From assembly GCA_026196575.1 (NCBI GenBank), contig JAPHSX010000032.1:1-64000 (forward strand): a stretch of DNA of 64,000 nt. Reading direction: 5' to 3'. The position numbers and the translations under genes are program-made. How positions within the stretch are numbered: position 1 is the first letter of the stretch; every line of letters begins with the position of its first letter. This document shows positions 1 through 64,000 of this stretch, in pieces. A model generated the notes under the pieces. The model saw only the letters and a program-made list of their open reading frames with translations, was not told the origin of the DNA and searched no databases. The DNA comes from Gammaproteobacteria bacterium (GTDB taxonomy: Bacteria; Pseudomonadota; Gammaproteobacteria; Thiohalomonadales; Thiohalomonadaceae).

Positions 1-151
1 AACTGGAATGGGGTAGGCGGCAGGGGGGTGGGCGGGTTCGCACAAACGTTGTGCGCTGGGTCACCCTCTTCCTCTTCTGGCCACGCTGTCGCCTGGGGCG
101 GGATGGGGTAGAATGTGCCGCTTGCCCACTACCGGTTTGATTTCCCCCGTG

Positions 152-775
152 ATGTCTATTCAGTTACTCCATGCCGATGCCGATCTGCTCGTCGTCGTCA
201 AACCGACGTTGCTCTTAAGCGTGCCTGGGCGGGGGCCGGAGAAGCAGGACTGTCTGGTGAGCCGTCTGGCGGCGGAGCATGGCGAGGTGCTGGCGGTGCA
301 TCGGCTCGATTGGGAGACCTCGGGCCTGCTGGTGCTGGCGCGCAACAAACGGGCCCATCGGGAGATGAGCATCCTGTTTCAGCAGCGCGCGGTGGAGAAG
401 CAGTATGTGGCGGTGGTGTATGGTCGGGTTGCGGCGCAGCAGGGTGAGGTGAATCTGCCGCTTATCGTGGACTGGCCCAACCGCCCGCGGCAAATGGTGG
501 ACCATGAGCGGGGCAAGCCCTCGCTTACGCGCTGGGAGGTGATGGAGCGAGGGGGTGATCGCAGCCGCCTGCGGCTTACTCCCGTCACCGGGCGGACCCA
601 TCAGTTGCGGGTACACATGTTGTCGATGGGCCACCCGATTCTGGGTGATTCGCTCTATGCCGAGGCACCGGCCTTGACGCTGGCGCCGCGCCTGCTGCTG
701 CATGCCGCCACCCTGGGGTTTCGCCATCCGTTAACGGGAGAGCTGCTGGCGTTTGAGTCGCCCCCACCCTTCTGA
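152..775 (+). CDS. rluA: Pseudouridine synthase RluA (23S rRNA/tRNA type)
   Basis: This 207-residue protein isomerises uridine to pseudouridine. Its order and length match E. coli RluA (219 aa), which modifies 23S rRNA U746 and tRNA U32. The catalytic motif HRLDWETSGLLVLARN contains the essential Asp. The DWPNRPRQMVDHERGKPS block and the GRTHQLRVHML and GHPILGD motifs are also RluA-like. ATG 152 is preferred over an upstream in-frame ATG at 113 because homology begins at MSIQLLHAD; a GTG at 149 is also possible. The gene stands alone, with a palindromic repeat cluster downstream. Family assignment is firm; the exact target uridines are inferred. Confidence 0.93.
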   Translation: MSIQLLHADADLLVVVKPTLLLSVPGRGPEKQDCLVSRLAAEHGEVLAVHRLDWETSGLLVLARNKRAHREMSILFQQRAVEKQYVAVVYGRVAAQQGEVNLPLIVDWPNRPRQMVDHERGKPSLTRWEVMERGGDRSRLRLTPVTGRTHQLRVHMLSMGHPILGDSLYAEAPALTLAPRLLLHAATLGFRHPLTGELLAFESPPPF

Positions 776-849
776 CCTCTGCCCCATTTCTGCTCGGCGA
801 GGACGGAGAGCTCCTGCCTTTGTACCGACTCCCCCGTGTGTCGCTGTTT

Positions 850-973
850 CGTAGGAGCGGCTCTGCCGCGATGGGGGCTGCCCCCACCACCAAACCGTAT
901 GCCGAAACAGAGGTGGCTTACCGCGACAGCGGCATCATGGTTACCTCCGCATCGCGCCAGAGGCGCTCCTACG
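850..973. repeat. Palindromic repeat, GTAGGAGCGGC type (copy 1)
   Basis: The left arm reads CGTAGGAGCGGCTCTGCCGC and the right arm ends GCGCCAGAGGCGCTCCTACG. Each arm can also fold by itself (GCGGCTCTGCCGC). This is one of about ten copies of a REP-like family in the window. Together with copy 2 it fills the gene-free interval 776-1168, where I see nothing else. Confidence 0.8.
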
Positions 974-1030
974 ATCCCGGTGGCGTGGTGCGTTTCGCCA
1001 CGATCCCGTTGGCGTGATATGTCGCGGCCA

Positions 1031-1104
1031 CGATCCCGGAGCGGCTCTGCCGCGATAGAGGGTAAGGGTGCCCACCCACCTATCGCGCCATGGGCGCTCC
1101 CACG
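1031..1104. repeat. Palindromic repeat, GTAGGAGCGGC type (copy 2)
   Basis: The left arm CGGAGCGGCTCTGCCGCGAT and the right arm ATCGCGCCATGGGCGCTCCC are related to copy 1, in the same arrangement. The short sequence CGATCCCG also recurs before each copy in this gap, which suggests a tandem insertion. Confidence 0.75.
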
Positions 1105-1168
1105 GTGTTATCGTTGTCCGAAGTAGAGAGCTGGCACCTATGTCAGGGGACGAGCAATTACCTGCTTT

Positions 1169-1426
1169 TTAAATATCCAGACGGTTGCGCACCATATCAA
1201 CCAGCCCGTCGCAACAGCCCAGCACCTCCAGTGAGAGCTCGTCGATGGAGTCGCCATGACAGAGAAAACGCGGCGCCTGGTTGTGCACCGGGCACTTCAT
1301 ATCCTCCACCCGGTCGACGATGGAGTCGACGATGTTCTGCAGCAACTCCCTCTCCTCGGGATCGTTGAGCTCGGCGGGATTGATGGCCTTGCCACCGATT
1401 TCAAAGGCAAAGGGGATTTCCAGCAT
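1169..1426 (-). CDS. Conserved small protein of unknown function, Cys-containing
   Basis: The 85-residue protein is acidic in its first half. It carries four Cys in two groups (MKCPVHNQAPRFLC and LGCCDGL), which could bind a metal, though no named motif is recognisable. The start is supported by an AGGAG Shine-Dalgarno about 8 bases upstream of ATG 1426. It has no membrane segment or signal peptide. It is divergent from the YecA-like gene, about 210 bp away. I do not recognise the family. Confidence 0.65.
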   Translation of the reverse strand: MLEIPFAFEIGGKAINPAELNDPEERELLQNIVDSIVDRVEDMKCPVHNQAPRFLCHGDSIDELSLEVLGCCDGLVDMVRNRLDI

Positions 1427-1636
1427 GGTTGGTCTCCTGTCTGTGGCGGATAGCTGATGGGCAGCGTGGCGGTCTCGCTACCGTATGTGGTCTACCCTAC
1501 CACATTGACCCTGCACGGTTGGTGCCTGCTGGGAGTATTCCCAAGGTGATAGTGGCAGGAGTCCCGCAGGATCTCTCTTGGGTTGCCGGCCACTATCCGC
1601 TATGCTCAACATCCTATCTCCCGAGGAGTTTGTATC

Positions 1637-2182
1637 ATGTCTACCCCCCACCTGAATGATGACGAGTTGGCCGAGCTCGATGCGTTTCTGCTCTCCGATG
1701 CCTGCGATGATGAGGTGCTCTCGGTAGACGAGGTGCACGGTTTCCTTAGCGCGCTGCTGGTCGGCCCGCAACCGATGGCGCAGGAGGAGTGGCTGGAGCA
1801 GGCCTGGGGCGAGCCGCAATTTGCCGATGCGGCCGAACGCGCACGGATGCGCGAGCTGATGTTCCGTCTCTATCGCGATATCGACGCCACCCTGCAGGAG
1901 GGGCACGATTTTGAGCCGCTGGCGGTCGAGATTGAGGAGGAGGGAGAGGCACTCGTCGCCTTCGAGGGGTGGTGTTTTGGTTTCATGCTCGGTGTCGAGA
2001 GTTGTCAGGACGAGTGGGACAAGCTGCCCAAGGGCGAGGAGAATCTGCTGGCACCGATGGCGCAGCTGGCCCTGCTCAACAGCGACGAAGAGCAGGATAT
2101 GGATGATGAGGAGTATGAGGCGTGGGTCGAACTGCTGCCCGGTGCGGTGCTCGGACTTTACAGTTACTGGCACGGCAGGTAA
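1637..2182 (+). CDS. YecA/YgfB (UPF0149) family protein
   Basis: This acidic, 181-residue, largely helical protein has the UPF0149 hallmarks: LDAFLLSD near the N terminus, VHGFLSALLVGP, WCFGFMLGVE and a C-terminal alpha-helical region. E. coli YecA carries an additional C-terminal SEC-C zinc motif that is absent here, so the protein is closer to YgfB-length members. The start ATG 1637 follows a GAGGAG ribosome site. Its role is unknown. The downstream hairpin at 2235-2263 could terminate both this gene and adk. Confidence 0.85.
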   Translation: MSTPHLNDDELAELDAFLLSDACDDEVLSVDEVHGFLSALLVGPQPMAQEEWLEQAWGEPQFADAAERARMRELMFRLYRDIDATLQEGHDFEPLAVEIEEEGEALVAFEGWCFGFMLGVESCQDEWDKLPKGEENLLAPMAQLALLNSDEEQDMDDEEYEAWVELLPGAVLGLYSYWHGR

Positions 2183-2234
2183 GGCAGGGATGGTTACACG
2201 CTGACCTGCTGGTAGCATCTGTGCGGTGGTGAAA

Positions 2235-2263
2235 CAGAAACGGGGCCTTGCGGCCCCGTTCTG
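2235..2263. terminator. Bidirectional terminator between YecA-like gene and adk
   Basis: AACGGGGCC, TTGC loop, GGCCCCGTT forms a strong hairpin with A-rich and T-rich flanks. It lies between two convergent genes and can act on both strands; the T-run is better on the minus (adk) strand. Confidence 0.8.
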
Positions 2264-2285
2264 TTATCTGCCAAGTGGCGGTGTG

Positions 2286-2933
2286 TTAGATCCCCACCTT
2301 CTCCTTGATGGCGGCAACCACGGCATCACTGGAGGTGGCGTTGACGTTGAGCAGCAGCCCCTCCTTTTCGTAGTAACCGACCAGCGGGGCGGTCTGCGCA
2401 TTGAAGGTGTCGAGACGCTTGGAGATCGCCTCGGTGGTCTCGTCGTCGCGCTGAATCACCGGGCTGCCGCACTTGTCGCAGACACCCTCGACCTTGGTCG
2501 GTTTGGACTTGACGTTGTAGATCTCCTGGCAGGCGGAGTTGGAGCAGGTGCGGCGGGTGGTGAGGCGGTCGAGGATCACGTCGCGCGGCACGTCGAGGTT
2601 AACTGCGGCGTCCAGCTCGATCCCCAGCTTGGTCAGCATCCCCTTCAGGGCGTCGGCCTGGGGGATGGTGCGGGGGAAACCGTCGAGCAGGAAGCCGGGC
2701 TTGCAGTCGTCCTGCAGCAGGCGCTCGCCCATGATGTCGAGGATCAGCTCGTCGGGAACCAGCGCGCCGGAGTCCATGAACCCCTTGGCCTTCTTGCCCA
2801 GCTCGGTGCCCGCCTTGACGGCGCCGCGCAGGATGTCGCCAGTGGAGATCTGGACGGAGCCGTCCAGGGCGGTAAGCATCTTGGCGACGGTACCTTTACC
2901 GGCACCGGGTGCGCCTAACAGAATCAGTCTCAT
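2286..2933 (-). CDS. adk: Adenylate kinase
   Basis: The 215-residue cytosolic enzyme converts ATP plus AMP to two ADP. The P-loop GAPGAGKG spans residues 7-14, followed by the AMP-binding DGFPRT motif near residue 84. The LID domain carries four Cys (CSNSAC and CDKC), so it is the zinc-type LID rather than the E. coli-type LID with hydrogen-bonding residues. Length is normal. The ATG at 2933 is preceded by an AAGGAG ribosome site. The gene is monocistronic here and ends at a strong hairpin. Confidence 0.97.
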   Translation of the reverse strand: MRLILLGAPGAGKGTVAKMLTALDGSVQISTGDILRGAVKAGTELGKKAKGFMDSGALVPDELILDIMGERLLQDDCKPGFLLDGFPRTIPQADALKGMLTKLGIELDAAVNLDVPRDVILDRLTTRRTCSNSACQEIYNVKSKPTKVEGVCDKCGSPVIQRDDETTEAISKRLDTFNAQTAPLVGYYEKEGLLLNVNATSSDAVVAAIKEKVGI

Positions 2934-3141
2934 GGGGTTCTCCTTAAATATAATTGGTCGACGAATAAAAAATGGTTGGATTTGTGGCGCTCAATCCCAG
3001 GCCAGCTAGAGTAGCGCCGGGACGAATTTTGTCTAATGGGTATTTGCTATAGAGATATAAGGAAATAGCAGGGGGCGGTGGCTTCTGTTTTTTTCTCCCG
3101 GTTGTTGCAGCCTGGTTCTTACGCCGCTGGCCTGCAGTGGG

Positions 3142-3774
3142 TTATCCCTGCAAAAAGGGGTTGTGGCGCCGCTCCTCACCGAGGGAGGTGTTGGGGCCGT
3201 GGCCCGGCACCACGCTGACCCCATCGCCCAGCGGCAGCAGGCGCCGGGTGATGCAGTCGATGAGGGTGTCGTAGTCTCCCTGCGGAAAGTCGGTGCGGCC
3301 GATGGAGCGGTGAAACAGCACATCGCCGACGAAGGCGGTCTGGCCGCTACGGCAGAAGAAGACGACGTGACCGGGGGTGTGGCCGGGGCAGTGTATTACC
3401 TCCAGGGTAAGGTCGCCCAGCGCGATCTGCTCGCCATCGTGCAGCCAGCGGGTCGGGGTGAAGGCGGGGGTGGCGTCAAGGCCAAAGCGCGCCGCCTGTT
3501 GCGGCAGCCGCTCCAGCCAGAAGGCGTCGGCCTGGTGGGGGCCGAGGATCGGCACCTTGAGTTCTCCGGCGATCGCGCTGGCGGCCCCCACATGGTCCAC
3601 ATGGCCGTGGGTGAGGAGCACCATTTGCAGTTGCAGCCCGGCCTCCTCCACTGCCGCAAGCAGCCGCTGCGGCTCGCCGCCGGGGTCGATGAGGGCCGCC
3701 TTTTTACTGCCCTCGCACCAGACGAGCGAGCAGTTCTCCTGCAGGGGGGTAACGGTCAGAATGCGGTAGTTCAT
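3142..3774 (-). CDS. Metallo-beta-lactamase fold hydrolase (YcbL/glyoxalase II-like)
   Basis: The 210-residue protein has the MBL zinc motif THGHVDHVG, the third His in HCPGHTPGH, the bridging Asp in GDVLFHRSIGRTDF and a final PGHGP. The short form without the glyoxalase II C-terminal helical domain matches the YcbL-type thioesterases. The start at 3774 (MNYRILTVTPLQENC) is the family-conserved N terminus; the longer reading frame runs back through the cold-shock gene terminator. There is almost no leader between that terminator hairpin (ends 3794 on this strand) and the ATG, and no good Shine-Dalgarno. Confidence 0.88.
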   Translation of the reverse strand: MNYRILTVTPLQENCSLVWCEGSKKAALIDPGGEPQRLLAAVEEAGLQLQMVLLTHGHVDHVGAASAIAGELKVPILGPHQADAFWLERLPQQAARFGLDATPAFTPTRWLHDGEQIALGDLTLEVIHCPGHTPGHVVFFCRSGQTAFVGDVLFHRSIGRTDFPQGDYDTLIDCITRRLLPLGDGVSVVPGHGPNTSLGEERRHNPFLQG

Positions 3775-3793
3775 GTTTTTATACGGGCCAAAC

Positions 3794-3822
3794 AAAGAAC
3801 CCCGCACGGGGCGGGGTTCTTT
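3794..3822 (-). terminator. Terminator of the cold-shock gene
   Basis: AAAGAACCCCGC, 5-base loop, GCGGGGTTCTTT is a perfect 12-bp stem just downstream of the cold-shock gene on the minus strand. The next gene on that strand starts only about 20 bases further on. Confidence 0.85.
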
Positions 3823-3838
3823 GGGGTTACTACGGCGG

Positions 3839-4042
3839 TTACTGGGGAACGACGTTGGCGGCCTGCAGCCCCTTCGGTCCCTGTTCAACTTCGTAAGTGA
3901 CCTTTTGACCCTCGGCGAGAGTCTTGAAGCCACCGCCCTGTACCGAGCTGAAGTGAACGAACACATCGGCGCCACCATCATCTTGCGTGATGAAGCCGAA
4001 GCCTTTGGAGTCGTTAAACCATTTCACTGTTCCTGTTGCCAT
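3839..4042 (-). CDS. Cold-shock domain protein (CspA family)
   Basis: The 67-residue single CSD protein binds single-stranded nucleic acid. RNP1 (KGFGFI) and RNP2 (VFVHF) are intact, and [11 protein letters not shown] is the canonical N terminus, which fixes the start at 4042 rather than a longer in-frame ATG. The intergenic leader upstream is about 140 bp to the next gene, room for the long 5' UTR typical of cold-inducible csp genes, though I cannot tell cold induction from sequence. A perfect hairpin terminator follows. Confidence 0.95.
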
Positions 4043-4184
4043 GATCTGTACCTTTCTGTTACCAAACTGAAATAAACGTCCGCTATGCCTGCGACATCTC
4101 GGTTGGGATGCCTTGATGTGGATCTTGAACAACCGCCATCATTAACCGCCCGCGAACAAGTATACGCCAAGGAGTGGGGGGCGA

Positions 4185-6086
4185 CTACACCTGTGGCGTA
4201 AAGAATTTATAGCCGTTTTTGCCCGCTCCCTTGACCGTATACATGGCGTGATCCGCCGCCTTTTGCAGCCCGGGGACCGACTCGCCATCGTCGGGATAGA
4301 GGCTGATGCCGATGCTGGTGCTGGGGGTCAGGGTGTGTTGCGGCAGCTGTAGCGGACGGGTCACCTCGGCAAGAATGTTGCGGGCCACCAGGGCGGCATC
4401 GTCAGGGTTTTTGATTTGGGCGAGGAGGATAATGAACTCATCCCCGCCCATGCGTGCCACCATATCCTCTTCGCGCACACAGTTTTTCAGCCGGGTTGCG
4501 ACCTCCCGCAGGAGCTGATCGCCCGCCTCGTGACCGAAGCTGTCGTTGATCTGCTTGAAGCCGTCCAGGTCGAGGAAGAGCAGGGCCATTTTGTGCTGAT
4601 TGCGCCGCGCCGACTGCAGGCTCTTCTCCAGCTGTATCTTGTAATAGAGGCGGTTGGGCAGGCCGGTGAGCTCGTCGTGGTGGGCCAGGTGTGAGAGCTG
4701 CTGTTCGACCGTCTTGAGCTCACTGATGTCGCTGAAGATGGAGACGTAGTTGATCAACCTGCCGTGGCCGTCACGCACCACCGAGATATGTTGCCACACC
4801 GGAAAGTGGCTGCCGTCCTTGCGCCGGTTCCACATCTCGCCGCGCCACCGGTCCTCCTCCTCCAGGTGGCGCCACAGGCTCTGATAGAAGGTATCGCCGT
4901 GTTTGCCCGAGCGTAATATCCGCGGATTATGCCCCAGCGACTCCTCTTCCGTATAACCGGTGATCTCGCTAAAGGCACCGTTAACCATGATGATGCGGTT
5001 GTTCTCATCGGTGATGACGATCCCCTCGTCGGTATTCTCGAAGACGGCGGCGGCCTGGCGCAGGCGCTTCTCGGCGCAGACCTTGTCACTGATATCCTCG
5101 ACGCTGGACCAGATGTACTGTTTGCCGTCCCTCTCAATCAGCTTGCCGGAGAGGCGTACCGGCACCAGATACCCATCCTGGTGGATCACCTCCTTCTCGT
5201 AGGGGCCGTAGCGGCCACTCTCCCGTATCTGTTGCAGCAGCTTCTGCTCTGCCGCGGCGTATTTTGCCGGGGTGACGTCCCGGCAACTGAGCCCCAGCGC
5301 CTCCTCGGTGCTGTGGCCGATAATCTCGGCATAGGCCGGGTTGACCTCGACCATCCGGCCGTTCAGGTCGCACAGTGCCAGACCGATGGGTGAGAGTTCG
5401 AACAGGTTGTCCTGCTGAATCTTGGCCTCGCGCAGCTCGCGGTTAATGGTCGCGGTGAGGCGCAGGATGACTCCGCTGCCCAGCAGGATGATAAACACCG
5501 CGGCCAGGCTGGAGAGCAGGGCCGCGCGGATGAAGGGGGTGCGGATCTCCGTCATGTCGATCTTGGCCACGATACCCCATCCCATATAGTTTATCGGCTC
5601 GTGGGCGGCCAGCACCTGTATGCCGTTGTAGTCCAGCCCGATAAGGCTGCCCGCCTGGTGTTGCACGGCACGTTGTGTCGGTTCGGCCACGGTGCTGTTA
5701 AAGGGGATGGTTTGCGAACCGCCCAGGTTGTTTTGGCGATGGCTGAGCAAGATTTCGATCTGGTCGCCCACCCGCTTGGCGAGGACAAACTCGCCAGTCT
5801 GGCCGAGGCCGGTGAAGGCGCTATGGCCCTGTGTCACCTGTTCCAGGGTGCTGTCCTCGCCCTCGTCACCAGACTCGTGTTCGGCGATCGCCTCGATCAG
5901 GCGCGCATTGCTCTGCACGATCTCCACCAGACGCTGGCGTTGTTGCCCCACACTGACCTCATAGAGGAGCCAGATGACAAATGTCAGCAGACAGATAACC
6001 GCTAGCACCATGGTGGCAATGATTTGTTGCGGGGTGTGTCTTACCGTCAAGTGTTCATCCCTTATCAATACCCAGCGTGGGCGCAC
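4185..6086 (-). CDS. Membrane diguanylate cyclase with extracytoplasmic sensor and two PAS domains
   Basis: The 633-residue protein makes cyclic di-GMP. Transmembrane helices lie near residues 23-44 and 188-210 and enclose a roughly 140-residue periplasmic sensor. PAS domains follow at about 225-340 and 345-465, the second with PAC-like sequence (FSDISE). The GGDEF domain is C-terminal, with an intact MGGDEF signature near residue 547. A REED I-site lies five residues before it, so product inhibition is likely. There is no EAL domain. It is a single gene; its ligand cannot be deduced. Confidence 0.93.
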   Translation of the reverse strand: MRPRWVLIRDEHLTVRHTPQQIIATMVLAVICLLTFVIWLLYEVSVGQQRQRLVEIVQSNARLIEAIAEHESGDEGEDSTLEQVTQGHSAFTGLGQTGEFVLAKRVGDQIEILLSHRQNNLGGSQTIPFNSTVAEPTQRAVQHQAGSLIGLDYNGIQVLAAHEPINYMGWGIVAKIDMTEIRTPFIRAALLSSLAAVFIILLGSGVILRLTATINRELREAKIQQDNLFELSPIGLALCDLNGRMVEVNPAYAEIIGHSTEEALGLSCRDVTPAKYAAAEQKLLQQIRESGRYGPYEKEVIHQDGYLVPVRLSGKLIERDGKQYIWSSVEDISDKVCAEKRLRQAAAVFENTDEGIVITDENNRIIMVNGAFSEITGYTEEESLGHNPRILRSGKHGDTFYQSLWRHLEEEDRWRGEMWNRRKDGSHFPVWQHISVVRDGHGRLINYVSIFSDISELKTVEQQLSHLAHHDELTGLPNRLYYKIQLEKSLQSARRNQHKMALLFLDLDGFKQINDSFGHEAGDQLLREVATRLKNCVREEDMVARMGGDEFIILLAQIKNPDDAALVARNILAEVTRPLQLPQHTLTPSTSIGISLYPDDGESVPGLQKAADHAMYTVKGAGKNGYKFFTPQV

Positions 6087-6267
6087 GCAAAGTCCTATTT
6101 ATCCTATGGTTATAGTCGGCAATTATCAATTGTAGTATACGAAGTTGTGTCGTGTGTGGTTGTCAGTGAAAACAGCTGGATCAGGTAGGTGAATTCCTAC
6201 AGGGGTGATGGGTCATGCCGAGAGCGCGCGCCTTTCATCTGGCGGGGGGGTGTGAAATGATCCCCCC

Positions 6268-8400
6268 ATGAATGAGCCCTCCTCCAGCCCCGCCCTTCAC
6301 ACGCTACAGAGTGTCTTCGGCTACGAGCGTTTTCGCCCGCCGCAGCAGGCGATCGTCGAGCACCTGATTGGCGGCGGCGACGCGCTGGTGCTGATGCCCA
6401 CCGGTGGCGGCAAGTCGCTCTGCTATCAAATCCCCTCCATCGTGCGTCCCGGTGTCGGCATCGTCGTCTCGCCGCTCATTGCCCTGATGCAGGATCAGGT
6501 CGATGCACTGCGCCAGAACGGCGTCAGCGCCGCCTTTCTCAACTCCACCCTGGGCCTCGATGAGGTGCGCGAGGTGGAGCAGCAGCTGCATCGCGGTGAG
6601 CTAGACCTGCTCTACGTCGCCCCCGAGCGGCTGATGCTGCCGCGCACCCTCGACCTGCTGGAGCGTATTCCGGTCTCACTGTTTGCCATTGATGAGGCGC
6701 ACTGCGTCTCACAGTGGGGGCATGATTTTCGCCCCGAGTATGTGCAGCTCTCGGTGCTGCACCAGCGCTTCGCGCACATTCCACGCATCGCCCTCACCGC
6801 CACCGCCGATGGCGCCACGCGGCGCGAGATCATCGAGCGGCTGGCACTGGGCGAGGCGCGGCAGTTTATCAGCGGCTTTGACCGTCCCAATATCCGCTAT
6901 CGCATTAGCGAGAGCAGCGGCAATGCCCGCGAGGCGCTGTTGCGCTTCATTCGCAATGAGCACGAGGGCGAGGCGGGTATCGTCTACTGCCTGTCGCGCA
7001 AGCGGGTGGAGGAGGTGGCCGGCTGGCTGCAGGGCAAGGGGGTGACGGCGCTGCCCTATCACGCCGGACTCTCCGCGCAAATTCGCCAGAAGAATCAGCA
7101 GCGTTTTCTGCGCGAGGAGGGGGTGGTGATCGTTGCCACCATCGCCTTTGGCATGGGGATCGACAAGCCCGACGTGCGCTTTGTCGCCCACCTCAATCTG
7201 CCCAAATCCCTTGAGGCCTACTATCAGGAGACCGGCCGCGCCGGTCGCGATGGCCAGCCCGCCGATGCCTGGATGCTCTACGGCCTGCAGGATGTGATCA
7301 CCCTCAAACAGATGCAGGCCGCCTCCGACGCCCCGGAGCATATCAAGCGTATCGAACACCACAAGCTCGACGCCATGCTCGGCCTGTGCGAGCTCACCAG
7401 CTGCCGGCGTCAGGCGCTGCTGCGCTACTTCGATGACGAGCTGGCGGCACCGTGCGGCAACTGCGACACCTGTCTTACCCCGCCGCAGACCTGGGACGCC
7501 ACCACCGCCGCGCGCAAGGCGCTCTCCTGTGTCCATCGCACCGGCCAGCGTTTTGGTGTCACCTATCTGGTCGAGGTGTTGCTTGGCAAGGGCAATGAGC
7601 GCATCCGCCGCTTTGGCCACGACAAGGTGACTACCTTCGGCATCGGCAGCGAACTCAATCAGCGCGAGTGGAGTGACCTCTACCGCCAGCTCATCGCCCG
7701 CGGCCTGCTGGCGGTGGATCTGGAGGGCCACGGCGGCCTGCGCCTCACCGACGCCAGCCGCCCGGTGCTGCGCGGTGAGCAGCCGCTGCACCTGCGCAAG
7801 GCCACCCGCAAGATCAGCCTGAAGGGGGGCGGGCGCAAGGCCGGCCGTTTTGCCGGGCAGGGAGAGGGCCAGCTGTGGGAGGCGCTGCGCCAGCGCCGCC
7901 AGCAGCTGGCCGATGAGCAGGGCATACCCGCCTACATGATCTTCCACGACGCCACCCTGGCCGAGATGGTGGAGCGGCGCCCCGAGACGCTGGCACAGCT
8001 GTCGGGGATCTCCGGCGTCGGTGAAAAGAAGCGCGATGCCTACGGCGAGGCCTTCCTTGAGGTGTTGCAGGAGTACCTTCAGCTTGAGGCGGGGGGCGAG
8101 AGCGACACCGAGGAGGAGACGCTGCAACTCTTTCGCCTGGGGATGAACGCCGAGGCGATAGCCGCCCAGCGAGGCCTCAAGCCCTCCACCATCTACAGCC
8201 ACCTTGCCGCAGGTATTGCGCGTGGCGAGGCAGCGTTAAAAGAGGTGGTGGCACTGGAGGCCCATCAGCTGGAGGCGATCCGCTTTGCCATCGAACATCA
8301 CGAGGGGGGCAAGCGCCTCAAGCCGGTATTCGAGGCGCTGGAGGGGGAGTTTCCCTACGAAATCCTGCGCTGCGTGCAGGCCGATATGGCGCGCTCATAG
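6268..8400 (+). CDS. recQ: ATP-dependent DNA helicase RecQ
   Basis: The 710-residue 3'-5' DNA helicase acts in recombination and fork repair. The [12 protein letters not shown]-motif region, Walker A MPTGGGKS (43-50) and DEAH box (about 141) with the aromatic-rich loop [13 protein letters not shown] are present. The motif VI region is ETGRAGRDG. Four zinc-binding Cys occur in C...CGNCDTC (about 379-402). RQC winged-helix and HRDC (about 534-604) domains complete the E. coli layout. An additional helix-turn-helix-like C-terminal domain ([20 protein letters not shown]) is present as in other RecQ proteins of this length. It is convergent with rapA. Confidence 0.97.
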
Positions 8401-8440
8401 CTCGGCAGCGCATGGCTCAAGGTGAATGACGGGATTTAGC

Positions 8441-11356
8441 TTACGTTGCCACCACCACCCGCAGCGCATCCAGCCGGGGTTTGGCCGATTCCAGCGCCTG
8501 ATCCAGCGCGCGCCACTGCTCACGAAAGAACTCCACCTCCGCCTCGCGCACGTTGGGGTTGACCTGGCGCAGCGCCTCCAGGCGGTCAATCTCGCGGCTC
8601 AGCAGCTCACCGGTCTCGTGGTGGGCGGTGGCGATGATCGCCGGGGCCTGCTCGGCGGCAATTGCTTCAGCGTTGGCGATCATCTGCCGTAGCTCCTTTT
8701 CGTAGGCGCGAATAACCTTGCTGGCGGTCTGCGTATCGAGCATGGCGCGGTGCTGGTTGATCTCCCCGTGTCCCAGTTTGTCGGCCAGATCCTTGCCGCT
8801 TTGCCCCAGCAGCACGCGGATGGTGGTGGGGGGCAGATAGCGGCTGGCGTGCAGGGTGGCGGCGGCGCTGCTTTCGATGAGGAAGAGGCACTCCAGCAAC
8901 AGGGTGCCGGGCTTGACGCGCGGGCTCTTGATGGCGGTGATGGCGCTGTTGCCCCGTTCGTTGCCGAGCACGATATCCATCGCCGCGGTGGTGAAGGGGT
9001 GGTCCCAGGTGAGGAACTGGATCTCCTCGTTGGCGAGGGCGGTGTCGCGCTCGCAGGTGAAGGTCATCCCCTCCTCGCTGAGGCCGGGCAGGTTGCTCAC
9101 CTCCATCTGTTCACTGGGGTGGATCACGGTGCTGTGGGCGCTGTGCGGTTCGCTGTCGATGCCGAAGCAGTCGAAGACCTGCTCCAGATAGGCGGGCAGG
9201 GTGGAGGCGGCCTCCTCTGCCACGGCACGCTGTTGCAGTTGCGCGGCGACGCGGGGGCGGCAGGAGTTGACCTCCAGCAGACGGTCGCGGCCGCGCTGCA
9301 GCGCCTCGTTCAGCTCCTGATGCAGCCGGTGGCTCGCCTCGACGATGGCGCTAAAGCGCGCCTCGTCGCTGTCGGGGTGGTGCAGGGCGGCGACCAGCTG
9401 TTCGGCCACCCGCACAAAGACGCTGTGGCCGGCCGGGCAGGTCTGCTCAAAGGCCCCCAGCGCCTCGTGATACCAGCGGAACAGCAGCTCCTGGCCGCTC
9501 TGTTGCAGGTAGGGGAGGTGGATCTGGATGGTCTCGCGCTGGCCGATGCGATCGAGGCGGCCGATGCGCTGCTCCAGCAGGTCGGGGTTGAGCGGCAGGT
9601 CGAACAGCACCAGGTGGTGGGCGAACTGGAAGTTGCGCCCCTCGCTGCCGATCTCCGAGCAGATCAGCACGGGTGAGCCGTACTCCGGGTCGGCAAACCA
9701 GGCGGCGGCGCGGTCGCGCTCCAGCAGGCTCATATCCTCATGGAACACGGCGGCGTGCAGCCCGCTGCTGACGCGCAGGTATTCGGCCAGGTCGATGGCG
9801 GTGTCGGCGCTGGCGGCGATCACCAGCACCTTTTCGCCGCGTAGCTCCCTGAGCTTGTCGGCAAGCCAGGCGGCACGCGGGTCGATGCGGCTCCACGGCG
9901 TGTGGGCCGCGCGATCGTCGCCCTGCCCGCTATCTGCTTGAAAGAGCAGCTCGGGGCAGAGCAGCAGCTGCGGCTCGCGCAGGCCGCTGGCATGGAACAC
10001 CGCCAGGGTCTCGCGATATTCGGCGGGCAGCGGTAGCGGATAGGTGTGCAGCTGGCGTGGTGGAAAGCCCTGCACCGCAGCGCGGGTGTTGCGGAACAGC
10101 ACCCGCCCGGTGCCGTGGCGATCCAGCAGGTGGTTGACCAGCTCGTCGCGGGCGGCGGCGCGGGCTGTGGCATCCCCGCTCTGTTGCAGGGTGTCGAGCA
10201 GCTCGCGGTTGTCCTCCTCGTTCAGACTCGCCATCACCACCCGGCGTGCGCGCTCATCCAGCGGTTGGTCGTTGAGCAGCTCCTCCACCGCATTGGCCAC
10301 CGGCTCGTAGGCCCGCTCCTCGGCAACGAAGGCCTCGAAGTCGTGAAAGCGATCCGCATCCAGCAGGCGCAGGCGGGCAAAGTGGCTCGCCTTGCCGAGC
10401 TGCTCCGGGGTGGCGGTGAGCAGCAGCACCCCGGGGATCTGGCGGGCCAGCCGTTCCACTACCCGGTACTCGATGCTGGGCTCTGCGGGTGACCACGCCA
10501 GGTGGTGCGCCTCATCCACCACCAGCAGCTCCCAGTCGCAGAGCAGTGCCTGCTGCAGGCGCGTCGGCTGGTCGCGCAGAAAATCGAGCGAGCAGAGCAC
10601 CAGCTGCGCGCTAAGGAAGGGGTTCCCCTGCTCGCCGCTACTCTCCACCGCCTGACAGCGCGCCTCGTTGAAGATGCTGAAGTGCAGGTTGAAGCGGCGC
10701 ACCATCTCTACCAGCCACTGGTGGGTGAGGCTCTCCGGCACCACGATGAGCACGCGCTCTGCCCGCTCGGTAAGCAGCTGCTGGTGCAGGATGAGCCCCG
10801 CCTCAATGGTCTTGCCCAGCCCCACCTCGTCGGCCAGCAGCACCCGCGGGGCGAAGCGGTTGGCCACCTCGTGGGCGATATAGAGCTGGTGGGGCAACAG
10901 AGTGGTGCGCGCCCCGGTCAGGCCGCGCAGTCCGGAGTGGCCGAGGCGGTTGAGCTGTTGCAGCGTCTCGTAGCGCAGCGCGAACCACTTGTCGGCGTCG
11001 AGCTGGCCGGTGAAGAGCCGCTCGGCGGGGCGGTTGAGCTGGATCAGATCGTTAAGCTGCCCCTCCGCCAGCATCTCCAGCGCGCCGTCGTCGCGTCGGC
11101 CGATGTAGCTGAGCAGCCCATCGTGCTCCTCCACCCTCTCGATGGTGAGCGACCACCCCTCCTGCGCCGCCACCTCATCACCGACGTTAAAACGGACGCG
11201 GGTCAGCGGCGCGCTCTGCCTGGCGTAGACCCGCTGTTCGCCGCTGGCGGGGAAAAAGACGGTAACAGTACGGTGGTCGGTGCCGAGAATGGTGCCCAGC
11301 CCCATCTTCAGTTCGGCATCACTGATCCAGCGTTGACCGGGGATAAAATCGTCCAT
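8441..11356 (-). CDS. rapA: RNA polymerase-associated Swi2/Snf2 ATPase RapA (HepA)
   Basis: The 971-residue protein (E. coli RapA is 968) recycles RNA polymerase. Tandem Tudor-like N-terminal domains begin at MDDFIPGQRWIS. The Snf2 ATPase has LADEVGLGKTIEAGLI near residue 178 and VVDEAHHL near 280. The helicase C region has EIGSEGRNFQ and QRIGRLDRIGQ. The start at 11356 matches the family N terminus; the longer frame to 11464 has no support. A 40-bp gap separates its end from convergent recQ. Confidence 0.96.
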   Translation of the reverse strand: MDDFIPGQRWISDAELKMGLGTILGTDHRTVTVFFPASGEQRVYARQSAPLTRVRFNVGDEVAAQEGWSLTIERVEEHDGLLSYIGRRDDGALEMLAEGQLNDLIQLNRPAERLFTGQLDADKWFALRYETLQQLNRLGHSGLRGLTGARTTLLPHQLYIAHEVANRFAPRVLLADEVGLGKTIEAGLILHQQLLTERAERVLIVVPESLTHQWLVEMVRRFNLHFSIFNEARCQAVESSGEQGNPFLSAQLVLCSLDFLRDQPTRLQQALLCDWELLVVDEAHHLAWSPAEPSIEYRVVERLARQIPGVLLLTATPEQLGKASHFARLRLLDADRFHDFEAFVAEERAYEPVANAVEELLNDQPLDERARRVVMASLNEEDNRELLDTLQQSGDATARAAARDELVNHLLDRHGTGRVLFRNTRAAVQGFPPRQLHTYPLPLPAEYRETLAVFHASGLREPQLLLCPELLFQADSGQGDDRAAHTPWSRIDPRAAWLADKLRELRGEKVLVIAASADTAIDLAEYLRVSSGLHAAVFHEDMSLLERDRAAAWFADPEYGSPVLICSEIGSEGRNFQFAHHLVLFDLPLNPDLLEQRIGRLDRIGQRETIQIHLPYLQQSGQELLFRWYHEALGAFEQTCPAGHSVFVRVAEQLVAALHHPDSDEARFSAIVEASHRLHQELNEALQRGRDRLLEVNSCRPRVAAQLQQRAVAEEAASTLPAYLEQVFDCFGIDSEPHSAHSTVIHPSEQMEVSNLPGLSEEGMTFTCERDTALANEEIQFLTWDHPFTTAAMDIVLGNERGNSAITAIKSPRVKPGTLLLECLFLIESSAAATLHASRYLPPTTIRVLLGQSGKDLADKLGHGEINQHRAMLDTQTASKVIRAYEKELRQMIANAEAIAAEQAPAIIATAHHETGELLSREIDRLEALRQVNPNVREAEVEFFREQWRALDQALESAKPRLDALRVVVAT

Positions 11357-11542
11357 CTGCACGTCTCGGTGGGTGGGGGAGGGGGCGCTATGGTAGAGAA
11401 AAACTCCCATTGAGCATAGTAGAGCCGTGGTTTGTTGCGTGCGTTGCCTGGTGGCCCCGCGCATTTGCTATAGTGCCAGGCGCGGTGCGGGCATACCTGC
11501 CCGGCTTACCCACCGATGGCGATCTTTGACAGGTTCAACACG

Positions 11543-12796
11543 ATGACATTTACCACCCTTGGCCTGTGCGAGCCGCTCTGTCGCGCCATTGCAGAGCGGG
11601 GCTACCCCGCCCCGACGCCGATCCAGCAGCAGGCGATCCCCCCGTTGCTGGCCGGTCGCGACCTGCTGGCGGCGGCCCAGACCGGCACCGGCAAGAGCGC
11701 CGCCTTCATCCTGCCGCTGTTGCAGCGGCTGGCGGCGGGCGATGGGGTGCGGCCGAACCGGGTGCGCGCCCTGGTGCTCGTCCCCACCCGCGAGCTGGCG
11801 GCGCAGCTGGCCGAGGGCGTGGCGGGCTATGGCAAATATCTGCCGCTGCGCTGTGCCGTTGCCTTTGGCGGGGTGAAGATCAACCCGCAGATGATGCGCC
11901 TGCGCAGGGGGGCCGACCTGCTGGTGGCCACCCCGGGGCGGCTGATTGACCTCTACCGCCAGAATGCAGTGCGCTTCGACCAGCTGGAGATGGTGGTGCT
12001 GGATGAGGCCGATCGCCTGCTCGACCTGGGCTTCAACCACGAGATCACGCAGCTGCTCGCGCTGCTGCCCCGGCGGCGCCAGAGCCTGCTCCTCTCCGCC
12101 ACCCTCTCCCCCGCGATCCGCGCCCTGGCCCAGGGGCTGCTGCACGACCCGGTCGAGGTGGCCCTGACCCCTCTCCACAGCGCCGCCGAGACGGTGCGCC
12201 AGCGCCTCTACGCCGTGGATCAGGGGCGCAAGGCGGCGCTCCTCTGTCACCTGCTGCAGGAGCGGGGGTGGCAGCAGCTGCTGGTCTTTACCCGCACCCG
12301 CCAGGGGGCCGATCGCCTTTGTGCGCGACTGGAAAAGGAGGGGCTGAGTGCCGTCGCGATCCACGGCGACAAGAGCCAGGGCGCCCGTACCCGGGCACTG
12401 GCCGCGTTCAAGGCGGGCACGGTGCGGATACTGGTGGCCACCGACCTTGCCGCCCGTGGCCTCGATATCGCCGGGCTGCCGCAGGTGCTCAATTTTGAAC
12501 TGCCCAAGGTGGCGCAGGAGTATATACATCGCATCGGCCGCACCGGGCGCGCCGGGTGCGCGGGCGAGGCCATCTCGCTGGTCAGCGCCGATGAGGTGGC
12601 GCTGCTCGGCGCCGTCGAAAATCTGCTCGGCCAGACCCTGGAACGCGAGGTGGTGGCGGGCTTCGCCCCCGCCCAACCGCTCGCGCCAACCCGCCTCAAG
12701 CCTGCGGGCAATAAACCGAAAAAACCGAAGAAGCCGAAGAAGCCGAGGCAGAAAACGGCGCCGGGGTTGGAGGTGAAGGGTCAGGGGTCAGAATAA
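11543..12796 (+). CDS. DEAD-box RNA helicase (RhlE-like)
   Basis: The 417-residue protein has all DEAD-box motifs: Q motif (GYPAPTPIQQQAI), AAQTGTGKS, PTRELAAQ, TPGRLID, LDEADRLLDLGF, SAT, ATDLAARGLDI and HRIGRTGRAG. The C-terminal tail is a run of Lys/Pro repeats (KPKKPKKPKK), a likely RNA-binding tail as in RhlE. ATG 11543 (MTFTTLGL) is chosen because an AGG sits 10 bases upstream and family homology starts there; ATG 11516 is in frame. It is divergent from rapA, separated by 186 bp. Confidence 0.92.
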   Translation: MTFTTLGLCEPLCRAIAERGYPAPTPIQQQAIPPLLAGRDLLAAAQTGTGKSAAFILPLLQRLAAGDGVRPNRVRALVLVPTRELAAQLAEGVAGYGKYLPLRCAVAFGGVKINPQMMRLRRGADLLVATPGRLIDLYRQNAVRFDQLEMVVLDEADRLLDLGFNHEITQLLALLPRRRQSLLLSATLSPAIRALAQGLLHDPVEVALTPLHSAAETVRQRLYAVDQGRKAALLCHLLQERGWQQLLVFTRTRQGADRLCARLEKEGLSAVAIHGDKSQGARTRALAAFKAGTVRILVATDLAARGLDIAGLPQVLNFELPKVAQEYIHRIGRTGRAGCAGEAISLVSADEVALLGAVENLLGQTLEREVVAGFAPAQPLAPTRLKPAGNKPKKPKKPKKPRQKTAPGLEVKGQGSE

Positions 12797-12883
12797 AAAC
12801 AGCAACACCCAGTTGGTGGCGATCTTTTTTGAATGCCGGGGCAGCGGTTTATCGCGCTAAAGCCGCTCCGGGTGTTTTGGTGC

Positions 12884-12949
12884 CGTAGGAGCGACTTCAG
12901 TCGCGAACAGGTGGTGGCAGATTCTTCGCGGTCGCAGACCGCTCCTACG
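12884..12949. repeat. Palindromic repeat, GTAGGAGCG type (copy 3)
   Basis: The left arm is CGTAGGAGCGACTTCAGTCG and the right arm GCGGTCGCAGACCGCTCCTA. The inner segments are diverged from copy 1 but keep compensating self-pairing. The right end overlaps the 3' end of the DUF3108 gene and supplies its TAG stop. Confidence 0.8.
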
Positions 12950-13859
12950 CCCCGGGCTGGCACGGCGGTGACTGCAACTCAATGTGCAGCATCCCCAGCG
13001 AGGCGTCGACATCGATGCGCAGCGGCAGGCGCCGTGCATCGTCGCTTAGCCACAGCATCATCACCCCCTCTTCGCCGCTCTCGTCGTGCCGGCGCACCTC
13101 AACCTTCAGCGCCGGGTCGTGGCAGTCGCCGCGTGGCAGCGGCTCGGCGCCCAGCAGGCGCGCCCGGTAGGTGGCCAGGTCATCCTCGTTGATGATCGGT
13201 AGCAACCGGGTCGCCTCCTGGCGGTAGTCGTGCCGACGCAGCTGCAGCAACATCGCCAGCGGGTCGATGGCATCGTCGTCGAGCCGCCCCGTCCGCTGTT
13301 TGTGCTGTAGCAGGTAACTCAGGCCGGGGGCGACCTCGGGTTGCGGGTCGATGAACGGCGGGGCCGGGGGGAGGTGGTCGGCCTCCCACTCCAGGATCGG
13401 GTCGCTGTCGAACATGGGGATGCTGACATCCCGCAGCTCGCGTTTGCGGTAGAGCGTAATGAGTTTTTGCTGCCAGTCGTACCAGTAGACCTCGTGGCTG
13501 TCGCTGTCGCCGTGGTCGCTCACCCGCACCAGCAGGGTGCGTTGCAGGTCGGGACTGAGGAGGCTCTCCCAGCGGTAGCGCAGGGCGTGAAGGGTCTCGG
13601 CGACGCTGTAACCCTCGGTGCTCACCTCCATCACCAGGCGCGCGGCAGGCTGGTCGCGCCAGACGGTCGGCTCCGGTGTCAGGTTCAGGGTGACGTCGGC
13701 CAGCTCCTTCCAGACGTAGCCGGTGATAAGGCCGCTGTAGCTGAGGCGGTAGTGGAGGGCGGCTGGTGACGGTGCCGACTCCGCACTCGCTGTCACGGCG
13801 GCGGCTGGCGCGGTCAGCGTCAGTAGCAGTAACCCGGCAAGCCGGTGTCGCAGGGGCAT
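12945..13859 (-). CDS. Secreted DUF3108 family protein
   Basis: The 304-residue protein has a signal peptide (MPLRHRLAGLLLLTLTAPAA, cleavage near AVTASA) and a DUF3108 beta-rich body (LHYRLSYSGLITGYVWKE at the start, LPLRIDVDASLGMLHIEL at the end). It is likely periplasmic or outer-membrane associated; family function is unknown. The start at 13859 is fixed by the signal peptide. The last residues (QPGA) and the TAG stop come from a palindromic repeat. It is divergent from the RlmN-like gene, 70 bp apart. Confidence 0.85.
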   Translation of the reverse strand: MPLRHRLAGLLLLTLTAPAAAVTASAESAPSPAALHYRLSYSGLITGYVWKELADVTLNLTPEPTVWRDQPAARLVMEVSTEGYSVAETLHALRYRWESLLSPDLQRTLLVRVSDHGDSDSHEVYWYDWQQKLITLYRKRELRDVSIPMFDSDPILEWEADHLPPAPPFIDPQPEVAPGLSYLLQHKQRTGRLDDDAIDPLAMLLQLRRHDYRQEATRLLPIINEDDLATYRARLLGAEPLPRGDCHDPALKVEVRRHDESGEEGVMMLWLSDDARRLPLRIDVDASLGMLHIELQSPPCQPGA

Positions 13860-13929
13860 GGGTGGTGCTCGTGTTGATGAAAAAATGGATGGTAACGGAA
13901 TAGAGCCGCCGAGTGGAGAGGCTGCTAAA

Positions 13930-14946
13930 ATGCGCCGCACCATGCATATCGAAGAGCTTCGCCAACTGCTGCGTGCCCACGGTGCCGGCCCCAAACATGA
14001 GGGGCGCGTACTGCGCGCCTGGAGCCAGGTGCGCCCCATCGACACCCGCCGCCAGCGGGTCGAGAACTTTCTCCCCCTCACCCTGCGTCAGGCGCTGCCC
14101 GCCATCGACGCACAGTTGCGGGGGGCGGTGCGCCTGCGCTCGCGCCACGCGGCGACCGATGGCTCGGAGCGGCTGCTGCTGGCGCTGGCCGATGGCCAGA
14201 CGGTGGAGGGGGTGCTGCTGCCGCGCGACGGGCTTTGCGTCTCGACCCAGGTGGGGTGTGCCGTCGGCTGTCTCTTCTGCATGACCGGGCGCGACGGCCT
14301 GCTGCGCCAGCTCGACAGCGTCGAGATCGTCGCCCAGGTGGCGCTGGCCCGCACCCTGCGGCCGGTCAAACGGGTGGTCTTCATGGGAATGGGCGAACCG
14401 GCCCACAATCTGGATAACGTGCTGGAGGCGATCGAGCTGCTCGGTATCGAGGGGGGGATCGGCCACAAAAATCTGGTCTTCTCCACCGTTGGCGATCGGC
14501 GCGTCTTTGCGCGCCTGCCACAGGGGCGGGTCAGGCCCGCGCTGGCCCTCTCGCTGCACACCACCCGTGCCGAGCTGCGCCAGCAGCTGTTGCCCAGGGC
14601 GCCGCAGATCGACCCCGAGGAGCTGGTCGAGCTGGGCGAGGCGTACGCCCGCGCCAGCGGCTACCCGATCCAGTACCAGTGGACCCTGCTGGAGGGGGTC
14701 AACGATGGCGAGGAGGAGCTGGAGGGGATCATCCGGCTGCTTGGCGGCAAGTACGCCATCATGAATCTCATCCCCTACAACAGCAACGAGGGACTCGGTT
14801 TTCAGCGCCCCGCTGCCGAGCGGGCCGAGGCGATGGTGCGCACCCTGATGCGCCACCGCATCCTCACCAAGCTGCGCAACTCCGCCGGTCAGGAGATCGA
14901 CGGCGGTTGCGGGCAGTTGCGGGCACGGATGGTCGCCGCCAAGTAA
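13930..14946 (+). CDS. RlmN/Cfr-family radical SAM RNA methyltransferase
   Basis: The 338-residue protein carries the radical SAM cluster motif CAVGCLFC (Cys near 110, 114 and 117), GMGEPAHNLDNV and STVGDRR. The methyl-carrier Cys is in the C-terminal GGCGQL motif. It would methylate an adenine C2 or C8 in RNA. It is shorter than E. coli RlmN (384) and its cluster-binding loop (CMTGRDGLLRQL) differs from the usual CSTAQQG, so it may be a paralogue with another target. ATG 13930 is chosen because GGAGAGG lies 9 bases upstream. Confidence 0.85.
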   Translation: MRRTMHIEELRQLLRAHGAGPKHEGRVLRAWSQVRPIDTRRQRVENFLPLTLRQALPAIDAQLRGAVRLRSRHAATDGSERLLLALADGQTVEGVLLPRDGLCVSTQVGCAVGCLFCMTGRDGLLRQLDSVEIVAQVALARTLRPVKRVVFMGMGEPAHNLDNVLEAIELLGIEGGIGHKNLVFSTVGDRRVFARLPQGRVRPALALSLHTTRAELRQQLLPRAPQIDPEELVELGEAYARASGYPIQYQWTLLEGVNDGEEELEGIIRLLGGKYAIMNLIPYNSNEGLGFQRPAAERAEAMVRTLMRHRILTKLRNSAGQEIDGGCGQLRARMVAAK

Positions 14947-15211
14947 TAATAAATTGCGGCCAATTCGGACGATAGGCGGAAGATGGGCGGACAGCAGGCG
15001 GCGGGTCGTCCCCCCTCGCACCGGAACGGCGTTATAGCGGCAGAATACAGATCCCCGCACCATGGCATAGTCGCCGGCAGCGGACAGCAACACGTCGGAT
15101 GGGTAGTGCCGCCCGAGCAGCGGGCGTGAGATTTAGTCTCCCCTGCGCCCCCGCGTGGGGACGTGGGGTAGGCGCTCCCGCGCCGGAGAGCTCACCGGGG
15201 CCACTGCCCGC

Positions 15212-15445
15212 TTACGGCGAAATGCCCGAACCGGCATAGATACCCTCGCTGGCGCGGCGCAACTCATCCTCCATGGTGTAGTGCGTCTCCTCGCTCTCCA
15301 ACTGAATCGCTTCACGGCTGGGACGGCCGGCATTGAAGAGCAGTCTGTCGATCACGGCATTGACATCGTTGTATGGCGGCACCTCCAGCTCCAGCAGCCG
15401 GTTGTAGAGCCTTTTGTCCAACATGACCTGTATCTGTTCACTCAT
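15212..15445 (-). CDS. Small ribbon-helix-helix-like protein, unknown
   Basis: This 77-residue protein begins MSEQIQVMLDKRLYNRLLEL, followed by NDVNAVIDRLLFNAG. The short beta-strand plus two helices pattern resembles ribbon-helix-helix DNA-binding proteins or antitoxins. GGAGGG lies 8 bases upstream of ATG 15445. No toxin-like gene is adjacent on the same strand. The 265 bp between it and the RlmN-like gene holds nothing that I recognise. The fold is a guess from pattern only. Confidence 0.55.
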   Translation of the reverse strand: MSEQIQVMLDKRLYNRLLELEVPPYNDVNAVIDRLLFNAGRPSREAIQLESEETHYTMEDELRRASEGIYAGSGISP

Positions 15446-15708
15446 GATAGTACCCTCCATATATTTCGTTTCCGGGTCGTCGCCTCAAAAAAGTAGACTA
15501 AATTACTCGGTTAGTCAAAGAGGTCATTGTCGCCGTTCTCCATGCCGTACCCTCCCGCAGGTTTTATCCCCCTGTCATTGCGGTGGCATGGCCGTGTCAT
15601 GTCGGGGCGGTAGATTTCCCCTATCGTTGGACAACTATGGGTCAAATCCAATGGAACGATGCCGCAGTGCCAAACCATTCAACCCCTTCCGTCTCGAAGA
15701 TATGTTGT

Positions 15709-16293
15709 TTACCTCCCTGCCGCGCCCCTTGAAGGCACCGCTGCTGGCTGGTCGTGTTTCCGGCCGGGGATGTCGCCCGCGTGCATCTGCCCGAAATCGA
15801 GGCGCGTGACGGCAAGTGGGATGTCAGAATTGCCCGTCTCATTCAATACAACCTCCCGAGCAAGTGTAGGGTGGTCAGGAGAGAGGGCCTGCGCCCCCGT
15901 GAAAAAATCGTCCCAAGGCACACTGGCAAATCGCTCGCCGTCTAGTACATCCAGGCATAGAATCTGTATAGATCCGATCACCTGGCGTACCTGCCACTCT
16001 TTCAGGCAAGAGTCATTCAGTACCGGTTGTAGGTATTTTATTAGATGCGTGTCGGATATTTCTGAAACATGGTGTTTGGCCAGATAAGCCAAAAACCGCT
16101 CCGCACGCAGGGTATACCAGTAGTGTGGCTTCTGTGATAGTTTCTTTTTTATCAGAGTGTTACGAAACAGATTCCAGTTGATATTGAAATGTCGTATGGA
16201 GATGTTCTGCTCGGAACAGGGTGAATGCCGGGACGGAGAAGTGGTGGAATGACAGCGGTTAAAGTCCATTTTCCACCCCGGTTGATGCGACAC
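15709..16293 (-). pseudogene. Truncated integron integrase (N-terminal SAM-like domain only)
   Basis: Residues from about 38 onward (NWNLFRNTLIKKKLSQKPHY, then RAERFLAYL, LKEWQVRQVIGSIQILC and PWDDFFTGAQALSPDHPTLA) match the N-terminal core-binding domain of integron integrases. After HPTLAREVV the frame runs into unrelated sequence. No catalytic domain, so none of the R-H-R-Y residues, is present here. Its position and direction (facing away from the cassettes) are those of intI. The array is therefore not expected to be rearranged by its own enzyme unless another integrase is present elsewhere. Confidence 0.8.
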
Positions 16294-16320
16294 CCTGTGG
16301 AACGCAGTGATTTTAACTTC

Positions 16321-16351
16321 ACCGATCTAGACAGCGACTGTCTAGATCGGT
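16321..16351. other. Perfect 14-bp inverted repeat in the putative attI/promoter region
   Basis: ACCGATCTAGACAG, CGA loop, CTGTCTAGATCGGT lies between the integrase start and the first cassette. It could be an operator, a hairpin or part of attI. It is not a LexA box, since the half-sites are in the opposite order (GACAG...CTGTC). Confidence 0.6.
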
Positions 16352-16375
16352 ATTAGATGCGACTGGCTATAACAC

Positions 16376-16382
16376 GTTATGC
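16376..16382 (+). other. Putative attI crossover (start of first cassette)
   Basis: GTTATGC marks the left end of the first cassette. Its complement GCATAAC is the R' box that ends the same cassette at 16813-16819. The full attI extent upstream is not definable by eye. Confidence 0.65.
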
Positions 16383-16392
16383 GTAAAATAAA

Positions 16393-16818
16393 ATGATTGA
16401 ATTCAAACACTTTACTATTTCTTCAGATCCTGAATGGAAATTCATGGAGTTCAAATCAATTGTCATTGGAAAGCATGAAGTTAACGGGTCTAAGTTGCAG
16501 CTAAGTTCTGCATACAATCATCCAACTTTTTATTTCAAGACACATAAAGAAGGTTTATTTGTTGCTAAGCAATTTGCGAAAGTCAATGAAGAAGTTAAAT
16601 CTGATGTATTAATTGACAATGGTTGTAAAATTGGTTGTATTGATAAATCCACTTCAAATAGCATAGAAACATATTTTTATATCATAAAAGACGGCAATGT
16701 TGTCGTTTCAGTATTGCAAGGTGGAACGTCAACTAAAGAAGAAAAAGACATCATTGCATCAATGTTAAGTACAATTAACTACAAGTCAATCAAGTGCGTA
16801 GCCAGTGAAAACGCATAA
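16393..16818 (+). CDS. Integron cassette protein, unknown (cassette 1)
   Basis: The 141-residue soluble protein has no signal peptide or membrane segment. It alternates short beta strands with a C-terminal helix ending EEKDIIASMLSTINYKS. That ending is reminiscent of PsbP/DcrB-like folds (a helix before SI-F), but this is weak. The ORF starts 10 bases after the cassette boundary without a clear ribosome site, as in many first cassettes. The stop TAA is part of the attC R' box. It is strongly AT-rich compared with the chromosome. Confidence 0.75.
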   Translation: MIEFKHFTISSDPEWKFMEFKSIVIGKHEVNGSKLQLSSAYNHPTFYFKTHKEGLFVAKQFAKVNEEVKSDVLIDNGCKIGCIDKSTSNSIETYFYIIKDGNVVVSVLQGGTSTKEEKDIIASMLSTINYKSIKCVASENA

Positions 16819-16919
16819 CAAAGCGCTCAAACCGACCCGCCTCCGCGGCACAAATTTATATGCTGTCAATAGCATAAAATTCATGCCGCTACGGCGGTCG
16901 GTTTAGCTTGGCGTTATAC
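16813..16919 (+). other. attC site 1
   Basis: The site runs from GCATAAC to GTTATAC, 107 bp. Inner complementary arms AAACCGACC and GGTCGGTTT and a second pair CCGC...GCGG allow the folded single-strand form. Confidence 0.85.
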
Positions 16920-16926
16920 GAAATAA

Positions 16927-17637
16927 ATGACTACTGAGACCACTACAATCACACGAACTAAGGAAGAGCAAGTAATCGCCAATGAAATGTTCAATTCATT
17001 GCGTGACGAATTGCTTAAGAGGGAGTTGTCAAATACGGAAAATTATGACAAAGCCATTTTAACATTATCTTCCGCCGCCCTTGGTATCTCACTTACAGCA
17101 ATAAAGTTTGTTGTTCCGCTTGATAGTTCTGAGCATATTTGGCTTCTAAAATTCGGTTGGCTACTACTTCTGTTTAGTATAGTTACGTCACTATCAGCAT
17201 ACTTAATGAGTAACAAAGCAATTTCCATTCAACTAAATAATGCAACTGACTATTACCACAAAGGAATAAACGAAGCATTTAATAGGAAAAATATTTATAC
17301 ATCTATTAACTTATTTCTAAACAAGGCAACTGGAATAGCCTTTATTGCAGCCATTTCAGCCATCGTTGCTTTTGTAATAACCAATCTAGAACCGGAGATA
17401 GAGAAAATGAGCACAAAAGACACAAACAAATCATCAACCACTGTAAATCTGAATGACAGCGCCACAATCCCCGTCATGCAGAAAGTTCCTACTGGGGTAG
17501 AAAAGAACAGCGCTACTATCCCGACAATGCAGCAAGCACCAGGAACTCAAACTACATCTCAAGGTGGCTCAGGTGCTGGTAATGGAGGTAACAGTGGTGG
17601 AGGTAGCAGCAGTGGTAACTCTGGTAGTTCTGAGTAA
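16927..17637 (+). CDS. Integron cassette membrane protein with Gly/Ser-rich tail (cassette 2)
   Basis: The 236-residue protein has three predicted membrane helices at about residues 42-62 (AILTLSSAALGISLTAIKF), 72-95 (WLLKFGWLLLLFSIVTSLSA) and 135-155 (ATGIAFIAAISAIVAFVI). A hydrophilic tail of about 75 residues follows with duplicated SATIP(V/T)MQ motifs, ending in a Gly/Ser-rich low-complexity stretch. The NYDKAILTLSS start of the first helix recurs in uncharacterised small membrane proteins of cassettes and defence loci as far as I recall; no function is assigned. ATG follows the cassette boundary by 13 bases. Confidence 0.75.
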   Translation: MTTETTTITRTKEEQVIANEMFNSLRDELLKRELSNTENYDKAILTLSSAALGISLTAIKFVVPLDSSEHIWLLKFGWLLLLFSIVTSLSAYLMSNKAISIQLNNATDYYHKGINEAFNRKNIYTSINLFLNKATGIAFIAAISAIVAFVITNLEPEIEKMSTKDTNKSSTTVNLNDSATIPVMQKVPTGVEKNSATIPTMQQAPGTQTTSQGGSGAGNGGNSGGGSSSGNSGSSE

Positions 17638-17640
17638 ATC

Positions 17641-17730
17641 GTATAACAACGCAGTCAACAGGGACGGTTTGCCGCGGCGTTCGCTATCGCTCACACCACA
17701 GCAAACCGCCCGTTACTGCAAACGTTATGT
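17641..17730 (+). other. attC site 2
   Basis: GTATAAC to GTTATGT, 90 bp. Arms GGACGGTTTGC and GCAAACCGCCC pair. The R' box is the complement of the box that opens cassette 2. Confidence 0.85.
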
Positions 17731-17746
17731 ATAAATAAGGAACGAA

Positions 17747-18091
17747 ATGGAAACATTCATATATACACTAATAATGGCAGCCATTACTGGGCTTACATTT
17801 ATCGCTTATAAACACCCAAATGGATATAAAAAGATATTTAATTTTATCTATTTTTTAAATTTTTTAATCTATGCAGTAGTGAGCGCATGGAGTGGTGCTA
17901 TATATTTATTTTGGTCAAACATAAATGAAAATATAACTGAAGAACAAATCAATATAATTGAACCAATATTTGATAAATTACATGTACCAACATTGGAAAC
18001 CAATTTGATATTTTGGGGCTCAATGATATATCTGCTTTTATTAAGTTTTTTGCCAACGCTACTAGAACATGAAAATAAGCAAAACACATAA
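17747..18091 (+). CDS. Integron cassette small membrane protein (cassette 3)
   Basis: The 114-residue protein has three predicted membrane helices: residues 3-20, about 32-57 (FNFIYFLNFLIYAVVSAWSG) and about 85-105 (LIFWGSMIYLLLLSFLPTLL). An acidic loop of about 25 residues separates the second and third helices. AAGGA precedes ATG 17747. I recognise no family. The stop codon lies within the attC R' box. Confidence 0.7.
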   Translation: METFIYTLIMAAITGLTFIAYKHPNGYKKIFNFIYFLNFLIYAVVSAWSGAIYLFWSNINENITEEQINIIEPIFDKLHVPTLETNLIFWGSMIYLLLLSFLPTLLEHENKQNT

Positions 18092-18169
18092 CAAGGCAAT
18101 AAACTTCGCGCGCAAAATGCATGCGCGCCGGACCCTCCTTACGTCGGGCCGGTTATCACAACGTTAGGT
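18086..18169 (+). other. attC site 3
   Basis: ACATAAC to GTTAGGT, 84 bp. The R' box complements the GTTATGT opening cassette 3. Inner palindromic GCGCGC-AAAATGCAT-GCGCGC lies in the variable part. Confidence 0.85.
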
Positions 18170-18180
18170 TTATAAAACAA

Positions 18181-18537
18181 ATGGATATAATTAGCCCGTT
18201 GCTCGTTGGTCTTATTCTTGCCGCAATAACCGGAATATCATATCTAGCTGTGACGCATCTGGATATATTTGAAGATATATCAGTGCCACTAATGTATGGG
18301 GTAACTGCGTTTAGCCTTGCTGTTATTATCTTCATAAGCGCATACAACAAGGGGCTGTCAGCTGCCATCGATAAAATATCAGACCCATCTATCGCTAAAG
18401 AGTTATTTAACGAAAGAACCGACGAGTCATCTATTTTATACATATTCGCATCATTGCTTGCTTTCATATTCTATTTGAAAGTAATTCACGGAGTCGGAAA
18501 AAGAATTAATGCAAATAAAAACCAAAATATGAAATGA
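18181..18537 (+). CDS. Integron cassette small membrane protein (cassette 4)
   Basis: The 118-residue protein has three predicted membrane helices: PLLVGLILAAITGISYLAV (6-24), VPLMYGVTAFSLAVIIFISA (36-55) and SILYIFASLLAFIFYLKVI (83-101). The loop between the last two contains a basic-acidic region (SAAIDKISDPSIAKELFNER). ATG 18181 is chosen because the longer frame runs through the preceding attC. No ribosome site is obvious. Family not recognised; the size and topology parallel cassette 3 without clear sequence similarity. Confidence 0.68.
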   Translation: MDIISPLLVGLILAAITGISYLAVTHLDIFEDISVPLMYGVTAFSLAVIIFISAYNKGLSAAIDKISDPSIAKELFNERTDESSILYIFASLLAFIFYLKVIHGVGKRINANKNQNMK

Positions 18538-18585
18538 GTTAAAAACACTTTTATGGCTATCATATCGTTCTCCAAACTAAAAAAA

Positions 18586-18656
18586 ACCTAACACGGCGCT
18601 CCAGCCGACCGGCAGCTTCGCTCTGCATTGCCGTCGCCTGAGCTGGAGCGTTAGGG
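18586..18656 (+). other. attC site 4
   Basis: ACCTAAC to GTTAGGG, 71 bp. Arms GCGCTCCAGC and GCTGGAGC pair. The R' box complements GTTAGGT opening cassette 4. Confidence 0.87.
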
Positions 18657-18681
18657 AAGTGAAAGGAGTAAATCTCGAATC

Positions 18682-19572
18682 ATGAAACTTGTATCAACTA
18701 CAGCACTTTCAAAATCGCTAGGGATTTCTACGAAAGAGCTTTTTGCGCACCTTCTCAATCGAGGATTTATTGAAAAAGATAATGAGTCATGGGCATTAAC
18801 AGCAGAAGGACAAGAAAACGGTGGTGAGTACAAAGAGTCAATGCAGCATGGAAAATATATTGTCTGGCCTGACAGTCTTGAGTTAAACGTCACAAACGGC
18901 GAGGATGACGGGGAGCAAACCAAAATGGTTACTGCGACTGCAGTCGGTCGGTCGTTTGAATTATCTGCGAATAAAATCAATTTTATACTTTCAGAGTTAG
19001 GCTGGCTAAACAAAGGGATCAAGGGCTGGGTTCTAACAGAGCAAGGTAAAAAACAAGGTGGTTTGCAAGCAGAAGATAAGAAGTCTGGCATTCCCTTTGT
19101 TAGATGGCCAGAAGCTATTATCGAGTCGAAGTCATTAAAGGAAACAATTGGGCACGTAAAGGGAACGGAAGAAGAGCAGAAATCAGAACCAAGAGATAAT
19201 GAACCCAATGACGTAGGATTCAGGGAAAAATTCGAGGCAAAGCACCGTGCGGCAGATGGCCATTTTGTTCGCTCCAAAGCTGAAATGCTAATTGATAATT
19301 GGCTTTATATGGCAGAGATAGTTCATGCTTATGAACGCAAGCTGCCTATCGAAGAAGATGTCTACTCCGATTTCTACATTCCTACTGGCAAGGTATACAT
19401 TGAGTATTGGGGCTACGAGAATGATCCAAAGTATCTAGCCCGCAAGAAGAAAAAAATAGAACTGTATAAAAAGTACGGTTTCAACCTCATAGAGCTTCAA
19501 GATAAAGAGGTGCAGAACCTGGATGATATTTTGCCAAGAATGTTGCTCAAGTATGGAGTTCAAGCATATTAA
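18682..19572 (+). CDS. Cassette protein: two winged-helix-like repeats plus Vsr/DUF559-like PD-(D/E)XK domain (cassette 5)
   Basis: The 296-residue protein contains two tandem repeats of about 60 residues (about 1-65 and 79-145). Each has a helix-turn-helix-like start (LSKSLGISTKELFAHLL; VGRSFELSANKINFILSEL), then W-x-LT-x-x-G-x-x-x-GG and a (I/V)xWP ending. After an acidic linker, residues 190-296 carry RSKAEMLIDNWL, DFYIPTGKVYIEYWG, RKKKKIELYKKYGFNLIELQ. This is the layout of Vsr/DUF559-like PD-(D/E)XK nuclease domains often found on helicases. The putative core Asp and Glu are present; the Lys may be supplied by the following helix. Role inferred: DNA-binding nuclease, perhaps defence. AAGGAG lies 11 bases upstream. 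Confidence 0.78.
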   Translation: MKLVSTTALSKSLGISTKELFAHLLNRGFIEKDNESWALTAEGQENGGEYKESMQHGKYIVWPDSLELNVTNGEDDGEQTKMVTATAVGRSFELSANKINFILSELGWLNKGIKGWVLTEQGKKQGGLQAEDKKSGIPFVRWPEAIIESKSLKETIGHVKGTEEEQKSEPRDNEPNDVGFREKFEAKHRAADGHFVRSKAEMLIDNWLYMAEIVHAYERKLPIEEDVYSDFYIPTGKVYIEYWGYENDPKYLARKKKKIELYKKYGFNLIELQDKEVQNLDDILPRMLLKYGVQAY

Positions 19573-19574
19573 TG

Positions 19575-19661
19575 CCCTAACAAGGAAAATTCACACGGAC
19601 AGCCAAAAGCGCCGCTCCTTCGTCGCTATGCTTTAGCTGCCGGTGATTTGCGGCGTTATGT
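19575..19661 (+). other. attC site 5
   Basis: CCCTAAC to GTTATGT, 87 bp. Arms CGGACAGC and GCTGCCGG pair. The R' box complements GTTAGGG opening cassette 5. Confidence 0.85.
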
Positions 19662-19688
19662 GAATAAAGCGAGATCGTAGAAGAAAAG

Positions 19689-19725
19689 AAGGGGTCAGGT
19701 CTTGACATTACGCTTTTTGGTTTTG
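19689..19725 (+). repeat. 37-bp dispersed repeat, copy 1
   Basis: The repeat begins AAGGGGTCAGGTCTTGACAT and ends CGCTTTTTGGTTTTG. It matches 21568-21604 at 36 of 37 positions. It resembles terminal sequence of REP-associated or IS200-like elements, an inference from memory. Confidence 0.75.
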
Positions 19726-19727
19726 CC

Positions 19728-19801
19728 ATTACGGTGACAGTTTACTAAATAGCTATTACGGGGTGGCATAATGAGTGTATTTAGTAAACTGTCACCGTAA
19801 T
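19728..19801. repeat. Perfect 23-bp inverted repeat (miniature element)
   Basis: The left arm 19728-19750 starts ATTACGGTGACAG and the right arm 19779-19801 ends CTGTCACCGTAAT, with a 28-bp spacer containing GGGG. A second overlapping inverted repeat (AAATAGCTATTACGG at 19747-19761 against CCGTAATAGC-GAGC-TATTT) allows alternative folding. Confidence 0.85.
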
Positions 19802-19832
19802 AGCGAGCTATTTAGCCAGGCGAAGCGCCGCC

Positions 19833-19908
19833 ATATAACAAGGCAAATTAACTCGGACCGCAAATTCCGCTGCGCTTCATTTGCGTCCGGTTATTTGCGA
19901 CGTTAGCG
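19833..19908 (+). other. attC site 6
   Basis: ATATAAC to GTTAGCG, 76 bp. Arms CGGACCGCAAAT and ATTTGCGTCCGG pair almost perfectly. Its R' box differs by one base from the complement of GTTATGT that opens cassette 6. Confidence 0.85.
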
Positions 19909-19970
19909 GCACAATGAAACACGGATGCAACGACAAACAACATTTTGAAAAGTAGATTTGTGGAGAGAAA

Positions 19971-20468
19971 ATGAACTCAGTTGATACCATTAGTCCTGAA
20001 CAAGGTATGTTTGAGCTATCACTCATGAATGGAGAAGCTTCAATTTATAATTTCGATGATCTGGTTGTTGAATCCATAAACAGGGGGGTTGCTCCAGAAA
20101 TTATTACGCGATTAAGGGAATTATGGGACAAAACAAAATATATCGCTGGCGAGATAATATCCGTAGGTAAGATTATAGTACAAAAAATTTTCGAATTTCT
20201 TAAAGCAAATCCTAAATTAACTATAGGGCTTGCTCTTGGCGCAGCAATTTCCGCTCTCATTGCAGGTATTCCATTTATTGGCCCATTAGTTGCTCCTGTT
20301 TCCACGACCATATCAACTTTGTATGGTGCTGGAGTTGGTGCAGCTATGGAGAAAGGCGATTTATCTGGTTCACCCTATTCCGCAGCTATAGAATTAGCAT
20401 CAAAATTTTTTGAGTTACTAAAATCAATATTTAATGCAGTCAAGGAATATTGGCTTGCAGAAAAATAA
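19971..20468 (+). CDS. Cassette 7 first gene: glycine-zipper membrane protein
   Basis: The 165-residue protein has an acidic N-terminal region and an amphipathic helix (about 50-78). A hydrophobic glycine-patterned segment spans about 83-125 (LTIGLALGAAISALIAGIPF then IGPLVAPVSTTISTLYGAGV). The C-terminal helix (FFELLKSIFNAVKEYWLAEK) is amphipathic. No signal peptide is evident. GGAGAG precedes ATG 19971. It is followed 35 bp later by a second gene with a similar glycine/alanine-rich membrane-prone core in the same cassette, which suggests a co-expressed pair. The composition resembles pore-forming or membrane-perturbing proteins, but no family is recognised. Confidence 0.75.
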   Translation: MNSVDTISPEQGMFELSLMNGEASIYNFDDLVVESINRGVAPEIITRLRELWDKTKYIAGEIISVGKIIVQKIFEFLKANPKLTIGLALGAAISALIAGIPFIGPLVAPVSTTISTLYGAGVGAAMEKGDLSGSPYSAAIELASKFFELLKSIFNAVKEYWLAEK

Positions 20469-20503
20469 AACTTTTCAAGAGTGTTTAATAAAGGAGTTTC
20501 GAT

Positions 20504-21460
20504 ATGTGGACTGATAAATTAAAAAAATTAGCTCAAGAAACACAAGAGAAAATTAAAAATGAAGTACCACATGCCAAAGAGTTAATTGGAAAAACAGCTT
20601 TAACTGCTGCTGAGTTAGGAAAAAATGCTAGCACAACTATTTATGGAAAGTGTACTCAAGTAGTGGATGCGAGCAATGAAATTGCAAGAAGTAAAGCAAC
20701 TCAACAGCTGTTGTCAAAAACTAAAGATGGGTTTACTAAAGCTGCATCTAATACAATTGAAATCGTATCTAATACCGCCAATAAAACTTCTGTATTATTT
20801 CGTCAAACTGTACAAGAAGGACATTTGAGAAATGTCTTTCAAAAATTAAGCTATCAAGAAAAATCTGAAAGACTTATTTCACTTACACAAGAAGATATTG
20901 ACAAAGCTGAGGGAAAAACTGAAGAAGAAAAAATAAATAATGCGATTGATAAACTTAAAAACAGAGATAAGGTTGGTGTAACTGGTGAGATATTAGGCGT
21001 GGCTGGAGGTGCTGCTGCTGGTGCTGCCGCTGCTGGGGCTGTGGCTGCAGCAGCAGGTGCTACCACAATTTTAGGTTCTACCACACTTGGAAGTGTTTTG
21101 GGCGGTGTATTCGTTGCGTCCACACCTGTTGGTTGGGTGGTTGGTTCAGCCGCTGCCGCTGCAGCATTAGGATATGGTATTACAAAATTAGTTCACTCAG
21201 GCGGTAAGCAAGACCAAGTCCGCAATGATATTGTAACCCGACTATATGATAAAATTGATAATCTTAGAAAAGCTAAAATTTCAGCAAACCAACTTAATGA
21301 ATTGAAAATCTTACTGCCAGTTGCGATTGAAAATAAGTTAATAACGGAAGAACAGGCAGACCGAATGATAAATCTTATTAATTTAAATAAATTGGACATT
21401 GAAATAGCATTAAATAGAATTAAATCACTAAAAATACCTGTAGTGATACAACAAAATTAA
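20504..21460 (+). CDS. Cassette 7 second gene: coiled-coil protein with Ala/Gly-rich membrane core
   Basis: The 318-residue protein has a Lys/Thr-rich helical N-terminal half (about 1-155) with repeated short KxA/TA patterns reminiscent of LEA-like or apolipoprotein helices. An Ala/Gly-rich hydrophobic hairpin spans about 165-228 (VAGGAAAGAAAAGAVAAAAG; ASTPVGWVVGSAAAAAALGY). The C-terminal helical region (about 235-318, including LYDKIDNLRKAKISANQLNE) ends it. AAGGAG lies 8 bases before ATG 20504. The gene is within one cassette with 19971-20468 and ends at attC 7. Function unknown; a two-component membrane-active module is plausible. Confidence 0.75.
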   Translation: MWTDKLKKLAQETQEKIKNEVPHAKELIGKTALTAAELGKNASTTIYGKCTQVVDASNEIARSKATQQLLSKTKDGFTKAASNTIEIVSNTANKTSVLFRQTVQEGHLRNVFQKLSYQEKSERLISLTQEDIDKAEGKTEEEKINNAIDKLKNRDKVGVTGEILGVAGGAAAGAAAAGAVAAAAGATTILGSTTLGSVLGGVFVASTPVGWVVGSAAAAAALGYGITKLVHSGGKQDQVRNDIVTRLYDKIDNLRKAKISANQLNELKILLPVAIENKLITEEQADRMINLINLNKLDIEIALNRIKSLKIPVVIQQN

Positions 21461-21461
21461 C

Positions 21462-21533
21462 CGCTAACAAGGCGCTCCACCGGACGGCAATTCCGCTGCG
21501 CTCCATTGCCGCCGGTGAGCTTGGCCGTTAGCA
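21462..21533 (+). other. attC site 7
   Basis: CGCTAAC to GTTAGCA, 72 bp. Arms GGCGCTCCACCGG and CCGGTGAGC pair, with GGCAAT and ATTGCC inside. The R' box complements GTTAGCG opening cassette 7. Confidence 0.88.
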
Positions 21534-21567
21534 GTAAAAATAATCTGGGAGGTTTTTAAGCGGAATA

Positions 21568-21604
21568 AAGGGGTCAGGTCTTGACATTGCGCTTTTTGGT
21601 TTTG
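21568..21604 (+). repeat. 37-bp dispersed repeat, copy 2
   Basis: It is identical to 19689-19725 except for one base. It is followed by about 90 bp that ends in CATTATGTGAAGAGG, which resembles a decayed cassette boundary (compare GTTATGTGAATA at 19655). Confidence 0.75.
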
Positions 21605-21709
21605 GGTCAATGGGGCATGAGTTGTTGATTGCGCAGACACCGACCATATTGGTTCGCTGTGCTTTGTTTGCGCCGCACAGCTTCGTCATTATGTGAAGAG
21701 GAATATCGG

Positions 21710-22486
21710 ATGAAATACGAAGATTATCGAAGGAATCACGTTATCGTGCCTGGCAGGGAAGATGCGCTTGATGCATTCATTCGGCAGGATTACAAGAGAA
21801 TGCAGCACAAGGTGAAAAATGCCTACAGTTCTAATAGCGAAGACGCTCTTACATGGTCCTGCTTCGACATGCTTGAACACCTGCCTTTATTAAACAAAAT
21901 CGAAGCGCTAGATGATATTTTATCTGATTCATATGCTGGGAACAGCCCTATATCTTTATCTGAAAAAGGCCTCAAAAACAGTGACGTATCAATCCATGTA
22001 GGTAAAAGATACGACGCCCCAAATATAAATGAATCAACTGAAGTCGATGCAAGTATCGAAACACCGAAGGCCTTGATATTTATAGAGGCAAAGCTATATT
22101 CCGCTGTTAGCCCCGCATGCCCACCAGAAAAGCCGCATGATCAAATTGCTAGAAAGCTTCGCATAGGTTTGGATACAGCTTATCAATCAAGCAGTGAGTT
22201 CTATTTTATCTTCTTGGATATTGCTCCTCTGGAAAAAATGAACCAACGAAGGTCAAAAGCGGAAGTCATGGAAAAATCTTCCGGTGGGTACAACGACAAG
22301 TGGAAGAGTGCCTGGCTATTCAGCTACTACAAAAAGGGGCGTGCTAGTAGTCTCAAACCACTGGAGAAAGCGCTTGAGGGTGTAGCCGAAAAAGCGAGTA
22401 TCCCAAAAATTGCTGCAAATATGGGGTGGCTTACTTGGGCCGATTTATTCAAATGTACTTTGCGGGCAGCCATTAATGCCAAGTAA
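21710..22486 (+). CDS. PD-(D/E)XK nuclease-like protein at the end of the cassette array
   Basis: The 258-residue protein contains ESTEVDASIETPKALIFIEAK at about residues 104-124, spaced as the PD-(D/E)XK active site: Asp, then E-A-K in a hydrophobic strand. An upstream Glu-containing helix (SEDALTWSCFDMLEHL) fits the first conserved helix. A likely C-terminal positioning region includes WLTWADLF. ATG 21710 is preceded by a GAAGAGG ribosome site; a longer frame to 21629 starts within repeat debris. No attC follows, so it is either the last degenerate cassette or flanking DNA. Likely a restriction-like nuclease; target unknown. Confidence 0.75.
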   Translation: MKYEDYRRNHVIVPGREDALDAFIRQDYKRMQHKVKNAYSSNSEDALTWSCFDMLEHLPLLNKIEALDDILSDSYAGNSPISLSEKGLKNSDVSIHVGKRYDAPNINESTEVDASIETPKALIFIEAKLYSAVSPACPPEKPHDQIARKLRIGLDTAYQSSSEFYFIFLDIAPLEKMNQRRSKAEVMEKSSGGYNDKWKSAWLFSYYKKGRASSLKPLEKALEGVAEKASIPKIAANMGWLTWADLFKCTLRAAINAK

Positions 22487-22500
22487 AAATAATAATCAAT

Positions 22501-22562
22501 AGGGTCAGTGTCATTGATTTTGGTCGCAATCAATGACTCCGCCCCCATTCGACCCATTGATC
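22501..22562. repeat. Short palindromic remnant with GTCATTGATT stem
   Basis: GTCATTGATT, TTGGTCGC, AATCAATGAC forms a 10-bp perfect stem at about 22512-22539, within GGGTCAGTGTCATTGATT. A related GGGTCATTGATTTAG lies at about 24434-24448, so msrPQ is flanked by relatives of the same repeat. The rest of 22563-22687 shows nothing recognisable. Confidence 0.55.
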
Positions 22563-22687
22563 CGCAGGGCAACTACTCCCCACCCCCCTCACACACCAAA
22601 CAGATCAAATCAATTAAAGAGGACGAATAGAGTGATAGTATTGATGGTGACTCTGCAGTTGTCGGTGCTACAGGGTGTGAGCTGCGC

Positions 22688-23272
22688 CTAGGTTATAGGG
22701 GATTTTTGTCGCGGCTTCAGCCGAGCCAGTAGTAGCACGACCAGGATTACCGCATAGAGCAGGGGCTCCAGCGTGAGTACCTTCGCCAGCATCAGATAGT
22801 GTGTTACCGCGCCGATGGCAATGGGGTAGACCAGTTTGTGCAGTCGTCGCCAGTTGCGACCGAGGCGGTGCATCCACCTGTCCGTGGAGGTGACGGCCAA
22901 GGGAATGAGCATCAGGAAGCTTGCCATGCCGATGGTGATGAAGGGGCGCTTGATGATGTCGCTCCCGATCTCCGGCCAGTAGAAGAACTGATCGAGCACG
23001 ATATAGCTGCCAAGGTGTAGCAGGGCATAAAAGAAGGCGTAGAGCCCGAGCATGCGCCTGAGGCGCATCGGCCAACCCCAGCCGCTGACCCTGCGCAGCG
23101 GTGTGACGGTGAGGGTGAGTAGCAGAAAACGCAGCGCCCAGTCACCGAGCGTGCGGGTGATGGCCTCGATGGGGTTGGCGCCAAGGGTGCCACTCCACGC
23201 ACCGTAACCCAGCCACAGCAGTGGCAGCAGGAGTGCGATAAAAATGAGTGACTTTATGTGGTTAATGTTCAT
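22688..23272 (-). CDS. msrQ: Methionine sulfoxide reductase heme-binding subunit MsrQ
   Basis: The 194-residue, six-helix membrane protein feeds electrons to periplasmic MsrP. It carries heme-ligand His residues in FFYALLHLGSY, GRNWRRLHKLVYP and GAVTHYLM, and the family motif TVTPLRR. ATG 23272 (MNINHIKS) has an AGGG just upstream; an ATG at 23284 is in frame. It lies 64 bp downstream of msrP on the same strand, the usual msrPQ order. Confidence 0.93.
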   Translation of the reverse strand: MNINHIKSLIFIALLLPLLWLGYGAWSGTLGANPIEAITRTLGDWALRFLLLTLTVTPLRRVSGWGWPMRLRRMLGLYAFFYALLHLGSYIVLDQFFYWPEIGSDIIKRPFITIGMASFLMLIPLAVTSTDRWMHRLGRNWRRLHKLVYPIAIGAVTHYLMLAKVLTLEPLLYAVILVVLLLARLKPRQKSPIT

Positions 23273-23336
23273 CGCGCCCTGCATAGGGTGAGAGGTTGCC
23301 GTCTCAGGGTGAGTACTGCCGACTGCTTCCCGTTGC

Positions 23337-24296
<960 letters not shown>

Positions 24297-24419
24297 GGCC
24301 TTCTCCTTTCCGTGAGCGTGCAGGTGGTCGGCATAATAGAGAGGATGGGGGCGCGGTGGCGGTAGGACAATGGGGGCCGGAGATTGGATCCTCTCTCCGC
24401 GTGACGGTGATCAACGGAT

Positions 24420-24450
24420 CAATGGGGCCAGGGTCATTGATTTAGTCAGT
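24420..24450. repeat. Remnant repeat CAATGGGGCCAGGGTCATTG
   Basis: It shares GTCATTGATT with 22501-22562 and CAATGGGG with 21609-21616. The interval 24297-24595 contains no gene; nothing else is seen in it. Confidence 0.45.
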
Positions 24451-24595
24451 CTGCCAGGTGGTTATGTCAACGACGCTGGCCACCATGATTTGGAATGGTA
24501 ATCGGTTATCTCTGCATTGTAGGGGTCGCATTCTCCGCACTTGGTCTATGGCGTTTCGGCCTGGTTTGGCACAGTTCGAGAGTTGTACTCTGTGG

Positions 24596-27500
24596 CTATC
24601 TCAGGAAGTGGCGCAGGGCCTTCCCCGTCTCCGATCGCTTCCAAGCCTTCACCAGCTCCCCCGGCGTCCCCTCGACCACCACCTCGCCGCCGGCGTCTCC
24701 GCCCTCGGGCCCCATGTCGATGCACCAGTCGGCCTCGGCGATGACATCGAGGTTGTGCTCGATCACCACTACCGAGTGGCCGGCATCGACCAGCTGGTGC
24801 AGCACGCGGATGAGCTTCTCCACGTCGGCCATGTGCAGGCCGACGGTGGGTTCGTCTAGCACGTAGAGGGTGGGGGTGAAGGTGCGGGCGTTGGGGCGGG
24901 CCTTGGCGAGTTCGGTCACCAGTTTGATGCGCTGCGCCTCGCCGCCGGAGAGGGTGGGGGATTGCTGGCCGAGGGTGAGGTAGCCGAGGCCGACCGCCTG
25001 CAGCAGTTGCAGCGGGTGGTGGATCTTGGGGTGGTGCTCGAAGAAGGCCACCGCCTCGTCGACGCTCATCGCCAGCACGTCGCCGATCGACTTGTCGCGG
25101 TACCTGAGCGCCAGGGTCTCGGGGTTGAAACGGGCGCCGTGGCACGACTCGCACAGCGTCTTCACGTCGGGGAGGAAGGACATCTCTACTTTTGTCATCC
25201 CCTGCCCCTGGCAGCTGTCGCAGCGCCCGCCGCCGGTGTTGAAGGAGAAGCGGTTGGCCTTCCAGCCGTGGATGCGCGCATCTTCCGTTTGCGCATAGAG
25301 TTTGCGGATCTCATCCCAGAAGCCGACGTAGGTGGCGGGGCAGGAGCGCGGGGTCTTGCCGATGGGGGTCTGGTCCACCTCCAGCACGCGCTGGATGGCC
25401 TGCCAGCCTTCCATCTTCGCACAGCCGTGGTAGTGGTCGCCCGCGATGCGCCCCTTGCTGCCGGCGCGGGTGATGAGGCTCTGCAGCGACTTCACCACCA
25501 CCTCGCGCACCAGGGTCGACTTGCCGGAGCCGGAGACGCCGCTGACGCAGACCAGCCGCTGTAGCGGGAGGGCGATGTCGAGCTGCTTGAGGTTGTTGAG
25601 CGCGGCGCCCTGTATTTGTAGGAGCGGCGTCTCGCCGCGATGGGTGTCCTCGGTGGCCCCTGGTCGCGGCGGGGACGCCGCTCCTACAGGGATCGAGACA
25701 GGTCTTGGCTCGAATAGGGGGTGCTTGAGCGGATGGGCGAGGAACCGGCCGGTGAGCGAGGCCTTGTTCTTCATCAGCGCAGCGACACTGCCGGTGTGCA
25801 TCACCTCGCCGCCGCGCACTCCGGCGCCGGGGCCGATGTCGATCACGTGTTCGGCGCTGCGAATGGTCTCCTCGTCGTGCTCCACCACCACGATGGTGTT
25901 GCCCTTGCCCTCCAGTTTTTTCAGGGTCTTGAGCAGCAGGGCGTTGTCGCGCGGGTGCAGGCCGATGGTCGGCTCGTCGAGGATGTAGCAGACCCCGCGC
26001 AGGTTGGAGCCGAGCTGTGCGGCCAGGCGGATGCGCTGCGCCTCGCCGCCGGAGAGGGTGGGGGCGGCGCGATCCAGAGTGAGGTAGTTGAGGCCGACCT
26101 CCTTGAGGAACTCCAGGCGGGCGATGATCTCGCTGACCACGTCCTGGCCGATCGCCTGCTCGCGTTGAGTGAGCTGCAACGCCCTGAAGATCGGCAGCGC
26201 CTCCGCCACCGGGCAGGCGGCGTACTCGGCGATGTTCCAGTCGTGGAAGTAGACCGCCAGCGCCTCGTCGTTGAGGCGTGCCCCCTCGCAGCGGGGGCAG
26301 GTTTCAGGTTCACCCTCACTCTCTAACCACTCTCCCTCTTCACCCGACTGCTCGGCGTCGAAGCCGGGCAGCACGGTGCCGGTGCCGTAGCAGCTTTCGC
26401 ACCAGCCGTGTTTGGAGTTGTAGGAGAAGAGGCGCGGGTCGGGCTCCTCAAAGCCGGTGCCGCAGCTGGGGCAGGTGCGGTGGGTGGAGAAGTGGTGCTC
26501 CTCCCCCCAGTCGCCGCCGCGTTTCACCCGCGCCACGCGCACGGTGCCCTTGCCGTGATCCAGCGCCTCGTCAAGCAGCCCACGCAGCTCCTCTTCGGCC
26601 TCCGGCTTGATGGTGAGTTCGCCCAGCGGCAGGTCGATGTTGTGTTCGCGATAGCGATCCAGCACCGGCCAGTTGGCGGTGGGCAGTGGTTCGCCGTCAA
26701 CGCGAAGGATGGCGTAGCCCTTGCGCTCGGCCCACTGCGCCAGCTCCTTGTAGATCCCCTTGCGGTGGATCACCAGCGGGGCGAGCAGGGCGACCTTCTT
26801 GTTGCGGTAGTCGCCCATCAGCTGGGCGAGGATCGCATCGCGCGACTGCGGGGCGATCGGTACCTGACAGGCGGGGCAGTATTGAACCCCTAATTTCACG
26901 AACAGCAGGCGCAGGAAGTGGTGGATCTCGGTGAGGGTGCCGACGGTGCTCTTGCGCCCGCCACGGCTGGTGCGCTGCTCGATGGCGACAGTGGGCGGGA
27001 TGCCGAACACCGCGTCCACCTCGGGTCGTGAGGCGGGCTGCACGAACTGGCGCGCGTAGGCGTTGAGCGACTCCAAATAACGGCGTTGCCCCTCGTTGAA
27101 GAGGATGTCGAAGGCGATGGTCGATTTGCCCGAGCCGGAGACGCCGGTGATGACGGTGAACTTCTCGCGCGGGATCTCCACTGAAATATTTTTCAGATTA
27201 TGCTCGCGGGCGTGGATGATCTGGATGTCATTCTGCGTAGGATGGGCAAAGGCGGGTTTTGCTGTGCCCATCAGCGGCGGGGAAGGACGATGGGCACGCG
27301 GCGCTTTGCCCATCCTACGGTTGTCGCGGGGTGTAAATACATAGTTGCGCAGCGCCTTGCCGGTGTGGCTGGTTTTATGTTTGGCCACTTCCTGCGGCGT
27401 TCCCTCGCACACCAGCTCGCCGCCGCCGTCGCCACCTTCGGGCCCGAGCTCGATGAGCCAGTCACTGGCGGCGATGACATCGAGGTTGTGCTCGATGATG

Positions 27501-30319
27501 AGCAGCGAGTGGCCGACGCGCAGCAGGCGGCGCAGCGCCTTCAGCAGCACCGCGATGTCGGCGAAGTGCAGCCCGGTGGTCGGCTCGTCGAGGAGGAACA
27601 GTAGCCTGTCGCCCGCCTTGCGCTTGCTACCGCTCTTGGCGAGGTAACCGGCGAGCTTGAGGCGCTGTGCCTCGCCGCCGGAGAGGGTGGGCACCGGCTG
27701 GCCGAGCCGCAGGTAACTGAGACCCACAGCCTTGAGCGGCTCCAACACCTTGTGAATATCTTTTTCGTCTTTAAAGAATTGCAGCGCCTCGGTGACAGTG
27801 AGATCGAGGATGTCGGCCACAGACTTGCCGTCGACTTTCACCTCTAATATTTCGTTGCGGTAGCGTCTGCCGTTGCAGTCGGGGCAGCGCAGGTAGACGT
27901 CGGAGAGGAACTGCATCTCCACGTGCTCGAAGCCGGAGCCGTTGCAGGTGGGGCAGCGGCCGTTGCCGGAGTTGAAGCTGAATGTGCCGGGTTTATAGCC
28001 GCGCTCTTTCGACAGCCTGGCGTTGGCGAAGCGCTTGCGGATCGCATCCCAGGCGCCGACGTAGCTCACCGGGTTGGAGCGCGAGGACTTGCCGATGGGG
28101 GCCTGATCCAGCAGCACCACATCGTCGACCAACTCGTGGCCGAGAATTTCCCGGTGCGCTCCCGGCACCTCCTGCGGGTGGCCCTTGAGTAGCGCAAGGG
28201 CGTTGAACAGCACCTCCTGCATCAGGGTCGACTTGCCGCAGCCGGAGACCCCGGTAAGGGTGACCATGTGGCCGAGCGGGATCTTGATGTCGATATTTTT
28301 CAGGTTGTGCTCGCGTGCCCCTTTGATCACCAGGTGGCGGGTGGTGGCATCGGGCGGGTTGTTCTCACCCTCCTCCGTAACTTGACGAGATCCGTTGAGA
28401 TACTGCGCGGTGAGTGAGTTTTCGGGATTGTTGTGGGAGCGGCGTCCCCGCCGCGAAGGGTTGCTTGAGCTGCCCTTTCGGCCCGGGGACGCCGCCATGG
28501 ATGGCGGTGCTTCACTGCGTCTGGAACTTGCAGTATGCAGGCCTCCCACAAGTTCCTGCGGCGTGCCGTAGAAGACGATCTCGCCGCCGCGCTCGCCGGG
28601 GCCGGGGCCGATGTCGAGGATGCGGTCTGCCTGCAGCATGATCTGCGGGTCGTGCTCCACCACCAAAAGAGAATTTCCCGCATCGCGCAGGCGGTTCAGT
28701 ACGCCGTTGATGCGATCGATGTCGCGTGGGTGCAGCCCGATGCTTGGCTCATCGAGCACGAACAGGGTATTTACTAATGATGTGCCCAGCGCGGTGGTGA
28801 GGTTGATGCGCTGCACTTCGCCGCCGGAGAGAGTGCGCGACTGGCGGTCGAGGGTGAGGTAGCCGAGGCCGACGTCGAGCAGATAGGTGAGGCGCGAGCG
28901 GACCTCGTCGAGCAGCAGCCCGAAGTCACCGGCCGCTTTTTCCCGCTTACTGAACAGGGTGTCGAAGAAGCGCATGGCGCGCTCCAGCGGCAGCTGCATC
29001 ACATCGTAGAGGTTGAGGCCGGGGAGATTTCTATAAACCGTATCCTCCATGGTGACGATGGCGGCGCGAAAACGCTGTGCCGGGTCGAGCACCGCGTCGG
29101 CATCGTCCCTGCTGCCGAGGCGAAAGTCGAACACCTCGTCCTTCAGCCGTGCGCCGTGACAGCTGGGGCAGACGTCGTAGCTGCGGTACTTGGAGAGCAT
29201 GATGCGGATGTGCATCTTGTAGGCCTTGCTCTCCAGGAAGTCGAAGTACTCCTGCACCCCGTACCAGGACTTGCCGTTACTGAATTCACTTTGGGGCCCC
29301 TCGCCCTCGATTACCCACTGTTTTGTCTCCTCGTCGAGATCCTTCCACGGGGTGTCGAGGTCGATCTTCTGTTTGCGCCCGTAACGCAAGATATCCTCCT
29401 GGCACTCCATCGAATAGCCGCTGCGAAACGGCTTGATCGCGCCCTCTCTGATCGAAAGCGACTCGTCGGGGATCACCAGCTTCCAGTCGATGCCGATGGT
29501 GCGGCCAAAGCCGCGGCAGCTGTCGCAGGCCCCTAGCGCGGAGTTGAAGGAGAAGAGGTTGGGCTGCGGCTCCTTGTAACGGATGTCACAGGGGGCGCAG
29601 TGGAGGTCACTCGAAAATTTCAACTGCAGCGCCGGGTCGTCGTGGTTATAGACGGCGCACTTACCGTGCCCCTTCTCCAGGGCGATCTCCAAGGCCTCCA
29701 CCAGACGGCTGCGGTTGTCGCGGTTGAGGCGCAGGCGGTCCTGTACCACCTCGATGGTGGTTTCACTTTCGCTGTGCAGCCGGGTGTAGCCCTGTTGCTC
29801 CAGCACCTTTTTGATCTCGTCGCTGGTGAAGTTGTGCGGGATCTCGATGGCGAAGGTGACGATGAGGCGCGGCTCCACGCTGCCTGCTTCTTTCACTAGC
29901 TGCTCGAAGATCCCGTCCGGGTTGTCGCGCTCTACCGGCCGCCCGCAGCCGTGGCAGTGGAGGGTGGCGGCGCGGGCGAACAATAATTTTAAATGGTCGT
30001 TGAGCTCGGTCATGGTGCCGACGGTGGAGCGCGAGGTGCGCACCGGGTTGGTCTGGTCGATGGCGATGGCCGGCGGAATGCCTTCGATAGAGTCGACCTG
30101 CGGCCGGTCCATGCGATCCAGGAATTGCCGCGCGTAGGGGGAGAAGGTCTCGACGTAGCGGCGCTGGCCTTCTGCATAAATAGTGTCGAAGGCGAGTGAG
30201 GACTTACCCGAGCCGGAGACCCCGGTGACCACGATGAGCTCACCCAAAGGTAGCTCCAGGTCGAGGTTCTTCAGGTTGTTCTGGCGGGCGCCTTTAATCG
30301 TGATGTGGTCGTTGGCCAT
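24596..30319 (-). CDS. uvrA: Double-length UvrA (four ABC ATPase modules)
   Basis: The 1907-residue protein is two complete UvrA units in tandem, against about 940 for ordinary UvrA. Walker A motifs lie near residues 33, 690, 1060 and 1598 ([32 protein letters not shown]). ABC signatures (LSGGE) lie near 498, 882, 1425 and 1793, each followed by an LDEP(S/T)xGLH Walker B. Cys-pair zinc modules are present in both halves ([23 protein letters not shown]). All four ATPases look intact. Tandem UvrA of this size is known, for example in Chlamydia. The three junctions between modules hold in-frame palindromic repeats. Start ATG 30319 fits the UvrA N terminus ([13 protein letters not shown]). It would recognise DNA lesions with UvrB. 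Confidence 0.95.
25617..25688. repeat. Palindromic repeat inside uvrA (third module junction)
   Basis: The 72-bp element has left arm TGTAGGAGCGGCGTCTCGCC and right arm ending GGACGCCGCTCCTACA, the same family as copy 1. It is exactly 24 codons and encodes a Pro/Gly/Arg-rich linker near residues 1544-1567 of UvrA. Confidence 0.9.
27236..27319. repeat. Palindromic repeat inside uvrA (second module junction)
   Basis: The 84-bp element is bounded by a perfect 16-bp inverted repeat, CGTAGGATGGGCAAAG and CTTTGCCCATCCTACG, belonging to the GTAGGxTGGGC type. It is exactly 28 codons, near residues 1001-1028, between the two UvrA halves. Confidence 0.9.
28432..28550. repeat. Compound palindromic repeat inside uvrA (first module junction)
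   Basis: The left arm is TGTGGGAGCGGCGTCCCCGC and the inner right arm GGCCCGGGGACGCCGCC; a second right end CCTCCCACA closes at 28550. The reading frame stays open (about residues 590-630), giving a Ser/Arg/Pro-rich linker. Confidence 0.8.
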
Positions 30320-30484
30320 GGTTCGATGTTCGCGGTAGGGGGCACACATTGTCGGTATCCCCCGCGCGTGGCGCAAGGTGCGCAAATCCGTAATAAAAAG
30401 GCGGGTATGTGTGGCGGGATCTCACTCGGCGCATCGGGTAAAGTAGGCGGCTCCATGGTTAGGCATGACGGGTCGATGGGTGGA

Positions 30485-31765
30485 ATGAAGAGCTTGGGTG
30501 GCGGTATGTGGTGGGCGTGGGGCGTGGCCCTCGCGGGCTGGCTATGGTCAGCGCCGTTGCTGGCGGACTCCTTCGAGCTGGAGCTGGAGAGTGGCGCGGT
30601 GCTGAGTGTCGAGCGCTTTGGCAGCGGCGGGGATCGCATTTTGTGGTTGCCCTCGGAGTACGGCATTGGTGGTGAGATTGAGCGCGAGCTGGTGCGGGCG
30701 GTGGCCGGGGAGGGGGTGGAGGTGTGGCTGGCGGATCTGCACGGCAGCTACTTTCTGGCGCCGGGGCGCAGCAGTCTTGGCGATGTGCCACGGGAGGATA
30801 TTCGTGATCTGATCACGGCGGCCCGGCCGCTACAGGGGCGTCTCTATCTTCTCAGTTACGGCCGTGGTGCTGCCCTTGCGCTGGAGGCGGCGCGGTTGTG
30901 GCAACTGGCGGCGGCGCGGGATGCCACGCCGCTCGGCGGCGCGCTGCTGCTTCATCCCAACCTTGCGGCCGGCACGCCGCAGGCGGGTGAGCGCGTGGAG
31001 TTCGCGCCGATTGCCACTGGCAGCAACCTGCCGATCTTTCTCTTTCAGCCGATGAACTCGGCCAAGCGCTGGTATCTGGAGGAGTTGGTGGCGAGGCTGG
31101 GCCAGGGCGGCAGCGATGTCTTTTCTCGCCCGCTGGCCGATGTCAGCGACGGTTTTCAGGTGCGGGATGATGCCACCCGTTATGAGCGCGAGGTACGGCA
31201 ACGGTTGCCGCTTATGTTCCGCACCGCACTGCGCCTGCTCGCCTCCTATAATGGGGAGCGGCGTCAACCGGTCGTTGAACTGGGAGAGGCCCCTGCCGAG
31301 CCCTCTTCCGGCGTGGCCGCCGAGCTGCAACCGATCGAGGGGCGGCCGCCCGCGCCAATGTTGCAACTGAGCGATATCGCAGGAAAGAGCTGGTCGTTGC
31401 AGGCCTTGCGCGGCGAGGTGGTGCTGCTCAACTTCTGGGCTACCTGGTGCCCGCCCTGCGTCGAGGAGATCCCCTCGCTGGGGCGGCTCAATGCGCGCCT
31501 GACTGGTAAGGGATTTCGCGTGGTGAGTGTCGATGTGGGTGAGGAGGCAGCGCAGGTACGCGAGTTCCTGCACAAGGTGCCGGCGCAGTTCCCGGTGCTG
31601 CTCGACCCGCAGGGCACTACCACCGCGCCGTGGAAGCTGCGCGCCTTCCCCACCTCCTTTCTCATCGACCGCGAGGGGCGGCTGCGCTACGGTTATTTTG
31701 GTGGCCTGGAGTGGGACGCCCCTGAGGTCATTGATCTCATCACTATGCTGCTGCAGGAAGGCTAA
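30485..31765 (+). CDS. Exported hydrolase-like domain fused to TlpA-type thioredoxin
   Basis: The roughly 426-residue protein has a signal peptide (MKSLGGGMWWAWGVALAGWL, cleavage near LLADSF). The N-terminal half (about 30-270) resembles an alpha/beta hydrolase (LSYGRGAALALEAARL nucleophile-elbow-like G-x-G rather than G-x-S-x-G). The C-terminal half (about 295-426) is a TlpA/ResA thioredoxin with FWATWCPPC and a cis-Pro in FPTSFLID. Start is uncertain: ATG 30455, 30476 and 30485 are in frame; 30485 gives the cleanest signal peptide. Its stop overlaps the start of the phosphoesterase gene (TAATG), so the two are co-translated. Periplasmic disulfide reduction is likely for the C-terminal half. 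Confidence 0.8.
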   Translation: MKSLGGGMWWAWGVALAGWLWSAPLLADSFELELESGAVLSVERFGSGGDRILWLPSEYGIGGEIERELVRAVAGEGVEVWLADLHGSYFLAPGRSSLGDVPREDIRDLITAARPLQGRLYLLSYGRGAALALEAARLWQLAAARDATPLGGALLLHPNLAAGTPQAGERVEFAPIATGSNLPIFLFQPMNSAKRWYLEELVARLGQGGSDVFSRPLADVSDGFQVRDDATRYEREVRQRLPLMFRTALRLLASYNGERRQPVVELGEAPAEPSSGVAAELQPIEGRPPAPMLQLSDIAGKSWSLQALRGEVVLLNFWATWCPPCVEEIPSLGRLNARLTGKGFRVVSVDVGEEAAQVREFLHKVPAQFPVLLDPQGTTTAPWKLRAFPTSFLIDREGRLRYGYFGGLEWDAPEVIDLITMLLQEG

Positions 31766-32592
31766 TGAAGATCGCCGTCCTCTCCGATATTCACGGCAAC
31801 CTCCCCGCACTGGAGGCGGTGCTGGAGGATCTCGCCCGCTGGCGCCCCGATGAGGTGATCGTCAACGGCGACCTGGTCAATCGCGGCCCCTTGAGCCTGG
31901 AGGTGCTCGAGCTGCTGCAGCGCGAACAGCCAGGGGCGCGATTTCTGCGCGGCAACCACGAGAACTGGCTGGTGCGGATCTCCTCCAGTTCGCCGAAGCG
32001 GGAGAGCCCCACCCACGAGATCGACCGCTTCGCCCACTTTGCCCTGCGCCAGCTCGGGAAGCGCATCGAGGCCGTCGCCCGCTGGGAGGATCACCTCGAC
32101 CTTACTGATCTGGAGGGGGGCAGCCTGCACGTCACCCACGGCTCGCGCCTGGGCGATCGCCACGGCATCTCGCCGGAGACCGAAGGCGAAGAACTGATTG
32201 AGCGCCTGGGTGACCCGCGCGACCTCTTCGTCTGCTCCCACACCCACCGCGCCTTCCAGCGCCGTCACCAGGGCAATCTGGTGATGAACACCGGCTCGGT
32301 GGGGCAGCCCTTCGATAACGACGAGCGTGCCGCCTATGCGCGGCTTGAGTTCAGTCACGGCCGCTGGCAGGTGGCGGGGCAGCGTGTGGCCTACGACCGG
32401 GAGTGGGCCATCGCCGATTTTACGCAGAGCGGTTTTCTTGAACAGGGCGGGGCGCTCACCAGGGTGATCTTCCGCGAGTTTGTCGAGGCGCGGGTTCATG
32501 TGGGGCCGTGGCGGCGCCAATACCTGGAGGCGGTAAAGGCGGGGGAGATCTCGGTGGTCGAGTCGGTGGAGCGCTATCTACAGGCGTTATAA
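31765..32592 (+). CDS. Calcineurin-like metallophosphoesterase
   Basis: The 275-residue protein has the metallophosphoesterase signature: SDIHGN, NGDLVNRGP, RGNHE, THGS and SHTHRAF. These supply the Asp, His and Asn ligands of the di-metal centre. It resembles YfcE/bacterial single-domain phosphodiesterases. Its ATG overlaps the stop of the upstream thioredoxin-fusion gene by one base, indicating translational coupling. Substrate is unknown. Confidence 0.9.
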   Translation: MKIAVLSDIHGNLPALEAVLEDLARWRPDEVIVNGDLVNRGPLSLEVLELLQREQPGARFLRGNHENWLVRISSSSPKRESPTHEIDRFAHFALRQLGKRIEAVARWEDHLDLTDLEGGSLHVTHGSRLGDRHGISPETEGEELIERLGDPRDLFVCSHTHRAFQRRHQGNLVMNTGSVGQPFDNDERAAYARLEFSHGRWQVAGQRVAYDREWAIADFTQSGFLEQGGALTRVIFREFVEARVHVGPWRRQYLEAVKAGEISVVESVERYLQAL

Positions 32593-32599
32593 CCAGCTG

Positions 32600-32968
32600 C
32601 TAGCGAAGCGCCGCGGCCAGCTCATCCCGAAGTCGCTCCAGCCGGGCGCGGGCCGCCCCCACCTTCGTCTCATCCGCAGAGAGCGCTTGCAGTTCGGCTA
32701 GTGCCGTCTGGTGGTAGCGCTGTAGCACGGCAAGGGCGGGATGGATGGGGTGGTCGGCGGCGGGGACGCCCTGCTCGTCTGACAACAGGGTGACCGCGGC
32801 GGAGCGCGGGATCATCCGCTGTGCGCCATTGGCGTTGTTGCTGGCAATGAGCGGCGCCACCTTGGTGTAGTGCATGCCCTGATAGTCGAACTGTTGGCCG
32901 ATCTGCAGATGGGTAAAGCGGATGATGCTCATGGGGGGTGCGCCGCTGCCGTAGTGGGGAGTGGCCAT
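32600..32968 (-). CDS. Conserved hypothetical protein
   Basis: The protein has 122 residues from ATG 32968, or 110 from ATG 32932 (MSIIRFTHLQIGQQFDYQGM, the likelier conserved N terminus). ACAGG lies 6-8 bases before the upstream ATG. The N-terminal part looks like a small beta-barrel (GQQFDYQGMHYTKVAPLIA), and the C-terminal part is a helical, charged segment. It is convergent with the phosphoesterase gene, 8 bp apart. No function is recognised. Confidence 0.6.
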   Translation of the reverse strand: MATPHYGSGAPPMSIIRFTHLQIGQQFDYQGMHYTKVAPLIASNNANGAQRMIPRSAAVTLLSDEQGVPAADHPIHPALAVLQRYHQTALAELQALSADETKVGAARARLERLRDELAAALR

Positions 32969-33025
32969 TTTAGCCTGTCGCGGGGGTCACGGCGAGAGGG
33001 GACGGAGCATCCTGCTCCACCCCGC

Positions 33026-33247
33026 TCAGCAGCCGACGATGTCGGCGTGCAGGCCGCGCTGTTGCAGGATCTGCAGCAGGTGCATCGGCATGTCATGGTG
33101 CTCTTCAAACTCTACCAGCAGGTCATGGGGTTGCGCCGCGTGCAGCTCCACATGCCGCACATGCTGTGTGGTCATCAGTGTCTGGTAGATCTCCCCCATA
33201 TCGTGGGGAGTGACGTTCTCATTAATATGGATGTTGACGCTGTGCAT
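33026..33247 (-). CDS. His-rich small protein, HMA/ferredoxin-like pattern
   Basis: The 73-residue protein contains 11 His. The strand-helix-strand-strand-helix-strand pattern (SVNIHINENV, MGEIYQTLMTT, HVRHVELHAA, HDLLVEFEEH, HLLQILQQRG, ADIVG) resembles heavy-metal-associated domains, but the CxxC metal motif is missing. A perfect GGAGGTGA ribosome site precedes ATG 33247. Upstream is a TATAGT -10-like box followed by a 7-bp inverted repeat, so regulated expression is likely. Metal binding is inferred from composition only. Confidence 0.75.
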   Translation of the reverse strand: MHSVNIHINENVTPHDMGEIYQTLMTTQHVRHVELHAAQPHDLLVEFEEHHDMPMHLLQILQQRGLHADIVGC

Positions 33248-33262
33248 GGTTCACCTCCAGGA

Positions 33263-33288
33263 AGTCATGATAACCATGACTCACTATA
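33263..33288 (-). promoter_or_regulatory. Candidate operator and -10 box of the His-rich gene
   Basis: AGTCATG, ATAAC, CATGACT is a perfect 7-bp inverted repeat at 33263-33281, directly downstream of TATAGT (33283-33288, minus strand). The layout fits a repressor site over the transcription start. No convincing -35 box is visible. Confidence 0.5.
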
Positions 33289-33328
33289 GTCGATGATGGG
33301 AGGGTTGCCCCACCCGGGCCACCCCTGG

Positions 33329-33350
33329 TTCCCACGCTCCCGCGTGGGAA
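33329..33350. repeat. Short palindrome TTCCCACGC-TCCC-GCGTGGGAA
   Basis: A 9-bp perfect stem. An almost identical copy lies at 55821-55840, so it is a dispersed element. Confidence 0.75.
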
Positions 33351-33451
33351 TGCGGTTTAGATGCACTTGCGCCGGGCTGCCGTGCGCATCGGCGAGGGTA
33401 AACCCTATAATAATATTTTTGTTGACATAGAAAAATTTTTGCTGAGCGGTG

Positions 33452-33480
33452 TTGACAATATTATCGTTCGGTAAAATACT
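33452..33480 (+). promoter_or_regulatory. Sigma-70-like promoter of the sulfur-globule-like gene
   Basis: TTGACA (33452-33457), 17-bp spacer, AATACT (33475-33480). The surrounding 33410-33550 is unusually AT-rich for this chromosome and has runs such as AAAAATTTTT. The leader to ATG 33553 is about 65 bases. Confidence 0.6.
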
Positions 33481-33552
33481 TATATTGTCTGTCGAGAGTT
33501 GATGCAGGCTTGATGTATCACAAAACTATGATTCCAACATGGAGAGAATCCA

Positions 33553-34002
33553 ATGAATAAATTCGCAAAAATCGCCGCGGCAGCGGCACTCATCGGCGCT
33601 TCCGCACTGACCGCTCAAACCGCCAACGCCTGGTGGGGGCCGTGGAACAATAACGGTTGGGGTGGCAACAACTGGAATAACAACGGCTGGGGTAATAACA
33701 ACGGCTGGGGCAACGGCAATGGCTGGGGCAACGGCAATGGCTGGGGTGACATGATGGGCGACACCGATTTCAGCATGAGCTTCAGTGGCAAGGGGCGTGG
33801 CAACGGCAATGCCTACGGCTACGGCAACAACGGCTGGAATGGCTACAACGGTTGGAACGGCTATAACGGTTATAATGGCTACAATGGCTATGCACCCTAT
33901 TACGGGCCTGCCTATGGCGCGCCCGCCTGGGGTCCCTACGGCCCGGCCCCGATGGCTCCCGCCGCCCCCGCAGCACCTGCCCAGGCACCTGCGGCGCAGT
34001 AA
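33553..34002 (+). CDS. Sulfur globule protein-like secreted repeat protein
   Basis: The 149-residue precursor has a signal peptide cleaved after residue 26 (TANA/WW). The mature part consists of repeats rich in Asn, Gly and aromatic residues: NNGWG/GNGNGWG units, then GYNGYN units, then a Pro/Ala tail. This is the composition of the sulfur-globule envelope proteins SgpA/B of Allochromatium vinosum, which coat periplasmic sulfur inclusions. The gene has GGAGAGAAT before its ATG, a good promoter and a strong terminator, consistent with high expression. Low-complexity repeats could also belong to another structural coat protein. Confidence 0.75.
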   Translation: MNKFAKIAAAAALIGASALTAQTANAWWGPWNNNGWGGNNWNNNGWGNNNGWGNGNGWGNGNGWGDMMGDTDFSMSFSGKGRGNGNAYGYGNNGWNGYNGWNGYNGYNGYNGYAPYYGPAYGAPAWGPYGPAPMAPAAPAAPAQAPAAQ

Positions 34003-34026
34003 CTACGGACTTCGGTCTGCAGAGAA

Positions 34027-34051
34027 ACGGCTCCCTGGTGGAGCCGTTTTT
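34027..34051 (+). terminator. Terminator of the sulfur-globule-like gene
   Basis: ACGGCTCC, CTGGT loop, GGAGCCGT followed by TTTTT. Confidence 0.88.
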
Positions 34052-34148
34052 GCGTCTGGAGGGAACAAAAAAGATGGCAGATTGCGGGTTGCACGTTGCA
34101 GATAACAACAGGAACAAAAAAAGTAACGACTTCCCCCCCGAGTGTCGG

Positions 34149-34214
34149 TACAAGGAGCGGCTCTGCCGCGATAGAGGGCGAGTCACCGGCCTATCGCGCC
34201 ATAGGCGCTCCTAC
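34149..34214. repeat. Palindromic repeat, GTAGGAGCGGC type
   Basis: AAGGAGCGGCTCTGCCGCGA pairs with TCGCGCCATAGGCGCTCCTA. The remainder of 34052-34298 shows a short repeat-rich spacer and no gene. Confidence 0.75.
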
Positions 34215-34298
34215 TGTTTTACTGCTCTCTCTTGGTGGAGAGGGTTAGGGGGAGTAGTTAGCAAAAAAGAGCGTTACCTGTCACCTGCAACCTGTTTC

Positions 34299-34556
34299 CT
34301 AAAACTCCATCAGCTCGTCCAGCTCCCCATCCATGTGCCGTTCGGTCATCTCGTTAAAGCCGCCGATCCATTCGCCATCAATCGCCAGCTGCGGCACGCT
34401 GCGGGCGTGGTTGGTGAGGGCCAGCATCTGTTTCAGTGCCTCGCGGTCGAGGTCGACCCGTACCTCCTGATAGGGGATCGACCATTTTTTCAGCAGGGTC
34501 TTGGTCTTCTCGCAGATGGGGCAGGTGCCGGTGCTGTAGACGGTTACGCGGGCCAT
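34299..34556 (-). CDS. Glutaredoxin (GrxC-like)
   Basis: The 85-residue protein has the dithiol active site CPIC at residues 12-15, the cis-Pro motif SVPQ and the glutathione-binding GGFNE. It reduces disulfides with glutathione in the cytosol. The GAGGAG ribosome site precedes ATG 34556. Length is standard for GrxC. Confidence 0.93.
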   Translation of the reverse strand: MARVTVYSTGTCPICEKTKTLLKKWSIPYQEVRVDLDREALKQMLALTNHARSVPQLAIDGEWIGGFNEMTERHMDGELDELMEF

Positions 34557-34699
34557 GTTTGGCTCTCCTCTGTGTGTTTGGGTGGCGCGAAAGGGTGCTA
34601 TGGTAGCCGATAGGTCGGGGGTGGCAAGTTTGCGGCGGTGAATCGCCGTGGCGGGAGTATACTGGCGGTCGTAATACGTCTGGCATGATGAGGTGGATT

Positions 34700-34897
34700 A
34701 TGGGTGGTTGGGGCTGTCCCCATGAGGTAGGTGGCAAGTGTGCCAAGGTGAATGAACTGCCCTGCGATCCGGGGATGAAGGGGTGTATCCTGTTTGGCCG
34801 TTTTGTCTTTAGCGATGAGACGAAGAACCGTCCTGGCGGGCCGCGCCGGCGCAATCCCGGCAACGAGCGGCGCGGGCCGGATAACAAGCGGGGGTGA
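34700..34897 (+). CDS. Small conserved Cys-rich protein
   Basis: The 65-residue protein contains GWGCPHEVGGKCAKVNELPC followed by DPGMKGCILFGRFVF: four Cys spaced as a compact metal-binding or disulfide knot. The tail is Arg/Pro/Gly-rich. I recall similar CPHE...GKC...CDPGMKGC small proteins in other proteobacteria but know no function. ATG 34700 is preferred because GAGGTGG lies 3-9 bases upstream; an ATG at 34685 is in frame. Confidence 0.7.
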   Translation: MGGWGCPHEVGGKCAKVNELPCDPGMKGCILFGRFVFSDETKNRPGGPRRRNPGNERRGPDNKRG

Positions 34898-35002
34898 ACC
34901 TCAAGCCCTGCGCACTGTCATTAAATCATCATTTTCTGCTGTCATGATCACCCCGCTCGGGTGCATGGCGTTTTTGGTCATTTTGGAGTGTGAATTTTAG
35001 AA

Positions 35003-35668
35003 ATGGAGCTTGAATCGCTGGAGCTGGAAGAGCTGGTACTGAAGGAGAGCATCGTCAGTGCCACCGGCCTGAGTGCCGACTTTTTGCAGGTGGGGATCAA
35101 GGGCGATCCGTCGCTGCGTGAGACGGCGATGTTCCGTCCCCGTTATCACAGCGTACTGGACGAGATCTATCCGCGGCTGGAGCAGCATCTGTTGGAGCTG
35201 CTCTGCGAGCGCAGCACCTACCATCTTTATATTGGATTTAGCAGTTCGGAGATCCGTACCCAGTCGGTGTTTGACCCGCTGCGCGAGGAGACCCACGCGG
35301 CCGAGCGGCTGCTGGAGGACGACTACCTGGCGCGCCACTTTCCGCGGATCTCCTACGAGGCGAAGGTGCAGGGGATGCGCGAGATGTACGACTACCTGCT
35401 TGGCAGTCGCATGTTCGACAGCCTGCCGGAGCACTGGAAGAAGATCTTTGCGCGGCGCCACAAGGAGTGGCATCCGATGGACCGGGAGAGCATTGCCAAG
35501 GTGTTGGGCAGTCTCAAGGCGTTGCGTGACATGCCCGATTACTATGTGCGTAACGCGACCATCAGCATGGTGCAGGGGATCGTGCGGCTATCGTTCAACT
35601 GCGATGGCACACAGCTGGTGAATGCAGAGAACTATCAGCGCTTTCTGGAGGAGAATTTGAGTGTGTAA
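35003..35668 (+). CDS. Conserved hypothetical protein, unknown
   Basis: The 221-residue, mostly helical, soluble protein starts with a Leu/Glu-rich segment (ELESLELEELVLKESIV). It shows no signal, membrane helix, nucleotide-binding or metal motif that I recognise. The ribosome site is weak. It is followed by a perfect terminator hairpin and a convergent hemerythrin gene. Codon use and GC content look native, so it is a real gene. Confidence 0.8.
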   Translation: MELESLELEELVLKESIVSATGLSADFLQVGIKGDPSLRETAMFRPRYHSVLDEIYPRLEQHLLELLCERSTYHLYIGFSSSEIRTQSVFDPLREETHAAERLLEDDYLARHFPRISYEAKVQGMREMYDYLLGSRMFDSLPEHWKKIFARRHKEWHPMDRESIAKVLGSLKALRDMPDYYVRNATISMVQGIVRLSFNCDGTQLVNAENYQRFLEENLSV

Positions 35669-35680
35669 GCCGGACGCAAT

Positions 35681-35706
35681 AACGGGGCCAGCTGGCCCCG
35701 TTATTG
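35681..35706 (+). terminator. Terminator between hypothetical gene and hemerythrin gene
   Basis: AACGGGGCCAG/CTGGCCCCGTT is a perfect 11-bp stem with TTATTGTT after it. It lies between convergent genes and could serve both. Confidence 0.85.
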
Positions 35707-35723
35707 TTGCCCGGGTGGTGTCG

Positions 35724-36155
35724 TTACCAGAACTTTTTCAGCCAGCGCTTTTTCACCCCCGCCTTGTGGAAGGTCTTGGTGTAGGCCTTGTCGACCGTGT
35801 TGATGTGGTTGAACAGCCAGTCCTTGAGGAATAGCAGCAGCTCCATCCCCACCTTGTCGTTGCCGCCGCGAAATTGCCCCTGATAGGTCAGTACCTTGGC
35901 AACGATACGGTCGTGTTTCTCCTTGTGCGCCTCGTAGCCGTCGTACTCAAAGATGCGCATCAGAGTCTCTTCGACCGAGAAGTGCACCTTGGTGTAGTCG
36001 ACCAGTTTGTCCAGGACATCGCCAATCAGGTCGCGATTTGAGTTGTTGACGAGTGCCGTATAGAGGTCGTTCATAATGTCGATAAGGCATTTGTGCTGCT
36101 CGTCGATCTCTTGAATGTCCACGCTATAGGCGTTGCTCCATTCCACCATTGCCAT
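35724..36155 (-). CDS. Bacteriohemerythrin
   Basis: The 143-residue oxygen-binding di-iron protein has the complete ligand set: His21 in DEQHKCL, His58 and Glu62 in HFSVEE, His77 and His81 in HKEKH, and His117 and Asp122 in HINTVD. Trp6 in VEWSNAYSV is typical. AAGGAG precedes ATG 36155. Roles in such bacteria are oxygen storage, delivery or sensing for microaerobic life; the exact one is not visible. Confidence 0.95.
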   Translation of the reverse strand: MAMVEWSNAYSVDIQEIDEQHKCLIDIMNDLYTALVNNSNRDLIGDVLDKLVDYTKVHFSVEETLMRIFEYDGYEAHKEKHDRIVAKVLTYQGQFRGGNDKVGMELLLFLKDWLFNHINTVDKAYTKTFHKAGVKKRWLKKFW

Positions 36156-36342
36156 GCGGTTTTTCTCCTTGTTGTTGTGAAAAAATGGTTTGTTACCAAA
36201 ATCAGCTCATCATAGAGCTGATTATCCATGATAAATATCATTGTTTCTCGATGCAATAGGGACGACGGGAGGTGGGTTGTTATCGGGCGTGTGTTTTGCG
36301 ACCGTACCCAAACGGGGTGGCATTGCGTAGGATGGAATAATG

Positions 36343-36375
36343 GTAACTGCTCGTCCCGTACTTACGGAAATAACG
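36343..36375. repeat. Dispersed repeat GTAACTGCTCG...TACTTACGGAAATAACG, copy 1
   Basis: This is nearly identical to 51612-51645. Both copies sit immediately before a GTAGGGTGGGC palindrome cluster, so the two together form a composite element. Confidence 0.7.
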
Positions 36376-36380
36376 ATAAA

Positions 36381-36494
36381 TGTAGGGTGGGCACCACCCA
36401 CCAAAACGCCCCCAGATGTCGCATTTCTATGCAGGGTGGGTAGTACCCACCAATAAGGGGGCGCGGTACAGTGGTGGGCAGTGCCCACCCTACA
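36381..36494. repeat. GTAGGGTGGGC palindrome cluster
   Basis: Three related palindromes: TGTAGGGTGGGCACCACCCA, TGCAGGGTGGGTAGTACCCA and TGGGCAGTGCCCACCCTACA. The outer ends are complementary. With 36343-36375 it fills most of the gene-free interval 36156-36547. Confidence 0.8.
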
Positions 36495-36547
36495 GTATGT
36501 GAGGGGGGAGTAATACGAATAATGAAATTTCAACAAGGGGGAGTGGG

Positions 36548-38047
36548 GTGACCACAGAGAGTACAGCACCACAGTTCATGGCGGCGATCGACCTGGGCTC
36601 CAACAGCTTTCACATGATTATTGCCGAGCTGCTTGATGGCGAGTTGCGCATTGTCGATCGCCTGCGCGAGATGGTGCGTCTGGCCGGCGGGCTGGATGAG
36701 CAGGGCAATCTGGACGAGGCGTCACGCCAGCGGGCGCTCGACTGTCTGCAGCGGTTTGGTCAGCGTCTGGCCGGTTTTCCCGCAGGTGCGGTGCGGGCGG
36801 TGGGCACCAACACCCTGCGCCTGGCGCGCAGCGAGGGTTTTTTGCAGCAGGCACGTCAGGCGCTGGGCCACCCCATCGAGATCATCGCCGGGGTGGAGGA
36901 GGCGCGCCTCATCTACCTGGGGGTAGCCCACGGCATGGCCGACAACGACGCCATGCGGCTGGTGGTCGATATCGGCGGTGGCAGCACCGAGGTGATCCTT
37001 GGCCGGCGTTTTCAGCCGCTGGAGCTGGAGAGCCTCTACATGGGCTGTGTCAGCTTCAGCCAGCGCTTCTTTGGTGACGGCAAGATCACGGCGAAGGCGA
37101 TGAAGAAGGCGCTGCTCGCCGCGCGGCTGGAGGTGCAGGGGATTGAGCGGGAGTTTCGGGATATCGGTTGGGGTGAGGTGGTAGGCGCCTCGGGCACCAT
37201 CAAGGCGGTGCATGAGGTGATCCTCGCCAATGGCTGGAGCGAGGAGGGGATCACCCCCGCCGCGCTGCAGCGGCTGGTCGAGGCGCTGGTGGCGGCGGGG
37301 GAGATCGAAAAATTATCCCTGAATGGGCTAAAGGAGGATCGGCGCGCGGTGATCTGCGGCGGGGTGGCGGTGTTGCTGGCGCTCTTCGAGGGGCTGCGCA
37401 TCGAGCGCATGCAGGTCTCCGATCTGGCGCTGCGCGAGGGGCTGCTCTACGACATGCTGGGACGCATTCGCCATGAGGATGTGCGCGAGCGCACCATCGG
37501 CCTGCTGGGGAGTCGTTATCAAATCGAGCCGCAGCAGGCGGCCAGGGTGGAGCAGACGGCCCTGGCCCTGCACTCCGGTGTGGCGCGCGACTGGGCGCTG
37601 GATGATGAGGAGGCGCGGCAACTGCTCGGCTGGGCGGCACGGCTGCACGAGATCGGCCTCTCCATCGCCCACAACCAGTACCACAAACACGGCGCCTATC
37701 TGCTGGCCAACTGCGACCTGCTCGGCTTCTCGCGGCGTGAACAGCTGCAACTGGCAATCCTGGTGCGCGCGCATCGGCGCAAATTTCCCCTGGCGGAGCT
37801 GGCGGCGCTGGGAGAGGTGGAGACGCGGCGCGTACGTTACCTGGCGGTGCTGTTGCGCCTGGCGGTGCTGTTGCACCGCAGCCATAGCGATGAACCGCTG
37901 CCCACCCCCCTACTGAGTGGAAGTGAGGAGGGGCTGGGCGTGCACTTTCCCGAGGGGTGGCTGGAGGGTCATCCGCTCACCCAGGCCGATCTGGAGCAGG
38001 AGTCCGCGTTTCTGGAGGCGGTAAAATTCAAATTGAATGTTGATTGA
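36548..38047 (+). CDS. ppx: Exopolyphosphatase (Ppx/GppA family)
   Basis: The 499-residue enzyme removes terminal phosphates from polyphosphate. The N-terminal ASKHA motif AAIDLGSNSFHMIIAE, the second phosphate-binding motif VVDIGGGSTEVILG and GASGT are intact. The C-terminal HD-like helical domain has WAARLHEIGLSIAHNQYHKH. The start is GTG 36548 with AGGGGGAG upstream. It is convergent with ppk1, a common pairing. The last bases of the gene are duplicated beyond a palindromic repeat (17-bp direct repeat). Confidence 0.95.
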   Translation: MTTESTAPQFMAAIDLGSNSFHMIIAELLDGELRIVDRLREMVRLAGGLDEQGNLDEASRQRALDCLQRFGQRLAGFPAGAVRAVGTNTLRLARSEGFLQQARQALGHPIEIIAGVEEARLIYLGVAHGMADNDAMRLVVDIGGGSTEVILGRRFQPLELESLYMGCVSFSQRFFGDGKITAKAMKKALLAARLEVQGIEREFRDIGWGEVVGASGTIKAVHEVILANGWSEEGITPAALQRLVEALVAAGEIEKLSLNGLKEDRRAVICGGVAVLLALFEGLRIERMQVSDLALREGLLYDMLGRIRHEDVRERTIGLLGSRYQIEPQQAARVEQTALALHSGVARDWALDDEEARQLLGWAARLHEIGLSIAHNQYHKHGAYLLANCDLLGFSRREQLQLAILVRAHRRKFPLAELAALGEVETRRVRYLAVLLRLAVLLHRSHSDEPLPTPLLSGSEEGLGVHFPEGWLEGHPLTQADLEQESAFLEAVKFKLNVD

Positions 38048-38144
38048 GCATGAGCGGTGCGCCTCGTTCCTCGGCACACCCTACGGCGGGGGTGTAGGGT
38101 GCCGCCTCCAGGCGCACCGGTTTGGTGATTGAATGTTGATTGAG
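38032..38144. repeat. Palindromic repeat flanked by a 17-bp direct repeat
   Basis: ATTGAATGTTGATTGAG occurs at 38032-38048 (containing the ppx stop) and again at 38128-38144. Between them lies a GGTGCGCCTCG...GAGGCG...GCGCACC palindrome with an inner CACACCCTAC/GTGTAGGGTG stem. This looks like a target-site duplication. Confidence 0.8.
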
Positions 38145-38213
38145 TAGGGAGGTGAAGTCTGAAAGCGAGGATAACCTTCTGAGCCCCTCCACCCTGCAAC
38201 TTTCACATTTTTC

Positions 38214-40301
<2,088 letters not shown>

Positions 40302-40484
40302 GGGAAAACCTGTAAGTATCTGCGGGCAATATTTCAAGTATATGACAGCGTGAGGCGGTGTGGTGGCTTATTATCAGTTGGGGTCATCCAGCAGGCAGGG
40401 TTGATCTCAACAACTGGCCGGTTGATTACGCGATGGCTGGCCCCCATTCATCTTTCGGGAAAAAAGAGTCAGGAGACATTACGC

Positions 40485-40640
40485 GTGAATTACCCGACGT
40501 TTTTTGATGCAGTACGCCTTGCCGATACCGCCAGCCCGCGGGAGGTCGCGGAATTCCGTCAGCTGTGGCAGTGGCGGGTGCGCAGCCTGTTGCTGGAGCA
40601 CGGTGACGCCCCCGAGGTGTTTATGGTGACGCCGCTATGA
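40485..40640 (+). CDS. Small protein co-translated with a hemerythrin-domain protein
   Basis: The 51-residue ORF starts at GTG 40485 (MNYPTFFDAVRLADTASPRE) with AGGAGA 8 bases upstream. Its TGA stop overlaps the next start (ATGA). Two helices are predicted, with no known motif. A longer in-frame ATG (40350) lacks a ribosome site. The overlap with the hemerythrin gene supports it as a real gene. Confidence 0.65.
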   Translation: MNYPTFFDAVRLADTASPREVAEFRQLWQWRVRSLLLEHGDAPEVFMVTPL

Positions 40641-41032
40641 AGCGCCACCCAGCCCTGCAACCGTTATCGCGGGAGCACCACACGGCGCTGGTGCTGGCGA
40701 GCGCCTGCGAGCGGGCGGCAGAGAGTGGCGATGGGCCGCGGCTGGCGGCAACCTGTGAGCGCGCCGTGCGGGCGTTCGAGCAGGAGCTGGAGCCACACTT
40801 CCAGATGGAAGAGCAGTCACTGTTGCCGCTGTTAAATGGCCCGCAGATGGCGCTGCTGTTGCAACGCACACTGGATGAGCATCAGCAGCTGCGCGAACTG
40901 CTTGGCGCTTTGCGCCAGGGGGATGCCACGGCCCTTGGCAGTTTTGGCGCCGCCCTGAAGGCGCATGTGCGCTTTGAGGAGCGGGAGCTCTTCCCCGCGC
41001 TGGAGGGACTGCTGGGTGAGGGCGGCAGTTGA
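40637..41032 (+). CDS. Hemerythrin HHE domain protein
   Basis: The 131-residue four-helix protein has candidate di-iron ligands in SREHHTALV, EPHFQMEEQ, LDEHQQLRE and HVRFEERELF. It belongs to the HHE cation-binding type rather than the bacteriohemerythrin type at 35724-36155. It overlaps the preceding 51-residue ORF by four bases. Such proteins bind oxygen, nitric oxide or iron; the specific role is unknown. Confidence 0.88.
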   Translation: MKRHPALQPLSREHHTALVLASACERAAESGDGPRLAATCERAVRAFEQELEPHFQMEEQSLLPLLNGPQMALLLQRTLDEHQQLRELLGALRQGDATALGSFGAALKAHVRFEERELFPALEGLLGEGGS

Positions 41033-41140
41033 GCAGGGAGTCACCGTGGGCGGGGTACATGTCCTTTAGAACAAAAGCATGTAACTTCTTGCGTAATTAC
41101 TCCCCCTAACCCTCTCCTACTTGGTGGGTGGTGATAAAAC

Positions 41141-41213
41141 CGTGGGAGCGCCTCTGGCGCGATGGGCTGGTGGCATCATTCACCCCCTCTATCGCGGCAG
41201 CGCCGCTCCTACG
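41141..41213. repeat. Palindromic repeat, GTGGGAGCGCC type
   Basis: CGTGGGAGCGCCTCTGGCGC and GCGGCAGCGCCGCTCCTACG. It lies in the otherwise featureless 41033-41329. Confidence 0.8.
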
Positions 41214-41329
41214 AAATAGCGCCGCGTTGGGGCGATAAAGCAGATACTAAAATGCGCTTGCCCTGGGTGTCTCTCCCCACAACTTGATAACATACCCCTT
41301 CCTTTAGCCAGCCCCGGATTTCTGCCTGC

Positions 41330-44300
41330 GTGGACGCCCAATTCAACGCCCTTGTAACCGCCCTCGACAGCTGCATGCTGGTCGATCGGCGTGCATTGCG
41401 GCGGCGTATCGACGGGCTGTGGCGCCGCCGGCGCGGCGGCCAGCCGGTGGACAAGGGGCTTGCCAAGGTGGGGCAGGCGATCGCCCGCTCCCAGGGGCGG
41501 CTGGCACAACGCCGCGCCTCGCTGCCGGTGCCGGAGTACCCCGAGGCGCTGCCGGTCAGCGCCAAGCGCGTCACCATCGCTGCGGCCATCGAGGAGCATC
41601 AGGTGGTGGTGGTGGCAGGGGAGACCGGCTCGGGCAAGACTACCCAGCTGCCGAAGATCTGCCTGGAGCTGGGGCGCGGCGTGGCCGGCACCATCGGCCA
41701 CACCCAGCCTCGGCGTATCGCGGCGCGTAGCGTGGCGACGCGCATCGCCGAGGAGCTGAATAGCCCGCTCGGCGCGGCGGTCGGCTACAAGGTGCGCTTT
41801 ACCGAGCACGGCGGCGACCACAGCCACATCAAGCTGATGACCGACGGCATCCTGCTGGCGGAGATCCAGGGCGACCCGCTGCTGGAGCGTTACGACACCC
41901 TGATCATCGACGAGGCGCACGAGCGCAGCCTCAACATCGACTTTCTGCTGGGCTATTTGAAGCAGCTGTTGCCGAGGCGCCCCGACCTCAAGCTCATCAT
42001 CACCTCGGCCACCATCAACACCGAGCGCTTTGCCGAGTTCTTTAACGGCGCCCCGGTGATCGAGGTCTCGGGGCGTACCTACCCGGTGGAGCTGCGCTAC
42101 CGCCCGCTTATCGAGGAGAAGGAGAAAGAGGCCGACTTGGGGGCGGCGATCCTTGAGGCGGTGGATGAGCTGGCGCGTGTTGACCCGCTGGGCGACATCC
42201 TCATCTTCCTTGCCGGTGAGCGCGATATCCGCGAGACCGCCGAGCTGCTCTCCAAACACCGCATGCGAGATACCGAGGTGATCCCGCTCTTCTCGCGCCT
42301 TAGCGCCACGGAGCAGGACCGGGTCTTCAAGCCGCACCGCGGGCGGCGCATCGTGCTCGCCACCAACGTCGCCGAGACCTCGCTTACGGTGCCGGGCATT
42401 CGTTTTGTCATCGACCCCGGCCTGGCCCGCATCAGCCGCTACAGCCACCGCACCAAGGTGCAGCGTCTGCCCATCGAGGCGGTCTCCCAGGCCTCGGCCA
42501 ACCAGCGTGCCGGGCGCTGCGGTCGGGTGAGCGCCGGCACCTGTATCCGCCTCTACAGCGAGGAGGATTTTCTCGCCCGCCCCGAGTATACCGACCCGGA
42601 GATCCGTCGCACCAACCTGGCCAGCGTGATCCTGCAGATGATGCTGATGGGACTGGGCGATATCGAGCATTTCCCCTTTATCGATGCCCCCGACCGGCGC
42701 TTTATCACCGACGGCTTTCACCTGCTGCAGGAGCTGGGGGCGGTCGACGGCCGGCGGCGCATCACCGAGCTGGGGCGCAAGCTGGCCCGCCTGCCGCTCG
42801 ACCCGCGCCACGCCCGTATCGTGCTGGAGGCGCAGCAGCAGGGCAGTCTGCATGAGGTGTTGATCATCGTCTCGGCCCTCACCATCCAGGACCCGCGCGA
42901 GCGGCCGCTGGAGGCGCAGCAGGCGGCGGACGAGAAGCATGCCCGCTTTGCCGATGAGGATTCGGACTTCATCGCCTACCTCAACCTCTGGAACTACTAC
43001 CACGAGCAGGCGCGCCACCTTAGCCAGAGCAAGCTGCGCAAGCAGTGCCGTGCCGAGTTTCTCTCCTACCTGCGGATGCGCGAGTGGCACGATATTCACG
43101 GTCAGCTGCTCTCCCAGGTGCGGGAGATGGGGCTCTCGCCGAAGCCTGTGACCGCCGACTATGCGGCTATTCACCGGGCACTGCTGAGCGGCCTGCTGAG
43201 CAACATCGGCATCAAGGATGAGCGCGAACAGAAGGGGGGGGCGGGCGGCAAGAAGCAGCGCCGGCCGCTGGTGGAGTATCTGGGGGCACGCAATAACCGT
43301 TTCACCATCTTCCCCGGCTCCTCGCAGGCGAAAAAGCCCCCCAAGTGGCTGGTTGCCGGCGAGCTGGTGGAGACGGCGCGTCTCTTCGCCCGTGATGTGG
43401 CGAAGATCGATCCCGACTGGCTGGAGCCGCTGGCGCATGGGCTGCTCAAGCGCAATTATCTGGAGGCGCACTGGGAGAAACGCCCGGCCCAGGTCAGCGC
43501 CTATGAGCAGGTGAGCCTCTATGGCCTGCTGATCGTGCCGCGGCGTCGCGTCAACTACGGCCCCATCGACCCGCTACTGAGCCGTGAGCTCTTCATCCGC
43601 CACGCCCTGGTCGAGGGCGACTGGCACTGCCGTCACCCCTTCTTTGTCGATAATGCCAGGCTGCTCGCCGAGATCGAGCAGATGGAGTCGAAGTCGCGCC
43701 GCCGCGACATTCTGGTGGATGAGGAGGTGCTGTTCGCCTTTTACGATGCGCGCCTGCCCGAGGGGATCTACAGCGGCAAGAGTTTCGACAAGTGGTGGAA
43801 GGGGGCGCAGCGCGAGACCCCGCGCCTGCTCCACCTGACGCGCGAAGATCTGCTGCGTGACACGGGGGCCTCGGTAAGCGAACAGGCCTTTCCCGCGGCC
43901 CTGCAGGTGGGCGCCATGGCCCTTAAGCTCGACTACCACTTTGAGCCCGGCCACCCCGCCGACGGGGTGACCCTCATCGTGCCGCTGGCGGCGGTAGCGC
44001 AGCTGGCGGCGCCGCGCTTTGAGTGGCTGGTGCCGGGGCTGCTGCAGGAAAAACTGATCGCCCTCATCAAGGGGCTGCCCAAACCGCTGCGGCGCAACTT
44101 TGTACCAGCGGTCAACTTTGCCACCGCCTGCGTCGAGGCCCTGTCCTACGGCGAGGGGCGGCTGCTCGATGCCTTCGCCCACCAGCTGCTGCGCATGACC
44201 GGGGTGACGGTGGAGGAGGGGGCCTGGGATCTGGGCGCGCTGCCGCCCCACCTGCGGATGAACTTCCGGGTGGTCGATGAGCGGGGCAGAACGGTGAGCG

Positions 44301-45247
44301 AGGGCCGTGACCTGGCCGCGCTGCAGGCCGCCCTGGCCGGTGAGGTGCGCCAGAACCTGCACACCGAGGCCCACTACGACTGGGAGCGGCAGGGGCTGAC
44401 CAGTTGGGATTTCGATACGCTGGCGCAGCAGGTCAGGATGGAGCGCGGCGGTCTTACCCTCAATGTCTTCCCGGCGCTGGTGGATGAGGGGGAGAGTGTG
44501 GCGGTACGCCCCTTCGAGTCGCTGCAGGCGGCTGCGCTGGCGCATCGGGCCGGGGTGCGACGGCTCTTTATGCTGGCGGTGCAGGAGAAGGTGAAGTATC
44601 TGCGCAAGGAGCTGAAGAAAAACAGCAGCCTCTGCCTGCACTACCTGCCGCTGGGCAAGTGCGAGGAGCTGGTGGAGGCGCTGATTGGCGCGGCGGTGGA
44701 GCAGGCGCTCTTCATCGAGGCCGAGCCGCCGCGCGAGCGCGCCGCCTACGAGCTGCTGCTGGAGCAGGCCCGTGGCCGGCTCATCGCCCAGGCCGAGGCG
44801 CTGCAGCAGGCGCTGGCATCGGCGCTCGCCACCCACCACGCCATCCGCAAGGCGCTGAAGGGGGCGGTGCCGCCGAACTGGCTGGAGAGCATGGCCGATA
44901 TCAATGAGCAGCTGGGGCGGCTCATCTACCCCGGCTTTGTCAGCGCCACCCCGGCGCTATGGCTGCTGCAGCTGCCTCGCTACCTGCAGGGCATCGAGCG
45001 CCGTCTGGAGAAGCTCAAGGCCGACCCCCAGCGCGACCGCGCCACGCTGCGCGAGATGCAGCCGCTGTGGCAGCGCTACTGGCAGCGCTGCGAGGGGGCG
45101 GGGCGCTGCGGCGAGGGGGAGCTGCTACAGTTTCGCTGGCTGCTGGAGGAGCTCAGGGTCTCGCTCTTCGCCCAGGGGCTGAAGACACTGGAGCCGGTCT
45201 CGGTGCCCAGACTGGAGAAGCGCTGGAAGGCGATCGCCACGCGCTAG
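41330..45247 (+). CDS. hrpA: ATP-dependent RNA helicase HrpA
   Basis: The 1305-residue DEAH-box protein matches E. coli HrpA (1300). Walker A GETGSGKTTQ lies near residue 98, DEAHERSLNID near 196, SATIN, and the motif VI region NQRAGRCGRVSAG. HA2 and OB-fold domains follow, then the large DUF3418 C-terminal region found in HrpA. In other bacteria HrpA resolves stalled ribosomes or processes mRNA. The start is GTG 41330 (VDAQFNALV); no strong ribosome site is visible, so the start is less certain than the rest. Confidence 0.96.
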   Translation: MDAQFNALVTALDSCMLVDRRALRRRIDGLWRRRRGGQPVDKGLAKVGQAIARSQGRLAQRRASLPVPEYPEALPVSAKRVTIAAAIEEHQVVVVAGETGSGKTTQLPKICLELGRGVAGTIGHTQPRRIAARSVATRIAEELNSPLGAAVGYKVRFTEHGGDHSHIKLMTDGILLAEIQGDPLLERYDTLIIDEAHERSLNIDFLLGYLKQLLPRRPDLKLIITSATINTERFAEFFNGAPVIEVSGRTYPVELRYRPLIEEKEKEADLGAAILEAVDELARVDPLGDILIFLAGERDIRETAELLSKHRMRDTEVIPLFSRLSATEQDRVFKPHRGRRIVLATNVAETSLTVPGIRFVIDPGLARISRYSHRTKVQRLPIEAVSQASANQRAGRCGRVSAGTCIRLYSEEDFLARPEYTDPEIRRTNLASVILQMMLMGLGDIEHFPFIDAPDRRFITDGFHLLQELGAVDGRRRITELGRKLARLPLDPRHARIVLEAQQQGSLHEVLIIVSALTIQDPRERPLEAQQAADEKHARFADEDSDFIAYLNLWNYYHEQARHLSQSKLRKQCRAEFLSYLRMREWHDIHGQLLSQVREMGLSPKPVTADYAAIHRALLSGLLSNIGIKDEREQKGGAGGKKQRRPLVEYLGARNNRFTIFPGSSQAKKPPKWLVAGELVETARLFARDVAKIDPDWLEPLAHGLLKRNYLEAHWEKRPAQVSAYEQVSLYGLLIVPRRRVNYGPIDPLLSRELFIRHALVEGDWHCRHPFFVDNARLLAEIEQMESKSRRRDILVDEEVLFAFYDARLPEGIYSGKSFDKWWKGAQRETPRLLHLTREDLLRDTGASVSEQAFPAALQVGAMALKLDYHFEPGHPADGVTLIVPLAAVAQLAAPRFEWLVPGLLQEKLIALIKGLPKPLRRNFVPAVNFATACVEALSYGEGRLLDAFAHQLLRMTGVTVEEGAWDLGALPPHLRMNFRVVDERGRTVSEGRDLAALQAALAGEVRQNLHTEAHYDWERQGLTSWDFDTLAQQVRMERGGLTLNVFPALVDEGESVAVRPFESLQAAALAHRAGVRRLFMLAVQEKVKYLRKELKKNSSLCLHYLPLGKCEELVEALIGAAVEQALFIEAEPPRERAAYELLLEQARGRLIAQAEALQQALASALATHHAIRKALKGAVPPNWLESMADINEQLGRLIYPGFVSATPALWLLQLPRYLQGIERRLEKLKADPQRDRATLREMQPLWQRYWQRCEGAGRCGEGELLQFRWLLEELRVSLFAQGLKTLEPVSVPRLEKRWKAIATR

Positions 45248-45329
45248 GAGTCGATCAGTCGCTCTCCAACCCACGCCGCCTATTCTGTTGTATAGTTTTT
45301 TCACCACTCACAACCCTTGGGTAACAAGG

Positions 45330-46694
45330 ATGATCCATTTCAACGCGCTCTATCGACGGCTGGAACATTTCCTTTTCGGTGAGTTGTGGCGCACCGATGT
45401 TGGCGCCCTGAGCGGGCTGCGCACCCTCTTCTACCGCACCCTGCGGCTGCTGTTCGTGCTGGTGCGAGAACTCTCCAGCGGCCAGCTCAACCTGCGCGCG
45501 ATGTCGCTGGTCTACACCACACTGCTGTCGCTGGTGCCGCTCATTGCGGTGAGCTTCTCTGTGCTCAAGGCCTTCGGCGTGCACAATCAGGTGGAGCCGC
45601 TGCTGTTCAATTTGGTGGAGCCGCTGGGGGCGCAGGGCCAGGAGCTGGTCGCCACTATCCTCTCCTTTGTCGAAAACATGAAGGTGGGGGTGCTTGGGGC
45701 GGTGGGGTTGGCGCTGCTGCTCTACACCGTGGTCTCGCTGATCCAGAAGATCGAGATGGCCTTCAACTACGTCTGGCGCACCAAGGTGACGCGCAGCCTG
45801 TCGCGCCGCTTCAGCGACTACCTGAGCGTCATCATGGTCGGTCCAGTGCTGGTCTTCTCCGCCCTCGGCATGACCGCCTCGGTGATGAACAGCACGGTGG
45901 TGCAGCGCCTCATCGCCATCGAGCCGTTCGGCACGCTGGTGGTGCTGCTCACCAAGCTGATGCCCTTTGTCCTTATCATCCTTGCCTTCACCTTTGTCTA
46001 TATGTTCGTGCCCAATATCAAGGTGCGGCTGCGTGCGGCGCTGGTGGGGGCCATGGTCGGCGGTGTGTTGTGGCAGACGACCGGCATCGTCTTTGCCGCC
46101 TTCGCCAGCAGCTCGACCAAATACGCGGCGATCTACTCCGGCTTCGCCATCCTGATCCTCTTTATGATTTGGCTCTACCTGAGCTGGCTCATCCTGCTGG
46201 TGGGGGCACAGGTGGCCTACTACTATCAGCACCCGGAGCAGGTGCGCCTGAGCAATCAGCGTCAGCCGATGAGCACCGCCTTTCGTGAGCGGCTGGGGCT
46301 GCTGGTGATGTACTGGATCGCCCGCCACTTCGAGGAGGGCGAGCTGCCGTGGAACCTGGAGGCGTTGTCGCAGCAGTTGCAGGTGCCGGGTGACCATCTT
46401 GATGAGGTGTTGACGCTGTTTGAGCAGCACGGCCTGTTGCTGGAGAGCGGCAGCGAGAGCCCCGAATACCTCCTCGCCTTCGACCCGGAAAGGGTGACGG
46501 TTGCCAGGCTGCTGGCGGTGCTGCGTGAACCTGGCGAGGCGCAACGGGAGAGCGAGGGGCGTTGCCTTTCGCGCCCGGAAGTGGATGCCCTGATGCGGCG
46601 CTTGAGTGTGGCGCTGGCGACGCAGCTGGACGGCATGACCCTCAAGCAGCTGGTGCAGCCGTCAGGCGAAGTCGTCGATACCCCGCGTCCCTGA
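45330..46694 (+). CDS. YihY/BrkB family membrane protein with C-terminal winged-helix extension
   Basis: The 454-residue protein has six predicted membrane helices in the first 300 residues (for example LVYTTLLSLVPLIAVSFSVL, LGAVGLALLLYTVVSLIQKI, LILFMIWLYLSWLILLVGAQ). This is the YihY/BrkB family, formerly misnamed ribonuclease BN. Residues about 320-454 form a soluble extension with a winged-helix-like pattern (ALSQQLQVPGDHLDEVLTLF). ATG 45330 is chosen by homology to MIHFNAL; an ATG at 45288 is in frame. Transport function is unproven for the family. Confidence 0.88.
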   Translation: MIHFNALYRRLEHFLFGELWRTDVGALSGLRTLFYRTLRLLFVLVRELSSGQLNLRAMSLVYTTLLSLVPLIAVSFSVLKAFGVHNQVEPLLFNLVEPLGAQGQELVATILSFVENMKVGVLGAVGLALLLYTVVSLIQKIEMAFNYVWRTKVTRSLSRRFSDYLSVIMVGPVLVFSALGMTASVMNSTVVQRLIAIEPFGTLVVLLTKLMPFVLIILAFTFVYMFVPNIKVRLRAALVGAMVGGVLWQTTGIVFAAFASSSTKYAAIYSGFAILILFMIWLYLSWLILLVGAQVAYYYQHPEQVRLSNQRQPMSTAFRERLGLLVMYWIARHFEEGELPWNLEALSQQLQVPGDHLDEVLTLFEQHGLLLESGSESPEYLLAFDPERVTVARLLAVLREPGEAQRESEGRCLSRPEVDALMRRLSVALATQLDGMTLKQLVQPSGEVVDTPRP

Positions 46695-47003
46695 CTCCTC
46701 TCGCTGCTCCTCGCCCCCGTTTTCCGTGCTGGTGTCGGGCTCCGTACGTCGCTCGTGGTGGCGACGTTCGTGGCTGAGTCGGGTGTCCAGGGTGGTGCTG
46801 CTTTTCTTCTGGCGGCGCTCTTGCTGGCGACGCTCCCTGGCGCGGCGCTCTCTCTCTGGCATCACCCTGGGCTCGTGATGCTCCTCGCTCGGGGCGATAC
46901 GCGGGTAGGGCGCCACCTTCTCAGTGGCCTTGACTTCGCGGTGGGAGTCACTCTGTTTAAGCCGTTGCAGTCCGTAATCGTCGGCGGGCGGGGTGATCTT
47001 CAT
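46662..47003 (-). CDS. Highly charged Arg/Glu-rich hypothetical protein
   Basis: The 113-residue ORF (MKITPPADDYGLQRL start) is dominated by RERRARERRQQERRQ and HERRHHERR runs. It is likely disordered and coiled-coil-like. Its end overlaps the convergent YihY-like gene by 33 bp. The ribosome site is weak and starts at 47030 and 47108 are also in frame. It could be a non-coding frame, but the N-terminal sequence is not repetitive and looks like a real protein start. Confidence 0.5.
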   Translation of the reverse strand: MKITPPADDYGLQRLKQSDSHREVKATEKVAPYPRIAPSEEHHEPRVMPERERRARERRQQERRQKKSSTTLDTRLSHERRHHERRTEPDTSTENGGEEQREESGTRGIDDFA

Positions 47004-47167
47004 GCGCTGCTCAGGTGGCCTCGTTGCCATAACATTAGTTGTATGGGGTCGCTGTCGCAAGTTGTTACCAGAGTGCCGCCGGCTGACGCCGGGCGGAGGG
47101 TGGTGCATACTTGCGGTTGTTGTTCACTGCGGTGCATGCCGTTACAGCACCAAGGCGCGGAGGCGTT

Positions 47168-48853
47168 GTGGAGTTTAGTCTGATTGGCAGTTTTATCGGC
47201 GGCATCGGCCTCTTTCTGCTTGGCATGAAGTTGATGACCGACGGGCTGAAGGTGGCGGCGGGGCAGGCGCTGCGCCACATCCTCTCGCAGTGGACCCGCA
47301 CCCCGCTGCGCGGTTTTTTCTCCGGCATCCTCATCACCTCGCTGGTGCAGTCCTCCAGTGCGGTGACCGTGGCGGTGCTCGGTTTTGTCAACGCCGGTCT
47401 GCTCTCCCTGCTGCAGACCGCCTATGTGATCTACGGCACCAATATCGGTACCACCATGACCAGCTGGCTGGTCGCCCTGGTCGGTTTCAATGTCGATATT
47501 CAGGCCCTCGCCCTGCCGCTTATCGGTCTCGGTGTGTTTCTGCACCTGTTTGGCGGGGCGGCACGTCGGGGGGCGCTGGGAATGGCGCTGACCGGATTTG
47601 GCCTCTTTTTTCTCGGTCTTGCCATCCTCAAGGAGGCCTTTGTTGTGGTCGGCGGCGCCATCGTTTTCGTTGACTACCCGAGCGAGGGGTGGGGTCTGCT
47701 GCTCTTTACCGGTATCGGTTTTCTTCTCACCTTTCTGATGCAGTCCTCCAGTGCGGCGATGGCGGTTACCCTCACTGCGGCGGCGGGTGGGCTGATCCCC
47801 CTTACCGCTGCTGCCGCCATGGTGATTGGCGCCAATGTGGGCACCACCACCACCTCCACGCTGGCGGTGATCGGCGCCACCCCCAATGCGCAGCGCACTG
47901 CGGCGGTGCATGTGCTGTTTAATGTCATTACCGCGGTGGCGGCGCTGCTGTTGTTACTACCGCTGTTGTGGCTGGTGCAGTGGCTGAGTGTGGTATTGGG
48001 GCTGGGTGATGCGGTGGCCACCGAGCTGGCCATCTTCCACACCCTGTTCAATATTCTCGGGGTAGGGATGCTCTGGTTTACCACGCCGCATTTGGTACGG
48101 TGGCTGGAGAGGCGTCTGCGCGCCGCCGAGGAGGATCGCGGACGCCCCCGCTACCTGGACAAAAATGTGCTTGCCACCCCGGCGCTGGCGCTCAACGCCA
48201 TTGTCATGGAGCTGGAGCGCACGGGGGTGTTTGCCCGCCAGATGCTGCTTGATGCCCTCAGCAGCGAACAGCACGCCAGCCGCCAGTTGCACCGTGATCG
48301 CAGTGTGCTGGAACGGCTCTCGCAGGCGGTGTATGAGTTTACCGTCACCATGCAGCGCGCCCACCTGCCCGAGGATGTGAGCGAGCACCTGCCGGTGGCG
48401 CTGCGCATCGCCCGTTACTATCTGGAGGGGGCGACCCTGGCGGTCGAGATCGCTACCGCCCAGCAAGAGCTCGACTATATCCAGGACCCGCGTCTCAATG
48501 AGAGCATCGGCCATTTTCGCAGTGAGTGCGCGGCGCTGCTCGCCCTCTCCGACCCCATGCAAGAGGGATACTCCTCGGAGGCGGTACAGCAGGCGCTAAG
48601 CGAACTGGAGGAGCACTACCAGAAGCTCAAGACGCAGCTGCTGCACGCCGGTTCCGACGAGCGCATCGCGATGACGCAAATGGTCGGCCAGCTCAACCTC
48701 TATAGTGAGGTGCGCCGCGCCATGGAACAGTCGGTAAAGGGGGCAAACTATCTGCGTGGGCTGGCCGAATGGGCATCGCATCTGCAGAGGCAACAGGAGC
48801 CGCCGCCCGCCGCCGACCCGCCATCGCCGCCGGACGCCGAGGTGGCGCAGTGA
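47168..48853 (+). CDS. Na+/phosphate cotransporter family protein (NptA-like, PhoU-like C terminus)
   Basis: The 561-residue protein has two inverted membrane repeats, each with the family QSSSA motif (SLVQSSSAVTVAVLGF and LMQSSSAAMAVTLTAA) and G(T/A)NxGTT motifs (YGTNIGTTMTS, GANVGTTTTS). A long cytoplasmic helical C terminus (about 340-545) resembles PhoU. It would import or export phosphate with sodium. The start is GTG 47168 with GGAGG five bases upstream. It lies between the polyphosphate genes ppk1/ppx and pap. Confidence 0.92.
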   Translation: MEFSLIGSFIGGIGLFLLGMKLMTDGLKVAAGQALRHILSQWTRTPLRGFFSGILITSLVQSSSAVTVAVLGFVNAGLLSLLQTAYVIYGTNIGTTMTSWLVALVGFNVDIQALALPLIGLGVFLHLFGGAARRGALGMALTGFGLFFLGLAILKEAFVVVGGAIVFVDYPSEGWGLLLFTGIGFLLTFLMQSSSAAMAVTLTAAAGGLIPLTAAAAMVIGANVGTTTTSTLAVIGATPNAQRTAAVHVLFNVITAVAALLLLLPLLWLVQWLSVVLGLGDAVATELAIFHTLFNILGVGMLWFTTPHLVRWLERRLRAAEEDRGRPRYLDKNVLATPALALNAIVMELERTGVFARQMLLDALSSEQHASRQLHRDRSVLERLSQAVYEFTVTMQRAHLPEDVSEHLPVALRIARYYLEGATLAVEIATAQQELDYIQDPRLNESIGHFRSECAALLALSDPMQEGYSSEAVQQALSELEEHYQKLKTQLLHAGSDERIAMTQMVGQLNLYSEVRRAMEQSVKGANYLRGLAEWASHLQRQQEPPPAADPPSPPDAEVAQ

Positions 48854-49003
48854 GGGGGCTATCTGGACTCGCCAACTAAACCTGACATTTGTCAGGAGAT
48901 GAGGCACAATGGAGCGCGAAACATTTAATAATAATAACGAATTGCGGCAGATCGGCCCGCCAGTCCGTCGCCATTAAAAAAACCACAAAAAAGGAGAGTA
49001 GTG

Positions 49004-51028
49004 ATGGATACCATCCTCGCACCCGGCGTTGCCCTGATCGACAGGCTGCGCTACCCGCTGAAATTTTTCATGATCTTCGTTGTTATGCTGATCCCTATGG
49101 TGTTTATGGGTTACCTGTTGATCTCCGAGATCGAGGGCAAAAACACGGCGCTGGAGGCGGAGCGCGTGGGAATACGCTATTTTTCCGGACTGCGCCCGCT
49201 GCTCCAGCATCTCCCCGAGCACCGGGGGATGGCCGGGGCATTTCTCGGTGGTGATGCCGCCTTTCGCCAGAAGATGCTCGACAAGCAGGGGGCTGTCGAC
49301 GACATGCTCGACAAGCTCGGGAGCGTGGATCGGGAGCTGGGCGAGGCACTGGAGACTGCGGGCAGGGTGAGCAAGTTGCGCGGTGAGTGGGAGACGCTCA
49401 AGGGGGGCGTCTTCGGCATGACCCCCAAGCAGAGCTTTGTTGCCCACGTCGACCTGATCGCCGGTGTTATCGACCTCGGCCACCATGTGGCCAACACCTC
49501 GGGGCTGATCCTCGACCCGTTCCTCGACAGCTACTACATGATGGATCTGGTGGTGATGCAGATGCCGATCCTCACCGAGGGGATGGGGCAGTCGCGTGCC
49601 CTCGGTTCCGTGGCGGCGGCCACGGGTGCGATCTCCACCGACAACTGGGCACAGCTGGCGATTCGTCTGGATCGCATCCGCATGGCGCAAAAGGCGATGA
49701 ACGGCCATATGGAGGTCATCTTTACGGAGAACCCGGCCCTTAGGCCTGCGCTGCAAAACAGCGGGCGTGACGCCTCGGCCGCGGTGGCCACCTTTGCCGA
49801 TCTGATCAGCAGCCGCCTGCTGGAGGCGAAGGCGATCACCATTACCACCGATGAGATCTTTGCCAGCAGCACCAAGGCCATTAACGGCGTGTTTGCGTTT
49901 TATGACGCCATCATGCCGCAGCTGGATAGGCTCTTCATGCAACGCATCGAGGCGGGGAAGAAGACCGAGTTGCTGTCGCTGCTGGCCCTCCTCGGGGTGA
50001 TGCTGCTTATCATCTATATCTTCGCCGCCTTCTACCGTGCCGTGGTTAACTCCATTAGTGCGGTGGCGCGCAGTAGCCAGCAGTTGGCCGATGGCGATCT
50101 GACGGCGACCGTGACCCTGAGCGCCCGTGACGAGATGAGCGCAATCGCCGTGAGTTTCAATAACATGAGCGCCAGTTTCCGTAACCTCGTTGGTCAGGTG
50201 CTTGACTCCAGCGGCCATGTGGCCACGGCGGCGGAGGAGCTTTCGACCATTACCCTGGAGACCAATAACGGTATTGCACGCCAGCAGCTGGAGACCGATC
50301 AGGTGGCCACCGCCATCAACGAGATGAGCGCCACGGTACAGGAGGTGGCGGCCAGTACCCAGAGTGCCTCGGTGGCATCGCACGAGGCCATTAATGAGGC
50401 GCGTGGTGGCGAGCGGGTGGTCGGTCATACCATCAAGCAGATCAATGTGCTGGCGGAGGGTTTGAATCGTTCGGCGCAGACGATTCGGGCACTGGAGGCC
50501 GACAGCGAGAGCATCGGCACCGTGGTGGATGTGATCCGCGGTATCGCTGAACAGACCAACTTGTTGGCGCTCAATGCAGCGATTGAGGCGGCGCGTGCCG
50601 GCGAGCAGGGGCGCGGCTTTGCCGTGGTGGCCGACGAGGTGCGTAACCTGGCCAGCAAAACCCAGGCCTCCACTCAGGAGATCCAGGTCATGATTGAAAA
50701 GCTGCAGGGGGCCGCACGGCGTGCCGCGGAAGAGATGAACAAGAGCAGCGAGCAGACGAATCAGAGCGTGGAGGCCGCCGCGGAGGCGGGCGCGTCACTG
50801 CAGAAGATCACCGCCGCAGTCAACACCATCAACGACATGAACACACACATCGCCAGTGCCGCCGAGGAGCAGTCCGCAGTGGCCGAGGAGATCAACCGCA
50901 GTATTGTCAACATCTCGCAAATCAGTGAGCAAAACGCCACCGGCGCCAGCCAGACATCCTCGGCGAGCCATGAACTGGCGGAGCTGGCCAACTCGCTGCA
51001 GCAGACGATGTCGCGCTTCAAGGTTTAG
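49004..51028 (+). CDS. Methyl-accepting chemotaxis protein
   Basis: The 674-residue chemoreceptor has transmembrane helices at about 14-35 and 325-348, around a helical periplasmic ligand domain of about 290 residues. A HAMP domain follows, then the signalling tip [20 protein letters not shown] with [15 protein letters not shown]. There is no C-terminal CheR/CheB pentapeptide (ends RFKV). ATG 49004 follows AGGAGA by six bases. Ligand unknown; it is unlinked to other che genes here. Confidence 0.95.
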
Positions 51029-51053
51029 GCTGGGGTGCGCGGCACGGAGTACC

Positions 51054-51590
51054 ATGACAACGACGGGGAGAAAAGCGCAGACAACGGCACGCACTCCAGG
51101 AAAACGGCTGTTGGGCTGGGCCACGCAGCTGGCGGTGTTGCTGCTGCTGGTGCTGGCGCTGGAGGCCTTTCTCACCCGCGATGCGCTGGGGGTGGTGGCG
51201 CCGCCCATTGAGGCCGCGACCCTTGAGGGGGAGCCTTTTTCCCTGCAACAGTTCAGCGGCGAGTCGGCGGTGGTTCACTTCTGGGCCACCTGGTGTCCGG
51301 TGTGCGAGCTGGAGCAGGGGATGGTCGCGACGGCGGCGGTGCGGCTGCCGCTGATCACCGTGGCGATGCAGTCGGGCAGCCCCACCGAGGTGCGCGCCTA
51401 TCTGCAGCAGCAGGGGGTGGCCTATCCGGTGATAAATGATGAACATGGCCAATTGGCAGCCCGGTACGGGGTGAAGGCGGTGCCCGCCAGCTTTATCCTC
51501 GATGGTGCGGGGCGGGTCCGTTTTGCCACACGCGGCTACACCACCGGCTGGGGGCTGCGTATCAGGCTGTGGCTGGCCGGGTTTTTCTAG
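51054..51590 (+). CDS. Membrane-anchored thioredoxin-like protein (ScsD-type)
   Basis: The 178-residue protein has an N-terminal membrane anchor (about 22-42, ATQLAVLLLLVLALEAFLT). The periplasmic TlpA-like thioredoxin domain has active site HFWATWCPVC and cis-Pro in VPASFILD. WCPVC and length match ScsD-type protein disulfide oxidoreductases. ACGGAG precedes ATG 51054. It starts 25 bp after the chemoreceptor, possibly in the same transcript, without an obvious functional link. Confidence 0.88.
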   Translation: MTTTGRKAQTTARTPGKRLLGWATQLAVLLLLVLALEAFLTRDALGVVAPPIEAATLEGEPFSLQQFSGESAVVHFWATWCPVCELEQGMVATAAVRLPLITVAMQSGSPTEVRAYLQQQGVAYPVINDEHGQLAARYGVKAVPASFILDGAGRVRFATRGYTTGWGLRIRLWLAGFF

Positions 51591-51611
51591 CTTCAGTCAT
51601 CAGTCTTCAAG

Positions 51612-51915
51612 CGTAACTGCTCGCCCCCGTACTTACGGAAATAACGGTGGTGAAACACAGCAAGCCCATCCCCCTTTGATGAAGGGGGTTAGAGGGAACC
51701 TCACACTAAATCCCCCTTTTTCAAAGGGGAGAGGTGGGCAGTGCCCACCCTACGATTTTGTTGTGTATGCATGAGGTGAGATCTACGTAAATGTAGGGTG
51801 GGCACTGCCCATCAAAACCACCCCCCAGATTATATTTTTATGCAGGGTGGGCACTGCCCAGAAAAACGGGGGATTGAGGTGGCGGTATAGAGGTGGAACA
51901 CAGTGCCCACCCTAT
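51612..51915. repeat. Composite repeat region with GTAGGGTGGGC palindromes
   Basis: Copy 2 of the GTAACTGCTCG...ACTTACGGAAATAACG repeat (51612-51645) is followed by CCCCCTTT-type inverted segments (51668-51730). Palindromes come next: GGGCAGTGCCCACCCTAC, TGTAGGGTGGGCACTGCCCA, TGCAGGGTGGGCACTGCCCA and CAGTGCCCACCCTATAG. It fills the gene-free interval 51591-51961; no ORF is supported. Confidence 0.8.
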
Positions 51916-51961
51916 AGTTCTGACACCCCCTGGGAGGGGGGTGGGTAGTTACCTTCAAACT

Positions 51962-53452
51962 TCACCCCAGCGCCTGCTCCAGTTGCTCGCAGTAGAGGCG
52001 CAGCGCCTTGATGCGGGCGAAGCGCTTGTCGTTGCCCTCGATCAGGTGCCACGGTGCGTAGTGGGTGCTGGTGCGCTCCACCATGTCGTTGACCGCGTGC
52101 TCATAGTCGTCCCAGCGCTCACGGTTGCGATAGTCGTCATCGGTGATTTTGTACTGCTTGTAGCTGATCTTTTCGCGCTCCTGGAAGCGGCGCAGTTGCT
52201 CCTCCTTGTCGATATGCAGCCAGAACTTCAGCAGCAGGGTGTTGTGCTCGCTCAGCTGTTCCTCAAAGTCGGCGATCTCGGCGTAGGCGCGCATCCACTC
52301 GGCATGACTGGCGAAGCCCTCTACCCGTTCCACCAGTACCCGCCCGTACCAGCTGCGATCGTAGATGGTGACGCGCCCGGCACGCGGGATGTGGCGCCAG
52401 AAACGCCACAGGTAGTGGTGGGCGCGCTCCTCGTCGGTCGGGGCGGCGATCGGGATCACCTGATAGGTACGGGCATCGAGTGAGGGGATGATGCGCCGTA
52501 TCAGTCCCCCCTTGCCACCGGCATCCCACCCTTCCAGCACGATGACGCTGGAGATCTTCTTCTCGTGGGCGGCGCGTGCCAGTTGGTAGAGCCGTCCCTG
52601 GTACTTCTCCAGCTGCGCCTGATAATTTTTTTTGTTCAGGCTCTGCTCCATGTCGAGGGTGCTGAGCAGGGTGCGGGGGCGGGTGAGAACCGGTAGCAGT
52701 TCGGAGCTGGGGGGCGGGGTGTTGCCGTTGCGCTCAAGCTCGTGCTGATCCAGCCGTTGGGTGATGCGGTTGAGCAGGTATTGGCCAACGGTAGTGCTGC
52801 GGTAGTATTCATCGGTGCCCTCGACGATGATCCACGGTGACTCGCCGCTGCTGGTGTCGCGCAGGGTACGTTCGGCGATGGCGCGAAAGGTGTCATAGAG
52901 CTTGAGGTGTTTTTTGTCCTGTTTGGTGACGCGCCAGGCGGTTTCCGGATCGCTCTCAAGCTTTTTCAGCCGCTGCTTTTGCGCCTCCCTACTCAGATGC
53001 AGCCAGATCTTGATGACCAGTGTGCCGTCATCCATCAGCGCCTGCTCGAAGTTTTTGATGCGCAGCAGGTGGCCATCAAGCTCGGCGTCATTGAACTGCT
53101 TTGTTACCCGCTGGGCGATGGGGTGGCTATACCAGGAGCCGACATAGAGACCGATGTGTCCCTTGGGTGGCAGGGCGCGCCAGAAGCGCCAGAACTCGGG
53201 GCGCTCGCGCTCCTCGTCACTCATCTCGCCGAAGGCGAAGGTGCGCAGGTAGCGCGGGTCGAACCATTCGTTGAGCAGGTTGACGGTACGCCCCTTGCCC
53301 GCCCCGTCGACGCCGGAGATCAGTACCAGTACCGGAAAGCCCGCCCCCTTGAGTCGTTCCTGCAGTGTCAGCAGCTCGGTGCGCAGTTGCGGCACCTTTT
53401 CGTTGTAGAGTTTTTTGCTCAGCGTGTGCCCCAGCTCGGCGACTTCGAACAT
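51962..53452 (-). CDS. pap: Polyphosphate:AMP phosphotransferase (two-domain PPK2)
   Basis: The 496-residue protein contains two tandem PPK2 domains. The first has a Walker A SGVDGAGKGRT (46-56). The second has LEGWDAGGKGGLIRR near residue 312 and the Walker B/lid DRSWYGRVLVERVEG. The double-domain architecture is that of Pap (class II PPK2), which phosphorylates AMP to ADP using polyphosphate. AAGGAGAGGGAG precedes ATG 53452. With adk it could regenerate ATP from polyphosphate. Confidence 0.93.
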   Translation of the reverse strand: MFEVAELGHTLSKKLYNEKVPQLRTELLTLQERLKGAGFPVLVLISGVDGAGKGRTVNLLNEWFDPRYLRTFAFGEMSDEERERPEFWRFWRALPPKGHIGLYVGSWYSHPIAQRVTKQFNDAELDGHLLRIKNFEQALMDDGTLVIKIWLHLSREAQKQRLKKLESDPETAWRVTKQDKKHLKLYDTFRAIAERTLRDTSSGESPWIIVEGTDEYYRSTTVGQYLLNRITQRLDQHELERNGNTPPPSSELLPVLTRPRTLLSTLDMEQSLNKKNYQAQLEKYQGRLYQLARAAHEKKISSVIVLEGWDAGGKGGLIRRIIPSLDARTYQVIPIAAPTDEERAHHYLWRFWRHIPRAGRVTIYDRSWYGRVLVERVEGFASHAEWMRAYAEIADFEEQLSEHNTLLLKFWLHIDKEEQLRRFQEREKISYKQYKITDDDYRNRERWDDYEHAVNDMVERTSTHYAPWHLIEGNDKRFARIKALRLYCEQLEQALG

Positions 53453-53553
53453 CTCCCTCTCCTTTAGTCATGGGTGTCTGTCCGTGCAGTATACCCATCA
53501 GGAGGAGAGAAAAGATAAGGCTTAATGCCGATCAGTTAAGCGTCACGTTTCTC

Positions 53554-53615
53554 TGTGGGAGCGGCATCTTGCCGCGAAGTGATGCAAAAAATCGCGGCTG
53601 GAAGCCGCTCCCACA
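53554..53615. repeat. Palindromic repeat, GTGGGAGCGGC type
   Basis: TGTGGGAGCGGCATCTTGCC pairs with GGCTGGAAGCCGCTCCCACA. Confidence 0.8.
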
Positions 53616-53629
53616 ACTATTTTCTTCCT

Positions 53630-53648
53630 TGACTGACTGACTGACTGG
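53630..53648. repeat. TGAC tetranucleotide run
   Basis: About four and a half tandem TGAC units (TGACTGACTGACTGACTGG). A short microsatellite of no evident function just after the 3' end of the Cys-rich gene. Confidence 0.7.
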
Positions 53649-53663
53649 CATTGAAGGCTAAGG

Positions 53664-54104
53664 CTAGCGTTTGTGGCGCGGCTGAAAGGTGCTGATGGCG
53701 CGTACCACCTCGGTGTAGGGGAGTGTCTCGGCCGAGCCGTATTGCGCGAAGGATTGCTCCAGCAGCTGGTGGATGTCGGGGACCACGTCGGCCACCTGGT
53801 GTGTGAGTGAGGCCCGCAGGCCCAGCATGCCGCCGCACTGTACCTTCAGCTCCCTGGCGTGGGGCAGTGGCCCCTCAATATGCGACTGCTTGAGGGCAAA
53901 GGCGGCCTTGTCGCGCAGCACCGCCAGCACCTCAGCGCAGCGCTGGCGACCGCCGGGTGAGAGGCAGGAGACCGCCTCGCGTTCGGCAATAAAGAGTTTT
54001 TGCGAGCGGGAGCAACTGCAGCAGCGACGCAGGATCGCCTTGGCAAAGAGACAGGGGGCGCCGTTTACCTCACGACAGGTTTTTTTGAATTCGCTCTCTT
54101 CCAT
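53664..54104 (-). CDS. Cys-rich conserved protein, unknown
   Basis: The 146-residue protein has eight Cys, seven of them in the first 60 residues (CREVNGAPC, CCSC, CLSPGGRQRC), a pattern that could bind an iron-sulfur cluster or zinc. The C-terminal part is helical. It is the last of three same-strand genes (54814-55467, 54131-54763, 53664-54104) with gaps of 50 and 26 bp, probably one operon. I do not recognise a named family. Confidence 0.7.
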   Translation of the reverse strand: MEESEFKKTCREVNGAPCLFAKAILRRCCSCSRSQKLFIAEREAVSCLSPGGRQRCAEVLAVLRDKAAFALKQSHIEGPLPHARELKVQCGGMLGLRASLTHQVADVVPDIHQLLEQSFAQYGSAETLPYTEVVRAISTFQPRHKR

Positions 54105-54130
54105 CCTCGCCCCGCCAGCAATTGTTAACC

Positions 54131-54763
54131 TCAGTGGGTCTGAGGCATCTGTTGCATCATGCGCTGTTTGTACTGCTCCAGCTGGTCATGGGAGAGGCGC
54201 GCCGTCAGCATCGCCAGCTCCCTTTGCGCCGGTTCGCTCTGATTCATGATGGCGAGGGTGAGCCACTGAAAGGCGGCCTCGTCGTTCTGTTGCACCTGTC
54301 TGCCCTCGGCGAGCAGCTTGCCCAGCATGTACTGTGCCTTGGGGTGGTTTTGGTTGGCGGCATGGCTGTACCACTGCAACATCGCTGTGGGGTCGGGTTC
54401 GATACCGGCGGCCCCGTCGAGATAGATGTCGCCGAGCGCGCACTGGGCATCACTGTCGCCTGCCTCGGCCGCCTCTAGAAAGAGCTGTAGCGCCTCGCTG
54501 TCGCTTCTGCCCAGTGACTCATCGTTAAGGTAGAGCCAGGCCAGCAGGGTGCGGGCCGCCGTCACCTGCTGTTTCAACGCCTTGTTGAGCCACTTGCGCG
54601 CCTGCTGGCTGTTCTGTTTGACGCCGAGGCCGTTGGCGTAGAGCGCCCCCAGTTTGAAGCAGGCGTCGGCATCGTTGCCGGCGGCGGCCGCCTCGATGTC
54701 GGCGAGCTGCTCCTTTTTGAATTCGCCGAGGAATTGATGCAGTTGTTCCGTGGTGCTGGGCAT
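54131..54763 (-). CDS. Sel1-like/TPR repeat protein
   Basis: The 210-residue soluble protein has Sel1-type repeats: DACFKLGALYANGLGVKQNS, then SDAQCALGDIYLDGAAGIEP and HPKAQYMLGKLLAEGRQVQQ. These form a helical protein-binding scaffold. ATG 54763 (MPSTTEQLHQFL) is chosen; the longer frame to 54817 overlaps the upstream gene. It is the middle gene of a probable three-gene operon. Partner unknown. Confidence 0.82.
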   Translation of the reverse strand: MPSTTEQLHQFLGEFKKEQLADIEAAAAGNDADACFKLGALYANGLGVKQNSQQARKWLNKALKQQVTAARTLLAWLYLNDESLGRSDSEALQLFLEAAEAGDSDAQCALGDIYLDGAAGIEPDPTAMLQWYSHAANQNHPKAQYMLGKLLAEGRQVQQNDEAAFQWLTLAIMNQSEPAQRELAMLTARLSHDQLEQYKQRMMQQMPQTH

Positions 54764-54813
54764 AACAAGTTCTCTGCTGTGGGTTGCGGTAATGGTGGCC
54801 GGCGGATTGCTTT

Positions 54814-55467
54814 TCAATCGGTGGTGCTGCCGGGGGGCAATGATAACAGGGCCTCGGTGGCGATCTCACGCACCTCGGGGTGGGGGTCGTGCTGGCAGCG
54901 CAGGAGGGCCGCGCGCGCCCCCTCGTCGTGGCTCAGTCCCAGCAAGTGGCAGCCATCGCTGCGCAGGCGGTGGTCGGGGTGCGCGCTCAGGGCGATGAGT
55001 TGCGGTAGCAGGGCGCGCAGTGGCTCGTCTCCCTCAAACCCCTCCAGGATGGCGCTCACCCCAAGGCGTACCTGAATCGGGCTCTCCTCATTCTGGAGCA
55101 GCGCCAGCAGCGCGGGCAGTTGTTGGGGTTGGGCGCGAAGCAGCCGTTCGGCCTCCGCCAGCCCCCCCGTGGCGAGCAACTCGGAGAGGTAGTCGCTCAT
55201 CGCAGCGGGATCTCCCGCCCGCTCCGCCCACCGGCGTAGCTGCTGCGGTCTCTGTGCCCCGGTGAGGATGAACTCGCCAAGCCTGAGCCACGGCACAGTG
55301 CGAATTCCCAGTGCTGCCGCCTGTTGCGGCTGATCGGTGACGCTTATCACCTCCAACGTACCAATCACCCCCTCCTCGTGCAGCTTCAGCAGTGCCGCCT
55401 TCACCCCGGGGCAGTGCGGGCAGCCGGGGGCGGTAAAGAGCAGGGCCGGGGGGGCGGTGGGTGACAT
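54814..55467 (-). CDS. Thioredoxin-fold domain fused to HEAT-like repeats
   Basis: The 217-residue protein has an N-terminal thioredoxin-fold domain (about 1-85) with a CPHC active site at residues 16-19 (FTAPGCPHCPGVKAALL) and RTVPWLRLGEF with the cis-Pro. The C-terminal part (about 90-217) consists of HEAT-like helical repeats (LPALLALLQNEESPIQVRLG, HPDHRLRSDGCHLLGLSHDE, DPHPEVREIATEALLSL). It is the first gene of the probable operon. The combination suggests a redox enzyme with a docking scaffold; the substrate is unknown. Confidence 0.82.
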   Translation of the reverse strand: MSPTAPPALLFTAPGCPHCPGVKAALLKLHEEGVIGTLEVISVTDQPQQAAALGIRTVPWLRLGEFILTGAQRPQQLRRWAERAGDPAAMSDYLSELLATGGLAEAERLLRAQPQQLPALLALLQNEESPIQVRLGVSAILEGFEGDEPLRALLPQLIALSAHPDHRLRSDGCHLLGLSHDEGARAALLRCQHDPHPEVREIATEALLSLPPGSTTD

Positions 55468-55637
55468 GGGCTTTCTCCGGTTAGCGGTGGCGCGGGGTGT
55501 CAGCGGGTATCAGGGAGACAATAAGGGTGGGAGTAGGCTGTTGCAACCTGCCCGGGGATTGAACGGGAAAAAGCGTGCCCACGGGCTTGTCTGCAGGGCA
55601 AGATCATGAAAGTTGGGAGCGACACACTATGTTGCAT

Positions 55638-55688
55638 GTAACTACTCGCCCCGAGGGGGAGAGGGGATAAATGGGGGGAGTAGTTACC
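55638..55688. repeat. GTAACTACTC...GAGTAGTTAC inverted repeat
   Basis: Complementary ends 10 bp long enclose a CCCC/GGGG-rich centre. Related half-sites occur at 57348-57358, 34250-34258 and 41092-41106. Confidence 0.65.
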
Positions 55689-55738
55689 GTTGCATCAGCC
55701 TATCGAGCCGGAGGAGGCTCCTCCGGGTGGCGCTGTTT

Positions 55739-55840
55739 CGTGGGAGCGGCTCTGCCGCGATGGGGAGCCAATGATGCCACCGCCCTATCGCGCCATAGGC
55801 GCTCCTACAGTATTTATCGCTCCCACGCTCCCGCGTGGGA
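55739..55840. repeat. Palindromic repeat GTGGGAGCGGC type plus TCCCACGCTCCCGCGTGGGA copy
   Basis: CGTGGGAGCGGCTCTGCCGC pairs with CGCCATAGGCGCTCCTAC (to 55808). It is followed at 55821-55840 by a copy of the short palindrome also found at 33329-33350. The interval 55468-55995 contains no other recognisable feature. Confidence 0.8.
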
Positions 55841-55995
55841 ATGATAAGGGGGAGTGGAATCATTGGAACGATACCCATCATCGGAATAGCCAGTTGGGCT
55901 GTTTTGTGGCGACGGGGTTTTGGGCCGCGTCCCGGTTCTGTTGTAGACTCATCAGCGCCACCCCGGCCCGTTTCCGCAATGAGGATATCAGTAAG

Positions 55996-56310
55996 ATGAG
56001 TGACGAAATCGATAACAGTGAACAGCCACCTTCGAAGGAGGAGGCGATCCTGCGTGCGGTAAAGCGTGTGCTGACCGAGGTGATCAAGGACACCGCCACC
56101 CAGCCGGGACTGCGCCACCCGCTCAATGACAACACCATCGGCGGCCTGCGCGATTGCCTCATCCTCATCAGTCAGCGCGAGCAGGAGCTGGCCGCGGCGG
56201 CGGGACGGCCAATGAACGCCCGTCCCCGTTTTTCCGACGAGCCCAAGGCGCAGGGTGACGTGGTGGTGCCGCTGCACGCCATCGGCAAGGCGGGTGACAA
56301 GAAGAAGTAG
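55996..56310 (+). CDS. Conserved small protein, unknown
   Basis: The 104-residue, helical, soluble protein has core VKRVLTEVIKDTATQPGLRH followed by PLNDNTIGGLRDCLILISQREQEL. I recall this as a conserved uncharacterised gammaproteobacterial protein. No motif gives a function. The start ATG 55996 (MSDEIDNSEQPPSKEE) is chosen by homology, as the ribosome site is poor. It is tail-to-tail with the DUF4124 gene, three bases apart. Confidence 0.75.
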   Translation: MSDEIDNSEQPPSKEEAILRAVKRVLTEVIKDTATQPGLRHPLNDNTIGGLRDCLILISQREQELAAAAGRPMNARPRFSDEPKAQGDVVVPLHAIGKAGDKKK

Positions 56311-56313
56311 CCG

Positions 56314-56802
56314 TTAGCGCGTCAGTGCCTCGTGCCGGCGCAGACGCTCATCGCTCAGCCCCTGCACCTTGCGCGCATCCTCCAGCAGTTGTAGTGCCTC
56401 TCCCGGTGAGGCCGTCAGCGGCGAGGGGAGTGTGGGCGTCGTCGCCTCGCTGCTGTCCGGGGGCGCCGTGTTGCTCGTAACCGCCACCGGTGCCTGAATC
56501 AGGTTGGCATCCGGATTTACCTCCACCACCTCATAGGCCACCCCCTTCGCCGGGGTTTCATTGCTGAACTGTACCGTGCCCTCCTCATCCTGCCAGCGAT
56601 AGATCGTTACCGGCTGATGTGGCTGGCGTTCGTCCGTCTCTGGCATGATGCGCGGGAGTTCAGGTAGTGACAGATTCGGCATCTTTGGTGCCTTGAGATC
56701 CGACCAGGAGAGCAGCGGCTTGCCATCTTTCCACGGATAGAGAAAGGGAAACAGGACGGCAAGGAGTAGCAGCAGCAAGAGCAGGCGAAGGGTTTTGGGC
56801 AT
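56314..56802 (-). CDS. Membrane-anchored DUF4124 domain protein
   Basis: The 162-residue protein has an N-terminal anchor (TLRLLLLLLLLAVLFPFLY, about 4-22) and a DUF4124 segment (TIYRWQDEEGTVQFSNETPA) near residue 70. A Pro/Thr/Ser-rich linker and a short helical C terminus follow. It faces the periplasm. AAGGAACC precedes ATG 56802. Function unknown. Confidence 0.82.
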   Translation of the reverse strand: MPKTLRLLLLLLLLAVLFPFLYPWKDGKPLLSWSDLKAPKMPNLSLPELPRIMPETDERQPHQPVTIYRWQDEEGTVQFSNETPAKGVAYEVVEVNPDANLIQAPVAVTSNTAPPDSSEATTPTLPSPLTASPGEALQLLEDARKVQGLSDERLRRHEALTR

Positions 56803-56848
56803 GGTACGGTTCCTTGTGTCTTTTGTAACGATTCCCCTGGCTGGCATA

Positions 56849-56936
56849 GCGTAGGGTGGATAAGCGCTGCGCATCCACCCATCAGCGCTGGCACCGGTCT
56901 CGGTTTGGCGGATGCGCTTCGTTTATCCGCCCTGCG
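56849..56936. repeat. GTAGGGTGGATAAGCGC palindromic repeat
   Basis: GTAGGGTGGATAAGCGCTGC pairs with GATGCGCTTCGTTTATCCGC. It is a common proteobacterial intergenic repeat form and a third variant of the GTAGGGTGG type. Confidence 0.75.
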
Positions 56937-57048
56937 AAACGGCGCCGTGTTCACAACAACCCTTCCGATGGGGGCGAGTTGCTGTCTTTTACGGTGGCAG
57001 CGGTTATTATTCAGTACTTGGCACCGTAGCAGATTTTGCTGGAATATT

Positions 57049-57291
57049 GTGAATCAGATCCGTTTTTATCTGAATCTCTCCACGGAGAAATACCTGAGTT
57101 ACTACCAAGGGGTGGCGCGCGCCGTTTCGGTGTTGAGCGTGGATGGGCGGCGCCTGGAGTTTCCCGCCGAGCACTTGCGGCGCTTCGTCACCCATGACGG
57201 GGTGCGCGGTGAGTTTTTGCTGAAGTTTGACCGCAACAATAAATATATTGGCCTGGAGCGGATCGGCGATCTGCCGCAAGGCGGACGGTAA
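57049..57291 (+). CDS. DUF2835 family protein
   Basis: The 80-residue protein matches the DUF2835 pattern: RFYLNLSTEKYLSYYQGVAR, then RRLEFPAEHLRRFVTHDGVR and LKFDRNNKYIGLERI. The start is GTG 57049 (VNQIRFYL), which coincides with the family N terminus; a GGAA lies four bases upstream. Function of the family is unknown. Confidence 0.82.
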   Translation: MNQIRFYLNLSTEKYLSYYQGVARAVSVLSVDGRRLEFPAEHLRRFVTHDGVRGEFLLKFDRNNKYIGLERIGDLPQGGR

Positions 57292-57536
57292 CAGTTTAAC
57301 CGGCTGTTGAAATTTGCTCAGGCGAGTGCGAGAGAAGGTAAAAATGGGGTAACTACTCCCCCCATTTATCCCCTCTCCCCCAATGGGGAGAGGGTTAGGG
57401 TGAGGGGGGGATGCTCGGCAGTAACCCTGACTTCCAGGCCACCCCTAACCTGCAAGATATAAAGATAAGCATTGTCCACCTGCAAGTGGATGCAGGGTGT
57501 AGAGGCATGCCCCCCAACCTGTTTAGGATCATCACC

Positions 57537-57941
57537 ATGTTCACCCTGCACCCGCAACTGCAACAGGACGGCATCGTCATTGGGGACCTTCCCCTGTCAC
57601 GGTTACTGCTGCTCAACGATGCCCGCTATCCGTGGTTTATTCTGGTGCCGAGGCGCCAGGCGATCACCGAGATCTATCAGCTTGATGACGAGGATCAACT
57701 GCAACTGCTGCGTGAATCCTCGCAGTTGGGGCGATTCCTGATGGAGTCCTTTAACGGCGACAAACTCAATATTGGCGCCATTGGCAATCTGGTGCCGCAG
57801 CTGCATCTGCATCATGTCGTGCGCTATCGTGGCGATGAGGTGTGGCCGCGCCCGGTGTGGGGCATCGGCAACGCCGTGCCGTTGCTGGAGGAGGAGATAG
57901 CGATCCTGCGTGAACGTTGCCAGGCGCTGGGGTTGAAGTGA
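57537..57941 (+). CDS. HIT domain protein
   Basis: The 134-residue histidine-triad protein has the signature NLVPQLHLHHVVRYRGDEVW, with the third triad position altered as in a common gammaproteobacterial subgroup. ATG 57537 (MFTLHPQLQQDG) has AGGA eight bases upstream. HIT proteins hydrolyse nucleotide conjugates; this subgroup is uncharacterised. The leader (57292-57536) contains a CCCC/GGGG-rich inverted repeat and no gene. Confidence 0.85.
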   Translation: MFTLHPQLQQDGIVIGDLPLSRLLLLNDARYPWFILVPRRQAITEIYQLDDEDQLQLLRESSQLGRFLMESFNGDKLNIGAIGNLVPQLHLHHVVRYRGDEVWPRPVWGIGNAVPLLEEEIAILRERCQALGLK

Positions 57942-57966
57942 GGCAATAGTCTGCCGGATACGACCG

Positions 57967-58824
57967 CTAATCATTACTCTTCTGATAATGCAGACTGGTG
58001 ATCTGCTCGGAGACCAGGCCAATCAGAAAGATCACCATTGACGTGGTGAGCATCAGGGCGCTCATGTTGGTAAAGCGTGACAGGGTGATAAAGGTATAGA
58101 GGTAGTAGCCGATGCCGGTGAGGAAAAAGGCGAGGCTTATCGGCAGAAACAGCTTGAGTGGTGAGTAGAGGGTACCGATCTTGAAGATAATCAACAAGAA
58201 GCGGATGCCGTCTTTCAACGGTTTGATGTGGCTCTTGCCCTCACGCTTTGCCGCCTGAATGGGGATATAGGCCACGGCGTAGCCGGCACGAAAAAAGGCC
58301 ATGGTGCTGGTGGTAGGATAGGAGAAGCCGTTGGGCAACAGATAGAGAAATTCCTTGAATTTTTCGGCACGCACCGCCCGCAGCCCGGAGGTGAGGTCTT
58401 CGATCTTGTGCCCCACCATCATGCTGGAGAAACGGTTGTAAAAGGTGTTGGCAAGCAGGCGTCCGGTACTGGCCTGCGAGCCGGTGTCGCGTGCCCCCAC
58501 CACCATGTCGTAGCCCTCATCAAGTTTCTGTAGCAGGCGCGCGAGATCCTCCACCGCGTGCTGTCCATCGGCATCCATGAAGATCAACACCTCACCCGTG
58601 GCCGCCCGCGCCCCCGATTTGATGGCGGCACCGTTGCCCATGCTGTAGGGGTGGCGGATCTCCGTGACCTTGTTCTCGGCACAGACCGCCGAGGTGTCGT
58701 CAGTGGAACCGTCGTTGACCACGATGATCTCGGCGTCCTGGTACTGCTGCCGCAGTGCCGGCAAAAGAGTGACCAGGCTGGCGGCTTCATTTTTGGCCGG
58801 GAGGATAAGGGTGAGGTTGGTCAT
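57967..58824 (-). CDS. Polyprenyl-phosphate-type glycosyltransferase (GT2) with two membrane helices
   Basis: The 285-residue protein has the GT2 pattern LTLILPAKNEAASL, VNDGSTDDT and the DxD-type MDADGQH. The RAVRAEKFKEFLYLLPNGFS motif and two C-terminal helices (about 215-240 and 252-275) follow. This matches dolichol/undecaprenyl-phosphate sugar synthases. It lies 23 bp downstream of the GT-C-like gene on the same strand and could supply its lipid-linked sugar donor. Confidence 0.88.
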   Translation of the reverse strand: MTNLTLILPAKNEAASLVTLLPALRQQYQDAEIIVVNDGSTDDTSAVCAENKVTEIRHPYSMGNGAAIKSGARAATGEVLIFMDADGQHAVEDLARLLQKLDEGYDMVVGARDTGSQASTGRLLANTFYNRFSSMMVGHKIEDLTSGLRAVRAEKFKEFLYLLPNGFSYPTTSTMAFFRAGYAVAYIPIQAAKREGKSHIKPLKDGIRFLLIIFKIGTLYSPLKLFLPISLAFFLTGIGYYLYTFITLSRFTNMSALMLTTSMVIFLIGLVSEQITSLHYQKSND

Positions 58825-58847
58825 GGCGTGTCCGTGGTTTGGTCGGC

Positions 58848-60761
58848 CTACTGGCTGTTAACCAGCCGTGTTGCCTGTTCTATGTGGGAGTTCACCTCTT
58901 TTTTATAGAGGAGACACAGGGTTTTATGTTCGCTGCAGAAGCGATCCAGCTTTGCCACAGCGACAATATAGCTCTCCTTGCTACCGCGGTTAAATTGCAT
59001 GTCGGCGTTGAATAGCAGAAGATCGGGGCTGTTCCGAATTTGTGCCGCCGCTTGAATATGGATCGTGGTCTGGTCGTAATCTTTGAGGTAGTCGTAAAAA
59101 TTAGCCAAAAAAATGTGGAAATTGCGTTGTAACCGGGCGTCCTGGAAATTCGGATTGCGCAAAAGGTTGTGCAACATCGCCTCCAGCAGCTCGTTTTCCA
59201 GTGCCTTGCAGCGATCCCTCGTCTTCAGGTCAACAATCTCTTCCATCGCGGTGGTCACTGAATTGGCATAGTTGCCGCTGGCTAGTCTGCTTAGTAGCGC
59301 CTCCCTGGAGGGGGTATCGATGTCGGGGCTCACACACTGCAACTCCTGCCAGTTCAGCAACATATTGATGTCATGGGGAAGCACTTCGCTCCCCTTCTTG
59401 TAGGTCTCCTTCGCCTTTTCAAGTTGACCACTGTGGATGAGGGTGTCGGCCAGATGCCCAATGGCGCGGTGTGAGCGGGGACTGTTTTGTGCCCATATTG
59501 CGGCCTGCAGGGTGGGGTTTGCCCAGAGGCGCGCCTCGCTAAGCGTGATGAGCACAACAACGGCCCCCCATAACCCGACGCCACTCAACAGCGTCAGTCG
59601 GCCAAGGGGTTTGCGCTGCCGCGTGAGCCTTTCGAATAACAGGCGGGAGCCTTCGATAATGGCGATTATCGCCCCCCATAGGCTCAGGTAGTTGCGGTGT
59701 TCAAAATAGAGTTCAAGGTTGACCACCGTTGACTCAAGGGCGTGGCCGGCAAAGAACCACAGTATACCCATGCCAAGGAGTGCAAACCGGGCACGAAGCC
59801 GCCACCCCACAATCAGCAGTGATAACAGAAGCGCCGTTTTGAGCAGGGTGCCGATGGATAGCAGTTCGACGCTGTAGTCAGAGCGTAGCAGGCCAAAGTT
59901 ATTGGGGCGAGGCAAGAGAATGTTGTTCAGGTAATCGACCAGTACATGGCTTTGAATAAAGAGCCGCTCCAATGAGCTGAAGGTGCGGTTTGGATAGGGA
60001 ACAAAGGCGTACTCGATGACAATTGGCAGCAGATAGAGGGCGAGGGAAAGCAGTGGCAGCAGCAGAAAGAGTGCCGCCCAGTATTTCCAGTATCTGGGGC
60101 GTGCAATATCCCTCAGCACTGTCACCTCCAGTACCAGGATATAGAGGCAGAGCAGGATGGCGTTCTCCTTGCTCAGGATGCCGAGCACTAGCCCTACCCC
60201 CAGCCCTGTGGTCATGTAGAGGTAGCTGCCACGTGGGCTGGTGGTGGATAAGTGGATGCGGCCCCGCAGATAGAGCAGCAGCCCGGTCAGGGTAAAGAGG
60301 GCCGCCAGTTCGGTCATGCGCTGCACGACATAGAGCACGGTGGAGACCTGCAGCGGGTGGAGCAGCCAGAGGGCGGTAACTGCCAGGCTGAGCCACTGCA
60401 CCTGCCGTGGTGCCTCGAGGCTGAGGGTTAGAAGCTGGCGGCTCAGCAGATAGATCAACAGGCCGTTGGCCAGATGGAGCAGCAGATTGACCAGCTTGAA
60501 CGGGAGGGGGTTATCGGGCCAACTTTCCCATTGCAGGGCAAAACTGAACAGGCTGATGGGGCGCCCGATGGCGCTGGAGACACCGTTCAGGGTGAAGGCG
60601 ATAATATCACTGCGAGTATTTGTCGCCGATATATCGGAAAGGGTGGCCAAGTTACCGTGGTCATCCATCAGAAAGGCACCGTAGAGGCCGGGATAGTAGA
60701 GAAGGATGGCGCTGCCAAGAATGAAAAGAAGATAGAGGGCAGTGGGGATACGGTCAGGCAT
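58848..60761 (-). CDS. Multi-pass GT-C-like glycosyltransferase with C-terminal TPR region
   Basis: The 637-residue protein has about ten membrane helices in the first 400 residues. An acidic FLMDDHGN motif lies in the first external loop, as in TMTC/GT-C enzymes that use lipid-phosphate sugars, followed by VVQRMTELAALFTLTGLLLY and FEHRNYLSLWG. Residues about 415-637 are helical TPR-like repeats (SHRAIGHLADTLIHSGQLEK). It lies just downstream of pilA and upstream of a polyprenyl-phosphate GT2, so pilin O-glycosylation is plausible but unproven. Confidence 0.82.
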   Translation of the reverse strand: MPDRIPTALYLLFILGSAILLYYPGLYGAFLMDDHGNLATLSDISATNTRSDIIAFTLNGVSSAIGRPISLFSFALQWESWPDNPLPFKLVNLLLHLANGLLIYLLSRQLLTLSLEAPRQVQWLSLAVTALWLLHPLQVSTVLYVVQRMTELAALFTLTGLLLYLRGRIHLSTTSPRGSYLYMTTGLGVGLVLGILSKENAILLCLYILVLEVTVLRDIARPRYWKYWAALFLLLPLLSLALYLLPIVIEYAFVPYPNRTFSSLERLFIQSHVLVDYLNNILLPRPNNFGLLRSDYSVELLSIGTLLKTALLLSLLIVGWRLRARFALLGMGILWFFAGHALESTVVNLELYFEHRNYLSLWGAIIAIIEGSRLLFERLTRQRKPLGRLTLLSGVGLWGAVVVLITLSEARLWANPTLQAAIWAQNSPRSHRAIGHLADTLIHSGQLEKAKETYKKGSEVLPHDINMLLNWQELQCVSPDIDTPSREALLSRLASGNYANSVTTAMEEIVDLKTRDRCKALENELLEAMLHNLLRNPNFQDARLQRNFHIFLANFYDYLKDYDQTTIHIQAAAQIRNSPDLLLFNADMQFNRGSKESYIVAVAKLDRFCSEHKTLCLLYKKEVNSHIEQATRLVNSQ

Positions 60762-60794
60762 GGTGCAACGATTCTAATGCATGGTGGAGGCAAT

Positions 60795-60820
60795 AAAAAG
60801 CCCCGCTAAAGCGGGGCTTC
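60795..60820 (-). terminator. Terminator of pilA
   Basis: AAGCCCCGC, TTTA loop, GCGGGGCTT followed by TTTATT on the minus strand. It separates pilA from the downstream glycosyltransferase gene, allowing high pilA transcript with some readthrough. Confidence 0.85.
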
Positions 60821-60843
60821 CGTTGGCTGTGGCTGGTGCAGGC

Positions 60844-61302
60844 CTACTTGCAGGCGTTCGGAATATACTTCTTGTCCATGTCGGTTGTACCCGCTGCGCC
60901 ACCGATTTCACCGCAATCCCACTCCGCACCGTCCAGGGAGGAGATGGCGAAGATTTTGCCAGCGATAGCGGCGGCCACGCCAGTTGCTTTCATCGTCGCG
61001 CTAACGACAATGCTGGTTGTGTCAACTACGCCACCGGCACCTGCGGCAATGGTGACCACTGAAACATACTTCCCTTTTTTGATGTCGCTGACCGTGGTCA
61101 GAAAACTCGGCCATATGCCCTTGTCCGCGCCGTACTCAGCCAACGGGGTCTTGGTGCCGGAGGTCAGGCTCATGGCCTCGGAGACCTGGGCGCGGGCGAT
61201 GTAGTCCTGGTAAGCGGGGATGGCGACGGCGGCGAGGATGCCGATGATGGCCACGACGATCATCAATTCTATGAGGGTAAAGCCCTTTTGCATTTTATTC
61301 AT
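60844..61302 (-). CDS. pilA: Type IV major pilin PilA
   Basis: The 152-residue prepilin has leader MNKMQKG cleaved before [20 protein letters not shown], with Glu5 of the mature N terminus. A C-terminal disulfide loop is formed by Cys in EWDCGEIGG and PNACK. Size and loop match group I (Pseudomonas-type) pilins. A sigma-54-like promoter lies about 60 bp upstream, fitting control by the adjacent PilR. Confidence 0.95.
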
Positions 61303-61362
61303 GGTAGTTACTCCGTATTGGGTGGTGAATCTGTTCTGCCCCTGGTGGGCTGGCTTTAATAA

Positions 61363-61378
61363 AGCAGTTTACATGCCA
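61363..61378 (-). promoter_or_regulatory. Sigma-54-like promoter of pilA
   Basis: On the minus strand TGGCATG, TAAA, CTGCT gives the -24/-12 elements with correct spacing (consensus TGGCAYR-N4-TTGCW, one mismatch in the -12). It lies about 60 bases upstream of the pilA ATG. Confidence 0.75.
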
Positions 61379-61526
61379 AATTGTAATGGGGGTTGCGGGG
61401 CGGTGGCAGCGGTTTTTATGTGACGTGGCGCCCGTTTTTGTGGCATTTGGCCTGGTTGTTGGCGTTATAGGGTGGCGCGGACTGACAAAAAACGTCATTC
61501 AGTGACGCATAGGGGCGGTTGCCTGG

Positions 61527-62891
61527 CTACTCCATGCCCAGTTTTTGCAGCCGGTAGCGCAGCGAGCGAAAGGAGATCCCGAGGCTCTTTGCGGCGGCGG
61601 TCTTGTTGTGCCGGTTCTGGTGCAGCGCCTGCTCTATCAGTTTTCTCTCTATTCTCTCCAGGTAATCCTCAAGATTTGCCGCGCCAAGTGCCGGTTCGTC
61701 CCGCTCCGCTGGCGAAGGGGAGGGACGGCCTGCGGGCAGTTGCAGGTCATTGGTGCTGATTTGTGCCCCCTCGCAGAGGGTCATGGCCCGTTCGAGGATG
61801 TTCTCCAGCTCGCGCACATTGCCGGGGAAGGGGTGGTGTTGCAGCGCGGCGAGGGCGCAGCTGTCGAGGGGGGGCGGGGTGATGCCCATCTGTGCGGCGA
61901 GGTGTTGGGTGATGTGGCCGACCAGCAGTGGGATATCCTCGGGGCGTTCGCGCAGGCTGGGCAGATGCAGCTCGATGACGTTGATGCGAAAGAAGAGATC
62001 TTCGCGAAAGTGGCCGCTCTGCACCTGGGCGGCGAGGTTTTTGTGGGTGGCGCTGAGGATGCGTACATCGACATGGCTCTCCTGCTGGGCGCCGACCGGG
62101 CGCACCGCCTTTTCCTGAATCGCGCGCAGCAGCTTGACCTGCATCTCCAGTGGCAGGTCGGCCACCTCGTCGAGGAAGAGGGTACCGCCGTGGGCCGCCT
62201 GGAAAAGGCCATCCTTGTCGCTCTGGGCGCCGGTAAAGCTCCCCTTTTTGTGGCCGAAGAGTTCGCTCTCCATCAGCTCGGCGGGGATGGCGCCGCAGTT
62301 GACTGCGATAAAGGGCATCTCGGCCCGTGGCCCCTGGGCGTGGATGAGGCGCGCCACCAGCTCCTTGCCGGTGCCCGACTCGCCGCTGATGTAGATCGGG
62401 GCCTGGCTGCGCGCCAGTTTGCGCACCATCTGGCGGATGGACTCGATGGCGGGAGAGGCCCCCAGCAGTTGCAACTCGCTGCCGCTGGGCGCGGGACGGG
62501 GGCCGTTGCCCGTGAGGCGCAGGGCGCTGTTCACCAGTTCGCGCAGCGCCTGCAGCTCCACCGGCTTGTTGAGAAAGTCGAAGGCCCCCGCCTTGAGGGC
62601 CTCAATGGCGATCTCCATCTTGCCGTGGGCGGTGATCATGGCGACCGGCAGTTCGGGGCGGTGTTGCTGGAGGTGGCGGATGAGTTCGATGCCGTTGCCG
62701 TCGGGCAGGCGCATGTCGGTGAGGCAGAGGTCGAAGTCGCGCTGTTGCAGTAGCCCGTGCGCCTCGGCCAGCGTCTCCGCCTCGCTGCTGGCGAGCCCCA
62801 TGCGCGAGAGGGTGAGGGCGAGCAGCTCGCGAATGTCGGGTTCGTCGTCGACGATCAGGGCGTGTGGCTGGTGGGGTGTGTTGTGGCTCAT
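61527..62891 (-). CDS. pilR: Sigma-54-dependent response regulator PilR
   Basis: The 454-residue NtrC-type regulator has a receiver domain with phospho-acceptor Asp59 (CLTDMRLPDG). The AAA+ domain has Walker A GESGTGKE near residue 170 and the sigma-54 contact loop GSFTGA near 220 (Ser replaces the usual Ala). The C-terminal Fis-type helix-turn-helix is NKTAAAKSLGISFRSLRYRL. It lies between pilS and pilA, as in Pseudomonas. It activates pilA from the sigma-54 promoter. Confidence 0.95.
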   Translation of the reverse strand: MSHNTPHQPHALIVDDEPDIRELLALTLSRMGLASSEAETLAEAHGLLQQRDFDLCLTDMRLPDGNGIELIRHLQQHRPELPVAMITAHGKMEIAIEALKAGAFDFLNKPVELQALRELVNSALRLTGNGPRPAPSGSELQLLGASPAIESIRQMVRKLARSQAPIYISGESGTGKELVARLIHAQGPRAEMPFIAVNCGAIPAELMESELFGHKKGSFTGAQSDKDGLFQAAHGGTLFLDEVADLPLEMQVKLLRAIQEKAVRPVGAQQESHVDVRILSATHKNLAAQVQSGHFREDLFFRINVIELHLPSLRERPEDIPLLVGHITQHLAAQMGITPPPLDSCALAALQHHPFPGNVRELENILERAMTLCEGAQISTNDLQLPAGRPSPSPAERDEPALGAANLEDYLERIERKLIEQALHQNRHNKTAAAKSLGISFRSLRYRLQKLGME

Positions 62892-62895
62892 CAGT

Positions 62896-64000
62896 CTATT
62901 CTATGGTGATGCGCTGTTTGGCAAAGTGTAAGCGAAAGCGGCTGGTTATGTCTTTGTCCGCCTCGTAGCGCAGTTGCGCCCGGTTGCAGACGGCCAGTTC
63001 GCGGGCGATGTAGAGCCCCAGCCCGGTGCCGCTGCTCTCGGTGGTAAAGAAGGGCTCGAAGATGTTGCCGCGTTGCGCCTCGGGGATGCCGGGGCCGTGG
63101 TCGATGACATCAATATACCCCCACTCCTCGTCGCTGCTGCCGGCGACCAGCTCGACCCGCGGGCTGCCGGCCCCGGCGGCGTGGCGCAGGCCGTTGTGGC
63201 AGAGGTTGGTGAGGATCTGGCGCAGGTGGTTGGGGTCGAAATAGAGCTGCAGCCCCGCCTCGTCGCAACGCCATGTCATGGCCCCTGGCTCCGCCCCCTC
63301 GCCGCGCAGAAACTCCGCGGTAAACTCCTCCAGCCAGGGGCGCAGCGCGAACTGCTCGGCATGCGATTTGTCGCGTCGCCCCAGTCGCAGCACATCCTCG
63401 ATAATGGCGTTGATGCGCCGGGTGTGGGTCGTGATGATGGCGGTCAGGCGCTGATCGGCATCGGTCAGCTCCGGTGCCTCGGCCAGCAGCTCGGCGGCGT
63501 GGCTGATCGCCCCAAGGGGGTTGCGGATCTCGTGGGCGATGCTGGCGGTGAGGCGCCCCAGGGAGGCGAGCTTGAGTTGCTGCGCCTGCGCGGTGGCGGC
63601 GCTGGCGTCCTCCAGAAAGATCAGGGTGCCGCCCTGTCGGCCGCTGCCGACAGGCAGGTAGTGCGCAATGAGTTCATGGGAGCCGCGCTCCGGCAACAGG
63701 GTGGTGCCGGGGCGCAGCTCCTCTCCCTGCCAGTGCCGCAGCTGCTGCTGCAGCCGCTCGCTGTAGTGTGCCAGTTGCGAGTGGGTGGGTACCAGCGGGC
63801 TGCCCAGCAGCCGCCAGGCGGCACTGTTGATGAGCCGTACCCGCAGGTCGGTGTCTACGACCAGCACCCCGGTGCGCATCTGCTGGATGGTGTACTCGGT
63901 GAGTTGCGCCATGTTGGCCAGGTCGAGGCCGCGCTGTGCCGCCAGCTCCTCGCTTTCGCGCACGCGCCGGGCCAGCACATGGGCGATGATGGCGGTGGCA
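62896..64000 (-). CDS. pilS: Sensor histidine kinase PilS (partial, cut by window end)
   Basis: The visible 368 residues comprise the end of a membrane segment (HVLARRVRESEE preceded by ATAIIA), a PAS domain (MRTGVLVVDTDLRVRLINSA), a HisKA box ASIAHEIRNPLGAISHAAEL and a HATPase (LCHNGLRHA, DHGPGIP, GTGLGLYIAREL). The frame stays open to 64000, so the N-terminal membrane region is missing. It ends four bases before pilR. It should phosphorylate PilR. Confidence 0.93.
   Translation of the reverse strand, partial: ATAIIAHVLARRVRESEELAAQRGLDLANMAQLTEYTIQQMRTGVLVVDTDLRVRLINSAAWRLLGSPLVPTHSQLAHYSERLQQQLRHWQGEELRPGTTLLPERGSHELIAHYLPVGSGRQGGTLIFLEDASAATAQAQQLKLASLGRLTASIAHEIRNPLGAISHAAELLAEAPELTDADQRLTAIITTHTRRINAIIEDVLRLGRRDKSHAEQFALRPWLEEFTAEFLRGEGAEPGAMTWRCDEAGLQLYFDPNHLRQILTNLCHNGLRHAAGAGSPRVELVAGSSDEEWGYIDVIDHGPGIPEAQRGNIFEPFFTTESSGTGLGLYIARELAVCNRAQLRYEADKDITSRFRLHFAKQRITIE

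Follow-up and report, generated by a model that had tools for sequence, protein, structure and literature searches.

A chromosomal integron headed by a truncated long integrase gene and similar loci in other Gammaproteobacteria

Introduction

Integrons are DNA platforms that gather genes as movable cassettes, and the usual model is that of one integrase, one attI and one array. Exact complementarity between the opening and closing heptamers of one and the same unit is the textbook footprint of cassette insertion by IntI-type integrases, and a standard property of cassettes.

Among integron carriers a fifth have more than one intI gene, and some of the broken copies are intragenomic duplicates (PMC2426708). 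The same study described clade 15, a group of deltaproteobacterial IntIs with a gene fusion that are ~120 aa longer. For arrays devoid of an integrase, such as the CALIN, a functional IntI can provide mobilisation in trans (PMC12444791). Extra copies of attI are known from the delta-attI cassettes of clinical integrons, and attI1 itself holds four IntI1-binding regions (PMC12901181). Here we analyze an array found in a 64,000-nucleotide stretch (the window: positions 1 to 64,000 of contig C4, JAPHSX010000032.1) from a gammaproteobacterial genome of 2.74 Mb in 74 contigs, in which a sequence-only reading had noticed an integron with a decapitated integrase.

The array and its cassettes

The array lies between an rlmN-like gene and msrQ/msrP-like genes (Table 1), and the GC content falls from 58–69% in the flanks to 34–43% for most of the array, in agreement with the AT-rich cassettes in a GC-rich chromosome described before. 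All seven attC-like sites of the sequence-only reading were found again, with sizes of 71–107 bp, spanning 16813–21533 and in a single shared orientation. When the bottom strand was folded, six of the seven gave long imperfect hairpins with extrahelical bases, the poorly paired one being attC3. Exact complementarity of the opening GTTNNNN with the unit's own closing NNNNAAC, also claimed for six of the seven units, held as well and was equalled by only 2 of 5040 permutations; the comparison of opening heptamers with the R' box that follows gave no exact match (0 of 7). Insertion of a circular cassette with the crossover G^TT in R' must leave this kind of heptamer pattern, which is thus strong evidence of an integron origin. 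Cassette 6 is the sole mismatched unit, with a one-base difference between its heptamers (GTTATGT/ATATAAC). Together with the attI described below, the attC sites and heptamers indicate that the region is a real integron of the sedentary chromosomal type with, as had been proposed, at least seven cassettes.

The attC sites were also searched with a covariance model (R1) trained on the window's own seven sites, trimmed to their cores because MAFFT misaligned the arms of the full-length attCs. Over the whole 2.74-Mb genome the top ranks were occupied by six of the seven window sites; attC1 was missed, probably due to its long loop. The next match, outside the training set, was located at C31:60806–60877 (23.7 bits) and proved on inspection to be a canonical cassette end (GTTAGGG...CCCTAAC) with an ORF; neither an integrase core nor a stub was found in the 14 kb around it. 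In other genomes R1 matched beside IntI genes or stubs, five times in G053 and twice in G001 (contig C34), with further cases that include G150, G267, G112 and G358. DNA similar to attC1, seen independently of R1, adjoins the stub of G001. In the stub loci with an attC match, the attCs and the stub lie on opposite strands, in divergent orientation. A hand-written attC finder with too strict criteria recovered three of the seven sites and none in first-order Markov resamplings, and an Rfam scan of the window at gathering thresholds gave zero matches.

Plus-strand ORFs are present in six of the seven complete cassettes. The product of cassette 5 matched PDC-S69, a candidate anti-phage protein, over its full length, and its homologues appeared in only four other genomes among the 369 sampled. 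No attC match was found beside these homologues, and we dropped them as proof of cassette exchange. The second ORF of cassette 7 is an orphan among the 369 genomes of the class. Cassette 6 contains a 27-nt inverted repeat (19725–19751 and 19778–19804), the 23-mer core of which was found elsewhere in the genome only in the second integron, on contig C39. This C39 copy adjoins an apparent REP-associated transposase gene. After attC7 there is the right half of an eighth attC, resembling the right half of the C31 site and preceding a last cassette-like ORF; a 37-bp repeat ahead of this half-site recurs in cassette 6. With attC3 poorly paired and the eighth attC broken, the array is partly decaying. 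As for an empty-site comparison, G001 gave no answer, since its msrPQ contig stops at msrQ, and in G008 msrPQ was absent within ~9 kb at each side of the rlmN homologue.

Table 1. Features of the array and its borders, in window coordinates.
Feature	Position	Strand	Description
rlmN-like gene	13858–14946		left of the array
Integrase-stub ORF	15709–16293	-	194 aa
Duplicated block	15830–16381		intI 5' end, intergenic region and attI; 552 bp, 90% identical, gap-free to C29/C39
attI palindrome	16321–16351		ACCGATCTAGACAG-CGA-CTGTCTAGATCGGT; perfect, 31 bp, 24 bp ahead of the crossover
attI R box	16376–16382	+	GTTATGC, crossover G^TT; same as cassette 1 opening heptamer
Cassette 1 ORF	16393–16818	+	141 aa, no confident family found
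attC1	16813–16919	+	107 bp
Cassette 2 ORF	16927–17637	+	236 aa, N-terminal hydrophobic segments (by inspection), no family found
attC2	17641–17730	+	90 bp; covariance-model match
Cassette 3 ORF	17747–18091	+	114 aa, hydrophobic (by inspection), no family found
attC3	18086–18169	+	84 bp, weak pairing; covariance-model match
Cassette 4 ORF	18181–18537	+	118 aa, hydrophobic (by inspection), no family found
attC4	18586–18656	+	71 bp; covariance-model match
Cassette 5 ORF	18682–19572	+	296 aa, PDC-S69 (PADLOC, E=9.8e-113)
attC5	19575–19661	+	87 bp; covariance-model match
Cassette 6	19655–19839	+	no ORF of at least 60 aa
attC6	19833–19908	+	76 bp; covariance-model match
Cassette 7 ORF a	19971–20468	+	165 aa, central hydrophobic stretch (by inspection)
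Cassette 7 ORF b	20504–21460	+	318 aa, weak LeoBC match
attC7	21462–21533	+	72 bp; covariance-model match
Damaged eighth attC	21568–21694	+	right half only, R' = ATTATGT at about 21688
Last cassette-like ORF	21710–22486	+	258 aa, weak PDC-M15A match, no closing attC
msrQ/msrP-like genes	22688–24296		right of the array

The integrase remnant and its intact paralogue

A DNA search with the region 15700–16400 found the starts of two other contigs of the same genome, C39:1–427 matching window positions 15955–16381 and C29:1–158 matching 15830–15987. An identical 33-mer, also present at 15955–15987 of the window, contains the start of both C29 and C39 and forms their overlap; when joined the two contigs code for an intact IntI of 481 aa, scoring 440.6 bits against TIGR02249 (cut-off 265). 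The search for a complete intI yielded a second one, on contig C17, with 458 bits against the same cut-off. The sequence-only reading was therefore correct in that the array has no enzyme of its own locally, but complete IntIs do exist in the genome. The DNA shared with the intact copy ends on the left inside intI, after residue ~141, and on the right at the attI crossover. We considered a truncation made by IntI itself from the GTT found at the left end (...GGGAG-GTTGT), an idea dropped when the copies of G202 turned out to have no GTT there.

Within the stub ORF, homology to the N-terminal extension of the long IntI covers the 141 codons at 15847–16269, and the tail after them is unrelated. 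No match to TIGR02249 was obtained with the stub ORF, and the core-binding and catalytic domains are absent at the locus. The truncation and the loss of the catalytic domain had thus been rightly recognized, but the retained part had been taken for the core-binding domain. It is rather an extra N-terminal domain of ~140 residues of the long IntI, as both canonical domains of the 481-aa protein begin beyond residue ~141 and lie wholly beyond the end point of the stub. Since the remnant shares 90% DNA identity with the 5' end of a genuine intI, an origin from a phage or XerC-type recombinase is excluded. The comparison with Phage_int_SAM_4 gave E=2.4e-5, just below the cut-off, and that of the domain with lambda Int was weak (E=0.025–0.044). 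AlphaFold predicted with confidence a well-packed helical core, whose best fold matches were XerA, a Vibrio integron integrase and Cre, none of them significant alone. Between the stub and the intact copy there were 14 synonymous and 20 non-synonymous changes, a dN/dS of 0.41 that does not separate selection from decay.

The attI region

The homology to C39 stops at the crossover, and for this reason attI was placed at the GTTATGC box that opens cassette 1. Ahead of it lies a perfect palindrome, more symmetrical than that of the intact copy. Among 19 loci of the long IntI type, both intact and decapitated, most have a palindrome 24–35 bp ahead of the crossover, its sequence varying between lineages. 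By analogy with the IntI1-binding regions of attI1, they are probably accessory boxes for binding of the integrase. We rejected the palindrome as a LexA box, given the reversed order of the half-sites. Nor is this element clearly special to the long IntIs, since a similar repeat is found upstream of a short IntI in G001 (contig C34). A search of 15640–16420 for a consensus sigma-70 site that could act as the cassette promoter Pc found none.

Recurrence in other Gammaproteobacteria

A profile built from the extra domain was searched in a sample of 369 gammaproteobacterial genomes and detected it in 46 of them. Outside the genome of the window there were 36 near-full-length copies in 35 genomes, while 17 genomes had short copies, 25 in all; both kinds were present together in seven other genomes. 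Among named organisms, Allochromatium palmeri DSM 15591 has a long IntI. At least three of the short copies (G129, G267:C67 and G102:C2) owe their length just to the end of a contig. A match of G035 to the extension looks spurious. On re-examination of individual loci, the core proved to be missing behind the stubs of G001, G362, G267, G067, G202, G219, G264, G112, G150, G321 and G100. Many contigs break inside the extra domain, as expected of repeated DNA. Of these, G150 is a single-contig genome, and the decapitated copy of G264 is on a 3.7-Mb contig.

Some genomes carry several of these modules. In G362 there are at least six copies of attI, mostly 82–94% alike, with the same end at the crossover and different cassettes behind each one. 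The same holds for the three stub and attI copies of G202 and the two of G067. The truncation points differ among stub copies; those of G001, G150, G202 and G219 have stop codons, and many others are free of them.

Discussion

The structure of the array is well supported. We consider it likely that the locus is a satellite platform, consisting of an attI and seven complete cassettes headed by an integrase stub, and that it is probably served in trans by the intact long IntI. The block with the 5' end of intI and the attI is paralogous to that preceding the intact 481-aa integrase, from which it has diverged to 90% identity. The heptamer pattern and the homology that ends at the crossover show that the cassettes entered the window attI by normal IntI chemistry, i.e., from a single-stranded attC with crossover G^TT. 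Of the local integrase, as can be read directly from the locus, all that followed the extra N-terminal domain has been lost. We infer the service in trans from the state of the platform: its attI appears intact, the palindrome there is perfect and six of the attCs are well formed. The long IntI, and possibly also the one on C17, would then probably still be able to recombine the array. The stub is most likely a leftover rather than a working protein, and our guess is that it was retained through its nearness to attI.

The same elements could be what is left of an integron that was duplicated and had its integrase deleted, with an array now frozen, slowly decaying and recombining in neither direction. 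This is a real possibility, albeit one that we hold for less probable than not. Pseudogenes make up about a third of intI genes, several of them originated by intragenomic duplication (PMC2426708), and the arrays of Xanthomonas are stable once intI is lost (PMC12444791); besides, the degraded attC3 and eighth site and the heptamer mismatch of unit 6 fit such a decay. On the other hand, an intact, compatible IntI exists in the genome, its attI being 90% identical to that of the window; the window palindrome surpasses the one of the intact copy in symmetry, and six attCs remain well formed. The main technical doubt concerns the assembly, as the two parts of the intact intI are on different contigs, separated at the 33-mer repeat. 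The 33 bp in which C29 and C39 begin, and by which they overlap, recur at window position 15955, so that a swapped pairing is formally possible, with the intact intI belonging to the seven-cassette array and the stub to C39. We find such a cross-joining of two integrons unlikely: the assembly of C4 runs across the repeat, presumably on the strength of reads, while C29 and C39 were left open, and decapitated copies recur elsewhere, including the long contigs of G150 and G264, so that none need be invented.

Alternatively, the stub might function as a protein in its own right: a stand-alone SAM-like DNA-binding domain would attach to attI and either regulate the intact integrase or help it. Its 141 codons remain open at 10% divergence with a dN/dS of 0.41, the predicted helical core has XerA and the Vibrio integron integrase among its weak best fold matches, and stub-only copies recur, many of them without stop codons. 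But the dN/dS is not decisive, and the stop codons in four genomes and the variable truncation points are those expected of leftovers, making such a role improbable in our opinion.

Returning to the satellite platform, the heptamer footprint, the intI pseudogenes and duplicates and the service in trans of integrase-less arrays are already known. The recurrent pattern of satellite attIs looks new: we found no description of recurrent stub and attI platforms in the literature searched, most subscription journals being outside its reach. Given the pattern seen across genomes, such platforms appear to be a habit of the long IntI type. Tentatively, and with rather less confidence than for the window itself, we suggest a multi-platform integron in which one intact long IntI with an extra N-terminal DNA-binding-like domain serves several modules of stub and attI dispersed on the chromosome, each with its own cassettes, and in which the modules would be bred by duplication or by IntI-driven movement. 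If several attI platforms are indeed served in trans, cassette capture would be parallel instead of serial and first-position expression could occur at several loci simultaneously. The locus also suggests that finders demanding an integrase in cis would class usable platforms as dead clusters. In this genome an intact attI and a decapitated one, differing at about 10% of positions, can be tested against each other.

Comparison with known systems

With the sedentary chromosomal integrons of Vibrio and Xanthomonas the window shares the attI, the attCs with R'', L'', L' and R' boxes and extrahelical bases, the one-way cassettes and the AT-rich cargo. It has canonical attC hairpins and an attI next to intI, here the stub, but differs in having no catalytic integrase in cis, the stub being the extra domain of a long IntI; integron integrases are found elsewhere in the same genome (C29/C39 and C17). 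The long IntI resembles the clade 15 proteins (PMC2426708) in being about 120 residues longer than usual, but it is gammaproteobacterial whereas they are deltaproteobacterial.

As in the delta-attI cassettes, an extra attI with its flanking sequence is located away from the intact integrase, and the copies inside the arrays of G362 resemble such cassettes. The attI copy of the window, in contrast, heads an array beside chromosomal genes and is not behind a cassette ORF, no cassette having been seen to its left. The locus also conforms to a CALIN, for which at least two attCs (seven here) with no IntI core nearby suffice, but it still has its attI, together with about 440 bp of intI. Finally, the coexistence of a functional integrase and a broken copy in one genome is shared with the pseudo-integrons and intragenomic intI duplicates (PMC2426708), and the difference is that the broken copies found here have a common layout, 5' extension plus attI ending at the crossover, with several of them per genome in some cases.

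Cassette cargo and repeats of the window array

The product of cassette 5 matched the candidate anti-phage protein PDC-S69 over its full length (E 1e-112). Cassette 7 contains two ORFs, both with hydrophobic Ala/Gly-rich stretches, and the second of them gave a weak match to LeoBC and was an orphan among the 369 genomes. Cassette 6 has no ORF and carries a near-perfect 27-nt inverted repeat. Elsewhere in the host genome, a 23-mer of this repeat was found only on contig C39, beside an apparent REP-associated transposase gene by which the array of the second integron, on the same contig, is broken up. We also found two copies of a 37-bp repeat (beginning AAGGGGTCAGGTCTTGACATT) in the window array, one of them coinciding with the damage to the eighth attC, and dispersed partial copies on contigs C20, C31, C7 and C1. 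The window also contains a single 1929-aa UvrA-like ORF with repeated UvrA domains.

Features in the window and elsewhere in the host genome
Feature	Location	Position
Cassette 5 product	window	18682-19572
Cassette 6	window	19655-19839
37-bp repeat	window	19689-19725, 21568-21604
Cassette 7	window	19971-21460
UvrA-like ORF	window	24596-30385
Other 23-mer occurrence	C39	2156
Second IntI (L008)	C17	7705-8700
Third cassette locus (L123)	C31	about 60800-61450

Other loci and related genomes

The third cassette locus of the host genome consists of a single canonical cassette (GTTAGGG...CCCTAAC) and half sites, and no integrase was found there. A second IntI, of ordinary length (458 bits), has GTTATGC/GCATAAC boxes upstream and neighbouring ORFs in its own orientation; no attC was found at this locus with the covariance model.

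The same-genus relative G001 has a decapitated long-IntI stub containing a TAA, with adjoining attC sites (contig G001:C181). Separate from it, on contig G001:C34, lies a short IntI that is complete and has attC sites of its own. In genome G362 (contig C45, L091), one array presents, in this order, a 58-bp attI-only copy, a toxin-antitoxin-like cassette and a block of stub plus attI, which looks like a natural delta-attI-type arrangement.

What the first reader, a model, noticed from the sequence alone, without database searches (positions are those of the whole stretch)
18682..19572. Cassette protein with two tandem winged-helix-like repeats and a Vsr/DUF559-like nuclease fold
The first 145 residues contain two copies of a module with HTH-like start, WxLTxxGxxxGG and a (I/V)xWP ending. 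The C-terminal 105 residues have E-helix, D-strand, IEYWG and a Lys-rich helix as in PD-(D/E)XK domains normally attached to helicases. A free-standing cassette version with duplicated DNA-binding repeats is an unusual architecture.
Basis: partly seen in the sequence, partly recalled or inferred. Interest (0 to 1): 0.6.

Follow-up and report, generated by a model that had tools for sequence, protein, structure and literature searches.

The report
Integron cassette encoding candidate anti-phage nuclease
This gene sits in a mobile gene cassette and encodes a predicted DNA-cutting enzyme with two copies of a small DNA-binding module; it belongs to a widespread, still untested candidate anti-virus family (PDC-S69), so it is a well-defined member of a known kind, not something new.

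Summary
The ORF at 18682-19572 encodes 296 residues with two homologous N-terminal modules (profile-profile E 3.9e-16; Smith-Waterman score 98 against 25 ± 4.9 in 20,000 shuffles) and a C-terminal domain predicted to have the Vsr-type PD-(D/E)XK fold (I-Bth0305I Z 11.2, Vsr Z 10.2). E201 and D230 are invariant and E241 nearly so. "Cassette" is also right: the gene fills an integron cassette (about 18651-19655). In Thiorhodospira sibirica the same 1.02 kb (85% identical) begins at the predicted recombination point and includes the attC.

The architecture is not unusual. At least 309 genomic stretches encode relatives, and the 80 best, from many bacterial phyla, nearly all keep it. The whole protein matches PADLOC's single-gene phage-defence candidate PDC-S69 (E 9.8e-113). 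I found no paper that characterises it.

Most likely it is a DNA nuclease: the two winged-helix modules bind DNA and the Vsr-like domain nicks or cuts it, probably as single-gene anti-phage defence. The defence role is inferred; neighbouring defence genes are only weakly enriched. The N-terminal module also ends PLD-type and DUF2726 proteins of plasmids and a filamentous phage, so it looks like a general nuclease add-on.

The parts
18682..19572 (+). PDC-S69-family protein, 296 aa
   Evidence: intact ORF; full-length PADLOC PDC-S69 match, E 9.8e-113
18651..19655 (+). integron gene cassette (about 1005 nt) bounded by predicted G^TT recombination points; holds this single gene plus its attC
   Evidence: homology to Thiorhodospira sibirica (L016, 85%) covers 18651-19667 and starts at the predicted cut
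18682..18891 (+). winged-helix-like module 1 (residues 1-70), KilAC-like
   Evidence: hhalign with module 2 E 3.9e-16; PF03374 in 66 of 71 relatives; model
18907..19131 (+). winged-helix-like module 2 (residues 76-150)
   Evidence: MerR-type winged helices such as RacA Z 6.3
19168..19218 (+). low-confidence linker (residues 163-179)
   Evidence: pLDDT below 50
19219..19569 (+). Vsr-like PD-(D/E)XK nuclease domain (residues 180-296)
   Evidence: I-Bth0305I Z 11.2, Vsr Z 10.2, TnsA Z 8.3; PADLOC HEAT_CxxC_PDDEXK E 3.6e-12
19282..19284 (+). E201, helix Glu (position of Vsr E25), 71 of 71
19369..19371 (+). D230, catalytic Asp candidate (position of Vsr D51), 71 of 71
19402..19404 (+). E241, second acidic residue (E-Y-W in place of E-x-K), 70 of 71; Q in three Vibrio relatives
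18587..18656 (.). upstream attC site (belongs to the preceding cassette)
   Evidence: bottom strand folds with z -3.4; scan; sequence
19575..19661 (.). attC site of this cassette
   Evidence: fold z -2.4; conserved in L016 and L017; sequence
15709..16293 (-). truncated integron-integrase remnant at the head of the array
   Evidence: 90% identical over 50 aa to the integrase ORF at the edge of contig C29; Phage_int_SAM_4 E 2.4e-5

Best explanation
The gene is the single payload of an integron cassette. It encodes a DNA endonuclease of the PDC-S69 family: two tandem winged-helix modules bind double-stranded DNA, and a C-terminal Vsr-type PD-(D/E)XK domain (E201, D230, E241, metal-dependent) nicks or cuts it. 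There is no partner methyltransferase in the cassette, so self/non-self discrimination must come from the target itself, for example modified bases, branched or replicating DNA, or a site missing from the host. The likely role is single-gene anti-phage or anti-plasmid defence spread by integron recombination. Shown here: ORF, duplication, fold prediction, conserved acidic residues, cassette boundaries, family membership. Inferred: DNA binding, cleavage, target choice, defence.
For: Full-length PDC-S69 match, E 9.8e-113. Vsr and I-Bth0305I fold with E201 and D230 invariant and E241 in 70 of 71. KilAC-like winged-helix modules; the same module is fused to PLD-type and DUF2726 proteins. attC sites and cassette-bounded homology in two other genomes. 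Patchy distribution: full-length in 5 of 369 sampled genomes of the class, none in the 19 same-genus or same-family genomes searched. Neighbours in other genomes include type IV and type I restriction genes, GmrSD and other PADLOC candidates. Cassettes of chromosomal integrons are known to carry anti-phage systems (PMC12409362).
Against: No phage test is on record in the library searched. Defence-gene enrichment next to the family is weak: at most 11 of 119 immediate neighbours against about 4 of 102 distal genes at E below 1e-50. The canonical catalytic Lys is replaced by Trp, and three Vibrio members carry Q for E241. Many copies sit alone among ordinary genes, for example between rplQ and uvrA in L002.
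Confidence: 0.55

Rival explanations
1. A DNA-repair or recombination nuclease rather than a defence enzyme: like Vsr or a Holliday-junction resolvase it nicks mismatches or branched DNA, and in Methylococcales it works with the helicase IV-like protein encoded just upstream.
For: Best fold matches include Vsr and archaeal Hjc; PHROG Holliday-junction resolvase match E 7.3e-5; helicase with a related nuclease insert directly upstream in 7 Methylococcales loci; many isolated chromosomal copies.
Against: Very patchy distribution and cassette mobility do not fit a housekeeping repair role; the helicase link is confined to one order; full-length match to a defence candidate model.
Confidence: 0.25
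2. A free-standing homing endonuclease: tandem small DNA-binding modules plus an EDxHD/Vsr nuclease, which promotes its own spread.
For: Closest fold is the homing endonuclease I-Bth0305I; tandem ~60-aa DNA-binding modules plus EDxHD/Vsr are described for phage intron homing endonucleases (PMC12350094).
Against: Relatives have no shared insertion site or intron context; two scans of viral contigs found no relative; in the window it moves as an integron cassette, which needs no homing.
Confidence: 0.1
3. A transcription factor with a nuclease-derived but inactive C-terminal domain, akin to phage antirepressors with KilAC domains.
For: KilAC (PF03374) and Ant PHROG matches of the N-terminal modules; a Photobacterium relative (L008) lacks recognisable E201 and E241, and Vibrio copies have Q at 241.
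Against: Acidic residues are kept in almost all members; no full-length phage copies found; the same module is attached to other nuclease-like proteins.
Confidence: 0.1

Closest known systems
PADLOC PDC-S69 (single-gene phage-defence candidate)
   Same: Matches the profile over its whole length, E 9.8e-113
   Different: Nothing structural; here it lies in an integron cassette
Vsr endonuclease, DUF559 and EDxHD nucleases (PD-(D/E)XK superfamily)
   Same: Predicted fold; E in the first helix and D in the first core strand at the Vsr positions
   Different: Free-standing with two N-terminal winged-helix modules; E-Y-W where the classical motif has E-x-K; no significant DUF559 match for the window protein
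Nuclease domain inserted in helicase IV-like UvrD proteins of Methylococcales
   Same: 35% identity over 110 columns, same E, D and E
   Different: There it is an insert in a helicase
NUMOD-type homing endonucleases with CapR-like modules and an EDxHD/Vsr domain (PMC12350094)
   Same: Tandem small DNA-binding modules followed by a Vsr-like nuclease
   Different: Different modules; not intron-encoded; no common insertion site seen
PLD-type and DUF2726 proteins of plasmids and an inovirus with the same C-terminal module
   Same: Module homologous to module 1, E 4e-11 to 5e-18
   Different: One module, at the C-terminus, on an unrelated catalytic domain

Membership tests
PDC-S69 | full-length match to the PADLOC profile | tested here: met
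   residues 3-296 on profile 5-289 of 289, E 9.8e-113
PDC-S69 | anti-phage activity | not testable with these tools
   no published test found
PD-(D/E)XK superfamily, Vsr-like | core alpha/beta fold | tested here: met
   I-Bth0305I Z 11.2, 91 aligned, rmsd 2.4; Vsr Z 10.2, 106 aligned, rmsd 3.8
PD-(D/E)XK superfamily, Vsr-like | conserved acidic catalytic residues | tested here: met
   E201 and D230 in 71 of 71, E241 in 70 of 71
PD-(D/E)XK superfamily, classical motif | catalytic Lys two residues after the second acid | tested here: not met
   W243 in 71 of 71; Vsr and DUF559 also lack it (established knowledge), so this excludes only the classical motif
DUF559 (PF04480) | match to the Pfam model | tested here: inconclusive
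   one of 71 members at E 0.0091, window protein none
KilAC / ANT (PF03374) | match above the curated cut-off | tested here: met
   28.3 bits against 25.3, but only profile 23-69 of 108; 66 of 71 relatives at E 0.01 or better
KilAC antirepressor | attached to a phage antirepressor N-terminal domain | tested here: not met
   attached to a nuclease-like domain
Integron gene cassette | one gene between attC sites with folding bottom strands | tested here: met
   z -3.4 upstream, -2.4 downstream
Integron gene cassette | moves as a unit bounded by the recombination points | tested here: met
   homology in L016 and L017 includes the attC; in L016 it starts at the predicted cut
Homing endonuclease | located in an intron, an intein or a constant insertion site | tested here: not met
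   no common neighbour in 87 loci beyond related genera

The most novel reading that the evidence does not exclude
The ~65-residue W-x-LT-x2-G-x3-GG...WP module is an unnamed, interchangeable DNA-targeting unit that has been joined independently to three unrelated catalytic folds (Vsr-like, DUF2726, PLD) on mobile elements; the duplicated form would define a compact single-protein restriction enzyme that needs no methylase and that integrons distribute.
Probability: 0.3. Interest if true: 0.6.

Novelty: new member of a known kind. Interest (0 to 1): 0.36.

Why it matters
It gives an untested defence candidate a clear domain model, named residues to mutate and natural mobility as a cassette, so its function can be tested directly. 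It adds another chromosomal integron to the places where candidate defence genes travel, and it points to a small DNA-binding module shared by several nuclease-like families that Pfam covers only through a partial KilAC match.

Tried and rejected
Solved-structure search by sequence gave nothing for P0001 or A2 and only weak unrelated rows for A1. Two viral-contig scans found no relative, so a phage origin was not pursued; in GenBank phages only the N-terminal module matched, in six Vibrio phages. Rfam found nothing relevant in the array. An attC scan of the relatives flagged only L017 and L020 above threshold, so most relatives are not obviously cassettes. Defence-island enrichment was tested with a distal control and is not convincing. 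'PDC-S69' is in no paper held.

Full report
1. The observation. The ORF at 18682-19572 (+) is intact and encodes 296 residues. Its N-terminal half is a true duplication. Profile-profile comparison of residues 1-70 with 76-150, using 71 relatives, gives probability 98.8 and E 3.9e-16 over 70 columns, while comparisons of either module with later segments give probability below 0.1. In the window protein alone the local alignment score is 98 against a shuffle mean of 25.0 (sd 4.9, maximum 58 of 20,000), and all 71 relatives show the repeat. Cross-matches between the two halves also appear in ordinary blastp against relatives.

2. Structure. AlphaFold2 with 71 sequences gives mean pLDDT 82 and pTM 0.39, so the domains are good but their relative placement is not known. 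Two units of two helices and a small beta wing are followed by a linker (163-179, pLDDT below 50) and an alpha/beta domain. Foldseek alone gives nothing below E 0.001; its best hit is the I-Bth0305I catalytic domain, E 6.8e-3, probability 1.00. Re-alignment of those hits gives I-Bth0305I Z 11.2 (91 aligned, rmsd 2.4), Vsr Z 10.2, TnsA Z 8.3, and Hjc, VRR-NUC and Bax1 around 7. Matches of the modules are MerR-type winged helices at Z 4 to 6, which is only suggestive. E201 and D230 are invariant, E241 is in 70 of 71, and W243, Y262 and R189 are invariant. By sequence, E201 and D230 lie where Vsr has E25 and D51 (Vsr positions from my own knowledge). The usual Lys two residues after the second acid is a Trp. 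Three Vibrio relatives have Q in place of E241, and a Photobacterium relative (L008) has lost more of the motif.

3. The family. A scan of GTDB genomes found 309 stretches that encode relatives. The best 80 (53-87% identity) come from Gammaproteobacteria, Zetaproteobacteria, Desulfobacterota, Campylobacterota, Cyanobacteria, Chloroflexota, Bacillota and others, nearly all free-standing at about 290-330 aa. In a sample of 369 genomes of the window's class only 5 hold a full-length copy, the window's own included, and none of the 19 same-genus or same-family genomes searched has one. PADLOC holds the family as PDC-S69; the window protein matches over its whole length with E 9.8e-113. I found no paper naming PDC-S69. 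PDC models are described as phage-defence candidates (PMC11514479). A preprint on defences embedded in other immune systems, which I take from memory to be the source of the PDC candidates, is not held here but is cited in PMC12255303.

4. The cassette. The array from about 16.37 to 21.53 kb has attC-type sites at about 16816, 17644, 18587, 19575, 19836 and 21465, and a poorly folding candidate at 18091. In shuffled sequence the scan gives about 0.03 hits per 8.5 kb at score 22 or more; four sites reach that. The site upstream of this gene scores 20, and the site downstream was not picked up by the scan, so both rest on their sequence ends, folding and conservation. The strongest evidence is comparative. 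DNA homology to Thiorhodospira sibirica (L016, 85%) covers 18651-19667, beginning exactly at the predicted G^TTAGGG cut and including the attC, and ends there. In a Thiotrichaceae MAG (L017) the same cassette at 74% lies between attC-like sites. In both, the next gene is a homologous small protein of one neighbour cluster, read here as nuclease-related (NERD) from its sequence and the Pfam tally. In the window the first ~24 nt after the attC resemble the start of that unit and then break off. The integrase next to the array is a remnant (15709-16293, -) that is 90% identical over 50 aa to the integrase ORF at the edge of contig C29; intact integrases are on C17 and C29.

5. Neighbours elsewhere. 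In seven Methylococcales loci the gene directly follows a helicase IV-like UvrD protein; the one compared carries a related nuclease insert. In several Bacillaceae it lies beside type I restriction or GmrSD-type genes. At E below 1e-50, at most 11 of 119 immediate neighbours match PADLOC models against about 4 of 102 distal genes; by my estimate this is not significant.

6. The module. The first module also forms the C-terminus of PLD-type proteins from Halomonas, Alteromonas and Pandoraea plasmids and a Vibrio inovirus, and of a DUF2726 protein from a Vibrio plasmid (hhalign E 4e-11 to 5e-18). Pfam covers it only through a partial KilAC match. This supports a DNA-targeting role and is the part least described so far.

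7. Verdict. It is a new, integron-borne member of the PDC-S69 candidate defence family. DNA cleavage is likely (about 0.75), an anti-phage role plausible (about 0.5). Chromosomal integrons are already known to bank anti-phage systems (PMC12409362), so the location fits current knowledge.

Noticed in passing
window 21707-22486 (+): Another gene just after the last attC carries a D...EAK pattern typical of PD-(D/E)XK nucleases (weak REase-ARP E 0.064, PADLOC PDC-M15A E 6e-6).
   Followed up: partly
window 20504-21460 (+): Alanine/glycine-rich protein with a weak PADLOC LeoBC match (E 3.9e-8), paired with a small hydrophobic protein at 19971-20468.
   Followed up: no
window 19689-19725 and 21568-21604: 37-nt direct repeat (97%) ending at a 27-nt inverted repeat (19725-19751/19778-19804), like a small transposon remnant that may have broken the next cassette.
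   Followed up: no
window 15709-16293 (-): Integrase remnant with an N-terminal stretch shared with the integrase ORF at the edge of contig C29; the genome also has an intact integrase on C17.
   Followed up: partly
L097 901-1692, L098 970-1719, L099 934-1704, L100 1000-1698, L101 991-1698: The same ~65-aa winged-helix-like module ends PLD-type and DUF2726 proteins of plasmids and a filamentous Vibrio phage.
   Followed up: yes
L008 5989-6876: Photobacterium damselae plasmid relative keeps both modules but has a degenerate nuclease motif.
   Followed up: partly
L007 4863-5666: Nostoc plasmid relative has a Cys/His-rich N-terminus in place of module 1.
   Followed up: no
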